A DNA stretch of 64,000 nt, from contig MU004231.1 of NCBI GenBank assembly GCA_010405405.1, positions 427,736-491,735 of the forward strand, in the 5' to 3' direction. The notes beneath the pieces were generated by a model. The model was not told the DNA's origin, searched no databases, and saw only the letters and a program-made list of their open reading frames with translations. Shown in pieces: positions 1 through 64,000 of this stretch (its first letter is position 1; each line of letters begins with the position of its first letter). The stretch comes from Microthyrium microscopicum (taxonomy: Eukaryota; Ascomycota; Dothideomycetes; Microthyriales; Microthyriaceae). The position numbers were made by a program, and so were the translations under genes.

Positions 1-175
1 CTTTCCTTATAAAGCTTAAGGCCCCTATTAAATAAGCTCTAGACCTAGAGTTATAGACTCTTTTTATTATAAAGCTTAAGGCTTCTATTAAATAAGCTCT
101 AAGCCTAGAGTTATAGGCTATTTCTATTATAAAGCTTAAGGACCTTATTAAATAAGCTCTAGAGTATTTTATTAA
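1..175. repeat. 60-bp tandem repeat, 3 copies
   Basis: The word ATAAAGCTTAAGG recurs at about 9, 69 and 129, giving a 60-bp unit in three copies. The window edge cuts the array, so it may extend to the left. Confidence 0.8.
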
Positions 176-3100
176 AACTAAGTTATAATTATTTCTTTAA
201 CTTAAGATAGAGGCTAGCTCTTAAGTTTTACTAAAAGCTTCTATTAAGCCTAATATAAAGCTACCTTTTAATATTAAGCTTAAGGTATTTTTTAAAGCTA
301 GAATAGATATTACTATATTAGGAATTAAAATATAACCTAACCCTTAAGTATTTAATAAACCTATACCTAATTAATTTATAGTACTATCTATTATCTATAC
401 TAAGTAGCTAGTAGACTCTAAACGCTATTAACTTAATAGATATATATAGACGTATTAAGAAGGTAACTAGTTTACTATATAGAAGTAGTAAGATAAGTAA
501 TACGCTTTAAAGGATAAGAAAGTATTTAAACTAAAGCTAAGGTTTAGACTAGTACGTATAGAGATTTAATATCTAAGGCTAACCTATTCTATTAGGCTAT
601 TAAGATCTAATACTAATTTATCTTACTTAAAGAATATTTACTTTATTAACTATAAGGTTATAAAGCTAGGTTTTAACCTAAGAATTAGGTATTTTAGTAT
701 ACTTTAGTATCTTATTTATAATAATTAATATTATACTTTATTCTAATTATTAATATATTTCCTAGGTTAAAGAAGAAGAGAGAACTTATAATAGTTTAAG
801 GATTACGTAGTAATAGATTATATTTTATTTCTTAATTTATTTTATTACTTTAAATTTAGTAGTTTATTACCTAATTAATATAGTACTATTAATTACTTTA
901 TAAAATAAGACCTTACTATTAATAAGAGTTCTCTTCATTTAATTAAATTTATAGAAAAGTAAGAGCTCTTTATATTGCCTATACTTAAAGAACTTTCTAA
1001 GAAACTTAACTATAGTATTATAATTTAAAGTATTAATATTTTTCTTAAAACTATTATAGCTATTATTTATAAACTTTTTATAGTCTAGAGTATAAATATA
1101 GTTACTTACTACTTTATAAATATATATTTATATATTTATAACTATTAAGAAGAAGTTAGAGTCTAGAAGTATATATAGCTATACCTTAAGTTATATATTA
1201 CTATAATCTTAGAATTATTTTAATTCTCTTAGCCTTAAGCTCTAAGAAGATACTAGTAGAGTTCTATTAGTAATAGACTCTATTTATTATTAATAGATAC
1301 TTAAAGTTAGAATAAAGGTTTACTTACGTATATTCTAAGTTTAGGTTTTTATTTATTTCTATTAGTATATATTTCATTAGTAATAGTAAACTAATATAAG
1401 AAGTAATCTTTATTATTTATCTTTATATATAGCTTTATTATGCCCTATACTTAGCTAACGTAATTTTCTAATATATAGATAGCTTTATTTAGCTAGTAGT
1501 TATATACTTAGGTGTTATATAATATTAGTAATTATCTTTTACTTTTCTTTATACGTATTATAGTTATTAAGACTATAGTGTAAGTCTTAAAGTTGCTTCT
1601 TTATAGCTATAGCTAATTAGGTATATTTATTTAAGTTTATATTAAGTTATTATATTAGCTCCTTCTTAGTTATATTTAGATGCTCCTTTAAGCTATCTTA
1701 CTATTTAGCTATATTATCTTCTAAAAGTTTAACTACAATATAGAGAGATTATTAAGTAAGAAGAATAGTATAAGATTAGAGTTAGAATAGAGAGAATATA
1801 CTAAAGATTAATAATAAGTATATTATAAGGATTAGGAGTTATAAATTTATTATAACGTAGAAAAAGGAATATAAGGGAAATATATTATAGTAGTACTTAA
1901 ATAATTAGAAACGCGTTATTACTTAGGACTACGTGCTACTTATAACTAGATTTACTAGTTTTAAGGGCCTATATATTAAGTCTATAGATATTTTTACGCT
2001 ACTAGAAGAAGACTTATAGATTTATATTTAGGTTAGTAGTTATAGTTAGATTATATTTACGTATAAAATATAAAGTAAGTAGTAGTATTTAGCGTTAATA
2101 GTATAATAAAGTAAATATTCTTTAAGATTATATAAAATGTTTTTAAAAATTTCTAGACTTATCTAGACTTTCTAGACTTTTTTAGATATACTATTATTTA
2201 AAACTTATACACTTTTAGAGAAGGTTACTTTATAGATACGTTTATAGCTTAGAATTACTATCTTTATATTTCTTATACTATAATGTATAATATTATAGAT
2301 TTTATCCTTTAGTATAATAAGTTAGCTAATAGTTATAACTATTCTAATACTATAGAGTTATAGCCTCTATATTATTATAGTTTTGCTTTATGACTTATTA
2401 TTTAGTATATTTACTATACTTAGATAGTAATTAAGTCTAGTATATAAATTCTAAAAGGTAATATCTATTCTAGATATAGTTAAGATATTCTATACCTTAT
2501 TATAATAAAGGTCTAAATAGTAGATTATTCTTAGCCCTTTCTAGTAACTAGCTTCCTATATATTAATATCTTATAAGCTTTTATTATTAATGTAAGGTTT
2601 CTAGTAATAACTTACTTACTAGTCTTATAATTTAAGAAATTATATATTTATAGAATAGATTATGCTTACTAGGATAAAAAGGATTATATAGGTAGTAGTT
2701 TAGACGTTCTAGCTTATTTATTATTAGCTCTCTATATTTAAAATTATTAATAGCTATATAGTTTTACTTATAGGATTACTATCCTTATCTCTATTAAGTT
2801 AAAGAATATTAGTACTAAAAGATATATTATAGCAATAAAGCCTTTAGTTATAATCTTCTGCTTCTAAGAGTAAATCTATAGTAATAGCTTTAGGTTTAGT
2901 AACTCTAATAAATTAATAAAGGGGTTAGTAATTATTATTATTATTTTGTTCTCGTTTAAAAGTAAGGTAAGTAAATTAAGAGTATACTATAAAGTTTAAG
3001 AACTATCTATAGCTATCTATACGTAGTTATTATTATATAATAAGTTCGTCTTAAGTAGGTATTATTATAGGCTTTAATATAGCTAGTTTATCTATAATTA

Positions 3101-6100
3101 GTATTAATTAAATAATAAGAAATAGCATAAATAAAATAAAAGTCTAATAGCTATTTTGTATAAAGTAGACTTATAATAAGATTGTGTCTTTTCTCTACTA
3201 TAGTAGTTAAAAGCCTTAATATATTATCTAAGACGCTACGTTATATTCTAAATTCTATATTATATAATCTATTATAAACTTTATAGCCTTTTATGAATAT
3301 AATTCTATTAGGTACTTTATTTATAAGGTACTAGAGATAAGTACCTAAGTATATATAGTCTTTAATATTTTCTAAGTTATTTCTATTAAAGTAAATAAAA
3401 GGTATACTTACCTAGAGGTAAATAAGAATAATATAAAAGGAAAATATAATATACTTAAATATTTTAGATTTAATAACTCTAGTTAATATTATACCTTCTT
3501 AGTAGGAATTAAAGACTCTTCTATTTTTAATAAATAATAATATTTTATAATATAGACTAGGTTACGCTAATTAATCTATAAAGCGTACTAATAGAACTAA
3601 ATAGTAATAATTACTATTTAGTTTTCTATTTAAAGCGCTAACCTTTTCTATTTTAATTTCTAGCCTAAATATAATTAATAGTAATAATTTAGACTTCTAT
3701 TATCTCTAAATTATTATATTAGCTTAGTTTTATAGCTAATTATAATAGTCTAATTGTCTTCTATCTTTACTTACTACGTCTCTTCTTCTTTTATCTTTTA
3801 TTTTACTTATTTTTTTTCTTTTTCTCTCTTCTTCTCTTATTCTTTATTTTTCTTACTTATAATCTTTTCTTTTTCCTTTTTCTTCTTATTTACTACTCTA
3901 AGGTATAGGTAGAGAAGGTAATAGTAATAATATTAATATAATAAATAGTTTTGTAGCTAAGGCTTATCTTATCTTAGTAGACTCTACTCTTCTCTCCTTA
4001 AAGATAATATTTTGATCTTTATATTAACTAATATATGTTTAATATAAAGATATAGTTACTATAGATAGGAAAAGATAAGTAGTAGAAAAGAGGATAAGAA
4101 GCTTTAAAGCTTAATAGTAATTTTAAGTTTAGAATTTTATGTAACTTTTTTAATAGTTAATTAGATTCTTAGATTTTAAGAGTAGTAAAATAATCCCTTT
4201 TATTAAATATATCTATAGCTTAAGATTCTATTTCCTTTAATTACTACTTTTAATTACTATCTCTCTTATAACTTATCTTATTGTTTATTATATATCTTTT
4301 ATAGATAAGTATATTTAGAATGTCTAAAATTATATTAAAGAGCTCTCTAATATAGAGACTAGAACCTTTAAAGTAAGAAAGTATAGATAAAGAAAATTAT
4401 TTAAGCTTTTAAAGCTAATATTATTAATTAACTTTAATATAGTGACTATAGGTTTTATATAATAACTTTTAGTTTCTACTTAGCAAAGAGTATTTTATAT
4501 CTTAAACTCTAGGCCTTCTTAGCCTCTTTAGCTACTACCTTAACCTCGTTTTTAAGTATAGTCTTTTCTAATAAGTTAGTAATTTCTTTTACCTTAGCCT
4601 TCTCTTTTAACTAAGCCTTTTTTATAGCCTTTTTTATAGCCTTCTTTACGTACTTCTTTATCTTTTTTATGTTCTTTAGTTTCTTTACGTTCTTAGCTTT
4701 TAAGTAGAAATATAAGATATAATAAGCTTATTTTTAGTAGAGTAGATAATTACGTAGCTATAGCTCTATATTTATAAAATAATTAGTCTATACTTAATTA
4801 TTTTAGAGGATTATAGTTCTTACTCTTAATTTTATTTATGTCTTAAGTATTACTTTGCTCTTCCTTAGACTTCTTAAAAATTAGCTTAAGGTGCTTTAAG
4901 TAAGTTTAATTAAAGCGTAGTAATACCTATCTAAGTAAATCCTAATAAGAGATATAGAAAGGATAAGTTACTATAACTAGAATAGGTATATATTAAAGTA
5001 TATATCTAAATAAAGCTAATTATAGAGAAGTATAATTATAGTTAACGTATTAGGATTAAACGCTATTTAAATCTAGATACTATATTAGGTTTTTTAAAGT
5101 TTATATATTTATATAAGCCTATTAGGTTTATAGGAGCTTAACTAAGTTTATAGATTATCTTAATATAAGAGATAATATAATATTTATAGTTATTAGTAGT
5201 AAATATAATACTAAGATAGATAAAGATATTAGGCGTAAAGATAAAGTTAAATAAGTAAGCTAAGAATTAAAACTAGTAATAGTTATTATAAGTAAGTCTT
5301 AAATTTAGGTAATAAAGTTACTTAGACTAGTAGTTTATTATTAAGGTTATAAAAGGACGTAGCCTTTCTTATTTAATTAAATAGAACTTAATACCTTAAG
5401 TTTAAGCCTTCTTAACCTTTAGTTCTTTATTCTTATCTTTTTCTATTTCTCTCTCCTTCGTTACCTTTTTCTTAGCCTTTAAATATAGATAAAGTAAATA
5501 ATAGAATTAATCTTAATAAAGAGGGTAGTTATGTAGCTAGATTTTCTCTAATTTATTTAAGCGTATTAATAATGCTAATGTTATAATATAGTATAATTTA
5601 CTAACCTTTTACTAGTAGAGATAATAGATTTACTTATAGAAAAGCTAAAGTTAAAGGACTAAATTACTAATTTTTATTTTTAGGGGAGTTCTAATATTAT
5701 AAATAAATAGGAGGAAGATTAATAAAATACTCTATTAAAACGTTAGCTTAGATTATTAATTACTTAATAGTATAGATAATATAGCTCTATAATTCTCTTT
5801 AAGCTCTTTACCTAAGATCCTAGTAGGAGCTATAGAAATTAATAGTGCTATATTATTTACTTTATAAATTAATATTACTAGGAAGAGGAAATATAAATAG
5901 AATAGCGTTTATAAATAAATATAGCTAGGTTATATCTTATAGATACACGCTAGAAGATATTTAGCTAAATAGATACTTTATAGGCTATAAGGCGTTATTA
6001 TCTATCCTTATTATTCTTCTATCTCTCTCTAAATTCTTTTAGCTACTAGATATATTTATTAGTTTAGTTAAGATATTTAGATTTACTATAAAGGCGTATT

Positions 6101-9100
6101 TTATATATTAATAGTAATAATATTAACTTTAAGTATATTTTCTAATATTCTATATTATTAACAATTTAATAGTAATACTTTAACTCTTACTATAAACTAA
6201 ACTAATTATATATAAAGTTATTTATTAAATTTATTATTTCTAGGCTTTATCTTAATTATAACTAAACTCTCTTTAATATTCTAGTATATATTATTTTTAA
6301 TATTCTTTAGGTATTTCTATATCTCTTCTATAGATAGAGAAGCTAGGGCTTCCTTAGGTTAGAATACTAGTTTAGTTAATTTAGGCTAGGTTAGTCTTAA
6401 TTTAAGATATATTTATAAATCCTTAAGTCTTATTAGTTATATTACTTAACCTTTAGAATAAGCCTTTATAAAACCTATAATATTTAACTAAAGCTTATTA
6501 ATATTTTATAATAGTATATTAATTAGATTATTATCTAAGTATAATACGTTAATTAAGATATACTTTACTATATTACCTACTTAAAGAACTTTTCTAGTAC
6601 CCTAAGTCTAATTGCTTAGTAATATTAAAATAGATATTATAATTAGATGCTTTGCCTATTACTAGTTGTTTCTAGTACTATAGCTACTATACGTTCTAAC
6701 TAGAACCTAAATATTCTTATTAAAAAGGTATTTACTTACTCTTAATAGCGTTTAACTACTTATAGTAAACTTTAGAATATTTTAGAAGAAGTAATAGATA
6801 TTAGCTTTATTACGTAAGGATAAGCTAGTTCTTAAATAGCCTACTTTAATTAGAGATAACTTTTTACTTAACGTGCTAGTTTTACTAAAATAAGGTGCTT
6901 AAAGATTAAATTTCTTAATTATATATTAAAGTACTATTATAATTATACTAGTAGAAGTAGAATACTTTATAATAATTAAGACCTTACCCTATTATAAGCC
7001 TTATTTCTTTTGCTCTCTATTAAGAAAGTACATTTCTAGGTTAGTATAGACTTTTTTAATAATATTTACTACGTACTATATTTAAGCGCTTATCTTTAAA
7101 AACTAAGGGGCTTCTTTAATAAAGAGATTATTCTTAGGCTTAGCTAGTTTCTTAGAGTTAGGCTTTAGAGGTAAGCTATTATTAATTCTTACTAGTACGT
7201 AATAGAGATTATCTTTAGCCTATTCTTTAATTTTCTTTATCTATTTTAATATTAATAGATAGGGCACCTTAATAATAGGTTTATAATATATAATCTTAGT
7301 AGAGGTTTAGTAGACTATATAGTTAGCTAGCTTAGCTTATATTTATTTAGCTTAATGTAGTTTACTTTTACGCTAAGTACTAGAGTTATTAATAATAGTT
7401 ATCCTTAGTTTGTTTATTTACGCTACTATGTATTTATTAAGCTTATTTATAAGCTATATTACTTTTAGGTCTATCGTATTAATAATAATAAGCCTTATTT
7501 TATTTAGAGGTAGTATAATATACTTTTAACTAAAAAGCTTTATATCTATTATATAGTAGAGTTTAAATAAGGTATATATACTAGCTAAAGTGGCGCTTGC
7601 TTAGGCTTATTCTTTTATAAGCTATTTCTCTTCTTTTTTATTAGAATACTTATATAATCTTATATCTTTTATAATAAGTATAGTAATTTAACTAGAAATA
7701 GTATTAAATAATAAAGGAGTAAATAATACATAGTTATTAGTAAAGATTGCCTAATTTTTCTTTAATTTCTATTTAAGAAACTTCCTAATATCTTTATTAG
7801 TATTAGAGAAGTAAATATATTATATATTTACTAAGTAAGTAATTAGGTTTAGTTAGCTTATTATAGTATTATAATATGTCCTAGATTAACCTAATATAGT
7901 AGCTTTAGACTATATACTATAATAGTACTTTAGTAGTATATAACTAGGTATATAGGTTTTTTTATTAATATTAGAATAAGTTAAATTATTTAGTATTTAA
8001 TATCTATAAGACTTATCTAAGACTAAGACTCTAATTATAAAGTATTTTTAATTATATAAGCGTTTATCTTTATTTATTACTAATTCTATATTAGTATAGA
8101 GGTAGTTCTTAGGTTTTAGAGTTTTATAATATTTAGTTTTCTATTTTTCTAACTACGCTTATAAGAGTCTTATAATTAGTTATAAGACCTAGGATATATA
8201 TAAACCTAATATCATTAATATAATAATACTAGTTTACTTAGATATTTTAAAATTAGTTTTAAAATTAGTAAAAAGTTTACATATATAAGAGACTTTATTT
8301 AAGAATATAAACTTAGGTTTTATACTTAAATAGTTAACGTAGAGGGTAAATACCTAGTTAGGCTTACTTTTATATTTTAAGGTATTAATTACTTTTTTCT
8401 ATTTATTTAACTAAACTAAGATTATAGATATAATTATTTATATATAGTTTATACTAATAATAAGAGTATTATACTAGTAGTTATTAGGGTTAATATAAGT
8501 TATAATAGATAGTAACTATACTAGCAATTTCTTAAAGTAATAGTATATTATAGATTAGTTAAGACTCCTTAACTATATATAAAGACCTTTCTCTTTATTC
8601 TTAAGACCTTAATAACTAGAGACCTAAACGTCTAATAAATATCTCTTAAGAAGCTTAGGTTTTTTTTCTTTTATAAGGCGCTACTTCTTTATATATATTA
8701 CTACGCTTTTAATTTATTAATTATTTATTTAAATAGTAACTAGTATTTAAATAGTTTTCTCTAAGCCTAAAACGTTTATAATATAAAAGCTTTACGTAAG
8801 GATAATATACTTATATATAATTATTACTCTAATAGCTTAATAAATTTAAATATTAACTTTAAATCTAAGAATAATAAAGTCTAATATATTACTCTTATTT
8901 TTATAATTAAAGAATATATATATCTTTCTCTAGTCTTTAAGTATTAAGTGCTTATAAGTTTTACTTTATAATAATTTTGCGTAGAAGCTTATAATAAAGG
9001 AAGCTTTTAAATTCTTATCTTTAACTATTCTAAACTCTTTACGTTCTATATATATATTATAAAATAGTTTAGCTTATAAAGCTTTAGTATATAGAGCTTT

Positions 9101-9953
9101 ACCTATTATAGAAGACTTAAGTATAATAAATCTACGTTTAGTATAGTTAAAGTAGTTAATAAAGAAACTAGTTCATTCTTAGATATATTTATTTTTAGAA
9201 GTCTTTAATATATAAAAGTTAATAATATTAGGTATTAGTTTATATATATTAGATAGATAAGGTTTAATTTGTTTCTTATAAGCTTACTATATATTAATTC
9301 TTATATTGCTATTCTTACTATTATAATTATATTATTACTTATCCTTATAAGGTTATAATTCTTAGAGGTATTTTACTTTTATACTACGTAACGTATTTAC
9401 TTTATCTAATAAAGAAGATAGTAAGTTTAGTAACTAAGATTTAGATAGCGTAGTAACTTTTTTTATAGTTAAATTATTTACTTTAGTAGCTATAGAGTTA
9501 TCTAGTATAGTAATATCTTTCTTAGTTAAGTCTTTAGCATTTATAAGAATATTTACTATAAGTAGTAATAATTCTAAGTTATTAGTAGTAAGATTAATAA
9601 CGTCCTTAATGCTAATAAGATTAATAATATACTTAAAGGAACTTAAAGGTTTAGTATAGCTAGAAAAAGATAGCTTATTTTAAGAAGATAACATAGTTAA
9701 AGAAGCTAATATACTTAGAGAACTATAGCGTTTTCTTAAGTAATTAAGAAAGGGTTTAGTTATTATTAAATAACTTAATTTTCGTAAAATAAAGAGTAAT
9801 ATAATATAATCTAGAGTAGTAAAATTGGGTCTTTATAAATAACGTATTTTAGATAGATAATTAATATTTATAGAAATTAGTACTTATACTTTGCTATCTT
9901 CTATCTATATATTACTAATAGAAGGCTTAAGGCTTTAAGGCTATATAAGTTTA

Positions 9954-10670
9954 TTACTATTTAGAAGTAGTACTTAATCTTGTTATACGCTCTCTATCTC
10001 TAACTTAATAATACGTTCTTTAAGTTCTTAAAAAGATATAGTAATAATATTTATAGGTCTAGCGCTATCTAGAAGTAGTACTTAATCTTATTATATACTT
10101 CCTATCTTTAGCTTAATAATACGCTCTTTAAGTTCTTAAAAAGATATAGTAGTAGTATTTATAGGTCTAGCGTTATCTAGAAGTAGTACTTAATCTTATT
10201 ATACGCCCTTTATCTCTAGCTTAATAATATACTCTTTAAGTCCTTAAGAAGATATAGTAGTAGTATTTATAGGTCTAGCGCTATTTAGAAGTAGTACTTA
10301 ATCTTATTATATACTCTCTATCTCTAGCTTAATAATAGGCTCTTTAAGTCTTTAAGAAGATATAGTAGTAGTATTTATAGGTCTAGCGCTATCTAGAAGT
10401 AGTACTTAATCTTATTATATACTCTCTATCTCTAGCTTAATAATAGGCTCTTTAAGTCCTTAAGAAGATATAGTAGTAGTATTTATAGGTCTAGCGCTAT
10501 CTAGAAGTAGTGCTTAATTTTATTATATGCCCTCTATCTCTAGCTTAATAACGCGTTCTTTAAGTCCTTAAAAAGATATAGTAGTAGTATTTATAAGTCT
10601 AGCGCTATCTAGAAATAATGCTTAATTTTATTATATGCCTCTTATCTCTATATTAGTAGTAGTATTCTAG
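9954..10670. repeat. 108-bp tandem repeat, about 6.5 copies
   Basis: The word AGAAGTAGTACTTAAT (with small changes) begins at 9963, 10071, 10179, 10287, 10395, 10503 and 10611, a constant spacing of 108 bp. The period is 36 codons. One minus-strand frame runs through every unit interrupted only by TAA/TAG, so the array probably began as a repeat inside a coding region. Confidence 0.9.
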
Positions 10671-11170
10671 GGCTATAATATTTAGACTAGTAAGCTTAGA
10701 GGAGTATAATATTCTTAGCTACTATTCTTATTAATTGCTTCTAAGATTAGAGTTAATTTTGTCTTTACTTCCTTACGTTTAGACTTGCCTCTATTTTTCC
10801 TACTAAATAAGCTTATTTATACTAAAGTCTATTATTCTTTATAATTATAAAAACTAGATTTATTTTTAAATTTTTTTTTATTTATAGATACTAAAAGATT
10901 ATAGCTACTACTAACTCTTTTTATATCGTCCTTATTATTATAGTACTTTTACTTTATTCTACTAAGCGGTACTAGTAGAAATTCTAAGTCTTCTTCTTTA
11001 GAATTATCTAGATTACTATTTAAATTTATTTTAAAATCCTTAACTAAGCTATTTTTAGAATCCTTATCTAAGCTATCTTTATTATCTTTAATAACCTTAC
11101 TATCTTTATTATCTTTAGTAACCTTATTATCTTTATTATCTTTAGTAACCTTACTATTTTTATTAAATTA
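9954..11170 (-). pseudogene. Relic of a low-complexity, repeat-bearing coding region (unidentified)
   Basis: On the minus strand one frame reads through a Lys/Asp/Asn/Ser-rich stretch (about 11,170 down to 10,960), and the same frame, checked by codon phase, runs through the 108-bp repeats. Interruptions are of the TAA/TAG kind expected from RIP. Composition suggests a charged linker followed by a 36-residue repeat. No family is recognised. Another minus-strand stretch that reads well lies at about 8,240-8,650 but in a different phase, so it may be a separate exon, a shifted part or another gene. Confidence 0.35.
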
Positions 11171-11815
11171 GTTAGGAATAGGATCTTTATACGTATTATA
11201 TTTATATATTAATAGTTTAGTAGTAAAGGTAGGTTAAGTAGTTAGCTAGGGATCTATATAAGATTAAGTATAAGGTTTCTTATTATATTTATTTTAAGGT
11301 AAAGGAGAAGGGCTTAGAGTAGAAGTAACTAAGGCCTTACGCTTTTATTTACTAGTATAAATTTTCTTTAAGAGAGATTTAACCTAGGTAACCTTAAAAG
11401 TAATCTTTCTTAGCCTATAGGGATTATTATAGGCAACTTTAGTAAAATTATATATATCTAAACTTATTAAAATAGTTTAATTATCTTATATTTAACCTAT
11501 ACTATAAATTGTATTTAGACTTTTAGATAGGTTTAACTTTAGGCTTATTATGCCTTTAAAGTACTCTATACTAATCTTAACTATATATTTATAGATATCT
11601 ATATTTATCTTAGATAAGTTAAAAGGGCCTAGTTTATATATATCTTTTAGGTCTAGTATAACTTATTTTTATAAGGAGTTCTTAGTAAATACTAGTATAA
11701 TTATATTAAGGTCTTTACTATCTTAAGTATTAGTTTTCTAAAAGGTAGATAAAGACTATTAAGTTTTATAGTATTTCTTTAAAGTAGGCTTTTTTTTTTT
11801 TAATTATATACGTGT

Positions 11816-11985
11816 AGGAGAGTCTAATAGAGCTAAAGAAGATAGCTAAATAAATCTAGATAGTATATAGCTATTACTAGAGGTATATACGTAAGATTAG
11901 AAAGGGTCTAGTAGAGCTAAAGAAGGTAGCTAAGTAAATCTAGGTAGTATATAACTATTACTAAAGGTATATATATAAGATTAGT
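11816..11985. repeat. 84-bp direct repeat, 2 copies
   Basis: Two adjacent copies carry GTCTARTAGAGCTAAAGAAG at about 11,822 and 11,906, followed by near-identical sequence, a spacing of 84 bp (28 codons). Confidence 0.75.
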
Positions 11986-14900
11986 TATACTATAGTATAT
12001 TATTATAATAACTTCTTAAGGTACCTTAGAAGAAGTTATTATTACCTTTATTAGTATAGCTTAGCGCTATATTCTTACTAGTATTAAATTACTATAAAGT
12101 TTAATATAGGCTATAGCTATTAAAACCTAGCTAAGGTAGAATTATACCTTTAAATCTAAATATTATAAAGTTATACTAAGTTAGGTTATACTATATAAAT
12201 AGTAGAAGTTATATTTTATAATAGCTAGGCTACTATTATAGTTAATAGTAGACATTACTATTTTAAAAGCCTAGTAGTAATATTATATAGCCTTAGTATT
12301 TATATTAGTTAAATAAAGGATAAGACGTAGCTAAACTTAGGCTATTACTTTATAGTTACGATATATTTAGTAATATACTATTAATAGGGTTTAAATAGTA
12401 AGTATGATTTTCTTATAGTCTATTTATAGTTTTATAAAGCTAGTTAGGAAGCTAGAAATAGTATAACTAATATTTTTTAAAAGTAGAATTACTATACGTA
12501 TCTTTATTATTAAATATTATAAACGCTTAGGTTATTTATAGAATAATTAGGATTATATCTAGCTTTAAAGTAAAATAATTATATAGATTATAAGGCTACT
12601 TTTGCTACTTATATTATTCTTAATAAGCTTATTTATTACTAATAAGATATTACGCGTATAAAAGTATAATCTAGTTTAGGGCTTTATAAAAAGGGATATT
12701 AAATACTAATAAGATAATAGCTTAGAAGAATTATAAATTACGTTTAATAACTTTAATATATTTAAGATTATAGTTAATAGTATTAGTAAGCTATCTAATT
12801 ACGCTAAATTAGTTAAGAATATCCTTTTTTATAATAAAGATAATATTAAGGACTATTTTGTTAGTATAATAGCCTAATTCTATATAAAGGTTTATTTTAG
12901 TTACGTTATTCTTAGCTCTAACTATCTACTTAGCCTACTTATAATCTCTCTAATTATACTTAGAGTTTGCTTTATAAATTGTCTTTACTACGTTATTTAT
13001 AGGGTTTAGTATAGATTTATTAATAAAGTTAATAACGCTAGAAGAGGAAGATTTATTAGATATAGTAAATTAGTAGTAGATTAAAAGTAAAAAGTATTTA
13101 GTAAGGATATATTAAAGCTAGTAAGTTAAGTTAGCTAAAATATTTATTTAGTACCTCTAAGTAGTATTATACTATATCTTTAAAGTTAGCTATTATAAAA
13201 TATTATACCTATAGGCTACTACTAGCTAAAAGTAAGGTTTATACTAAAGGAGAGCTAGTTCTAAAGGTCTATATATAAAATACTAAAACTTTCTAAAGTA
13301 AGGGTACTAAGGGAATAGCTTATTTAATGTTATAATTAATTTATAAGGAGGAATTATACCTAGAGGCCTTATTAAAGGAATAGTTAGGTATATAAAAGTC
13401 TTAAGCTATAGAATTAAGAATACTAATTTATATCTTTAACTTAAGGAGAAGAATTTAATACCTATAGAGCTAAACTAAAGCGATTACTAAGTATATAAAA
13501 TACTAATAGCTAAAAAATAGATAAATTAAAAGAACTTATTTAATCTAGTAATTATAGAGGAGTAGTAAGGTAGAGATATAGTAGTAAGAGAGGAAGTATT
13601 AAAGGCTTAGAGAAAGGATATTTTAAAATAGTAAAGTAGAGCTTAGCTAATATAAGCTTAAACTTAAAAGGAAGTCTTAGCTTATATAAGGTTAGCTAAG
13701 TTCTTAACTTAGTAGTTATAATATAAGGTTTAGTAGTAATTATAATAGAATAAGAAACTATAATTAATATTTATATCTATACTTAATATTTAAAAGGAAA
13801 GGAGTAGTCTTTCTTAATTTTAAGAGCTATATAATTATTACGTATAGGCTTTAGTAAGGTTTCTACCTATTTAACTAGAAGATTCTATACTAGAAGAGGA
13901 AATATTTCTATTTTCTTATTACTAAATCTCTCTTATTACTATTCTCTTATTACTATTCTATAATTATTAAATTAAATAAGTTCTTCTAAATCTATCTTAT
14001 ACTTAGTTATTATATATAGAATAGCGTAGCTTTATAATAACTCTATTAGTAGATAAACTTTTAGTTACGTCTTTAGTAGAGAAAATAATTCCTTACTCTA
14101 TTTCTATAACCTCTTTCTTATTACTACCTCTTTCTCTTACTACTTTTTATAATTATAAGAATTAAATAAGTCTTCTTAAATAATTCCTTAAGTTTATCTT
14201 TTTATAAATAGTATAGCTTAGTAACCTAAAGTTTAGGCTAAATAGCTAACTTTTAATAGTTACGCCTTTAGGCTTTAGTATAGTAAGTAAGTTACTACTT
14301 TTATTACTATTATTTATCTTCTTTTCTTAATACTTCTCTTTCCTTAAAGAAAATACTACCTAAATTCTTTATATCTTCTATCTCTTCCTTAGCTCTTACT
14401 CTACTTATTATAAGTATAGCTACTTATAACGCTTTATATACTTAGTAATTAGTATATAATTATAATAGCTAAATCTATAGCTAAAATATAGATAAAAACG
14501 AAATTCTTACTAAGATCTTTAGCTATCTAGCTATTATAATCCTAAAACTTCTTCTTAATTAGCGTAAAACTTATACTTCTTATAAAAATAGTAAGCTAAA
14601 TAATTCTAAAGCTATTAAAATATAAGTTTAAAGAAATTTATTTCCTTATTCTTAGCTAATTACTTATATAGACTAGATTCTATAGCTATCTCTATCTACC
14701 TAGCTAAAGAGGATTCTTTATCTATATTTCTAGACTTAAGTAAATAAAATTCTAAGACTAAGGATAAAGATAAAGTAAAAGTCTAGAATAGTTTAGAAGC
14801 CTCTAAATATACCCTTATACTAACGCCTTAAATAGATCTTAAGAATTCTTAATATACTATTTATAATCTTATAGTAAATTTATCTAATAGTAAGTCCCTA

Positions 14901-16804
14901 ATCTAGTAGATCTATAGCTTATAAGTATATTTAGGTAAGCCTTATTTAGAAGATATACTAAAGAAAGGTCTAAAAGTAGCTCTTAGTAGAGATAATCTAG
15001 TTAATAAAGTAAATTAATACTTAGGTAATAGTATTAATAATAAAGTTAATTAAGATAGTATTACTAATAAGCCTAAATATATATATAGATTAAAAAAGAA
15101 GCATTAATAGGCTATAGTTTCTAATATTAAAGTATAATTCTCTACGATAAAAAATAATAAATAGGTTACCTAGTTTATATTAATCTTAACTATCTATCTA
15201 TATTTTAGAGATAAAAGAAATACTTTTAAAGTTAATAAGAATAAAAATAATATATAGGAAAATATTATAACTCTAATAGTTAAAACTATTTACTTCTTAC
15301 TAGATAATCTAATTATAGAGAAGAAAAAGATAGACTAGATAGTTACTAAGTTTTTTATAGTTATTCTAGAGAAGTAACTTATCTAATTAGCTTATAAGAT
15401 TAATTAAGACGTTAAATACTATAGAAGTATACTAGCTATAGGCTATATAACTATGCTTATTATTAAGATATATCTTAACTTATTAAATAATCCTTTTTAA
15501 GTCTACTCTACTATAACTAGTAATTTAATAGTTAGTAGTAAGGATACTAAATTTAACCTATTTCTCTACTATCTCTAATATACTATTTAGAATTAGTACT
15601 TTATAGTCTTTTAGTTCTTTAGGGTTAATACTAGCCTAGCTATACTTATAGAAAAGAATCTTCCTTAGCTAATCTCTTAAGGCGCGTAAACTAATTTAGA
15701 TATTATTCTTATTAATATTAATTATCTATTTATAAATAGCGTCTTTAGCTTATAGAAGGGTTATATTGCCCTCTTAGATAATTATAATAATCTTATAAAA
15801 GTAAAGAATAATAGAATTATAAGTTTATTATATATAGTCTATTCTTTAGTCCTATATCTATTTATAGCCTAGAGTATAGATCTAGTAGAATAGCTTTATT
15901 AGGCGTATAAGTAGAATAAGGCTCTCTATAATACTATATTACACGCTACTAAAATATTAGGAGATAAAGACTATAAATTCTTAGTAAGCCTTAATTTCTA
16001 TACTATAGTAAATAAATGTAAATATTCCTATTTTTAAGAGGGTAATATTTATATAATCTAACTTAAGCTAGGAGCTAGACTTAAGAGCTCTTAATTTATT
16101 ACTAAAGTTATTAACTAGGATTATAATATTTAAGCTACCTATAACGTGCTTATAATTATATACTATTCTTCTATTATACCTAATAATAGATATACTAATA
16201 ATGCTTAATTTTCTTTATTCTAAATTTCTAAAGAAGTTATTATTCCTTTAGACTATAGCTAATTAATTAAGAATCTACGTAAGGCCTTTCTTAAACTAAA
16301 AAGGCTAGAGATTAAGGTATATATATATAATTTAGATAAGCCTATTATACGTTAAATAAATAGTCTTAACTAGGCATAGTTAAAATAAAAAGAATATAAT
16401 CTAGATTGCTACTTTACTATAGTACTTAGCTTATATCTAGACTCTTTAGAATATTAGCTTTTATTAGAGAAGATTCTTACTATTTATGCTTTATTCTTAC
16501 TTCTTAGAAAGGTAGAGTTTAGTATTATATTAAAGCATACTAAAGAAGTATTAATAGACGCTAACGCGCTAAAAAAGTTAACTATAAAGATTAATAAAGT
16601 ATAAGAAGATACTTTATTAAGTAGCTTATCCTCTAGTAATATTAAGAATAATATATTAAAACCTTTAACTAGTTAGACTAAAGAAACTTTAAAGGAAATA
16701 AGTAGTAGTTCTACTTTATAAAAGCTAATTAATAAGCTACTTAATCTAGATTTGTCTAACTATATAACTAAATCTTAGTTTAAATAGGAATTTAAAGCTA
16801 ATAA

Positions 16805-17210
16805 TAATAATACCTCTTATTCTTCCTTCCTCTTCGTTTAAGATAATGTTAATATAGAATCCTTAAATGCTACTATAGTAGTGCTCCTTTATTCTACTAA
16901 TAATAGTACTTCTTAGCCCCTTTATCTTTCTATCTAAGATAATATTAATATAGAATCCCTAGATACTATTATAGTAGCGCTCCTTTATCTTAATAATAAT
17001 AGCACTTCTTATTTTTCCTCCTTCTTTATCTAAGATAACGTTAATATAGAATCCTTAAATGCTACTATAGTAGTGCTTCTCTATTCTATTAATAATAGTA
17101 CTTCTTATCCTTTCTCTCCCTCTATCTAAGATAATATTAATATAGAATCCTTAGATACTACTATAGTAGCGCCCCTTTATTCTACTAATAATAGTACCTT
17201 CCTCCTTATA
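16805..17210. repeat. 96-bp tandem repeat, 4 copies, in frame in the helicase relic
   Basis: AATATAGAATCC recurs at 16,851, 16,947, 17,043 and 17,139, a period of 96 bp or 32 codons. The units lie in the same codon phase as the downstream helicase motifs, so this was probably a repeated segment of that protein. Confidence 0.85.
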
Positions 17211-17249
17211 GAGTCTTAAGCTTAGAATTAATAGACTAAGCTAGAGGTT

Positions 17250-17362
17250 GCTAAAGCTAATAGTAAATAGGGTTAGTAATTAAAAGTAGCTAATAATAAA
17301 TAGGGTTAGTAATTAAAAGTAGCTAACGACAAATAGGGTTAGTAATTAAATACAGCTAATAA
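17250..17362. repeat. 33-bp tandem repeat, 3 copies
   Basis: AATAGGGTTAGTAATTAAA occurs at 17,266, 17,299 and 17,332, a period of 33 bp or 11 codons, in phase with the helicase relic. It leads directly into an AAT-rich microsatellite. Confidence 0.85.
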
Positions 17363-17494
17363 CGCTAATAATAATAATAATAATAATAATAATACCTACA
17401 AAGATATACCTAAAGATATTTCTAATTCTAATAAATAGTTAGATAATAAGATTATGCCTATAAAAAATACTAATAATACTAATAATAGTAATAC

Positions 17495-17525
<31 letters not shown>

Positions 17526-17560
17526 ACTAATATTAATAATACTAATATTAATAATAATTA
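17363..17560. repeat. AAT/ACT-rich trinucleotide tracts
   Basis: Runs of AAT lie at about 17,368-17,391 and again at about 17,467-17,560 with interspersed ACT and AGT. In the phase of the surrounding relic these read as asparagine runs, typical of a fungal low-complexity linker. Confidence 0.8.
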
Positions 17561-20500
17561 GTACTAGTTGTTAAGCACTTTTGTAGGACTAGGTATAGCT
17601 ACTTTTATATAATTACTAAAGACTAACTTTAGAATTACCTTAGAAGAGATTTAAAATCTTATAAAAAAGGTAGAGTAGATTAGTATTGTAAAAGCTCTTT
17701 ATAAGGATTAAAAAGAGTTTATTAATGTTATTCTCTTAAAAGGTAGTAAGGATAGACTTAATATCTACTATACTAGGCTAGGATGTAGTAAGACTAAAAT
17801 TATAAAAGCTATAATAGCAATATTAATTGCCTTTGTAATGTTCTATTCTAATTTTAAGATAAAGATTTTAGCTATATATACTATAAATATATAATTAGAT
17901 AACCTTATTACTAAGTATATAAATATTTATATAGAAGTTAATCTTATAAACCTTTTGCGATTTTTTACTATCTAAGGATACTTAATTAAGATAGAGAAAT
18001 CTATTGCTTTAAGGAAATTAAAAGAGGTATAAATCTAAGTCTACTAAAATTAAGGTCCTAGTACGTAATAGTAGAATATAAATAATATAGATAACTATAG
18101 TATTAATATTCTAAATACTAAAATAGTATTACTTACTAAATAGTATAGTATTTACTACTTATAGTAACTCTACGTAAATACTAAACGTTAAGACTTTAAA
18201 GGTATTTATAACTATTATATTAAACGTTTTAAATACTTATTTAGGGAATTTATAAGTTAAGCTAGTAAGATAATTAGCGTAATTAACTTAGTAATAGAAA
18301 AGTAAGAATATAATATAGATATAGCTACTAAAGAGTTACTTAATTATGCCTTTAATTTTTAAATTTTTAATAAAAAGTATTATAGTAAGGAGAAGCTCTT
18401 AAAGTTAGAGAGCACTAATTATAGTAAACTACTACTAGATATAGAGTAATATTGTTTATAATTAATAATTACTCTTTTTAGTTTTATAAACTATAACGCC
18501 CTATAAGAGTTTTTCTAGGTAAATTTTATAGGTATTAACTTATAGATTTATAATGAAGTAGTAGTATTATATAGACTATAGATAATAGCTATTATATCTC
18601 TATATAGACCTTAAATAATTATATAGACTAGAGATTTATTCTAGCTTAAACCTATCTATAATCTTAAATATAAAAAAGTTGCGTTTTATAATAGTTCTTA
18701 AGTATTATTAATATATAACGCTATAGTGAATAGCTTTAGCTAAACTATACTAAAACGAGTATTTAGATTTAATTTATCGTATTATAATCTCCTTAATAAT
18801 ATAGGCTACAAAATTCTTAAATATACTAATAATAATAACTCTAAATTTAACTAACTACAATATATTGTGGGCTAGCTCTTCCTATCCTTAGAACGTAGAA
18901 AAGATATACTATTTATAATATTTATAAATATTAGAGATAGTAAAGTTAAAAAGGACGTTACTAGTTTAAGTTCTAATGTTTATAATGTCTATATTATAGC
19001 CTTTATATAGATTAAACTTCTATTATAGATGTAATTAAAAGGTATTAATATTATAATTATTACTCCTTACCTTACGTAAACTAGCCTCTATGCTAAAACT
19101 AAAGGTTAGCTACTTAAATAGATTATTACGTATATTTAAGATAATTATATATATACTTAGTAAGACTATTAAGATATACCTTTATAATTTAGCTAGGTTT
19201 TAATAACTATTTATAATAATAGCTTTAGTACTAAGTATAATTAGAATCTTATTAATCTTGTTTAAAAAGATTATACTAGTTTTTTTATAGAAAACTTATA
19301 AATAAATGCTATAGTATCTTAAGGCCGCTTATCCTTATTCTTTAGTAACTTAAAGCTTTATAGTACTATGATAGCTCCTAGTGCTAAGAGATAGGAGGAG
19401 TTTAAATAATCTATACTTAGTAGATTACTAAAGTATTTTATTAATAATAGCTATATGTAGTATATACTATTTACTAATAATTACTCTTATTAGAATTTAG
19501 AGAAACTTAATATTCCTAACTTTAATAGAGTAGTTTCTTATTATAAGAAAGAGCTAAATATATATAAGGAGATTAAAACTATTATACTTAAAGAACTAAA
19601 GGTAATTAGAGATCTTATAGAACTAACCTTACTTTATAGTTTTAAACCTAAGGATAAAGAATTTAAAGCTAATAAAGTTAATAAAGAAGGTAAAGTTAGT
19701 AAAGATTAGTAGTAAGGAATAGTAATAAGGAAAAGAATAGTAAGAAGGTTTAAGTTTAAAGTAAGATTTATTTAGCTAATTAATTAACTAACTTAGATAG
19801 TATAATAGTTAGTACTAAATAGAAAAAGGGTTTAGGATAAAAAGATTATATAGATAAGAAAATTTAATAAAAAAGAATATATAAGGAGGTTAGATTAAAA
19901 AGATAGATAGAATAGTACTATTACTAGAAAAGTTAACTTATTAAGTTAGTAATTAATAATATAAAGTTATGTAACGTATCTCTAGCGTAATATTATAATT
20001 TATTAGTTATATAAGATTAGCTAGTATCCTTACTTAGTCTTAGTACTAGCTATCTAGAATATTTAGAAATGTCTAATACGTTTAGAAATATTTAGTAAGT
20101 AAAGGTATATTATATATATAATAAAATATTATTAGGTAATATTCCTAAGAGTTAACTTTGCTACTTAAGCTTTAGAATACTAAGTAAAATTAAACGCTAG
20201 TTATTACTAGTATAAATTTAATGCTAAATTTACTACTTATATACTAAGGATATACTTATATCTTTAAAAGTTAATAAGGACAAAATAGGTATAGAAGTTA
20301 ATATACTAGCGTAATCCTTTTAGTATTACGTATAATAATAGAGAAAGATAATTAGATATAGATATATCTAACTTATACGTTTTAATCTTTTAATATATAT
20401 TTAACCTAAATAAGTTATATTACTATTCTTATAGACTAATCTTCTTAAATGTAGGTATATTAAGTCTTTTAAATAATATATAGTTTCTCTTTATTGTAAA

Positions 20501-20929
20501 TTCTTATAATTGCCTCTAAAGGCCCTTTAATTAAGTATAAAGATTAATATTAGTAATAGAAACTCTAGTAAGAAAACCTTCTATAAATAGTTCCTCTACT
20601 AGTATAAGATTTACTACTTATTCTAGTTATAACTATACTATGTCTAAAACGCCTATAATAGAAGATAAGATAATTGCGTCTTTTACTATATCTTTATCTT
20701 TAGCTACCCTTAAAGCTATAGAAAGAGTTATTACTCTAATATAGCATAAATGTAGTTTATAAGATAGAATAGATAAGGCTAATAAGTCTTAAAAGTCTAA
20801 GAGTAGTATATAATATATAGTTAATAAAGTTATTATATATTTATAATAAAATTTAAGATATCTAGTAGGTATGCCTATATTAGCCTATAGAACTAATAAA
20901 AGCTATAACTAGATTAATAAGTATAAGCT

Positions 20930-23900
20930 ACTACCTTAAGATACTATTAAGATAGAGTACTAATATTATTATTTAGGAAGAGAAAAGCTCTATAGAGGAG
21001 TAAAGCTATAGAGTTAACTAGAGAAAGAACTAGAGTTTACTAGTTAGGTAGTTTCTAGTAGTGTGTTAAAGAATAAGGTAAACGAGTTATTCTAGGGAAT
21101 AGCCTTTAGGAGTAAAATATATAACTTACTTAGTTAGAAAGTAAAGGATTATAAATTATTAATAGAAAATATTAATAACCTTAAAGGCTTTATACCTAGC
21201 TAATAGGAAGTAATACTTAAGGAACTACTATATAATAAGATAAAAGGCATTAAAAATCTTCTAGGTAGTAAAGTTAAGGTATACTTTTAGAGTATCTTAG
21301 AGATTATTAAATTCTTTATCTCCTATAAGCCTTTTATTAAAGACTTCTACTTTAAGCTTATAATATAAAAGGATAAAGATAGTAAGTATATCTATATTAA
21401 TACTTAATTAGTAGAAAGATAGTAGGAATTATAAAATAAGGTTAATTTAGGTATTATACTTATTCTTATCTACTAAGGGTTAAATAAAACTATAATATCT
21501 AAATAATATAGTAATAACTATATATAGGCTTACTATATAATTATTTTTAATTTATTAGGAAGTATTAGAAGAGCTATGAAAAGACTAGGATTTCTTCTTA
21601 TTATAGTACTCTCTAGGCTAAAAGGTATAGACGTTAATAGTAAACTTAAGATATTTTATAACGCTATAGATATTATGTTTAAAGGTTTAATACTACGCGT
21701 TTAAGTATTATAGAGCTATTTGCTAATAAAATATAGAACTTAGAATAGTTTTTAAGAGTAGTTACGTTATAGTAACTACTAATAGCTAGTTTTAAAGGTA
21801 TCTTCTAATTCTTATTTACGTAAGTATAAATTATAAAGAGCTTATTATAATTATAGATATCTAGTCTAAATATTACTATCCTATTTGCTTAGTGCTATAA
21901 CTATATTAGTAAGACCTTACTAGTAAATAGGCCTATTAGACTTATATAACTTTATAAAAGAATATATTAAAGTAAGAAGTACTTTGCTACGCTAATTAGA
22001 AAAGAGAGTATACTAAGTAGCTTATTACTACTAATAATACTAAAGATAAAGACTATATTTATAAAATTTATAATTTTGCTTAGAATTATTCTTTATTAAA
22101 TATTTACGTAGTAATTACTTTTAATCTACTATATATATTCTTTTTAAATAAACTAGTTAAGTAAGTAATAGATTAGACGGCCTAAATTATTTTAGAAAAG
22201 AGAGTACTAGTAATATCTATAGTACTAGTAGCTAAAATAAAGAATAATAGAGCTATATAGAAGACCTATGCCTATAAGATGCTAAAGATTAAGAGAAAGG
22301 ATAGTAATATATTAAAGACTAAGTAGAAGAGGAAAAAGAAGAAGTTTATATTTAGCGTAAAAGTAAAGTTTATAATTAATTGTAGGTTTCTATAGTATTC
22401 TATTTATCTAGGCTTTCTAAGGATAGCCTAAGGCTACTATAACGTTTAATAAAAGACTAGCCTAGAATTATAAGTACTTTTAAAGTAACTTATAGCTACC
22501 TTAGCTCTACTCTTAATTCTAAAGGACCTAATTATAATAAAATTTATTAAAGCTTTAATAGATGTTATTATATTTTCTAGCTATAAGTTATATAATAAGA
22601 ATATACTTAAATATATATAAGTCTATTTATAAATTATAGAATATACTAAAATAGTAATATATAAGTATAAGACTCCTTAAGCTAGGTTTAAAGGGCTTAA
22701 TTTCCTTAAGTTTTATAACTTAATCTATCTTGTACTATCTATTTATATATTTAGCACTATAGATAGAACTAGTTCTAGCATTGTAGAAAAGTTATATTAG
22801 GAGTATACTATACTAGTAGCAAAATAGACTAACTTTTAACCTAGTTAGTACGTTTAGATAATCTACTATTTTACTAATTATATTAAGAATATAATCTAGA
22901 ATAATAATAATAACTATAACTATTAAGTCTATAATGTTACTAAGAAGAAGATTATGTTTAAAGGAACTTATTCTATAATTATTCTATTAAGTATGTCTAA
23001 ATATAGTTTATAACTCTAATTATATTATATAGATAAGCTATATAATAAAAGTATTTATAAATCTAGTATACTTCTTACTAGGGACGTTAGTAAATAGGCT
23101 AAGCTTAATAACCTTAAGGGTTATTTATATAGCTAGTTAATTAATTGCTATAAAGAAGACCTTAAGAAGTACTAGTCTTTTCTAAAGCTAATACTATTAT
23201 ATATATAGAGTAAAGAAATATACTTAAATAAAGATCTTATTAATGATAGACTAGACTTTATATACTCTAGTAAAGTATTATATTCTAATACTCTCTAGCT
23301 AAGTTACCTTATTATAATACTATATAGTAGTATAACTTATATAATAGATAATAATAAGAATGATATATAACCCTTTATAGCTTACTATAAATAAGAATAG
23401 CAAAAAGATAAGGATAATAATTAATAGTATAATGAAGTCTTAACTAAGAATTATTAGTAACGCGACTTTATATAAGCTTAGACCTATCCTATATTTAAGA
23501 AAGAGCTTAATAATAATTTTAGTCTTTTAGGTTAACTTTTTATATAACTACTTATTATTTATATAGTATATAATATAGATTAAATAATAAGAGATTTTAA
23601 ATTATAATATAGATATACTAGATTTTTTATAGCTTTAATTTAAGAGTATATACTAATCTTAGAAAAAGCTATAAAACTTACGTTTAATAAGCTATTAGGT
23701 CTTATATTATTTAAGCTAGCTATAAAGTTAAAAGTATATAAACTAAATAAACTATTAACTATTATATATATAGTTCCTTATAAAGACTTAAAGTATCTTA
23801 ATTACTATTAGTTAAATCTATACCTTAATTATAATAATTATACTAGAATATATAACCTAATTACCTTTAGTAAATAAAGAATTAAGGTAGCTAAGGCTAA

Positions 23901-24160
23901 AACTATAGTAAGACGTAAGGCCCTAAAGAGAAAGAATAAAGAGCTCTATAAAGCTTAGGTTAAAGTTTATCTTAAGAAGCTTACTAATAGAGTAAAGAAA
24001 ATAAAGCGTAGTAATAAAAAAGAAATAGAAAATAGAGAGGATAAACTAAATAGTAATAAAAAGAGTAAGTAAAAGATTAGCAAAGATAGTAAAGAAGAGA
24101 TTAGTAATAATAGTAAAGAAGATAGTAATAATAATAGCGAAGATATATAGTAAAATAAAG
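20930..24160 (+). pseudogene. Relic of a large + strand coding region, unidentified
   Basis: From about 20.93 to 22.2 kb one + strand phase (codon start divisible by three), and from about 22.4 to 24.15 kb the next phase, read as protein-like sequence interrupted mainly by TAA/TAG. The second part ends in a Lys/Asn/Glu/Ser-rich tail (about 23,880-24,150). The phase change near 22.3 kb may be an intron, a shift or a junction between two genes. No domain is recognised. It lies downstream of the helicase relic on the same strand, so the two could belong to one element, but nothing proves it. Confidence 0.35.
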
Positions 24161-27054
24161 GTCTAATAAACGTTTTATTATCTAAGAGTTATATATTTTA
24201 TAGACTACTAAGTATTATTATTATTATTATAATATTATCTTCTAAGTAATTTAGTTTTATTAGTATTAGTTATAGACTTAAATATAATAGTTAGTATAAT
24301 ATAGAATATAATAGAATAAATTAACTTAGGAACTTTAGGAATATATATTTATATAGAATAGTATATATATAAGAGGTAAAATTATCTATTCTTTTTAATA
24401 GCTTTTAATTTATAATTCTTTAAATAAAATAATAGGCTATTAATTTTAAATTCTTTTTCTTTAGTACTTATAGTAATCTAAACTTATTTTACTTCTTTAC
24501 CTTACTTCTAATATATATATCTTCTCTATACTTTATTTTAAGCTTTTATAAAGAGCTTATCTAGTTACTAAACCTAAACGTTACCTAATAATTATCTACT
24601 ACTTATAGTAATAATTAAAAGGGTAGCTATTTACCTTTATTATATATCTTTATTGTCTTAGTTTCTAATAACCTTCTTTATTTATAATAACTTGCTTAGT
24701 TAATTAATAGCTTTACTACTACTTATTATAATACTATTATATCTTTTATTTAATTCTATTATAAACTATATACTATAGTTTTTAAGATAACTAAAAACTA
24801 TACTTAACTCTTCTAGTACCTTTATTTAAAGTACGCTCCTATTTAAAAAATATAAATTATAAATACCTAGAATCCTAGACTATTCCTTAACTCCTTAAAG
24901 CTATTATACTAGTTAAATTAACCTCTAAGCTAGAAGAAAATAATAATAATGCTCTAAACTTAGATATAGAATCTCTCTTAGAAACTAATTAAACTAAACT
25001 TAAGTATAAAGTCTACTTAGACTCCTATATTACCTATTAGCAAAACCTTAGTTCTACTAAATAGACTACTAACTAACTTATAAATACTATATTACTAGAC
25101 TCTCTTTAGTAAGATATAGTCTTAGAAGTAGATAAGTAAGTTATTACTATATAAGTATATAAAAACTAGATCTTTAAGTAAGGCCTTAGCGTCTTTTTAA
25201 AAGTGGTTAGGCTATTAGTGTTAGTACTAATAATAGAGGAAGAGATATAGGCATAGTATTTTAATATGTATTAAGATATTTATAGGGCGCTAAATTTATA
25301 GCTATCTATATAATATATACTATATTATAGTTTAGTTAGAGTATAGTAGAAATTTTCTCTTCTTAGCTATAAATAGTAAAGCTTATAATAAAAAGATAGT
25401 TATTATATAAAGATATAAGGTATCTCTTTTTAAATAGATAGGAAGAAAGGATAAGATATAAATATAGATAATATACTATTTAAGAAAAGTAAAAATAAAA
25501 GTTTAATATAGGCCTAATAGAATTTGTAGTCCTATTAGAATATCTTTAATTTCTTTATTTTTAAGTAAGTAGGACTTTATAGTTAGAGCTTTTAGATTTA
25601 TTCTTTACGTCTTAATAAATATAAAGCTAGGTTTCTTTTAGTATAGTGTATTCTAGACGTTAGTACCTAATCTTTTTAAGTCGTTATAGATAAGTATATT
25701 AATATTAGTTAATTAACTCTTATCTTATTTCTTCTATACATTAAACTTACTTTACTAGTACTACTTATTATCTTCTAGCTAGCTCTTAATTAATAATTAT
25801 ATTAGCTTTAGTAACTAATTAATTCTTATCTTACTATAGATAGTAATACTTCTTCTATTTAATACTATAAATATAGTAGAACTAATTAACTATATTTATA
25901 ATTAATTTTCTAGTATATTAGTATAAGATAGAAACTTAAAAAGCATAGCTTACTATATATAGTAGCAGCTAGTATCTAGTTTAATTATTAATTTATAAGC
26001 GTTATAATGCTATTAATTTATCTTTATAGCTAGTATAAGTATAGCTTATAAAGCCTTATCTTTAAGATAATTACTATACTTTATTAGTTTAGAATTATAA
26101 TATTTTAATATGTGTTAAAAAGATAGTATCTATTATTTAGAGTATTCCTAAAATAAGATATAGAAGCTATTAATAAGGATAAGAGACTTTAAAGGTTTAA
26201 GTATCTTTTTATATTATATTATTAAAAAGATATAATAACTAAGCACCTTACTTAGTATATTTAGCTTTCTTATACTAAATATATATCTAATAGAAGCATT
26301 TATTATACGTTATAACGTTAAGACTTAAAACTATAAGTAGAGTAAGGAATTTTTTATAGCCTAATTTATTATAATAAAGCTAGTTCTTAGTAGTAAACTT
26401 AATAGCTACTAACTAGAAAGCGTTTAATTCTTTAAGTAATAGAATTAGCGTAATAAGCTTAATTATAACTTTTTATTAATAGCAACGTAGAGGGAAGTAG
26501 TTTTTATCTTTAATAGCTAATAAGAAGAGCTTTTTTAGAAGATTTAGAAATTATTATTCTTTAGTAGCTTAATAATAATATTGTAAAAGCTTTTAGTAGT
26601 TAAATAGAAAGAAATATTAGATAGTACTATTAATAGGTTTAGGGCTAAATATCTTTAAAGTCGTAACTAAACTAAAACTTACTAGAATATTACTATTATT
26701 AAACTAAACTTAACTCTTACGTATTCTATCTTCTACTAATATTCTTAATACGTTTCCTATACTCTACTATACTTCTTTTTACTTATACTTATAGCTATTA
26801 TATTTTATATTATATTTAGGTACCTATTACTATTATTTAAATTAAATAAGTAGCTATTTATAGTAGCTATAATATATAATAAACCTATAACTAAAATTAA
26901 GCTAAACTATATACTAAAGTAGAAGGTTATTAAGATTTTTAGACTTATTAATACCTTATTTAATATACTCTAGCTTATATTTATTAATACTATATTAGAG
27001 CGCTAAAGCGCTAGAGCTAGATCCTTTTCCTAATTCTTTTAATTTCTTACTACT

Positions 27055-27455
27055 AGGGTATAGGCTCCTTTCTATCTTTAAATAAGTTTAAGTAATAACT
27101 TATAGAACTTAAGGTAGTATTATATTAATAATAAAATAGTATTAATATAATATTATTTCTTAGAGAGTTAACGTATAGCTACTATAAAGGTAGAATAGCC
27201 TTAGGGTAGTGCTATAGAAGAGTAATTATAGCGCTAATACTAAGGTAAACGTTACTATATTACCTTAATAGTATTCTTATAAGTATTATACTATAAGTAT
27301 ATACTAATTATATAATAATAATAATAATAATACGTAGTAGTATACTATTAGGGTATAGATTTCTTCTTTTCTATAAATAAGTTTAAGTAATAACTTATAA
27401 TACTTAAGGTAGCATTATATTAATAACAAAATAGTATTAATATAATATTTTCCTT
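27055..27455. repeat. Pair of about 100-bp direct repeats
   Basis: Two copies of a segment running from AAATAAGTTTAAGTAATAAC to TAGTATTAATATAATATT lie at about 27,055-27,152 and 27,350-27,455, roughly 300 bp apart and highly similar. Between them is unrelated AT-rich sequence with a short TAA microsatellite near 27,305. They may be termini or a local duplication; no element is identified. Confidence 0.6.
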
Positions 27456-29099
27456 AATAAGATTTTATAGAAGAGAAATAGTATATTAAATAAGAAGTAA
27501 AAGACTTATTAGTAATAATAGTAATTTATATAAATAATAGAATTTTACTTTAAAGTTACTATCCTAACATTTTTATTTATTATTTAGGAGCCTAGTAGTA
27601 TTATAGTAAGCACTACTACTATACGCTCTATAAACCTAATTTATAGAACGTTATATACTTATATTATAGCTTATTATACTATAGGATATACTAAAGTTAG
27701 CTCTAATAGTTTAAATTAAGTCTTTATAGATATTCCTAGACTTTTAAGTATATATAAACCTATATTTACTTATAAAGCAGATTAGTATATAGATAACTAT
27801 TATCTTATACCTACTTTATCTTATACTTGCTATATAGTTACTTTTATTATAAATCTATATTACTAAAGTAATTTCTAAAGTTAAGGATAAAGTTAAAACT
27901 AGGCTAGTTACTCTATCTAAGTAATATCTTATACTTTAGTACTTTAAGTATAAAAGATACTCTACTAACGTTATTACCTACTAGGATAGTATATTAGAAG
28001 GATAATACGAAATAGCCCTTAATACTAAACTTTCCTAACTCTATAAACTATATAAAGGGCTCTATCTTATTAATAATACTACTATAAGTCTTCTACGTAT
28101 AATACTTATTATTATAGCTAAATACTCTTATAATTACTATTCTACTAGCCTCTAAGATACTAGCTATAAGGGTAACTATTACTTTTTAGCATTTATATAA
28201 GAGTAGCTTACTATTTACTATAAGGGTTAAGACTTTAATTATATACTAATAGGATATATATACTATAGAAAATTATAAATACTAGATAAGGTTCTTAAAG
28301 TAGATAATTATATATCTAGTAATAAGGCTACTATTTTTAAACTATTAAGTAGGATATTAAGAAGGATTTTAAATACGTAACTACTCTTAATAGTAATAGA
28401 GATTAACTTAATGCCTATTATGCTCTACCTTAATATTTATTATTACTTACGCTATTACTTACATACTTATTAGTCTTAGTTATTTCTAAATAGATTGCCC
28501 TTATCTTAAGCCTACTACCTAAAAACTAGTCCCTTACTATTATTCTTATTATTATAGATAATTAATATATTACTAAAGGGTACCCTTAACTAAAGTAATT
28601 ATGCACTTACCTTATTTATTTAGCTTACATTATCCTATAATAGACCTATACTATTAAAATATAAAGTTAGAGTTTATAAAGTTAATAGTAATATTATTAC
28701 TCCTTAAGATGCTTAAGTAAGGCTTTATAACTAGCTTTAACTAGCTTTGCTACCTATATTCTAACTAACCTATTTAGGATAGTAATTATAACAATATTAA
28801 ACTACTAAACTTCTCTATTAGTATAGGAGCTATATCTAGTATAGAAGTAATACTTTTAACTTAATATATATTACTATAAAGGAAAGCTATTACTACTTAG
28901 CTTCCTTAGAGAACGCTATGTCTAGAGGCTATTACTACTATATATAGCTATATTACCTTTTTTTACTTACGTTTTTAAAGTACCTTAGAAGTCTAGGAAC
29001 GTTTAGAAAAGTACTTTAGGTATTTACTACTTAGTATTCTTTATTCTTTATAAGGTCTACTTTATATAAGGAAAGATTAAAGATATTATAGTAATACTT

Positions 29100-29705
29100 A
29101 GTATACTACTCTACTTCTACTACTATAGAAGTTGCCTCTATAGCTACTACTTTAGCCTTTCTATATCTTTACTTTAACTATTATAGAACTTATCTTTATT
29201 ATTACTACCTTCTTCTCTATTATTATCTTAACTACTATAGAATTTGCCTCTACTATATATTTTATATATCTTAAGGCCTTTAATATTTTAGTTAGCTTTA
29301 TAAGTAAAGTAGTAGGGTTATATTAAAGTTTAGAAGTAGTAAGAAAAAAGGAGATAAAGATAAAAGATATAGCTAAGCTATTATTAGAGCTACTAAGTAG
29401 ATACTAAAGGAAGCGTAATTAATAATAATAATAACTACTACTTCCTTTTCTATTAAACCTACTTCTATATTAACTACTATAGAATTTGCTTCTATAGCTA
29501 CTACTTCTTTCTTTATTAAACCTACTTCTACTTTAATCGCTATAGAATTTACCTCTATAACTACTACCTTTTTCTTTATTAAATTTATCTCTACCTTAAT
29601 TGCTATAAAATTTGCCTTTATAGCTATTATCTCCTTCTTTATTAAACTTACCTTTATCTTAACTATTATAGAATTTGCCTTTATAGCTACTATGATTACT
29701 ATAGT
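29100..29705. repeat. 63-bp tandem repeat, about 4 regular copies plus degenerate ones
   Basis: TATAGAATTTGC-like words occur at 29,478, 29,541, 29,604 and 29,667, a regular 63-bp spacing (21 codons). Less regular relatives lie at about 29,120-29,250. On the minus strand a single phase reads through the regular units, suggesting a former 21-residue repeat. Confidence 0.75.
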
Positions 29706-31168
29706 AAGATATAAAGAGCTTATTAAGTTAGAGAATATAGAAGTTAAAGTAGTAAGGAGATAAACCTTAGGTAAAGATTATTCTTAACTATATTAGAATA
29801 ATAAGTATTTAAAGATTTAGTAGTTACTAAAGTAGTTACTAAGGTATAATAACCTTTCCTTCTTAATTAAGATAGTGCTCTTCTTAAATCTTTTCTTTAG
29901 CTTTAACTTAATTTAACCTCTTTTTTCTCTTTTTACTTTGCTTTCTACTTAGCCTAAGTATAAGGAAAGCGCCTATTAAAGTTATTTTAATAGCTTTTAT
30001 ATAGCGTAATACTAAAGTATTACTATACCTAAAAAAGTATATTTCTTTATAGCTACCTAAGACTTTAAACCTTATATATAAAATAAAAGAAATTTTATTT
30101 TTTTATATTATAGACGCTCTTTATATAGAAAATAGGAAAGATTAATAACTAAGTATAGATAGCTTATTTCTCTTCTTTACTCTACTTTCTATACTTATTT
30201 AGTTCCTTTAAATTAATTACGTAAGATATATACCTACTTTATAGTCTCTTTCTTTATAATAGACGTAATAGATAAAGTTTTAGGTAACTCTTACCTTCTT
30301 AAATTAGTAGTAGACTATATATATTTATATACTTATTTACTATAAGAGCGTAAAGAAGTTATAAAGCTCTATCTTATTTGCTATTTAGTTAATATTATGC
30401 TATTATATATAATAAGACTACTTTTTATAGGCTTATATTTATTAAGATATAGAAGTAGCTATATAGTTTTATATAAGTAGGTGCTATTTTTTACTTATAT
30501 ATACTTAATAAGTAGTTTTAGTTATATATAGCGTATAGATAGTATATATATAAATATTTAGTATAGCTATATAACTTTTATACTATTAGAGTTATAGATA
30601 TTAAGTAGTTTAGTAATATATTTACTACTAGTAGATAGAAAAAGGTATTTTAAGTATACCTTCTTAGATTAGAAGTTAACTAAATAGGTTTACTATTTTT
30701 AGACTATAGTTAACTTAGTAGAGTAGTTAAGGACGTAGATTCCTAATACTAGGAAGTACTTACTAATAAGATAGTCTCTTCTAGGTAAACTAAGCAAAGT
30801 ATTTAACTAACTCTATATTATATTATAAAAGAAAAGTAGATAGCTTATCTTAGAAGAATTCTTTATTAAGCTAGTAAATTATAGTAGAGTTATAAGGAGC
30901 TAAGAGATTACCTTTAGCTACTACTCCTTATAATAGATATCTTAGTAGCTATTTAGTTTATATTAATTAAGATAGTATCTAACGCTAGCTATAATAATTA
31001 GCTAACCTTTCTTTAACCTCTTAATATATTCTTTAATTACTTTTGCTAATTTAACGTAAATATAGCTATAATTAGACTACGAAAAGTCTTTCTATTTATT
31101 AGAGCTAATTTATAATAGCTTTATCTTAATAGTAGCTTATTAGCTCTTTAAGGATACTATACTAGTAC

Positions 31169-31720
31169 TTAACTTATAACTTCTTATATTTTAGTTAATA
31201 TTAACGTTAGTAAAATAGCTTTCTACTCTAGTAGGCTACTACTTAAGCTTATAATATCCTATTAGAGTAATTATAGTACTACTAATATATATAAATTAGC
31301 TTAGTTCTTATTTTGTATTTACGTAAAACTAACCTATCTAAAAGAGTAAAAGAATAAAGCTAGCTAGGTAGTTATATAAGTAAAAAGTATATATAGCTTA
31401 GCTAACGTTAATAATAGCTACTCCTTTAATAAGAAGTTATTACTTAACCCTAATCTTATACTTAGAGAATTAACGTAAAGTTTCTATATTTAGTATAAGC
31501 TATAACTACCTACTATTTATACTAGTGCTTAACTTATAACTTTCTATATATTAGTTAATATTAATATTAGTAGGGTAGTTTTCTACCCNNNNNNNNNNNN
31601 NNNNNNNNNNNNNNNNNNNNNNNNNNNNNNNNNNNNNNNNNNNNNNNNNNNNNNNNNNNNNNNNNNNNTAAAGTTTCTATATTTAGTATAAGCTATAACT
31701 ACTTACTATCTATAGATTAT
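31169..31720. repeat. Local direct repeats around an assembly gap
   Basis: ACTTATAACTT...TTAGTTAATATTAA occurs at about 31,169 and 31,519 (350 bp apart). AAAGTTTCTATATTTAGTATAAGC occurs just before (about 31,475) and just after (31,670) the run of N. The gap therefore lies inside a duplicated segment. Confidence 0.65.
31589..31668. other. Assembly gap (80 N)
   Basis: Eighty consecutive N bases. The flanks repeat each other, so the real length here is unknown and the number of repeat copies is probably underestimated. Confidence 1.
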
Positions 31721-32904
31721 TATCCTTATTTAGTAATCTATTAATAACTAGCTATTCTAGCTTTACTATATTTATAATAAGAGCCTAGATATTTTAATAG
31801 AAGCCTATCTTCTTGCTTTTAAGAGTATACTTAATAGCTATAATTTCTTTATATGCTTATAAAAGCTAGCTAGGCTAAGGACGTTAAGAAGCTATCTAAT
31901 TACTAAGTTGTCCTTTACTATTGCTTACCTAAGCTTCTAAAGCACTAACTATTATACCTACTATAAGAATATTTAAAGGCTATAATTTTGCTACTAAAGC
32001 TTTAGGTAATAATACTAAAAATAAGTCTAGTGCCTAAATAATCTTAATTATATTAGAGTTAAAGTAAACGCGATTATTATTACTATAAATAACTACTCTA
32101 AGTATCTAATCTACCTACTTATAGACGAAGTTAAGGTAGTCCTTAGCTACTTCTTTAATAAGTTAGAAGTATAGATATATTTATTAACGTAATTACTTAG
32201 TTTTATACTTTAACTTTATAAGAGTATACGCTAAATACTTAAAAAGAAAGTAAAGTTAATAAGAGATAGACTTAGTAATAAAGAGCATAGAATATATAGA
32301 CTCTTTAACTACTCTAGTTAATAAACTAACCTCTATAGTTCTTAACTTAGAAGGTATAACCTATAGGTATATAAGATTTATTAGTAATTAGCTAATATAT
32401 ATTCTAGAAGTATTACTTACTAATAGATGCTTTAGAGTCTTAAAATTCTTTAATTACTTTATTGCTAAAACTAGTACCTAGCTTATAAGAATTCCTTATA
32501 GTACTATAATTAAACTACTTTTAGTACATTAGTAGGTTAATAACTCTAATATTATTAGATATTTTGCTCTTCTTTATAGAAGCTTCTCTATTACCTAATT
32601 TATTTATTAGTCTTAGACTAAGAAAATACTTATTACTATAATATAGGCTTTTTTATCTTAATAATTAGTATACTCTTATTAACTTAAGGATAATTACTTT
32701 TCTTAATAATATTTATTAGATTGCTAAGTTCTTACTAATATAAGAATTATAAAGATACTAAATCCTTAATCTTAGCTTTATATAGTGTTCTTTAACTATG
32801 TCTATTATAAGGAAACTCCTTTCTTTATCCTAAAAGAAGAACCTATATAAGACGCTACTAAAATATTTAAGGAAATATTTAAAAAAATCTAGTCTATTTA
32901 CTAT

Positions 32905-35660
32905 TACTTTTATTATTATAGTTAACTAATATACTACTAAAAATATTATTACCTTACCTACTCTTAATATCGTTACTACTTTATCTAGGTATTAAATATA
33001 TCTAGATATAATAGAGATTGCTAGTAAGTAACGTTCCTATATATAGTAATAACCCCTAAATAACTATTATTACTCTAAGTATCTAATCTACCTACTTATA
33101 GATAGAGCTTAAGGTAGTTCTTAGCTACTTCTTTAACTAGTTAAGAGTATAGATATATTTATTAATGTAATTACTTAATTTAACTATAAAGGTAATATAC
33201 TATTTACTTAGTAGGGCGTAAGATATAGAAATAGCGCTATCTTAACTAGGAAAGAAAGATTATTACTTCTTAGTAACTACTTTAGTAACTACTAAGTTTT
33301 TAAATATAACCCTAGCTTTATATAGCGTTTTTTAACTATATCTATTATAAAGGAACCTCTTTTATTATCTTAGAAGAAGAGCTTGTATAGAATACTACTA
33401 AAACGACTAAGGAAATATTTATCTACTTAATACCTCTACTACATTACTTAAGTATCCTTACCTAGTTTAATAGCTATATAATAGTACCTCTATTAGACTA
33501 GGAATAGTAGATAAATCTCTAACTTTACTAGTTACGTAAAGAAGTAAGTAGTACTATATAATTAAAATAATAATTAGGCTACTTTTAGCTTAATTTATGT
33601 ACTATTTACTATTACTCTTATTATTATAATTAACTAATATACTACTAAAGGTACTATTACCTTACTTACTCTTAATATTGTTACTACTTTATTTAGGTGC
33701 TAAATATATCTAAATATAATAAAGGTTACTAATAAGTAATATTTCTATATATAGTAACGACTCTTAAACGATTATTATTACTCTAAGTATCTAATCTATC
33801 TACCTATAGATAGAGCTTAAGGTAGTCCTTCCTTTACTATATTACTTAAGTATCCTTACCTAGTTTAATAGCTTATTAAAGATATTTATAGAGGCTTATA
33901 ATATATTAAATATTTCTTCTTATTATTAAGTAGAATTATACTAGAAATATATTCTGCCTAATAAATTCTTTAGACTTTAAATCTAATACATATATAAACT
34001 ACTAGAGTTAGGAATACTACTAGAAGCCTCTTAAGTCTAGCTTAATAGACTATATAATAGTACTAGATATAAAAATTTTTAAAAGAAACTCTCTTATTCC
34101 TATAGAAAAGATAATTTAAGAAAGAAAGAAGTTAATAGCGCCCTTTAAGTAGCGTAAGGTAAGAAAGACTTTTTTAGTATACTATAATTAGTCTTTAATA
34201 TTAATCTCTATTAAATTAAGAATAGTAAATAAATCTCTAACTCTACTAGTTATATAAAGAGGTAAGTAACACTATACAATTAAAATAATAACTAGGCTAC
34301 TTTTAGCTTAATTTATATATTATTTACTATTACTCTTATTATTATAGTTAATTAATATACTATTAAAGGTATTATTACCTTACCTACTCTTAATATTATT
34401 ACTACTTTATCTAGGTACTAGATATGTCTAAATATAATAAAGGTTACTAGTAAGTAACGTTCCTATATATAGTAACAATCCCTAGATAATATATAGTATT
34501 AAGGATCATAAGGCTTTATATAAAATTTTTAGAGTATACTATAGGTATAATTAGATACGCTAAATAGATTTACTACTATAGGCGCTAGTTATTACTCTAA
34601 GTATCTAATCTACCTATCTATAGATAGAGCTTAAGGTAGTCCTTCCTTTATTATATTACTTAAGCATCCTTACCTAGTTTAATAGCTATATAATAGTACT
34701 AAATATAGAAATTTTTAAAGAAAACTTTCTTATTCCTATAGGAAAGATAATTTAAGAAAGAAAGAAGTTAATAGTACTCTTTAAGTAGCGTAGGGTAAAA
34801 AAGACTTCTTTAGTATACTATAACTAGTCTTTAATATTAATCTCTATTAGACTAAGAATAGTAAATAAATCTCTAACTTTACTAATTATATAAAGGAGTA
34901 AGTAGCATTATATAATTAAAATAATAACTAGGCTACTTATAGCCTAGTAGGAGTAATATCTTACTCTTAGTATAGTAAGTATATAGGACCTTATTATAAA
35001 GAATTATATAGTATATAGAATAAGTAATACCTTAAAGCATAGAGTAAAATTAGAGATAGAAGTTCTAAGTATAGGCATTAGTAATACTATAATTAATAAT
35101 AGTGCTAAGGTAATAGTTACTATTATAGTCTACGTCCTAGAGACTAGTAGGATAAAAGTAGGTATAATAGCACTTTATAATAATAAGAAGTATTATATAT
35201 AGACTTAGCTTAATTTATATATTACTTACTATTACTCTTATTATTATAGTTAACTAATATACTATAGAAGATACTATTACCTTATCTGCTCTTAATATTA
35301 TTACTATTTTATTTAGGTACTAGATATATCTAGATATAATAAAGGTTGCTAGTAAGCAACGTTCTTATACGTAGTAATAACTCCTAGATAACTATTATTA
35401 CTCTAAGCATTTAATTTACTTATTTATAGATAGAGCTTAAGGTAGTCTTTAGCTACTTCTTTAACTAGTTAGGAGTATAGACGTATTTATTAACGTAATT
35501 ACTTAATTTAACTATAAAGGTAATATATAGCTTACTTAGTAAGGCGTAAGATATAGGAATAGCGCTATCTTAATTAGGAAGAAAAAGTTATTACTCCTTA
35601 GTAACTACTTATAGTAGTAACTACTAAGTTCTTAAATACTTCCTTAGTTAGCTATAACGA
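32905..35660. repeat. About 0.7-kb tandem modules, 4 copies
   Basis: The string CTTTATYTAGGT..TAGATATATCTAGATATAATAAAGGTT, followed by CTCTAAGTATCTAATCTACC and ATAGATAGAGCTTAAGGTAGT, occurs at about 32,975, 33,680, 34,403 and 35,307. A second shared segment (ACCTAGTTTAATAGCTATATAATAG to AATAATAACTAGGCTACTT) precedes the later copies at about 33,455 (shortened), 34,025 and 34,680. The spacings of 705, 723 and 904 bp indicate tandem duplication with one insertion of unrelated sequence at about 34,950-35,210. An older partial copy lies near 32,090. The family is unknown; nested solo terminal repeats are an alternative explanation. Confidence 0.75.
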
Positions 35661-35975
35661 ATATAAGAAATATATCTTTTTACTAGGTCTAGGAGATAAA
35701 AGCCTAGTTATATGTCCTGCTTATAACTTGCTAGGACTAGAATAATAATATTAAAGGCTAATTAGAACATTTAGGAAAGATAGACTATAAAGGTAATATA
35801 TAGCTTACTTAGGGCGTAAGATATAGAAATAGTAATATCTTAACTAGTTAGAAAAGGCTATTACGCCTTAGTAGCTAGTTATATAGTAATTTTTAATTCC
35901 TTTCCTTAAAAATTATATTTTCTACCTAAAGATTATAACTACTTTATCTAAGTGCTAGATATATCTAGATACTAA

Positions 35976-36018
35976 TATCTAGATATATCTAGATATATCT
36001 AGATATATCTAGATATAT
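35976..36018. repeat. 10-bp tandem repeat (AGATATATCT), 4 copies
   Basis: Four perfect copies of AGATATATCT in tandem at the end of the module array. Each unit is its own reverse complement. Confidence 0.9.
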
Positions 36019-36099
36019 AAAAAGTTATTAGTAAGCGTTATTTATATCCTATTATACATAGCTTTAGCTATAATAAATTTACTTAAGTATAGTATAAGC

Positions 36100-36550
36100 T
36101 ATACTTAAATAATTATAATATACCTAATAAGTTTAAAATATTTTAAATAGTTTTATAATATTTCTAATAAAGTATATATTATCTTATACGTATCTAATAT
36201 TTTTATAATAAGTTTTAAATAACTATAATGTACCTAATAAGTTTAAAATATTTTAAATAGTTTTATAATATTTCTAATAAAGTATATATTATTTTATGCG
36301 TATCTAATATTTTTATAATAAGTTTTAAATAACTATGATATACTTAATAAGTTTAAAATATTTTAAATAGTTTTATAATATTTCTAATAAAGTATATATT
36401 ATCTTATACGCATCTAATATTTTTATAATAAGTTTAAAATAATTATAATGTACTTAATAAGTTTAAAATATTTTAAATACTTTTAAAATATTTTTAATAA
36501 AGTACGTAGTTATCTTATACGCATCTAATATTTTTATAATAAGTTAAATA
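36100..36550. repeat. 110-bp tandem repeat, 4 copies
   Basis: GTTTAAAATATTTTAAATA begins at 36,131, 36,241, 36,351 and 36,461, a constant 110-bp spacing. The period is not a multiple of three, so a coding origin is less likely than for the other arrays. Confidence 0.9.
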
Positions 36551-37264
36551 TAACTTTTCTAGTATAATACGTAGTCTAATTTATAATGCATGATAATTTT
36601 TTTACGATATAAAAGGTATAGCAATAAGTTATAAAGCTAATAGTATTTAAGTAAAGCTAGATTTAAGGTTCTACTCTAAACGAGTAGACTAAGATACGCT
36701 TAACTACTTTTAGATAATATAAGACGTTCTTAAATAATATTTTAAGTTATGCAAAGATATTAGTCCAATTAAATAGCTCTTAGTAAGACTTAATTATTAG
36801 CATATAATACCTAATATTGCATCGTAACTTTAAAGTCTTTTTAACTTTATACTAATATATCTAACTTTAATATTTATACCTTCTATTACGATATAATTTA
36901 CCTTAATAACTATAGTTTAAGACTAGGCATAATTAGCGTTACTTATACCTATAGCTTATATATAACTTCCTTATTATCTATGCTATAATCTTTTTAGCTA
37001 TTAGCATTCCTATATTTTTTATCTTATAAAGCTAGCTAATATTAATATCTTCTACGTCTAAAGTAATAACTAATTTATATTGTAACGTATATTCTTACCT
37101 ATTATAAGATAGCACTAATATTTCCTTAAAAGCTAAAGGTAAAGTTGTAAAGCTAATTTTATTATATACTAGTATACTAGATTTAAGTATATAGTATAAT
37201 CCTTTCTAAAGCTTTACACGTACTTAAAAGTCTTATTATAATATTAGCTATTAAGTAGCATTCT

Positions 37265-38200
37265 TAACTTAGTATAAGCATTCTCTTTCTTAAAGTCTAC
37301 TTATTAGCTTTATTCTAAGAGCATAATTTATATGCTAAATACTATATATTCCTCCCTAAAGACTATTGCTAAAAATCTACTTATTAGCTTTATTCTAAGA
37401 ATATAATTCGCGTGCTAAATACTATACATTCCTCCCTAAAGACTACTACTAAAAATCCGCTTGCTAGCTTTATTCTAAGAATACAATTTGCGTACTAAAT
37501 ACTATATATCCTTCCCTAAAGACTATTGCCAAAAATCCGCTTACTAGCTTTATTCTAAGAATATAATTCGCTACGTTAAATACTATTATATCCCTTCCTA
37601 AAGACTATCGCCAAAATCTGCTCGCTAGCTTCATTCTAAGAATATGATTTACTATGCTAAATACTATTATATTCCTCTCTAAAGACTATTGCCAAAATCT
37701 ACTTACTAGCTTTATTCTAAGAACATAATTCGCTACGCTAAATATTATTATATCCCTCCCTAAAGACTATTACTAAATATCTACTTACTAGCCTTCTTTT
37801 AATAGTATTATTTATACAATATAAGAATATATCTTACTCCCTAAAGACTGCTACTAAAAGTCTACTTGTTAGCGTTCTTCTAATAATATTATTTATATAA
37901 TATAAGAATATATCTTACTTCCTAAAGATTGTTACTAAAAGTCTACTTGCTAGCATTTTTCTAATAGTATTATTTATACAATATAAGACTATATCTTGCT
38001 TCCTAAAGACTATTACTAAAAGTTTGCTTACTAGCTTTCTTCTAATAGTATTATTTATATAATATAAGAATATATCTTACTTCCTAAAGATTACTACTAA
38101 AAGTCTACTTGCTAGCGTTCTTCTAATAGTATTATTTATATAATATAAGACTATATCTTCCTCTTAAATACTACTACTAAAACCTTCTTAATGCCTAATA
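37265..38200. repeat. 80-81-bp tandem repeat, about 11 copies
   Basis: The first half has TATTCTAAGA at 37,311, 37,391, 37,471, 37,551, 37,632 and 37,713. The second half has AATAGTATTATTTATA-type words at 37,801, 37,882, 37,963, 38,044 and 38,125. Both halves share the CCCTAAAGACTATTRCTAAAA and CTTACTAGC cores, so the array has two subfamilies with one period. Several units still carry CA and CG (for example near 37,440-37,620), showing less RIP than elsewhere. Confidence 0.9.
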
Positions 38201-38359
38201 ATAAACTAATATATTAACTATAAATATATACTCCCTAGCGTAGTAAAGATTACTTTAAATAAAGCTCTTATTATAGGTTATTAACTAGTATTTTAGTAGC
38301 TAATAATATATATATTTCCTATTTCTTAGTACTTACTATAAGTTATTACTAACTTATTA

Positions 38360-38885
38360 ATTATTAAGAAATACTACATATTATATACTATAACTTGTAC
38401 TCATTTTTCTTTTAAACTACTACTAAATATCTTTCTACTTTTAAATATTAAGAGATACTATATATTGTATACTATAACTTATACTTATTTTTCCTTTAGA
38501 CTACTACTAAATATTTTCCTACTTTTAAATATTAAAAGATACTATATATTGTATACTATAACTTATACTTATTTTTCTTTTAGATTGCTACTAAATATCT
38601 TCCTATTCTTAAATATTAAGAGATATAGTATATTATCTATCCTTATTTACGCTTATTTTTCTTAATACTATTACTAAATATTTCCTTGTTATAGACTATT
38701 AAGAGATATAGTATACTACTTACTCTTACTTATGCTTATTTTTCTTAGTATTATTACTAAATACTTCCTTATTATAAATTATTAAGAGATATAGTATATT
38801 GCCTATCTTTACTTACGCTTATTTTTTATAGTACTACTACTAAATACTTCCTTATTATAGTTCTTTAAGAAATACAATAAAGTAC
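38360..38885. repeat. 83-84-bp tandem repeat, about 6-7 copies
   Basis: AAGAGATAYTATATATT-like words occur at about 38,367, 38,451, 38,535, 38,619, 38,702 and 38,785, with a degenerate one near 38,868. Units share CTACTACTAAATA with the 81-bp array just upstream, so the two arrays may have a common source. An open stretch at 38,465-38,665 is only this repeat read in one frame. Confidence 0.85.
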
Positions 38886-38889
38886 TTAA

Positions 38890-41200
38890 TAATAATAGGA
38901 CTTCTTTTTTCTTTAGCGCTATATTTAAAGGTATATCTTTATTAAAGTCTAAGTAATATAGTAAGTAGCCTAGTAGCGCGTATTATTTATTTCTTTCTAA
39001 ATATCCTTATCCTTTAAAGTTATAATAGTAAATTATATAGTTAATTATATTACTGTTTGCTAGCCTCTTTATTAGCTATATTTCTTTCTATTTTAAAAAC
39101 TTATATTCTAAATTACTTATATAGTTAAACACTTATATACTAAATCTATCTCTATCTTTTCTTTATATTAAACTATAGTATAGAACTTCTTAAAAGCTAT
39201 ATCTTCTTATTTAAGTATTCTTTAACGTAAGATTATAGCACTATCTTATAAACTAGTAAGCTCTAATTCTCTAAGAATAGATATCAATATTATAATATTT
39301 AAAATTTAGAGTTTAAAGTAAGTATTATCCTTCTAATATATTAAACGTAGTCTTTCTATATACTAACTCTATTATAATCTAGAGAATTAGAAATATTAAG
39401 TCTCTATACTAAACTAGTACTACTTATAATAGCTAAAGACAAGATCTTTATAGTTAAATTTAATTACTATAGTATACCTATCTAAGCCCTATTTAATCTT
39501 ATACGCTATAAACTAAGCAATAGCTAATAATATGCTTATCCTTTCCTCCTTAATAATTCTAGATATAGCAAAGTAAAGCATATACACTATAGCGCATCCC
39601 TTAACTTACTAATAATAATTAAAGATATATTTATTATTATTAGTTTATAAGAAGAAGTTCTATAATCTATTATAGAATTAGTTTTTAGACGCTAGCCCTT
39701 TTAGTATAGCTATTCTTAAAACTATAGCTAATAGTATTACGACGTAGTAAGTGCTTTATATATAGACAAAGTCTTTAAATCATAGCGTCTAGAACATAAT
39801 ACTATTTATAGTGCCTACAAGTAGATTAAGGTATAAAGATATCCTTAGGATACCTATAAGTCCTTAGTTCTAATATTAAAATAATATAACTAATAGAGAC
39901 CACCCCTAGTATTTACGAGATAAAATAATAGATAGCTTATAGCAATATTCTTACAAGCTTATTAAATCTAATTACTATACTAATACCTAGTTAAATTCCT
40001 AACAAGCTCGTAGCCTCTATTAATAACCTTTTAAGCTTATTAACAAATATTGTTCTAAGACCTAGTAAGAGCTTTTATGAGAGGACTATACTATAATTAA
40101 GTTCTAAAGGGTTTCTTATAGTACTTAAAGGAGGTATTAAAGTATAAATACTACTTTAATAACTTACTTAGTAAACACGCGTACTCTATGCTAAATTATT
40201 ATAACGAGTTAATATACTATCCTTTAGCACGTCTTTAAACTTATTATAATAGGTTAAAGAGGATATAAAGCTTAATATTAAGGCTAAAAGATATAAGAAT
40301 AACTTATTTTATAATATAGGAGTATTTAGTAAAGTATATTAGTTATTTATTAACTCTTCTACTAATATTCTATATAGACGTATATTAAAGAAGAAGAAGT
40401 AGAAGAAGTTAAATATTAAAAAGATTAAGTAGTTAAATATACACGATTTATTAGCTTCCTTTTATTAGATATAGAGTTACTCTAGGCTTTAATATTACTT
40501 CTAATAGTTTAGCCTTTCAAACCTTAAAGGTTTAAATATATTATCTACTACTTTATTAAGAAACATCTCTACTTAGACGTAGCTATACCTCTACTAAAAG
40601 TAATAATAGTATATAGACTAATTAAAGTCGTATCTACTTAATATAATCTAGTAGACTCTAGTCCTAACGCCTTAATCTACTATAATAACTAAGGTCTAAG
40701 TAAGAGACTTAGAGCTACTTAGATATAGTATACTATATTTAGATAAGGTGCTAATAATTAAAGTAGTAGAAATTAATATATCTTACTTATATTAAGAAGT
40801 TAGAAAAGTATAGTCTAGTAAAGTTATTACTATTTAATTATAAATCTTTTATATTCTAATAAGATATTAGAAGATATTTAAAGATATAAACTAATAAGAT
40901 GCCTTTAAACTTAAGGGTTACTATATAAGATAACTCTTATAGAACGCTCTAAACGTTACTTCTAATATTAAAGTTCTAACCTCTCTCTATAAGAGAAAGA
41001 CACTAATTCTATATTACCTCTAGCTCTATTATAACTTATCTAACTATAAGCTTTAAGTAGTTAAAAGTCTTAATATAAGTAGTACCTCCTTAGCTAACTA
41101 TATTAGTTTATAACTAATAATATATTAGGCCTTTATTCCTAGTAGTATAGTAATAGCTAATATATTCTTACTAACTAGCAACTAGTACAAACTTACTATA
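38890..41200 (+). other. Stop-interrupted + strand protein-like frames, unidentified
   Basis: Between the minisatellite arrays, + strand phases read for several hundred bases at a time as protein-like sequence broken mostly by TAA/TAG, for example about 39,770-40,260 and 40,380-41,200. CA and TG are visibly commoner than in the first 36 kb. I recognise no domain and cannot say whether this is one gene or several. Confidence 0.25.
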
Positions 41201-41224
41201 TTTACTACTTCTAATAGCTTTATA

Positions 41225-41830
41225 ACGCGCTTTAACGTAATAGCTATCTATTAAGGCTTTACTAACAACGTAACGTTTAACTACTAGAGCTTTAATAAAT
41301 AAACCTAGAATACTTATAGCTATAGTACTTTAATGCGATAGCTATCTATTAAGGCTTTACTAGTAATGTAACGTTTAACTACTAAAGCCTTAATAAATAG
41401 ACCTAGAACACTCATAGCTATAGTACTTTAACGCAATAGCCGTCTATTAAGGCTTTACTAGCAACGCAACGTTTGACTACTAAAGCCTTAATAAATAGAC
41501 CTAGAATACCTATAGCTATAGTACTTCAACGTAATAGCCGTCTATTAAGGCTTTACTAGCAACGCAACGTTTAATTACTAGAGCCTTAATAAATAGACCT
41601 AGAATACTTATAGCTATAATGCTTTAACGTAATAGCTATCTATTAAGGCTTTACTAGCAACGTAACGTTTAACTACTAGAGTAAGAGTAATAGGCTTAGA
41701 ATAAACTATAGCTATAGTGCTTCAACGTAATAGCTATTTATTAAGGCTTTATTAGCAACGTAACGTTTAACTACTAGAGTAAGAGTAATAGGCTTAGAAC
41801 AAACTATTACTATTATGCTAGCTACCTAGC
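41225..41830. repeat. 98-bp tandem repeat, 6 copies
   Basis: TTAAGGCTTTACT begins at 41,251, 41,349, 41,447, 41,545, 41,643 and 41,741, a constant 98 bp. Copies differ largely by C-to-T or G-to-A at CA/TG sites: the third retains GCAACGCAACGTTTGAC where others read GTAACGTTTAAC. This is RIP caught part-way. Confidence 0.92.
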
Positions 41831-41854
41831 TAACTATAGCAACTTTACTAGCTA

Positions 41855-42300
41855 TATAACCTTCTACCACTAAGGTAAGAATAATAAGCTTAGAGCAAAC
41901 TATTCCTAGCTTAGCTAAGTATACTAACGTTATAAGCTTACAACCTTCTACTACTAGGGCGAGAATAATAAGCTTAGAGTAAACTATTCTTAGCCTAGCT
42001 AAGTATACTAACGTTATAAGCTTATAACCTTTTATTACTAGAGCAAGAATAATAGGCTTAGAGTAAACTATTTCTAGCTTAGCTAAGTATACTAACTTTA
42101 TAAGCTTATAACTTTCTACTACTAGAGTAAGAATAATAAGCTTAGGGCAAATTATTTCTAGCTTAGCTAAGTATATTAACTTTATAAGCTTATAACCTTT
42201 TACTACTAGAGAAAGAATAATAAGCTTAAGGTAAATTATTCCTAGCCTAGCTAAGTATACTAACTTTATAAGCTACGTAACGTTTAACTATTAGAGCTAG
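41855..42300. repeat. 84-bp tandem repeat, 5 copies
   Basis: AATAATAAGCTTAG-type words give AAGCTT anchors at 41,886, 41,970, 42,054, 42,138 and 42,222, an exact 84-bp spacing (28 codons). One + strand phase reads through all units with few stops, so the array may be the repeat domain of a former protein. It follows the 98-bp array almost directly. Confidence 0.9.
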
Positions 42301-45300
42301 TAAGTTAAATATTAGCCTTAATTATTCTAATAAGCTACGTTAGTTATATAATAATTAATTACTAGAATAAGATTAACGAGCTAGAAGTATAGTAGACCTA
42401 AATATTATAATGACTAAATAATATATAAGTATTTGTAACTTATTTAGCTTATGCGAATAAGCCTAAAACTAAAACCTAAGGAAGAATATATAGCTATAAG
42501 ATATATATCTACATCTAGCACTAGCTTAATAATATATTCTTTTCTAGTATAATAATAAGTTAGGCATAGATTAAGGAATAGTTTTAATACTTTAACTATA
42601 AGTTAGAATCTCTCTTATTACTTTATTATTCTTTACTAACTCTAAGCCTTAGATAGCTATATATAAAATAATTATAATAGAATCTCTAATATTATATATA
42701 CTAAATTATTTACTAGCTTATACCTACTCATACTTATTCTAGTTATTATTAAGTAGTCCTACTTTAGTTAAGTTAATATTCTATAGTAAACTCTATAAGA
42801 GAGTAAGTTAAACTCTCTATATTACGTACTACTAAGGTAAAGAACTATTCCTAGTATTCTATTAGCTAAGATCTTCTAATAAGTTCTAATATTAGATTGT
42901 ATTATATTAAATAAAAATAAAACTAACCTTACTACTAACCTAACTAACTAGTAGTCTACTAATAATAATAATTTATAATTACTAATAACTTATAATTACT
43001 AATAGCCTATAATTATAATTCTTATTCGTTCTAGACGCTAGGAAATAGCTCCTTAAAGAGAATATTTCCTACTAAGTAAGATAAACCTAAATTACGTATA
43101 AAGTCTTTATTATATAATCTTACTAAGTACTTACTAAAATCCTAAGTACCTAACGCGTATTTATATTATAACCTATATTTGTTCTATACTTCTTTATAAC
43201 CTCTATTGTTCTAGCATTAGTTCTTTCTCTATCTATATCTTATACAATATATTAAAACTATCTATAAAAAAGATAGTTACTATCTAATATTAGCTCTATT
43301 ATCTTTTTGCCTAACGTAGATTATACGTTATATAATAATATAAAAGTAGAGCATAGGATATACTTAAACTAAGACTTTAGCTTTAATTAATATAATCTAA
43401 CTAAAAGGTAATAATAATACATATAGGTAGAAAGTAATAGTAAATACTAGAGTAATAGAAGAAGTAAAATATAAGCAATATTAAGAAGCATATAGAATAA
43501 GTATAAAAAAACGTTAAGATTATATATACTACTTTAAAGAATCTATACTAACTATAGTTCTATAGGAAGTAGATTAACGTTTTATTTAGGTAGGCTACTA
43601 CTATAATTCTTTCTATATAGAGTAAGCTAAAGTACCTAGTAGTTCTATTATTAATACTTATACTAAATACGTTACTTCTAAGCTTATAGATATATCTTCT
43701 ACCTCTATCTCTTCTTTAGGAAGTACTTTTAAATAAGCTAAGATAAGGTAGAAAACGCATCTAAGGCTAAAGGTACTTTTATATAAGCTAATCCTCCTAA
43801 AGAGACTTATAGAGGTAAATAATATATCTACGTTAGGAGGATTATATATATATCTTAAGTATAAATCCTTATTACGGCTCTATTCTTCCTTAATCTTATC
43901 TAAATTATAACTACTATAAGGAGCAAGTCTACTTAAGAGATAGGTAAAGAACATTCTATATAAATAGTAGTATAAGAAAATACGCAAACTACTATAATTA
44001 TCTCTTCCTTTCTATAGTAGGCATATACTACCCAATTCTTTAGTAATTATAGTAACTAAAGTAGCTAGCAATGCTATAACCTTATATAAGTTATAAATAT
44101 CTTATTAGATATAGAGGAAACTATAGCTATTAAACCCTTCCTAATTCCTTACTTATATTATACTACAAAGTAGTATATAAGCTATAGCCACTAGATCTAG
44201 CATTGCTAAAGTTCAAATCTATATGAAAATTTACTAGTAAGTTTCCTTCCCTATTTATTAATTAATATAAATAGTTATATTAATAGCCTAGATTTAGACC
44301 TACATACGCTCTTTCTTACTAATTAATTATAAACATATAAATAGTATACTTATTAAACTCTACTTTAGTAAGATTCTAGAGTCATTACCTTACTACGTAA
44401 GTAGTCTTTAAATAAGTGCTTTAATTAGTACATATGCCTTCTAGGTCTATCTATTATAAGAAACAATAAACCTTAAAACTACCTATTAGTTATTTAGAAA
44501 TAGTAATATTTAAGAAAGCTAGCTAGCATCTTACTTTAATAATAACCTTAGCAAGAAGTAAACATCTAATGTCTAATAAGCTTACTAGATCTACTCTACT
44601 ATCTACCTATATACTACTATAGCTCCCTCCCTTAGTAATATATATATATAAACGTTACTAATAACTCTTTAGTAATTAGAGAGAACTACTACTAAGTTAG
44701 AAGCAATATATAGGGCAATTAATAGTCGTAGTCTAGGTTACGCTAATATATAGTACCTAAACATTAGAAAGGTAAAGATCTTACTAAATAAAGAGAATAA
44801 GCAAGCTAGTAAGTATATTATTTAGTTATAACTTTCTATATACTTTACTTATATTACTCTTTTTGCCTATCCTCTTTCCTTCTTAAGTAATACTTAGAAT
44901 ACTCTTAAACTTTACTATATTTACTTCTCTAATAGTACTTTTCTTACTACTTTTAGCTACTATAGCTTCTTATTAAATATTTATATAGTAAGAAGTTAAA
45001 AGAATTAGCATAGAGGCTAGCAGAATAACCTTAATAATTAATAGAATTAAAGATACCTAATTATGCTCTTTACCTACCCTACGATAGAGTTAAAATATAG
45101 CTAATTAACTCTATAGAAATAGTATTAATAGCTACTATAGCGTGCTAGCTGTGCTATTTATTTACCTTATAATAAAGCTAATATATAGCTAATTAACTTA
45201 ATAGAACTAGTATTAATAACTAGCGCAACGCGCTAGCTATACTATCTACTTATAAATTAATGACTTTAATACCTAAGTAATTAATCCTACTAAGTTAGTG

Positions 45301-46579
45301 TTAATAGTTAGCGTAAGGCGTAATATATAGCGCTATTAATACCTACTACGTAATTACCTAATAGATTATATAGAAGGAGCAATAGGAGCACTTTAAAATA
45401 ATTTATTAAATAGAGAAAGTAATTTAACTATGCTTATAATATTACTAAAGTAAATAAAGTAAATCTACCTATTATAAGTCTTAGAGGTCCTAAATATAGT
45501 AATAGGTATATACTTCTTAATAGGATTACTAAACTCTAAAAGCTTACTAGACTATTAAGAGCATAACATATTATTACTATTTATAGATATATACTACTTC
45601 TTCTTCTCCTTCCTTTTCCTTAACGATTACTTCCCTTAGGTTCCTATATAGTGGAGCTATTATTTCCATCCTAATAACGATAGGTAATAGTAGCTAATTA
45701 AAAACTCTCTAAGACGTTAACTACCGCCTAATAGTAGTTATAACTACTACTAGACTAAATAGTTAATAAACCTTCTACTATACCCTACTAACCTAGACTA
45801 ATATTAATATCCTTATTACCTTAAATGCTATAGCTAATACTAGAGTAGAAAGTTAGGAACTATCTCCTTAAAACTAGCCTACGCCTTTATTAATTTCCTT
45901 ACTACTTTAGACGTATATATAGTATATTTTACTATACTATAACTTTATTAGACAATATACTAACTTCTTCCTAAGATAAGGCTATATTAAAGCTAAAGGA
46001 GGCTACTACTCTATCTATGGTAGGAGAAACCTAAGCACTAACTATTCTTAGACAAAACTTAAAATATTATAGAACTAATACGAGATAGAATATAATTATC
46101 TATTGTTCTATATATTACTTTATAGAGAATCCTATATTATAATAAGTAAGGCTAAGACGTTAATTCAAACTATTAATATAAATAACATTAGTTTACCTAG
46201 TAGCATAAAATTACCCTTATCTCTATACTTTAAGTTAACCTAGAATGAGCCTAAACTAATAAATAGATATAACTAATGCTTAAATAGGAAATTATAGCGA
46301 CTCTAAACTCCTCTATATTTAACGTATAATAAAGGTTAATATACTATCCTATATCTAGGACGCGCTTAGAGTTATCTATTAAATTAATCCTATTATAAAA
46401 ATAAGAAAGTATTCGTTAGTAAGGCTAAATTAAATAGCGTAATCCTATTAGCTAATATTATCTTACATTATCTTATATTATCTAACATTTTCTAATATTA
46501 ATTAGATTATATTATAATAGATAAGATCTTATTATATCCTACTATAATTTTAACTTTATATGAATTATAACTAAAATAG

Positions 46580-48210
46580 AAACCTTAGATAAATATATAT
46601 TTATAAATTAACTTCTATAGCTTTAAATACGCTAGGATTATCTCTATTAAATAATATATTGCCTATAGTCTCCTTTATAGCAATCTCTTCTTATACATCT
46701 AAGTCGTTACTATTAACGTCTTAGTTAAGAATATTAATAGGCCTAGTTATAATATTATTTCCTATATAATCTTGCCTAATAGTAGTTTTACGATTAAAAG
46801 ACTTAGCTTTAATATTAAGCTTATTAAGTCCTATCCTCTTTATATCTAGTAAGTTATAATATAGGCTATAGTTCTTAATTATAAACTAGGGTTAAGACTT
46901 CGTAAGGCTATCTTTAATTAGATTCTAGCATAATAAGAATATATTATACTCCGTACTAGTATTAGTATACTTATTACTAGCCTTATATATAAATGTACGC
47001 ATAAATGCGTTTTATAAATAATATATATATATATTATAGAGGTAGACTCTATTAAATATTACCTTAACATTATAAGTTAAGTTACTAAACGACTTTATAT
47101 CTTTACTATAGTTGCTATTTAAATACTCTAATCTAAGATCTATAAGCTTAAAGGAGTTCTTATAGCCTTCTTAGTTAACTAAGCTTAAGGCTAGAATAGA
47201 CCTTTAAAGTTTAAGAGTATTTATATTAAATAAGTTCTACCTAAGCTATAGTATTTTATCCCTATAGTTATTCTAACTAGTACTATAAAAGTAAATAGTT
47301 AGGGAGTTAACTAAAAGGCGTAAAAGTCTAATATTACTATACCTAAGGGCATATTATATAGTTAAAAGTAACTTAATCTCTTACAAGTACTAGTATATAA
47401 TTTAGAACTTAATATTATTACTCCTATCTAGGCGCCTATCCTATACTTCTCTTATAAAGGCTATTTAATAAATATCTTTAATAATCTTATTAAACTATTC
47501 TAAGGATAATCTATTAATATAAGATTTAAGTAGTTCTAGGACAATAAAGAATAAATTATTAATACGCCTAAGATAGTAATCTTTCTAGTCCATACTCTAT
47601 AAAAACAATACTAGGACTCTACTACTAAATCCTTATATTAAGATAAGAATAACCTAATAGGTTTAGGTATTATTACGCTTTCTATAGCTTTATCCCTATA
47701 TACTAACGTTATATATAATAGAATATAGAGCTAGTATATTAACTTTAGAAGAATCCTAATAGGTTTAAATAATATAGAAGAAGTAGTTTATATATATATA
47801 GAACTACTTAGGAACTAGATAAAGGAACTTCCTTAAATCGTATAATTATATTTTATTAAATGCCTTAGCCTTAATAGAGCAATTAATCTTTATGCTTAAC
47901 TAATTACTATAGGTAAGAAATAGCCTCTTTCTAAAGATCCTAGTACTTAGATCTAACGCTTATAAACTATTAGTAGAGTTTTTATTACTAACTATATCTA
48001 AGATGCTAGATAATGATACTAGTACGAAATCTACTAAAGGAATACTATATCTAAGATTAGAAGACGTACTTATATTACTAATAGACTTAATATCTATACT
48101 GCCTTCTTTATTAGACGCCTCTCTAATTTTACTATTATTAAGCTTGTTTACGTTATTATCTTTAACATTAATCTACTTATTATTATAGTTATTATCTTTA
48201 AAGCTACTAC
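46580..48210 (-). pseudogene. RIP-degraded DUF6589-like gene
   Basis: One minus-strand codon phase stays readable for about 1.6 kb; I checked it at 48,002, 47,687, 47,174 and 46,799 and all fall in the same phase. Interruptions are TAA/TAG as RIP would make from CAA, CAG or TGG. The part at about 47,310-46,905 contains the order I associate with fungal DUF6589 proteins: IYFYSTS.NNY, then RSILALSLVN (47,174-47,203), then LRLEYLN near 47,110-47,140, and later NRVYLYN. The upstream part (about 48,190-48,000) is Asn/Ser/Lys-rich. DUF6589 proteins are common in fungi and of unknown function. The family call is from memory of the motif order and is moderate. Confidence 0.5.
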
Positions 48211-48984
48211 TAGATAGGAATATATTCTTAAATATATCTACGTTAGATTCATTCTAGCTAGAGATATAATAAACTAATAAACTCTTACTATATATTTAGG
48301 CAAAAGATAAATAGGCTACACTAGATAAAGAGGCGTCTAGTCTAGAATTAGATAGAAAGAATAAAATAGACGCTATAATATCTAATAATAAGGCTATGTC
48401 TCCTATATTATTAATTAAAGGTTTTAGAAAGCTAAAATATTATAAGAAGATTTCATTATATACTTAGTAAGTACTATCTATTATTCCTTTATTCTCTATA
48501 ATAGTATTAAGCTAATTAAACTCTATCTTATATAGTACAAGTATATTAATATCTAGTATACTAGGCTAGTATTTATCTTTTTTATGCTTTATAATCTAAG
48601 GTTTAATAATATCTAGAATACTACATTTTAAAGCGTCTATAATAAGGTACTAGCTAATAGTTTTAATATATTTACCTTCTTAGCTATTAGCCTTTACTAA
48701 TAGGCCTTCCTATATTAATTTCTAGTTAAACTCCTTTATTAAATTATATATATTTTATATTAGTCCTTCTAGAGGTAAAGATAGATAGATTATAATAATA
48801 GTAGTAGTAATAGCTACTATAGTTATAATATTACCTACTATCTTATTACGCTTATAAGATATAAAGTTTATATTATTATAATATAAGATAGCTTAATAGT
48901 TTAGTACGCATTATCTAATATTTCTCTATATATTAGGTATTAGCAATATATAAGTTCTTTTAAGGTTATAAACTTAAGATTTTT

Positions 48985-49065
48985 AAAGATCTTATAAGAT
49001 ATATAAAGATCTTATAATATATTTAAAGATCTTACAACATATTTAAAAATCTTATAAGATCTTAT
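48985..49065. repeat. 20-bp tandem repeat, 4 copies
   Basis: AAAGATCTTA(T/C)AA.AT occurs at 48,985, 49,005, 49,025 and (as AAAAATCTTA) 49,045, a 20-bp period. Confidence 0.85.
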
Positions 49066-50110
49066 ATTTAATACTAAGTATAATACTATTATATACTAAG
49101 GCTTATCTTAAAACCTTCTTTATATACCTTAGTATAGTCTTATAACTAGTATATACTCTAAGAGCTACTAGTAAGTCTATAACCTATCTCTTTATACCTA
49201 ACCTAAGTAAATAGATACTAAGCGTTACTACTAAATAGTTATTTATCTCTCTACTTCGCTAATAAAGAATAATTACTATAATTATATATATAAGCTTCTA
49301 TTTTAGCTTATTACTCTATTTATATGTCTTATAGTTCTAATTACGTATAAGTTTATAAAGAAAGGCTATCTAAATAGGTATAGTATTCCTTATCTTTTTA
49401 ATAGCTTTCTTAAAGTTAATATTTATACTATCTACTCTACTACTAAAGCGGTTAAAACCTATAAGTTTTATAAAGACGTAAAACTCTATCTATAGTCTAG
49501 AATTAGTATAATACTTTAGCAAAATCCTATTACTTAATAACTCTTCTATAACGTTCTTTAAAAACGTATAGTAAGTAGTAACATTAGCGTATAGGTTGCT
49601 ATTAAGAATAATATTATTATAACTATCTTTTTAGCTAGCCTACGATAGAAGAAACGATTTTATAGTTATCTTCTAATCTTAGATATATTTTAGTATTATA
49701 GTAAGCTTTTATTTAGCTAAATTTAGGCTCCGCCATAGTGTTATTATTACCGCTAGTTATAAACAACCTAATAGTTTAGCATTATTAGGCTCATGTTAAA
49801 TTCTACTTAAGGTATTCCTAGGATTTATTATAGTTATTATATTACTAGAGATATATAAATATAGACTCTTTATTATTATAAAGATAAATCTATCTTTACT
49901 ACTATTATTACTAAAGAGAGGCACGCCTAGCCTATATAGAAATTAGGTTATCTCTATAAGACCTTCCTCTACGACGCGTACTTTTAATAGAAAGTATAAT
50001 TTATAAAATTAATAAAGAAAAAGACAATAATTATAATAATAGTAGAATTATTAAAAATATATATATATTAGTAGTAAGGACATGGTTATAATAATATAGG
50101 CATTTACTAA

Positions 50111-53100
50111 CAACCACGAAGCGCGTCGCACTAAAAAGGTCCGAGTTAGCCTCAGACCCTCCTGCGGAGGGAGCCCGCGGACGGGCAGGGTTAGGGTCTA
50201 AGAACTAAGATAAAACCAATGCAGGTTGGCAGGGCTAAGTGGAAACTCAGCCTTGTCGACAGCCTCATGCGTGGCACTACAATCCTAACAAGTCGAGTAT
50301 CGTTCACTTTTTAAAGGATTGATATACATTGTCTAGAACAGTCTTAAGCAAAGAAATAATCAAAGATGACTTGTAAATTATCACATGCACATTACTGCGG
50401 TTTGACCTCACCGCATAGCGTCATTTTGTTGCCTGTTTGTGTGGGAAGCGGCCTATTGGCTTCTTTCGTGATGCCTTATGCCATGTCAAAATAACCTCGC
50501 CCTTTGTTGTCTCTTTCGATGTAAATGTCCCTTTTCGTCTACTACTTCCCCTGAAAAAGAAGTGTTTCTCACCCTCGTGAATACTGCGTGATGCACACTA
50601 GGTTTGGAGTGCATACAAGTATGTGCTTGATGTTACCATATCATCGTGAATGGCTGCGCCAAAATATGTCTTTGTCTAATTGACGCCTTCAGAGTCAAAA
50701 ATCTCGAAGGCACTACGTGGCATAGTTGTCCCGAAGATTAGATTAGACTCATTTTCAATTCCAACTGGCTGGAATGTAGAGCATCGATATGTTATTGGAG
50801 GCCTTGCAATGCCGCAGTAATGAGCAAATGAGAGCACTGTAAAGCCTCGTGCTTAGCAAGGCGGTATGTCAGCAGATGGGCTTGCAGGTTACTTGCAAGT
50901 TGCAGGCGTGAAATCAAGGCTTAGAGCTCCGGAGTCTAGAGGCGTTGTTGGTAGATATCTCCATTTCCTTGATTCTGCATGGCAGATGCAAAACCGGTAT
51001 TCAACACAGACCGCGATCGCCTGTATGTAGTTTGCGCATATAACATATGATCCAGTAACGAACAGAGCTCAGCAGATACTTATTTATAACTCAAAGAAAA
51101 TTGTAATTATTACTAGGGATGGACCATGACCTCTCAGTCTTCGACGTGGCGCTGCACCAGTGCAAGTTAAATTGATTGATGTGGACGGAATTCAAACGCT
51201 CTCGTGGCGCCAGATGCGATTTGGAATGTGATATCATCCTCTTTTCTTGTTTGAATACCAATATTGTGCATCTTTACGGTGACTGCTCCGACTCATACTG
51301 CTAAACTCGAAGATCTTGTCTGCTAGGGGGAAGGGAGCCAATTGTACCAATTGTTACCGTTTGGAAAGGCAGATTTGTTCTCCACGGAGACCATGCAGCG
51401 TTCCTAGACTAGAGAGTATTGGAGGTTTTCTGACGATGTGCCGATTAAGGAGTGTCCAGGTACGAGCAGTCTCTAGACTGCTATGATTTGTGAAACCAAG
51501 CTGTCAAACAGGGAAGGTTGCGAAAAGGGAAGAGAAAAAGAAGCTCATTATCAACTAGGTTGGCTATAGGTGAAAGCCTATCACTATGACCAAGGATGAT
51601 TGTGTCCACGTCAATTGCAGAAGATGGTATCCAAGGAACTGGTGCATATGCGGTCTGGGAATCTTGGTTCTGTCTCTTCTGTTCGGCAGATGCGCTAGTG
51701 ACTCTCAACAACTTTCATAACAGGCGTGAGGTTACCTGTGACCAATTAGTAAAAGATCCGACATAGAAACGGTCTAATAAATGAAAACGGATTCAATCCC
51801 AAGTCTTTGGGTCAGATATTGTACAGTGACAATACACGATGCTTTTCAAATGGTCACTCTAAGGATAAGGGGGACATCATGGGCGGTAGGGGAGGCCCGT
51901 CGGCTTTTTTTGCTACAATATGTTGATCATGATATTTTCGGAAGTGGTTGCTCATTTGACGCATTTAGTTCATGACCTATACATTGTTAATTACAGAAGA
52001 GAACAAACCAAAACCATTTGACCATTCAGAGTGTATTGAGGCTCATATCATATGCCACGAGAAAAATAAGCGTGAAATGCCCCGGAAGCAAAAGCCCATT
52101 TCAGTCTTCGTAAGGAGTACTGGAAAGATGAAGAAGAACATTGGCATGTTAGGACCATGGCTCTCATAGACATCTCGGTCATTATCGTGCCATTCTGTAT
52201 TTCGACATGTAAGTATTTGCCCAAGAGTAGTTATTTTGATTGATATTTTCCATAGATAAGGAACGTCTTTTGAGACTCGATAGCGCGAACGAATCAGGTA
52301 TTATTTTGGCGTTGATCGACCGGAGTAAAATATTTTACCTTTCGTTCAACGAGTCCAGGCCTGATATCGTACGAAGTAGAATAGCTGCAAGGTTGATTTT
52401 AGGCGTTGACGAATAGTTCTCCATTCCGTAAGTTACAGACCAGAAGTCTCAGCGGGATGACCGATGAATGCCACGCGTTGAAGTATACGATTGATTAACG
52501 GATTGTTTTGATGCGCGGGATGGGTAAAAAAGGGTCCGAAGCCCATGGCTTGTACTGGGTATAGCACAGCCTTGCTCGTGTGAGTGGAAGTTGCAGATGA
52601 CAGTAAAATAAAATGTTGAAACAACCCGAAAAGGGAGAAATTGGCCGATCTTCTATATTCGGATCAAGGCGCTCCATGGCGTTGACAGTGTTGACAGTTT
52701 GGGGTAAAGGCGCCTTGAAGTAAAGGCTGCTTATTCTGGAATCTGCAACTATCTTGCGCCTTTTGACGCGCGCGTCATTCCATTGGCTCAACTTCATAAC
52801 CAAATGCAACGAATAACAGGACTACATGCGCCATTCATAGTGGCTTGAAAGGTGGGACATTGGGCTGTGAATACCCCGATGTTCGACGGTGTAACTCCTA
52901 GTGGGGCTTTGAATCATTAATATTATCAAAAGATCGTTGGGATAGAGCTGTGAGTGCTGGGACAGCAAGGTGTCGCAGTCTGTATAATCTCAAAGAGGTA
53001 AGATATTCAGGATACCCAGCATGACCATGATGAGTTGTTGATGCCGAACAGTGTAACTGCACCCTGTCCTTGCGGAGAAAGGTAAGGAGATACCTTTTAC

Positions 53101-54483
53101 CAAGGGCATGGGAGAGGCTCGAACACAACAGAACTAGGGTGACAATTCGCTGTAGACAATGTACAGTATTTCGTAGTAGTAGTGGTACCTTAGAAGGACT
53201 TACTCGTGGCAGTCGATTTGATTCATCAGATCTCGGAACAGACGGAGGGTGGCAAAAGGGACAAGATCCGAGGACCTGTCGAAGCCGAGCAAATAAACTC
53301 TTTTTAGTTTCCTGGCGTCGCGGCGCGCTATGGTGAATGCTTCCCGGGACCCGACATGCGGTAAGCAGTTTGTCAATCAAAGCCACGCCGTTGAGTCTTG
53401 TGAGTCTTGACTCTTGATCATCTTCTCAAAGCAGATACTCAAATCATAGATTTGACCCGGAGAAGAGCGTCTCGCGGTGTGTGGTTTTGCAGTCTTGCAG
53501 ACAAGGCAGTTTCAGCGATACCGCTTAATTGAATGGTCCAGGCAAGTGTCGACCAGATCAACTGAATGAATTCCTCATTGAGTATCGCATCTGGTCAGGC
53601 TTTCCAGGCTGATTCTAGCACGTCCTAGGGTCCTGAATTTAGATGCTCTCCAACGTCGAGGGAAATGGTGGCGTTGAAGACCGTGGGGACCATACCGTTC
53701 TAACCGTGTGCCTACTGCCTACCGTGCCTATTAGCAAGGCGGGTTGATGCAGCTCTGCAGGCTTTTATGGGATTCTGTCATTCTGACGTTGATGGTCGTT
53801 GGCTTAAAAGTTTTATTGCCGATTCAAAAGGCTGCAAACTACTCCGTACTTGACCTACGCTGAAAGCCACACTTCCAATCTTAGATCCTCGTTGCTGCAC
53901 TGTACTGGCCCACTACCTTCTCTCAGTACCACCGTGCTGGATCGAAATATTTTACGCAACCTTTAAAAGACGGGCCTTCATTCGTGACGGACCGTCTCAA
54001 ATACCCCTTAGCCGTTTCCAAAGCTAGATCGAGCGCGCTGCGACCGCAAGACTACTAGACTAGAGTGCATCCCGCTACATTCAGCGCTCAATTCTTATTA
54101 CCTGGCAGATATTACATACCTTATGTACTGTACTGACTCCTGAGATCGATAAGATCATTGATCTTGTTCATTGATATCAACCCTCTGTACCTTCCTGTTC
54201 TTGGATTTATATACTTGGCTGCTCCTTCCCACATTCAATCCACCAACTCGGTTTCGAACATCGTTCCTTCCTCATTCTGTTTTGTTCTTGCACCTACCTA
54301 CTAGTACCTATCCACCGGGCTCTCCACACCTTCTCCCCTCAACCCCATCAAAGATCTTGTTGTCCATTTTGTCCACTTTGCAAACCCTTTGTCCTTCTTT
54401 TTGACACACTTCCCCACGTGATTATCTGTCCCTTTGGCAGCCTTGTGGTTGTCTGTGCGTACACTTTTGGTGGCAATTTCGCC
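50111..54483. other. 4.4-kb gene-free buffer next to the AT block
   Basis: Composition is ordinary (CA, TG and CG all common) from about 50,111. No reading frame shows a start, splice signals, domain or biased third positions that would make me call a gene; the longest open stretch (minus strand, 52,898-53,386) looks like chance. The last 300 bases (54,171-54,483) look like a promoter and leader: TTTATATAC at 54,206 and a long pyrimidine-rich tract before the ATG at 54,484. Confidence 0.6.
50154..50199. other. GC-rich inverted-repeat segment at the isochore boundary
   Basis: A 46-base GC-rich stretch lies just inside the ordinary side of the boundary. It has an outer 7-bp inverted repeat (AGACCCT at 50,154-50,160 and AGGGTCT at 50,193-50,199). 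Within it are two small perfect hairpins, CCCTCC-TGC-GGAGGG (50,157-50,171) and GCCCG-CGGA-CGGGC (50,173-50,186). The outer stem and first hairpin share bases, so they are alternatives. It could be the unmutated end of a mobile element or a structured site; I cannot tell. Confidence 0.5.
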
Positions 54484-55360
54484 ATGCCGAACAGCAGTAC
54501 GAGCAACAGTCGCGGCGGCGGGGGAGATCGATCCAGCAGTGGTCGGACAACCAAAAAACGCATCAGTGATGAAGAGTGGGTGAGCCACAAGGAGGCTATT
54601 GAGCGCCTATACCTGGATGAAGGCCGCGATGTGAGAGAAGTGCGCGATACCATGAAGCGAGACTACGGCTTCGAAGCACAGTAAGTTTCCAGCCTTTGAC
54701 CACCTTTAGATGCCTAGCTCATCGATCCAAAGCGAAAAGGCATACAAGCGAAAGTTCGAGGAATGGGGCCTGATCAAGAATATTCCCAAAGACGAAGGCC
54801 TGTTCATGGTGAAGAAGCGCGAATCACGTCGAGGTGAAGAGGGCAAGGATACCATTTTCAAGCGACGTAGAAGACAAGACGGACCCCTTCAGCTGGTTCT
54901 CGACGAGAAAATCGACCGCATAGCTGATAGATATGCGCACGATCTCAACAGCTTCCCGGATGACCCAGGTTAGACACGAACTTGGTAGTCAGCCTGACTT
55001 TGCTAACCTCACCATGTAGCCACGCCAGACAACATCGAGTACGATACTCCTGATGCGACACCTGGGGACGAAAGACCTAGACCTGCTAGACCACCTACTA
55101 GTGCACCCTCACAATCGGTAGGGAATCCACATGATGGGCCTCCACAAGGCGCAGTTCCTCAGGGTCCGGGTGGGTGGGCCTTTCCAGCTATTGCAGTGCA
55201 TCCTACTCCTTCTCAACCACCAGCGGGTTACTTCATTGCTCCAGGACCAGGGACTCCTCACATAATTGCTCAAACCCAAGTTCATCCTCAGCAGCAACAG
55301 CAACAACAACAACCTCAGAATCAGAACTGGGAGGGCTGGGTACCACCACAATACTTCTGA
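54484..55360 (+). CDS. Clr5-domain protein
   Basis: Three exons give 257 residues: 54,484-54,680, 54,733-54,968 and 55,020-55,360. Intron 1 (52 nt) opens GTAAGT; of two in-frame acceptors I chose the one ending at 54,732, because it joins GFEAH to EKAYKRKFEEWG as in the Clr5 family. Intron 2 (51 nt) has a GCTAAC branch site and TAG acceptor. Residues 29-82 form the Clr5 domain (EEW..HKEAIERLYLDEG, then KRKFEEWGLIKN). A basic patch FKRRRR (108-113) could be a nuclear signal. The C-terminal half is Pro/Gln-rich and disordered-looking, with a Gln run near residues 239-246. Clr5 is known from a fission yeast heterochromatin-silencing factor, but most proteins with it are uncharacterised, so function here is not assigned. 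The ATG at 54,484 is the first in frame (context CGCCATGCC). Confidence 0.87.
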
Positions 55361-56071
55361 CTAAATCCGGCGCCAGAGAACTTGTTGGACTGGAACGATT
55401 TCCCTACGAGCGACCTAGCCTGGAAGTTTGATGACATTAAATCTCATGGCGGCAAACAATGCTGTTACTCCTGACGGTGTCATCAAAACTGCCTGACTGG
55501 CCACTACACAGACTTGGTTCTGCTTCTAGGACTTTTTGGTACTTCGGAAGATCTCCTCACTCTCGTTGGAATATCTGAAATGAATCTTGACGGCAACACA
55601 AAAACAATTAGCCAGATCCGGTATAGCGGCACTGCATAGAATTTTGGAGTCTGCATCGTGACGCATCTTCCATCGGCGGCTCTCTGGCATGGCGTACGGG
55701 GCATAAAGGATATACCAGGAATGTAAAGGTAACAGGAAGCATTGTAATTATCGAGGATATCCGCACCCGGACCTCATGGGATATAGGTTCTCTCGTTTTA
55801 GTGTTAAAGATATAATTTTCAGCTCATTATTGCTTATGATGCTTTTCCTGAGTGTCGACTAATTTGACATTTGCCTAGCTCTTTCTGACAGCTCATATTT
55901 CCAGGACAGCAACGCCGTGCGATGGGGTATTCAAACTCTTTGGAATCTGTGGTATTAGAGCATTGGAGAATGTTGGGTTTCTATTTGAGTACTAATTGAC
56001 CCACTCAGCGGAATGATATCATCAGAGCGGTGACAAGAGGCATGGCTGCATGGAAAATACTAGAACTGAAG

Positions 56072-56107
56072 TCGGAGTAAACTCCGAAACATCCGATATA
56101 TAAAAGG
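56072..56107 (+). promoter_or_regulatory. Zinc-cluster-type palindrome followed by a TATA box
   Basis: TCGGAGT-AA-ACTCCGA (56,072-56,087) is a perfect 7-bp inverted repeat whose CGG...CCG half-sites are spaced as in sites of fungal Zn2Cys6 regulators. Nine bases on lies ATATATAAAAGG (56,096-56,107), a very good TATA box for + strand transcription. The pairing looks like an inducible promoter. No clear gene follows, so it may drive a non-coding RNA, a short ORF at 56,244, or nothing. Confidence 0.45.
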
Positions 56108-56243
56108 ACCACCCACCATTGTTTACTTTCGCACACAGGCTTGGACGACAAAATAGGGGTCGGGCTAAAGTGACCACTGCCTACGGCTTCTGTGGCTCGT
56201 CTTCAGCGGATCTGTACAAAGCCTCGTCCCCAGCAAATAAGAA

Positions 56244-56357
56244 ATGCTTGATCGAATAGCTGGTCAGCATAAGAGAATAAGCTTTTTAGCCTACATTGAC
56301 CCGTCGAGGCTGTGGCTTGAAAGAAAGAAACACCCTTTGCACGAGCGAGAATCATGA
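56244..56357 (+). CDS. Possible 37-residue ORF downstream of the orphan promoter
   Basis: The first ATG found after the palindrome/TATA site opens a 37-codon frame ending in TGA. The product would be basic, with a KHKR-like start and RKKH near residue 28. There is no homology I recognise, and a frame this short can arise by chance. It is listed only because of its position about 140 bases after a strong TATA box. Confidence 0.15.
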   Translation: MLDRIAGQHKRISFLAYIDPSRLWLERKKHPLHERES

Positions 56358-57591
56358 ATCAGAAATGCCGACAACAGCTCCTTTCAGGCAGCACATGAGA
56401 ATATATTTAACCTTCTCCCTTCTCTGTGCGCGAAAACCAACATTCCAGGTGTCTATTTACTGGTGGAGTTATTTCCGACACTCCCTATAACAGGCTATAA
56501 GCTGAAAAAAGAGCGTCCCATACGAGAATATGTCAGATGGTGATCAACCAATTAAAGAAGCAGAGGGTGTCACTAAGGCTTATGGCAAGTGCCGTAGCTT
56601 GGGTCCAGAACACCACTTTGCGAAAAAAACACCTGGGGAACATGGTTGTTGTACGTTTAGAGCATCGCATGGGTTAAGGATTGCGCAATTTTGTCTACTT
56701 TGGCTTTGATATGTTCCCAGTAATCTGGAAACAAGCGAATTTGATCCCACAGTGCTGGCACAACGTGCATGATACCTTCAGTATGGCGTGAGTTATGTAG
56801 CATTTCGTTTGCAGGACTTGCACGTTTAGAGTACTCTATTTTGAGACAATCATCAGACTATTGTTGTCTATTTGATAGCCACAAAGTGAATGGTTTACAG
56901 GTACGGTAGTAGACGATAGCAGCAATAATGAAAAGGTTCCTACTTCATATGTTTCTACACGGTTCTCCTTGAGTTGCTCGATCGTTATGTCGTAGAGAGA
57001 ACGATATTCTGGAGCTGTACCCGCTAATTGCCTTCATCGTGGCTTTGAATGAGACTCCGCAACTACTTCGCATACTCATTTGCCATAATCCAATTCTCAA
57101 AAATGGGCGGGTGGCAGCGACGGGCAGCGGCGGAAAGCGCAGTGATCTGATGCCATTTATCGATATACATTTTTGACCAATTAAATTGAATGCAAAGCTA
57201 ATGCTGAAACGCCTGTGCTGGCTTACAGGTAGTGGTAGTAACTGCATTGTGCTGTCAAGATCCAGAGTACAGGGTCTCTCTTAGCTCGTTTATTAACGGC
57301 TGGTTCCTCATCTCAGCCCATTATCACGTCAAAGTAGTGACTACTGACTCCACCTCAGATACAATTAACTATCTGCTTATTGTATCACTTCTCGCGCCGT
57401 ATATAGAACCAGCTGATTACTTGTATCCTTTGGTCCCACAACATAATCCCAGTCCTACTCCAAATACTCCAGTTTCTTTGTCCGGCCTCCAACACTTCGT
57501 ATATCGAGTACGTTCGTAGCCATCAAACGCGATCTGGAAATCCCAAACAATCCCAACTCCTCCCTCTCCACTCACACCATTCGGATTCGTA

Positions 57592-57871
57592 ATGTCAGTT
57601 TCCCGTTTGGTCGCCGCTGCGTCACGGCAATACAGCACCCACACATCTCACAACAGTGATCGCGTTGCTGGCGCAATAGGTTATGCAATGACAGGATATC
57701 TCGCTGGCGCATTTGTCCTACCTTTCGTACCGCCATATCTTGCATCTCGGAGAACGCAGCAGGATGGTAGCTTCCAAACACGGTAAGATATACACTGCCC
57801 TTTCAGGTTGAACGTCAACTTAACTATCACCTAGGCCACCAATAACATACACCTACCGCCCAGTCTTTTAA
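57592..57871 (+). CDS. Small predicted mitochondrial single-span membrane protein
   Basis: Two exons (57,592-57,782 and 57,835-57,871) give 75 residues. The 52-nt intron opens GTAAGA, has a CTTAAC-type branch site and ends CTAG; splicing adds an 11-residue tail, PPITYTYRPVF. Residues 1-14 look like a mitochondrial presequence (Ser/Ala/Arg, no acidic residue), with RQY-S at 12-15 fitting the R-3 cleavage pattern. Residues about 25-47 are one hydrophobic segment with Gly and Ala, followed by a polar tail with ASRR. This suggests an inner-membrane microprotein, such as a supernumerary respiratory subunit or assembly factor; the family is not recognised. Transcription converges on POM34, with 412 bases between stop codons. 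Confidence 0.7.
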
Positions 57872-58283
57872 ACATACTTAAAGCATACAATGGTTGCGGG
57901 ACAATGAGCATGAAATTGGACGACCGGCGTTGGGTGGTACATCTGAGCATTTGCATTTTCGGGGCTTGAGAAACGAGACATTCAAGGAGCATATCTCTCA
58001 CAGGCAAAATGAGAGTACACCAGATACATCGGAAATTATTTTTGCTTTGTATTATCTGTGACAAGGTTAATTTAACTATCATACAAGAAAACTCGCCATC
58101 ACAACATCCCGCGGCAAGCCACAGGACAACATAAAAACCATGGGTATCCTGCAATGACTTCAAAGCTCGCGCGCCAGTAAAAGCTATGCAGCACAAGTGA
58201 GCAAAAACGCCTGTCAATGCCAGCTTCTTTTCTTCACGCAGTGCTCAATGCGAACGCAACCCAATTCCAACCCTTGAACACAT
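57872..58283. other. Convergent 3' intergenic region
   Basis: The 412 bases between two convergent stop codons must hold both 3' untranslated regions. Frames open here on the minus strand show no coding character. Nothing else seen. Confidence 0.6.
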
Positions 58284-59103
58284 TCATATATACCCATTCA
58301 TACCCATTGGACTCGCATTCCGTCGTTTGTAGAGCCATTTGTTGTTGAGCGCCACACTCACTGTCCGCTGAGGACCGTTCGGGCTCGGCGAAGCAGGGCC
58401 ACCAAAGTCAGTAGCTTCTGATGTGCCAAAACCACCCGAACTTCCCCACGAACTGCCCAGACTTGCGCGCTTCCCTACTGCTTTCCTAACCAGTGGGCTG
58501 CCGCTCGACGGGCTCCCGCGTAGACCATTGCCTGATGATGGACTGACGGATCGGCCAAAGGGAGAGCTACCACCTGTTGCCATGCGGCTGCTGCTGGCGC
58601 CGCGCGAGGTGCTGCGCGAGTAGCGTGGCGGCGTTACGTATGTGGTGCCAGGTGTTGCGGGCGCGGAGGCTGGGCCGAGGCCGAGGAGGGCGCGTTGTGA
58701 GGGTGTGAGCGGGATATCGGACATGTCGTCTGGTCGACGCCAAAGGGGCCCGAGGGCCATGACGCCGGTGTAGGTAACGAAGAGGCGGACTAGCCAGATG
58801 GGAAGAGTAAGAGCGCTAGGAAGGACGTCGAATATGGAGGCGCTGTGGTACTATTAGATAACTGATACATGAGGATGTGAGCGAAGGAACATACAAGGGC
58901 CAAACATTTGGCAGGACAAAGGAGGCGATGAGGATGGCGGCGGAGCTTAGGGCAGCATATGCTTTCGCTTGATCAAATGTATTCGCGAGACGACGTTGGC
59001 TGATTTCTGTAAGTCGTGGATGCTGCCATGAGCCTGGAGGAGTTGGCGCTGCAGGAGGGGCCAATGGGCGCGATGGTGTTGTTGTCGTGGTGAGAGACGC
59101 CAT
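58284..59103 (-). CDS. POM34: Nuclear pore membrane protein Pom34-like (NPCC family)
   Basis: Two exons, 59,103-58,895 and 58,842-58,284, give 255 residues. The 52-nt intron opens GTATGT and ends CACAG. Without splicing the frame stops, and with it two hydrophobic segments appear at residues about 48-72 and 77-102, as expected for this integral pore-membrane nucleoporin. Just after them is DIPLTPSQRALLGL (112-125), then PATPGTTYVTPPRYSRS, the conserved signature I associate with fungal NPCC/Pom34 proteins. The rest is Ser/Gly/Pro-rich and probably disordered, ending in WLYKRR near residue 241. The N-terminus (MASLTTTTTPSRPLAP) also looks like the family. Pom34 helps anchor the pore's membrane ring together with Pom152 and Ndc1 in yeast. 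The ATG at 59,103 is chosen because the family N-terminus begins there. Confidence 0.85.
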
Positions 59104-59384
59104 TATGGAGCGATGTCCGGAGAGACACTGATATGATTAGTATTCGTGGATGGTGAGAACCCTGTTGGTTAGTATGAGGAAGCTGTTTGGTTAGTAAGGC
59201 ATCGCGAGCGATATGGATGGAGTTGAATCGTCGAGGGTGAAAGAGAGAAGGCACGTCTTTGTTTGTTGCTCCCACAAGCTTTGTTCCCAACAATGGCGTC
59301 TGTACGTCGCGCTTAGCGCGGCTATCAGTTGCTACTTCACGAGACTCAGGTGGAATCCACCTCCAACTACCACTCTAGTACTCT
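59104..59384. other. Short divergent intergenic region upstream of POM34
   Basis: About 280 bases separate the POM34 start from the doubtful ORF at 59,385. It must hold the POM34 promoter and leader. No clear TATA box was seen. Confidence 0.5.
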
Positions 59385-59636
59385 ATGTCGACATCATTTA
59401 ACCGTCAGAGAAATACTCGAACTCACCAGGCAGACGAAAATCCTGCTCAGTGGCGCAACAAGTCCTTTTACGCCTGTCTTCGTCACCCAACTGACGTTTG
59501 GAGTGGTGGGAGGATCGGAATCTATAACTATTCAAACCCTTGGTCGTCCTTCTCCATCATGGCCATGCCGGTCTTTTATATCAGCACGAAGATGATGGAG
59601 CTCTTGGGGAAACCTTCAGCAGAAGACCAGACTTAA
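59385..59636 (+). CDS. Possible 83-residue protein, unidentified
   Basis: An ATG-to-TAA frame of 83 codons divergent from POM34. In its favour, many codons end in C (AAC, GCC, GTC, ATC, TCC), the composition is balanced (aromatic and polar residues, few low-complexity runs), and a mildly hydrophobic segment IMAMPVFYIST lies at about residues 58-68. Against it, there is no recognised domain, no splice evidence, and an overlapping frame is open too. It may be a real small fungal protein or part of a leader transcript. Confidence 0.35.
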   Translation: MSTSFNRQRNTRTHQADENPAQWRNKSFYACLRHPTDVWSGGRIGIYNYSNPWSSFSIMAMPVFYISTKMMELLGKPSAEDQT

Positions 59637-60379
59637 GCACATTTTGAGAGGGTATGTACAAGAAGATATACTTTCTTATTTAAGTCTTTGACGATACGAG
59701 GCGTTGATCTACAAGATGAACGTTGACTGCAGACGCATTGCAGATTTAGCTTTATTTGTGATACACTCTAGACATAGCACGTCTCTAGGCTTCTCAAGGC
59801 AAGGCACATAACTAGAAATCAAAGAAGGGCACAAATTCTCTTTCCTGGAAGGACAAGTCGAGGCTGTCCCACAGTATCTTTGTAACATGCATGGATAAGA
59901 TAAAAACTGCAATATGTCTATTAAGACTCAACGTATACTCGTTCATGGAGCAAGTTAGTGCACTGAAGATAAACGGACGGGACGGCTGAAGCCGCGGTAT
60001 GATACAGGCCTGTTGCCTTACTACTGCACCCATATCTTAGTTGGCATCTGCTCTGTTGTCCGAATTGTTGTGCGAGCCGCTCTCTAGTTGTTGCATGATC
60101 AACTTCGAGCCATGGGACGGAAGGCATGCTGTGGATTGACATAATTCGATTAGTCGTTATATTTTCATAGGGTATATCTATATCTCCATCGTTATGATAC
60201 ATACTGTGATGGTGAAAAATAAGATGCTTTCATGAAGTGTATTGGATAGCTGTTCCTGCCATGGAGATCCTCCTCTGGGGTATAAATTATACGAACCGAT
60301 ATATCGTATCTAGAGTAATGTAAAACAAATTACGCCTGCGAATGCATAACGTTGAAGAGATCTTTGAAAAGTCGAAATG
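59637..60379. other. Intergenic region 3' of SEN2
   Basis: About 740 bases with no convincing gene. It contains the SEN2 3' flank. Open stretches on the minus strand at 59,709-60,202 lack coding character. Nothing else seen. Confidence 0.55.
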
Positions 60380-61657
60380 TTATTTCGACCTCGGAAGCAT
60401 CTTACCGCGATTCCTGTTAGGACTCCATCGTTTAATACAGAACTCCCGTATTCTGTACTGGCCAAAAATCTGGCCAATATCCTCACCTTTGACAGCATCA
60501 GGAGGTGGTATCTCCACATAGCACAGCACCAAAGTCTTGACTGCCTTAGTTTGAACGCGATTGATGCAATGAAACCAGCTCCAGTCACGAGAGCCTTTAC
60601 GTCTCTGCATACTTGTTGGTTTACGGCCTGGCTCCTTCCAATAAGGATCATTGTAGCTTGGTATGATCATGACTGCAAAGGCGGCGTGTGAAAATACGAG
60701 ACCACGCTCGTAGAGGAGATAGTCGACAGAGAATTTGATGCCATCGCGTACTACCCAGCCTAGAGAACGGAAGTGGTGGTATACAGCGTAGTAGACTAGA
60801 AATGGATCATCGGGTGAGAGGTCTGCGAGGGAAACTGGTGGGAAGTAGGAGTGCTGTCGGAAAAGTGTCAACAGATCTAGGGAGGAAGCCGTGGGCATGT
60901 TACTGAGTCTGAGAGACCCAAGACCATAGTGTAGGAAGTAGGCTTCGTAAAGGCTGAGCTGGAGATGCTCTTGATTCACAATTTCCGCTGTTATAGCTTC
61001 GTCTTGTACATCCTTGTCCAGTAGAGGATCCATTGAAGACTGGCTTAAGGGTTCGGCGGCCCCATTCGAAATTTCCGAAGCAGTATTACTGACTTCTTCA
61101 TTTTCGGCTGGAGTGAGCGGTGGCGATAGCAAGCCGGTACCAGCTTCTTTCCTCTGTTGTTCTTCAATGGCCTCTCTTTCGGCTCTTGCTCTATCCATCT
61201 TCATCCTATCACGCTCTTTTCTACGTTGATCTCTCATCAACTCAATGGTCTCCCTGTCCGTTATTCCTAGTCTTGTTTTTTCCTGGTCCAGCCAATTTGG
61301 CTCACTTCGACTGAGTATGCCTTTGCCAAAGAAGCCCATCTCCCATAGTGCCCGAATAGTCTTAGGCTCCGTGACATGAACGGAGCGAGATGCTTGGTCA
61401 AAATATCCCTCGTAGATGATATCGTGTGAGCTCGGAGGCGACACTGTCTGCCACAGCACGGTGAAAGCTATGCGCAGCCATGAGATGGGATTATGTGGGA
61501 CGAAGGCAGGTAGCGGAAATGTGTTCAGCGGGAGAGGATTGCGATGGATGTAATTGTAATTCGGGCGCCGAGGACGTCTTATATCTGGAGAGTGTTGTTG
61601 TTCCTGGGCACGTTTGGCGGCTCTGAGTGAGGCTGAGGGAGGAGTGGGAGTGGTCAT
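60380..61657 (-). CDS. SEN2: tRNA-splicing endonuclease catalytic subunit Sen2
   Basis: A single uninterrupted exon of 425 residues. Sen2 is the subunit that cuts the 5' splice site of intron-containing pre-tRNAs within the Sen2-Sen15-Sen34-Sen54 complex. The fungal Sen2 pattern is clear: an N-terminal part with ALWEMGFFGKGILSRSEPNW (about 103-122), a charged coiled-coil-like linker rich in Arg/Glu/Lys (about 140-172), an acidic/Ser spacer, then LYEAYFLHYGLGSLRL (237-252) and the nuclease fold. The catalytic triad of the EndA family can be placed at Tyr316 (DYLLYERG), His324 (VFSHAAFAV) and Lys374 (TKAVKTLVLCYVEIP), so the enzyme looks active. The ATG at 61,657 gives a normal N-terminus (MTTPTPPSAS). 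The gene is divergent from the BIM1-like gene. No oddity seen. Confidence 0.95.
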   Translation of the reverse strand: MTTPTPPSASLRAAKRAQEQQHSPDIRRPRRPNYNYIHRNPLPLNTFPLPAFVPHNPISWLRIAFTVLWQTVSPPSSHDIIYEGYFDQASRSVHVTEPKTIRALWEMGFFGKGILSRSEPNWLDQEKTRLGITDRETIELMRDQRRKERDRMKMDRARAEREAIEEQQRKEAGTGLLSPPLTPAENEEVSNTASEISNGAAEPLSQSSMDPLLDKDVQDEAITAEIVNQEHLQLSLYEAYFLHYGLGSLRLSNMPTASSLDLLTLFRQHSYFPPVSLADLSPDDPFLVYYAVYHHFRSLGWVVRDGIKFSVDYLLYERGLVFSHAAFAVMIIPSYNDPYWKEPGRKPTSMQRRKGSRDWSWFHCINRVQTKAVKTLVLCYVEIPPPDAVKGEDIGQIFGQYRIREFCIKRWSPNRNRGKMLPRSK

Positions 61658-62763
61658 ATTGGCTGTAGACGCGCCGAATACCCCATATCAGATGAACGAT
61701 AGGATGCGATCATTTAGAGAACTGTCAAGTTCTCTTGGCATCTCGACCTTTAGTTCATTACGTCGCTTTGGGTTTCAATCTGCGTAAGCACATCGAGTTG
61801 GAGATGTCGATTTTTGCGATGGAGTCACAGTGGTTGTGTTGAAATTCTGGAGCTTGAGCTGGAGCTCGGTCGTAAAAATCTCCCCGAAGATCTAGAACGG
61901 GGCTAGGGTTTCCGCTCTTTCTTTGTTCGGCTAGTCCCGTCACCCATGTCTTCACGAGGCCGAGAAGAGACAGGGATTATGCTAACTAATAACTACCCGT
62001 TGGCCAGTTCAACATTAATTCAACCTCTCTTACATCAAATGTATCGTCGCATGCAACCTTGGAATGTACATATCGATTTTGTATTATAGAAATCAGTTCT
62101 CTACCCCGATTAGGACGATCCCCATCTTCTTGGCGCCCGGAGACGGAATAGACTTTGATGGCAGCGACTTGACGAGTCGTCAGCGCTTACACGCAGCACT
62201 ACCCCCAACGTTCCCTGGCTTCATCACCCAATCACAGCGGCTATCAGCCTCTTTGCGCTCTCCGCTCCCTGTCAAAGGTCGTGGTTCCATGCTGCAGCTC
62301 TTTTGATTGGTTCACACAGACTGCTCAGCACGGCAGGTGGCGTTGTGCTTCTGCATTTCATCCTCGTCTCTTTTGGTTGTTGCTTCGGTTGGTTTTGGCT
62401 GCTGGGCCAATTCCTGGGTCTTAACTTCGTAAGAAAGATGTGCCACCGCGTCCATCCGGAAATCTCAAAGGCCTGAAGTCTGCTGTCTCTTAAACTCCCC
62501 CATTGTATTACACTCTCGGCGCCAACCTTTCCTCCAGCACTACCTCTACTTCGTTTTTGAATACTTATCGTCTTTAAGCTACTCCTTTCCTGCCATTGCT
62601 GGACACTCGGTCAGGTCTACTCTCAACAACTTTGCCAACATCCTCGCGCAACCCGAATACCCCGATTTCAAGGCCTGCTGATCTTACATCTGGGATAAAA
62701 CTACCTCCTGGCTTGCTGTCCTCTTTTCGACCTGTTACATCTATCTCTTTATACTACTCCAAT
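61658..62763. promoter_or_regulatory. Shared divergent promoter region of SEN2 and the BIM1-like gene
   Basis: These 1.1 kb lie between two divergent start codons and must contain both promoters. The last 280 bases before 62,764 are pyrimidine-rich, typical of a fungal transcription start and leader. Open stretches here (for example 62,064-62,306) show no domain or coding bias. I found no site I would call a copper-response element. Confidence 0.5.
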
Positions 62764-63619
62764 ATGTGGACGACGACACTATTTGCTGCCACGGCGGCGC
62801 TCATTGCTCAAACCTCCGCGCATCTCGTTATAACATACCCAGGCTGGAGAGGAGACAACTTGATAAACAACGGAACTCTGCCTGATGGTTCAATACCCCC
62901 AGATGGCCTAGGAACATCATGGCAAAATGGTTCATATGCTTTTCCCTATGGAATGCAATGGATGTATCCATGTGCGTACATTCTCTCAAGAAATATTCCA
63001 TCACATCACTAATTTCTTCTAGGTGGTGGCATGCCAACATCTACCAATCGAACCAAATGGCCCGTCACCGGTGGAGCTGTCAGCTTTCAACCAGGCTGGT
63101 TCTCTGGCCATTCGCAAGCTCTCATCTACATCAACTTGGGAATCGGAACAGTCCCTCTCAACATGTCGCTGGTCATGAACCCAGTATTCCAAATCACTGG
63201 ACCAAACAACAACGCATACCCAGGAACCTTCTGCCTACCACAAGTTCCATTACCAGCAAATCTTACCGTCAAAGTGGGCGACAACGCGACCATCCAAGTC
63301 ATTGAGACTGCCCAGCACGGAGCTGCTCTTTATAGCGTAAGCAAATACCCATGACTTTTTTTATATAGCACGAACGATGAGCTAACTATCCTTCTAGTGC
63401 GTCGATATAACATTCGCCGAACCAAAAGACGTCCCTCCAGTCACCAGCGAAAACTGCTTCAACTCAACAACCCAACAAGGCAACGGCGGCCCAATCGGTC
63501 AAAACTTTGTCTACACTGCACCCGGCAGCTCGACATCGTGGGCTTCATCGACAAGTGCCATCAGCTGGACGACATTCCTCACATTGATGTTCGCATCACT
63601 GTTTGCGATATCTTTGTAG
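62764..63619 (+). CDS. GPI-anchored LPMO-like copper protein (BIM1/X325 family)
   Basis: Three exons (62,764-62,971, 63,023-63,336, 63,398-63,619) give 247 residues. Intron 1 (51 nt) uses donor GTGCGT and joins MYP to CGGMP; intron 2 (61 nt) opens GTAAGC with a GCTAAC branch site. A signal peptide (1-19) would be cut after TSA, leaving His20 as the mature N-terminus, the copper-binding histidine of LPMO-like proteins; His99 and His168 are further candidate ligands. Family blocks include HLVITYPGWRGDNL, MYPCGGM, NRTKWPVTGG, GWFSGHSQALIYINLG, FQITGPNN.AYPGTFCLPQVPLPAN and HGAALYSCVDITFAEP. Four cysteines (70, 140, 175, 194) could form two disulfides, and there are seven N-glycosylation sequons. 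A Ser/Thr-rich stretch and hydrophobic tail (232-247) suggest a GPI anchor. Known members handle copper at the cell surface rather than oxidise polysaccharide. The ATG at 62,764 is the first in frame. Confidence 0.93.
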
Positions 63620-64000
63620 AGATTTCCACTGCAAAGATTTGCCATTTTTCGTTCATTGCATTGTCAAGATATCCCAGCGGCTGACGGTCTGTCATACCAC
63701 ATTTCGCATCATATAATATTTACAACTTATGTACTGGGCTTGATGATTTTTTCTTCTCATCATTCTGGTTGGCGCTGTGGCATTTTTTGGGTCCGGTTGA
63801 GATGAAGGTTTCCTCAATCAAATTTCTTTGTACATAACAAAATGATCTGCGTCTTCTTACGGAGCGACATTTACAAATCAAAAAAATTCAAACAAGTTAA
63901 ATGTGCTAAGTCTGTTGCTATGTGAAATTGTATGCTGAGCTCGTTCGCGTCTGCTCCTGCCCCGCTCTCGAAAGCAAAAGACTTAATAACCTTTCTAGCT
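63620..64000. other. 3' flank of the BIM1-like gene to the window end
   Basis: Contains the 3' untranslated region of the BIM1-like gene, with T-rich stretches. No further gene start is visible before the window ends. Confidence 0.55.

What the first reader, a model, noticed from the sequence alone, without database searches (positions are those of the whole stretch)
14690..19900. Five-kilobase helicase relic that kept its frame
A UPF1-like SF1 helicase relic on the + strand keeps one codon phase from about 14.7 to 19.9 kb, with degenerate P-loop (17,781), ITPY (19,059-19,070) and motif-VI-like (19,305-19,328) signals all in phase. Damage is of the RIP type with no detectable indels, so the gene was probably inactivated quickly and recently relative to indel decay. 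Large helicases of this sort carried in repeats are poorly described.
Basis: partly seen in the sequence, partly recalled or inferred. Interest (0 to 1): 0.7.

Follow-up and report, generated by a model that had tools for sequence, protein, structure and literature searches.

The report
Helicase-like relic inside giant dead transposon
The broken gene is one part of a roughly 43-kb mobile DNA element that copied itself around a fungal genome and was then destroyed by the fungus's point-mutation defence; it probably encoded a distant helicase, next to the element's own transposase.

Summary
The frame is real. On the + strand, 14,691-19,899 (phase pos%3=0) has 135 stops, TAA or TAG only, in 1,736 codons; the other + frames have 213 and 343. 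It is not a lone gene. It lies in a giant repeat (X) that runs from left of the window to about 36,610, roughly 43 kb; nine loci hold the helicase-like part. In 29,137 aligned columns, 6,923 vary by transitions only and 61 otherwise.

In the same phase, 1.3 kb downstream, is a Plavaka transposase (PF18759): 8 of 8 copies tested, best E 6e-10. X is therefore a RIP-killed giant Plavaka-class DNA transposon.

The helicase label is only partly supported. Pfam finds no AAA_11/AAA_12 in nine copies, yet 3 of 3 real UPF1-type helicases RIP-damaged in silico are still found. A RIP-aware ordered-motif test places SF1 motifs exactly here (53.5; 1 of 1,160 decoys as high), but other forms of the test were weaker. 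Most likely it was a divergent SF1 helicase. Giant Plavaka repeats are known from Amoebidium; my searches found none described in ascomycetes.

The parts
1..36610 (.). Giant repeat X (the left end lies outside the window; about 43 kb in all)
   Evidence: Eight other copies align almost gap-free at about 90% over the 19 to 30 kb that could be compared; right part. Right end from the empty site and from 5 right ends with different flanks.
6081..11891 (+). Low-stop frame, unknown large protein (strand not certain)
   Evidence: Copy D: 144 stops in 1,937 codons in this frame, other + frames 322 and 194, best minus frame 148. No Pfam match.
14026..19899 (+). Helicase-like frame (the finding), probably starting near 14.0 kb
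   Evidence: Low-stop segment in copy D; 146 stops of 1,958 codons against 167-328 in the other five frames; window frame statistics.
17697..17744 (+). Q-motif-like
   Evidence: RIP-aware chain, score 7.8.
17757..17825 (+). Motif I (P-loop)
   Evidence: Score 9.6; GKTKT read directly in copy D.
17862..17918 (+). Motif Ia
   Evidence: Score 9.5.
18609..18659 (+). Motif III (GDxxQL-like)
   Evidence: Score 13.1. Motif II, just before it, scores at the floor (-3).
19044..19091 (+). Motif IV (ITPYxxQ)
   Evidence: Score 14.8.
19197..19364 (+). Motifs V and VI, weak
   Evidence: Scores -0.1 and 1.7.
20287..24544 (+). Plavaka transposase gene, probably two exons (20.3-22.0 and 22.0-24.5 kb); the second part is inferred from frame only
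   Evidence: Low-stop frames in copy D: 42 stops of 568 and 57 of 849 codons.
21255..21692 (+). Plavaka transposase domain (PF18759)
   Evidence: 8 of 8 copies tested; best E 6.3e-10, 39.2 bits, cut-off 26.3; seen again.
27749..30724 (+). Low-stop frame, unknown protein with 63-base in-frame repeats
   Evidence: 64 stops in 992 codons in copy D, other five frames 105-152; tandem array.
36105..36545 (.). Subterminal tandem repeat, 110 bp x 4
36600..36610 (+). Right terminus of X, TTTYAYRATRT; least mutated form TTTCACGATGT in copy D
   Evidence: 5 of the 6 right-end stretches examined, with five different flanks; the sixth could not be read to its end.

Best explanation
The frame is the remains of a gene of about 1,950 codons carried by a giant (about 43 kb) Plavaka-class DNA transposon. 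The element's DDE transposase, encoded just downstream in the same direction, would have cut and pasted the whole unit by its ends (inferred from the family). The helicase-like protein was probably a divergent SF1 helicase that assisted replication or repair of so long an element, or its expression (inferred). A recent burst left at least nine near-identical copies; RIP then recognised them as duplicates and turned C:G pairs to T:A, breaking every long frame read here with almost no length change (damage shown; burst and RIP as cause inferred from its pattern).
For: Multi-copy unit: nine loci, colinear over 19-30 kb at about 90%. Plavaka domain in 8 of 8 copies tested (the ninth, on C13, was not available there); no other family at E<=1 in the three + frames of the two outer 10-kb pieces of copy D. 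Same right end in 5 of 6 stretches read, with different flanks, and an empty site in repeat Y. RIP: 6,923 transition-only columns against 61 others of 29,137. Helicase: ordered SF1 motifs at 17,697-19,364 are the best chain of six frames of 36.6 kb, 53.5 against decoys 31.3 +/- 4.0, 1 of 1,160 as high, 0 of 1,160 in the same frame. With my first, stricter spacing: 44.3, 2 of 440 as high; in 7 of 9 copies the top chain is here.
Against: No AAA_11/AAA_12 in 9 of 9 copies, although three simulated controls are found. A full-length RIP-aware profile gave no signal here. Averaged over all copies the chain was still the best of six frames but scored 34.1, while 25 column-permuted decoys had mean 27.6 and maximum 35.6. 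In 2 of 9 copies a chain at about 8.0 kb scored higher. hhalign against own-genome helicases: probability 0.1, E 0.63. PDB searches found no helicase. The AlphaFold model is uninformative (pLDDT 27.3). The relic's 53.5 lies below all four leave-one-out simulated true members (means 72-139, lowest single value 65.5). Motifs II, V and VI are not supported. The left end, terminal inverted repeats and target duplication could not be seen.
Confidence: 0.62

Rival explanations
1. The frame is a real protein gene of the Plavaka element, but not a helicase: a large repeat-rich protein of unknown function, in which the motifs are chance matches.
For: No profile match in 9 copies while simulated RIP'd helicases match; motifs II, V and VI weak; the all-copies mean is within decoy range; Asn-rich and tandem-repeat stretches.
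Against: 1 of 1,160 permuted decoys reaches the score; Q, I, Ia, III and IV in order in one phase, also in copy D at 47.4.
Confidence: 0.27
2. X is not one transposon: a Plavaka element sits inside a larger repeat, or beside other elements, and the helicase-like gene belongs to the other part.
For: 43 kb is large for a DNA transposon (general knowledge); the left end was not visible; several copies could be read only in part.
Against: Shared right end in 5 of 6 stretches; helicase-like and transposase frames in the same direction 1.3 kb apart in the 8 copies where both could be read; colinearity over 19-30 kb.
Confidence: 0.2
3. An ordinary host UPF1/NFX1-type helicase gene captured or duplicated and then RIP'd.
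For: Motif order and ITPYxxQ resemble UPF1-type proteins.
Against: 3 of 3 simulated RIP'd cellular helicases keep AAA_12 at E 2.7e-7 to 1.2e-18; the relic has none. 0 of the 16 AAA_12 matches reported in the genome lie in X or its copies, and the relic finds only its own nine copies.
Confidence: 0.06
4. X is a Starship (tyrosine-recombinase giant element).
For: Size and several large genes.
Against: The DUF3435 search of the genome gives only 2 sub-threshold matches, neither in X; a Plavaka transposase is present. But the genome search does not see RIP'd relics well: it also missed Plavaka.
Confidence: 0.03

Closest known systems
Plavaka DNA transposons (CMCT/EnSpm-like group; PMC12730594, passages seen)
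   Same: PF18759 transposase domain; right end ..CGATG(T) is close to the ..TGATG-3' reported for PlavakaB.
   Different: The Plavaka families in the passages are from Agaricomycotina and some carry TET/JBP; X lies in a genome with heavy RIP-type damage and showed no TET/JBP match in the frames scanned. The paper's single 'helicase' is about Helitrons. Element sizes were not given in the passages. Target duplication untested here.
Plavaka giant repeats of Amoebidium (PMC11244446, section 7 read)
   Different: There tandem clusters of genes, many for tyrosine recombinases; 'helicase' does not occur in that paper's main text. The host is a protist related to animals.
UPF1-like SF1 helicases (AAA_11/AAA_12)
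   Same: Order of Q, I, Ia, III and IV motifs and ITPYxxQ.
   Different: No profile match; motifs II, V and VI not supported.
Starships (recalled, and listed)
   Same: Giant multi-gene element in a probable filamentous ascomycete.
   Different: No DUF3435 seen in X; a Plavaka transposase instead.

Membership tests
Plavaka transposon | Plavaka transposase domain PF18759 | tested here: met
   8 of 8 copies tested, E 0.015 to 6.3e-10; two over the cut-off (39.2 and 32.7 bits against 26.3), window itself 15.0.
Plavaka transposon | Terminus ..TGATG-3' (PlavakaB) or ..ACA-3' (PlavakaA) | tested here: inconclusive
   Five right ends read TTTYAYRATRT; the least mutated is ..CGATGT. Left end not visible.
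Plavaka transposon | 2-3 bp target duplication and inverted ends | not testable with these tools
   Left end not available; the empty site was compared at the right border only.
Plavaka transposon | Catalytic D..D..E with C(2)C and H(3-4)H | not tested
   RIP turns many Cys and His codons to Tyr, so the relic cannot show them reliably (inference).
UPF1-like helicase (AAA_11/AAA_12) | Pfam PF13086/PF13087 match | tested here: not met
   0 of 9 copies; 3 of 3 simulated controls positive.
UPF1-like helicase (AAA_11/AAA_12) | Ordered SF1 motifs in one frame | tested here: inconclusive
   53.5, 1 of 1,160 decoys as high, but II, V and VI weak and the all-copies mean within decoy range.
RIP relic | C:G to T:A transitions, CpA above all, in repeats whose copies are otherwise alike | tested here: met
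   C before A is at 0.06 of the genic level.
Starship | DUF3435 captain | tested here: inconclusive
   None in X, but this kind of search misses RIP'd relics and the left end was not seen.

The most novel reading that the evidence does not exclude
Filamentous ascomycetes hosted a lineage of giant Plavaka-class transposons, over 40 kb, that carry their own large SF1 helicase beside the transposase: a DDE element with a built-in replication or repair helper, which could explain how so long a DNA transposon multiplies to nine near-identical copies.
Probability: 0.35. Interest if true: 0.7.

Novelty: new variant of a known kind. Interest (0 to 1): 0.5.

Why it matters
Starships are the best-known giant elements of these fungi. 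A second kind, moved by a Plavaka transposase and hidden because RIP erased its genes, would mean that AT-rich blocks hold unrecognised giant elements. The copies also show a 40-kb unit damaged along its length with almost no length change, and give a worked example of how far profile searches still work on RIP'd genes.

Tried and rejected
Tried without result: Pfam on the stop-masked frame and its copies (one search gave only UBX7_N at E 0.08 in 14,691-17,600, only DUF6739 at E 3.7 in one copy's downstream frame, both taken as chance); NCBIfam; phmmer or profile searches of the PDB (nothing; only a ribosomal protein L23 and a phage tailspike, E 0.02 to 0.25, taken as chance); hhalign against own-genome helicases (E 0.63, though it pairs Q, I and Ia in register); a full-length RIP-aware profile (17.8 against 200 codon shuffles with mean 15.9 and maximum 23.2); AlphaFold on nine stop-masked copies (pLDDT 27.3); genome-wide searches for DUF3435 and Plavaka (the latter missed relics that direct scans find, so such negatives are weak); Rfam and tRNA scans of the window (nothing).

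The motif test was run in three forms: all copies averaged (34.1, decoy maximum 35.6 of 25), single copies with the same spacings (window 44.3, 2 of 440 decoys as high), and with spacings widened because the reference proteins themselves have a shorter Q-to-I distance (53.5, 1 of 1,160). The widening came after the first results and should be weighed so. The copy-D line is out of frame and is not used; one search repeats it in frame. Reference motifs come from four proteins of this genome; decoys are column permutations of them. The low-stop segments were picked for having few stops, so the counts are partly circular. The RIP simulation takes damage rates from base-pair frequencies and leaves C before T untouched; its products have GC 0.17-0.22, so at least as low as the window's 0.22.

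Considered and rejected: lone helicase gene; ordinary UPF1 homologue; Starship.
Full report
Setting. GC is 18-31% per kb from 1 to 50 kb and 43-54% beyond. RIP indices are extreme in the first part: TA/AT 1.62-1.71 and (CA+TG)/(AC+GT) 0.08-0.14, against 0.77 and 1.25 in 50-64 kb. This points to a filamentous ascomycete with strong RIP (inference).

The frame. In phase pos%3=0, 14,691-19,899 has 135 stops in 1,736 codons; the other + frames have 213 and 343, the minus frames 149, 296 and 152. All 135 are TAA or TAG. The minus strand is thus not excluded by stop counts alone. The least damaged copy (D on C7, GC 0.240; CA+TG 19.7 per kb against 7.5 in the window) has 146 stops of 1,958 codons in the matching + frame over 14,026-19,899, against 167-328 in the other five. 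The gene probably starts near 14.0 kb.

The repeat. A 601-base probe finds 9 places in the genome, the window's own included. The stop-masked protein of 17,601-19,899 finds the same nine, each with 56-67 stops, and no undamaged relative. Pieces around the eight others (named A-H in my scripts) align to the window almost without gaps at about 90% over 19 to 30 kb; several are partly unreadable. Over four stretches between 565 and 30,400 (29,137 columns; the array at 10.0-10.7 kb left out) 6,923 columns vary by C/T or A/G only, 36 by a transversion and 25 by more than two bases. So the copies were nearly identical when RIP struck. The right end is at about window 36,610. Of six right-end stretches examined, five (window, C12, C4, C5, C7) share TTTYAYRATRT and then have five different flanks; the sixth (C11) could not be read to its end. 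To the right is another RIP'd repeat, Y. Two uninterrupted stretches of Y elsewhere show the empty site. From the Y match left of the window, X is about 43 kb, if nothing else lies in the part that could not be seen. One search, which scores only the best candidates, shows further places with X's right part on C4 (1.70 Mb), C6, C11 and C16.

The transposase. Pfam on ten stop-masked frames of the window gave one lead, Plavaka at E 0.022. The same stretch in the window and 7 copies (the ninth copy, on C13, was not available there) matched Plavaka in 8 of 8: E 0.015, 3e-5, 2.4e-4, 2.2e-3, 6e-6, 6.3e-10, 6.1e-8 and 8.1e-5; two exceed the cut-off of 26.3 bits. All three + frames of copy D over window about 21.0-31.0 kb gave Plavaka only at E<=1, and over about 1.1-11.1 kb nothing. 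The domain lies at about 21,255-21,692, in the same phase as the helicase-like frame, 1.3 kb downstream. Another low-stop frame (21,998-24,544) probably holds the rest of the gene after an intron (inference from frame only).

Is it a helicase? Standard tests say no: no AAA_11/AAA_12 in nine copies or in short pieces, nothing in NCBIfam, no helicase in the PDB. To know what that is worth I damaged three undamaged helicases of this genome in silico at the window's context rates. All three kept AAA_12, at 67.8, 65.8 and 30.8 bits, about a third of the 213, 169 and 102 bits listed for the genome's matches at those loci. So the relic's original AAA_12 score was probably below about 40 bits (rough estimate): not an ordinary family member. 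A test made for such damage scores each codon by the chance that RIP produced it from a motif's residues and chains eight motifs in order. Its best chain in six frames of 36.6 kb is exactly here: Q 7.8, I 9.6, Ia 9.5, II -3 (floor), III 13.1, IV 14.8, V -0.1, VI 1.7; total 53.5, next best frame 35.3. Column-permuted decoys average 31.3 (sd 4.0); 1 of 1,160 is as high, none in the same frame. Copy D gives 47.4 at the same place. Results against: with the first, stricter spacing the score was 44.3 (2 of 440 decoys as high) and 2 of 9 copies had a better chain elsewhere; the mean over copies, 34.1, was the best of six frames but did not exceed the best of 25 decoys, 35.6; a full-length RIP-aware profile showed nothing here; leave-one-out simulated members score 72 to 139 on average. 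I conclude: probably a divergent SF1 helicase, about 0.7.

Function. Shown: a multi-copy unit with a fixed right end, a Plavaka transposase, several long damaged frames, and RIP-type damage. Inferred: cut-and-paste transposition by the transposase; help by the helicase in copying or repairing a long element; silencing by RIP after a burst.

Comparison. PMC12730594 (passages seen) places Plavaka in an EnSpm-like group, with 2 or 3 bp target duplications and PlavakaB ends CATCA..TGATG; X ends in ..CGATGT. 'Helicase' occurs once there, about Helitrons. PMC11244446 (section 7 read) reports Plavaka giant repeats up to 50 kb in Amoebidium, so giant Plavaka-linked repeats are not new as such. My library searches (listings, apart from these two papers) showed no report of a helicase-bearing or giant Plavaka element in an ascomycete. 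Listings were capped, and most subscription papers are not held.

Noticed in passing
window 47,093-47,956, minus strand: A second RIP'd relic, in repeat Y: DUF6589 (PF20231), E 1.5e-9, 37.5 bits over the cut-off of 27. No paper in the library holds the word DUF6589.
   Followed up: partly
window 36,611-49,900 and L033:1-3198: Repeat Y, an older repeat split by the insertion of X; uninterrupted stretches on C2 (1.95 Mb) and C14 show the empty site.
   Followed up: partly
window 9,957-10,650: 108-bp tandem array, 6.4 copies, matched in all eight other copies of X.
   Followed up: no
window 29,431-29,692: 63-bp (21-codon) array inside the low-stop frame at 27.7-30.7 kb.
   Followed up: no
G000 C5:1573164-1574292: An AAA_12 match elsewhere in the genome with 6 stops inside, perhaps another pseudogene or a gene with introns.
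   Followed up: no
window about 50,000: Sharp border between 24% and 43% GC.
   Followed up: no
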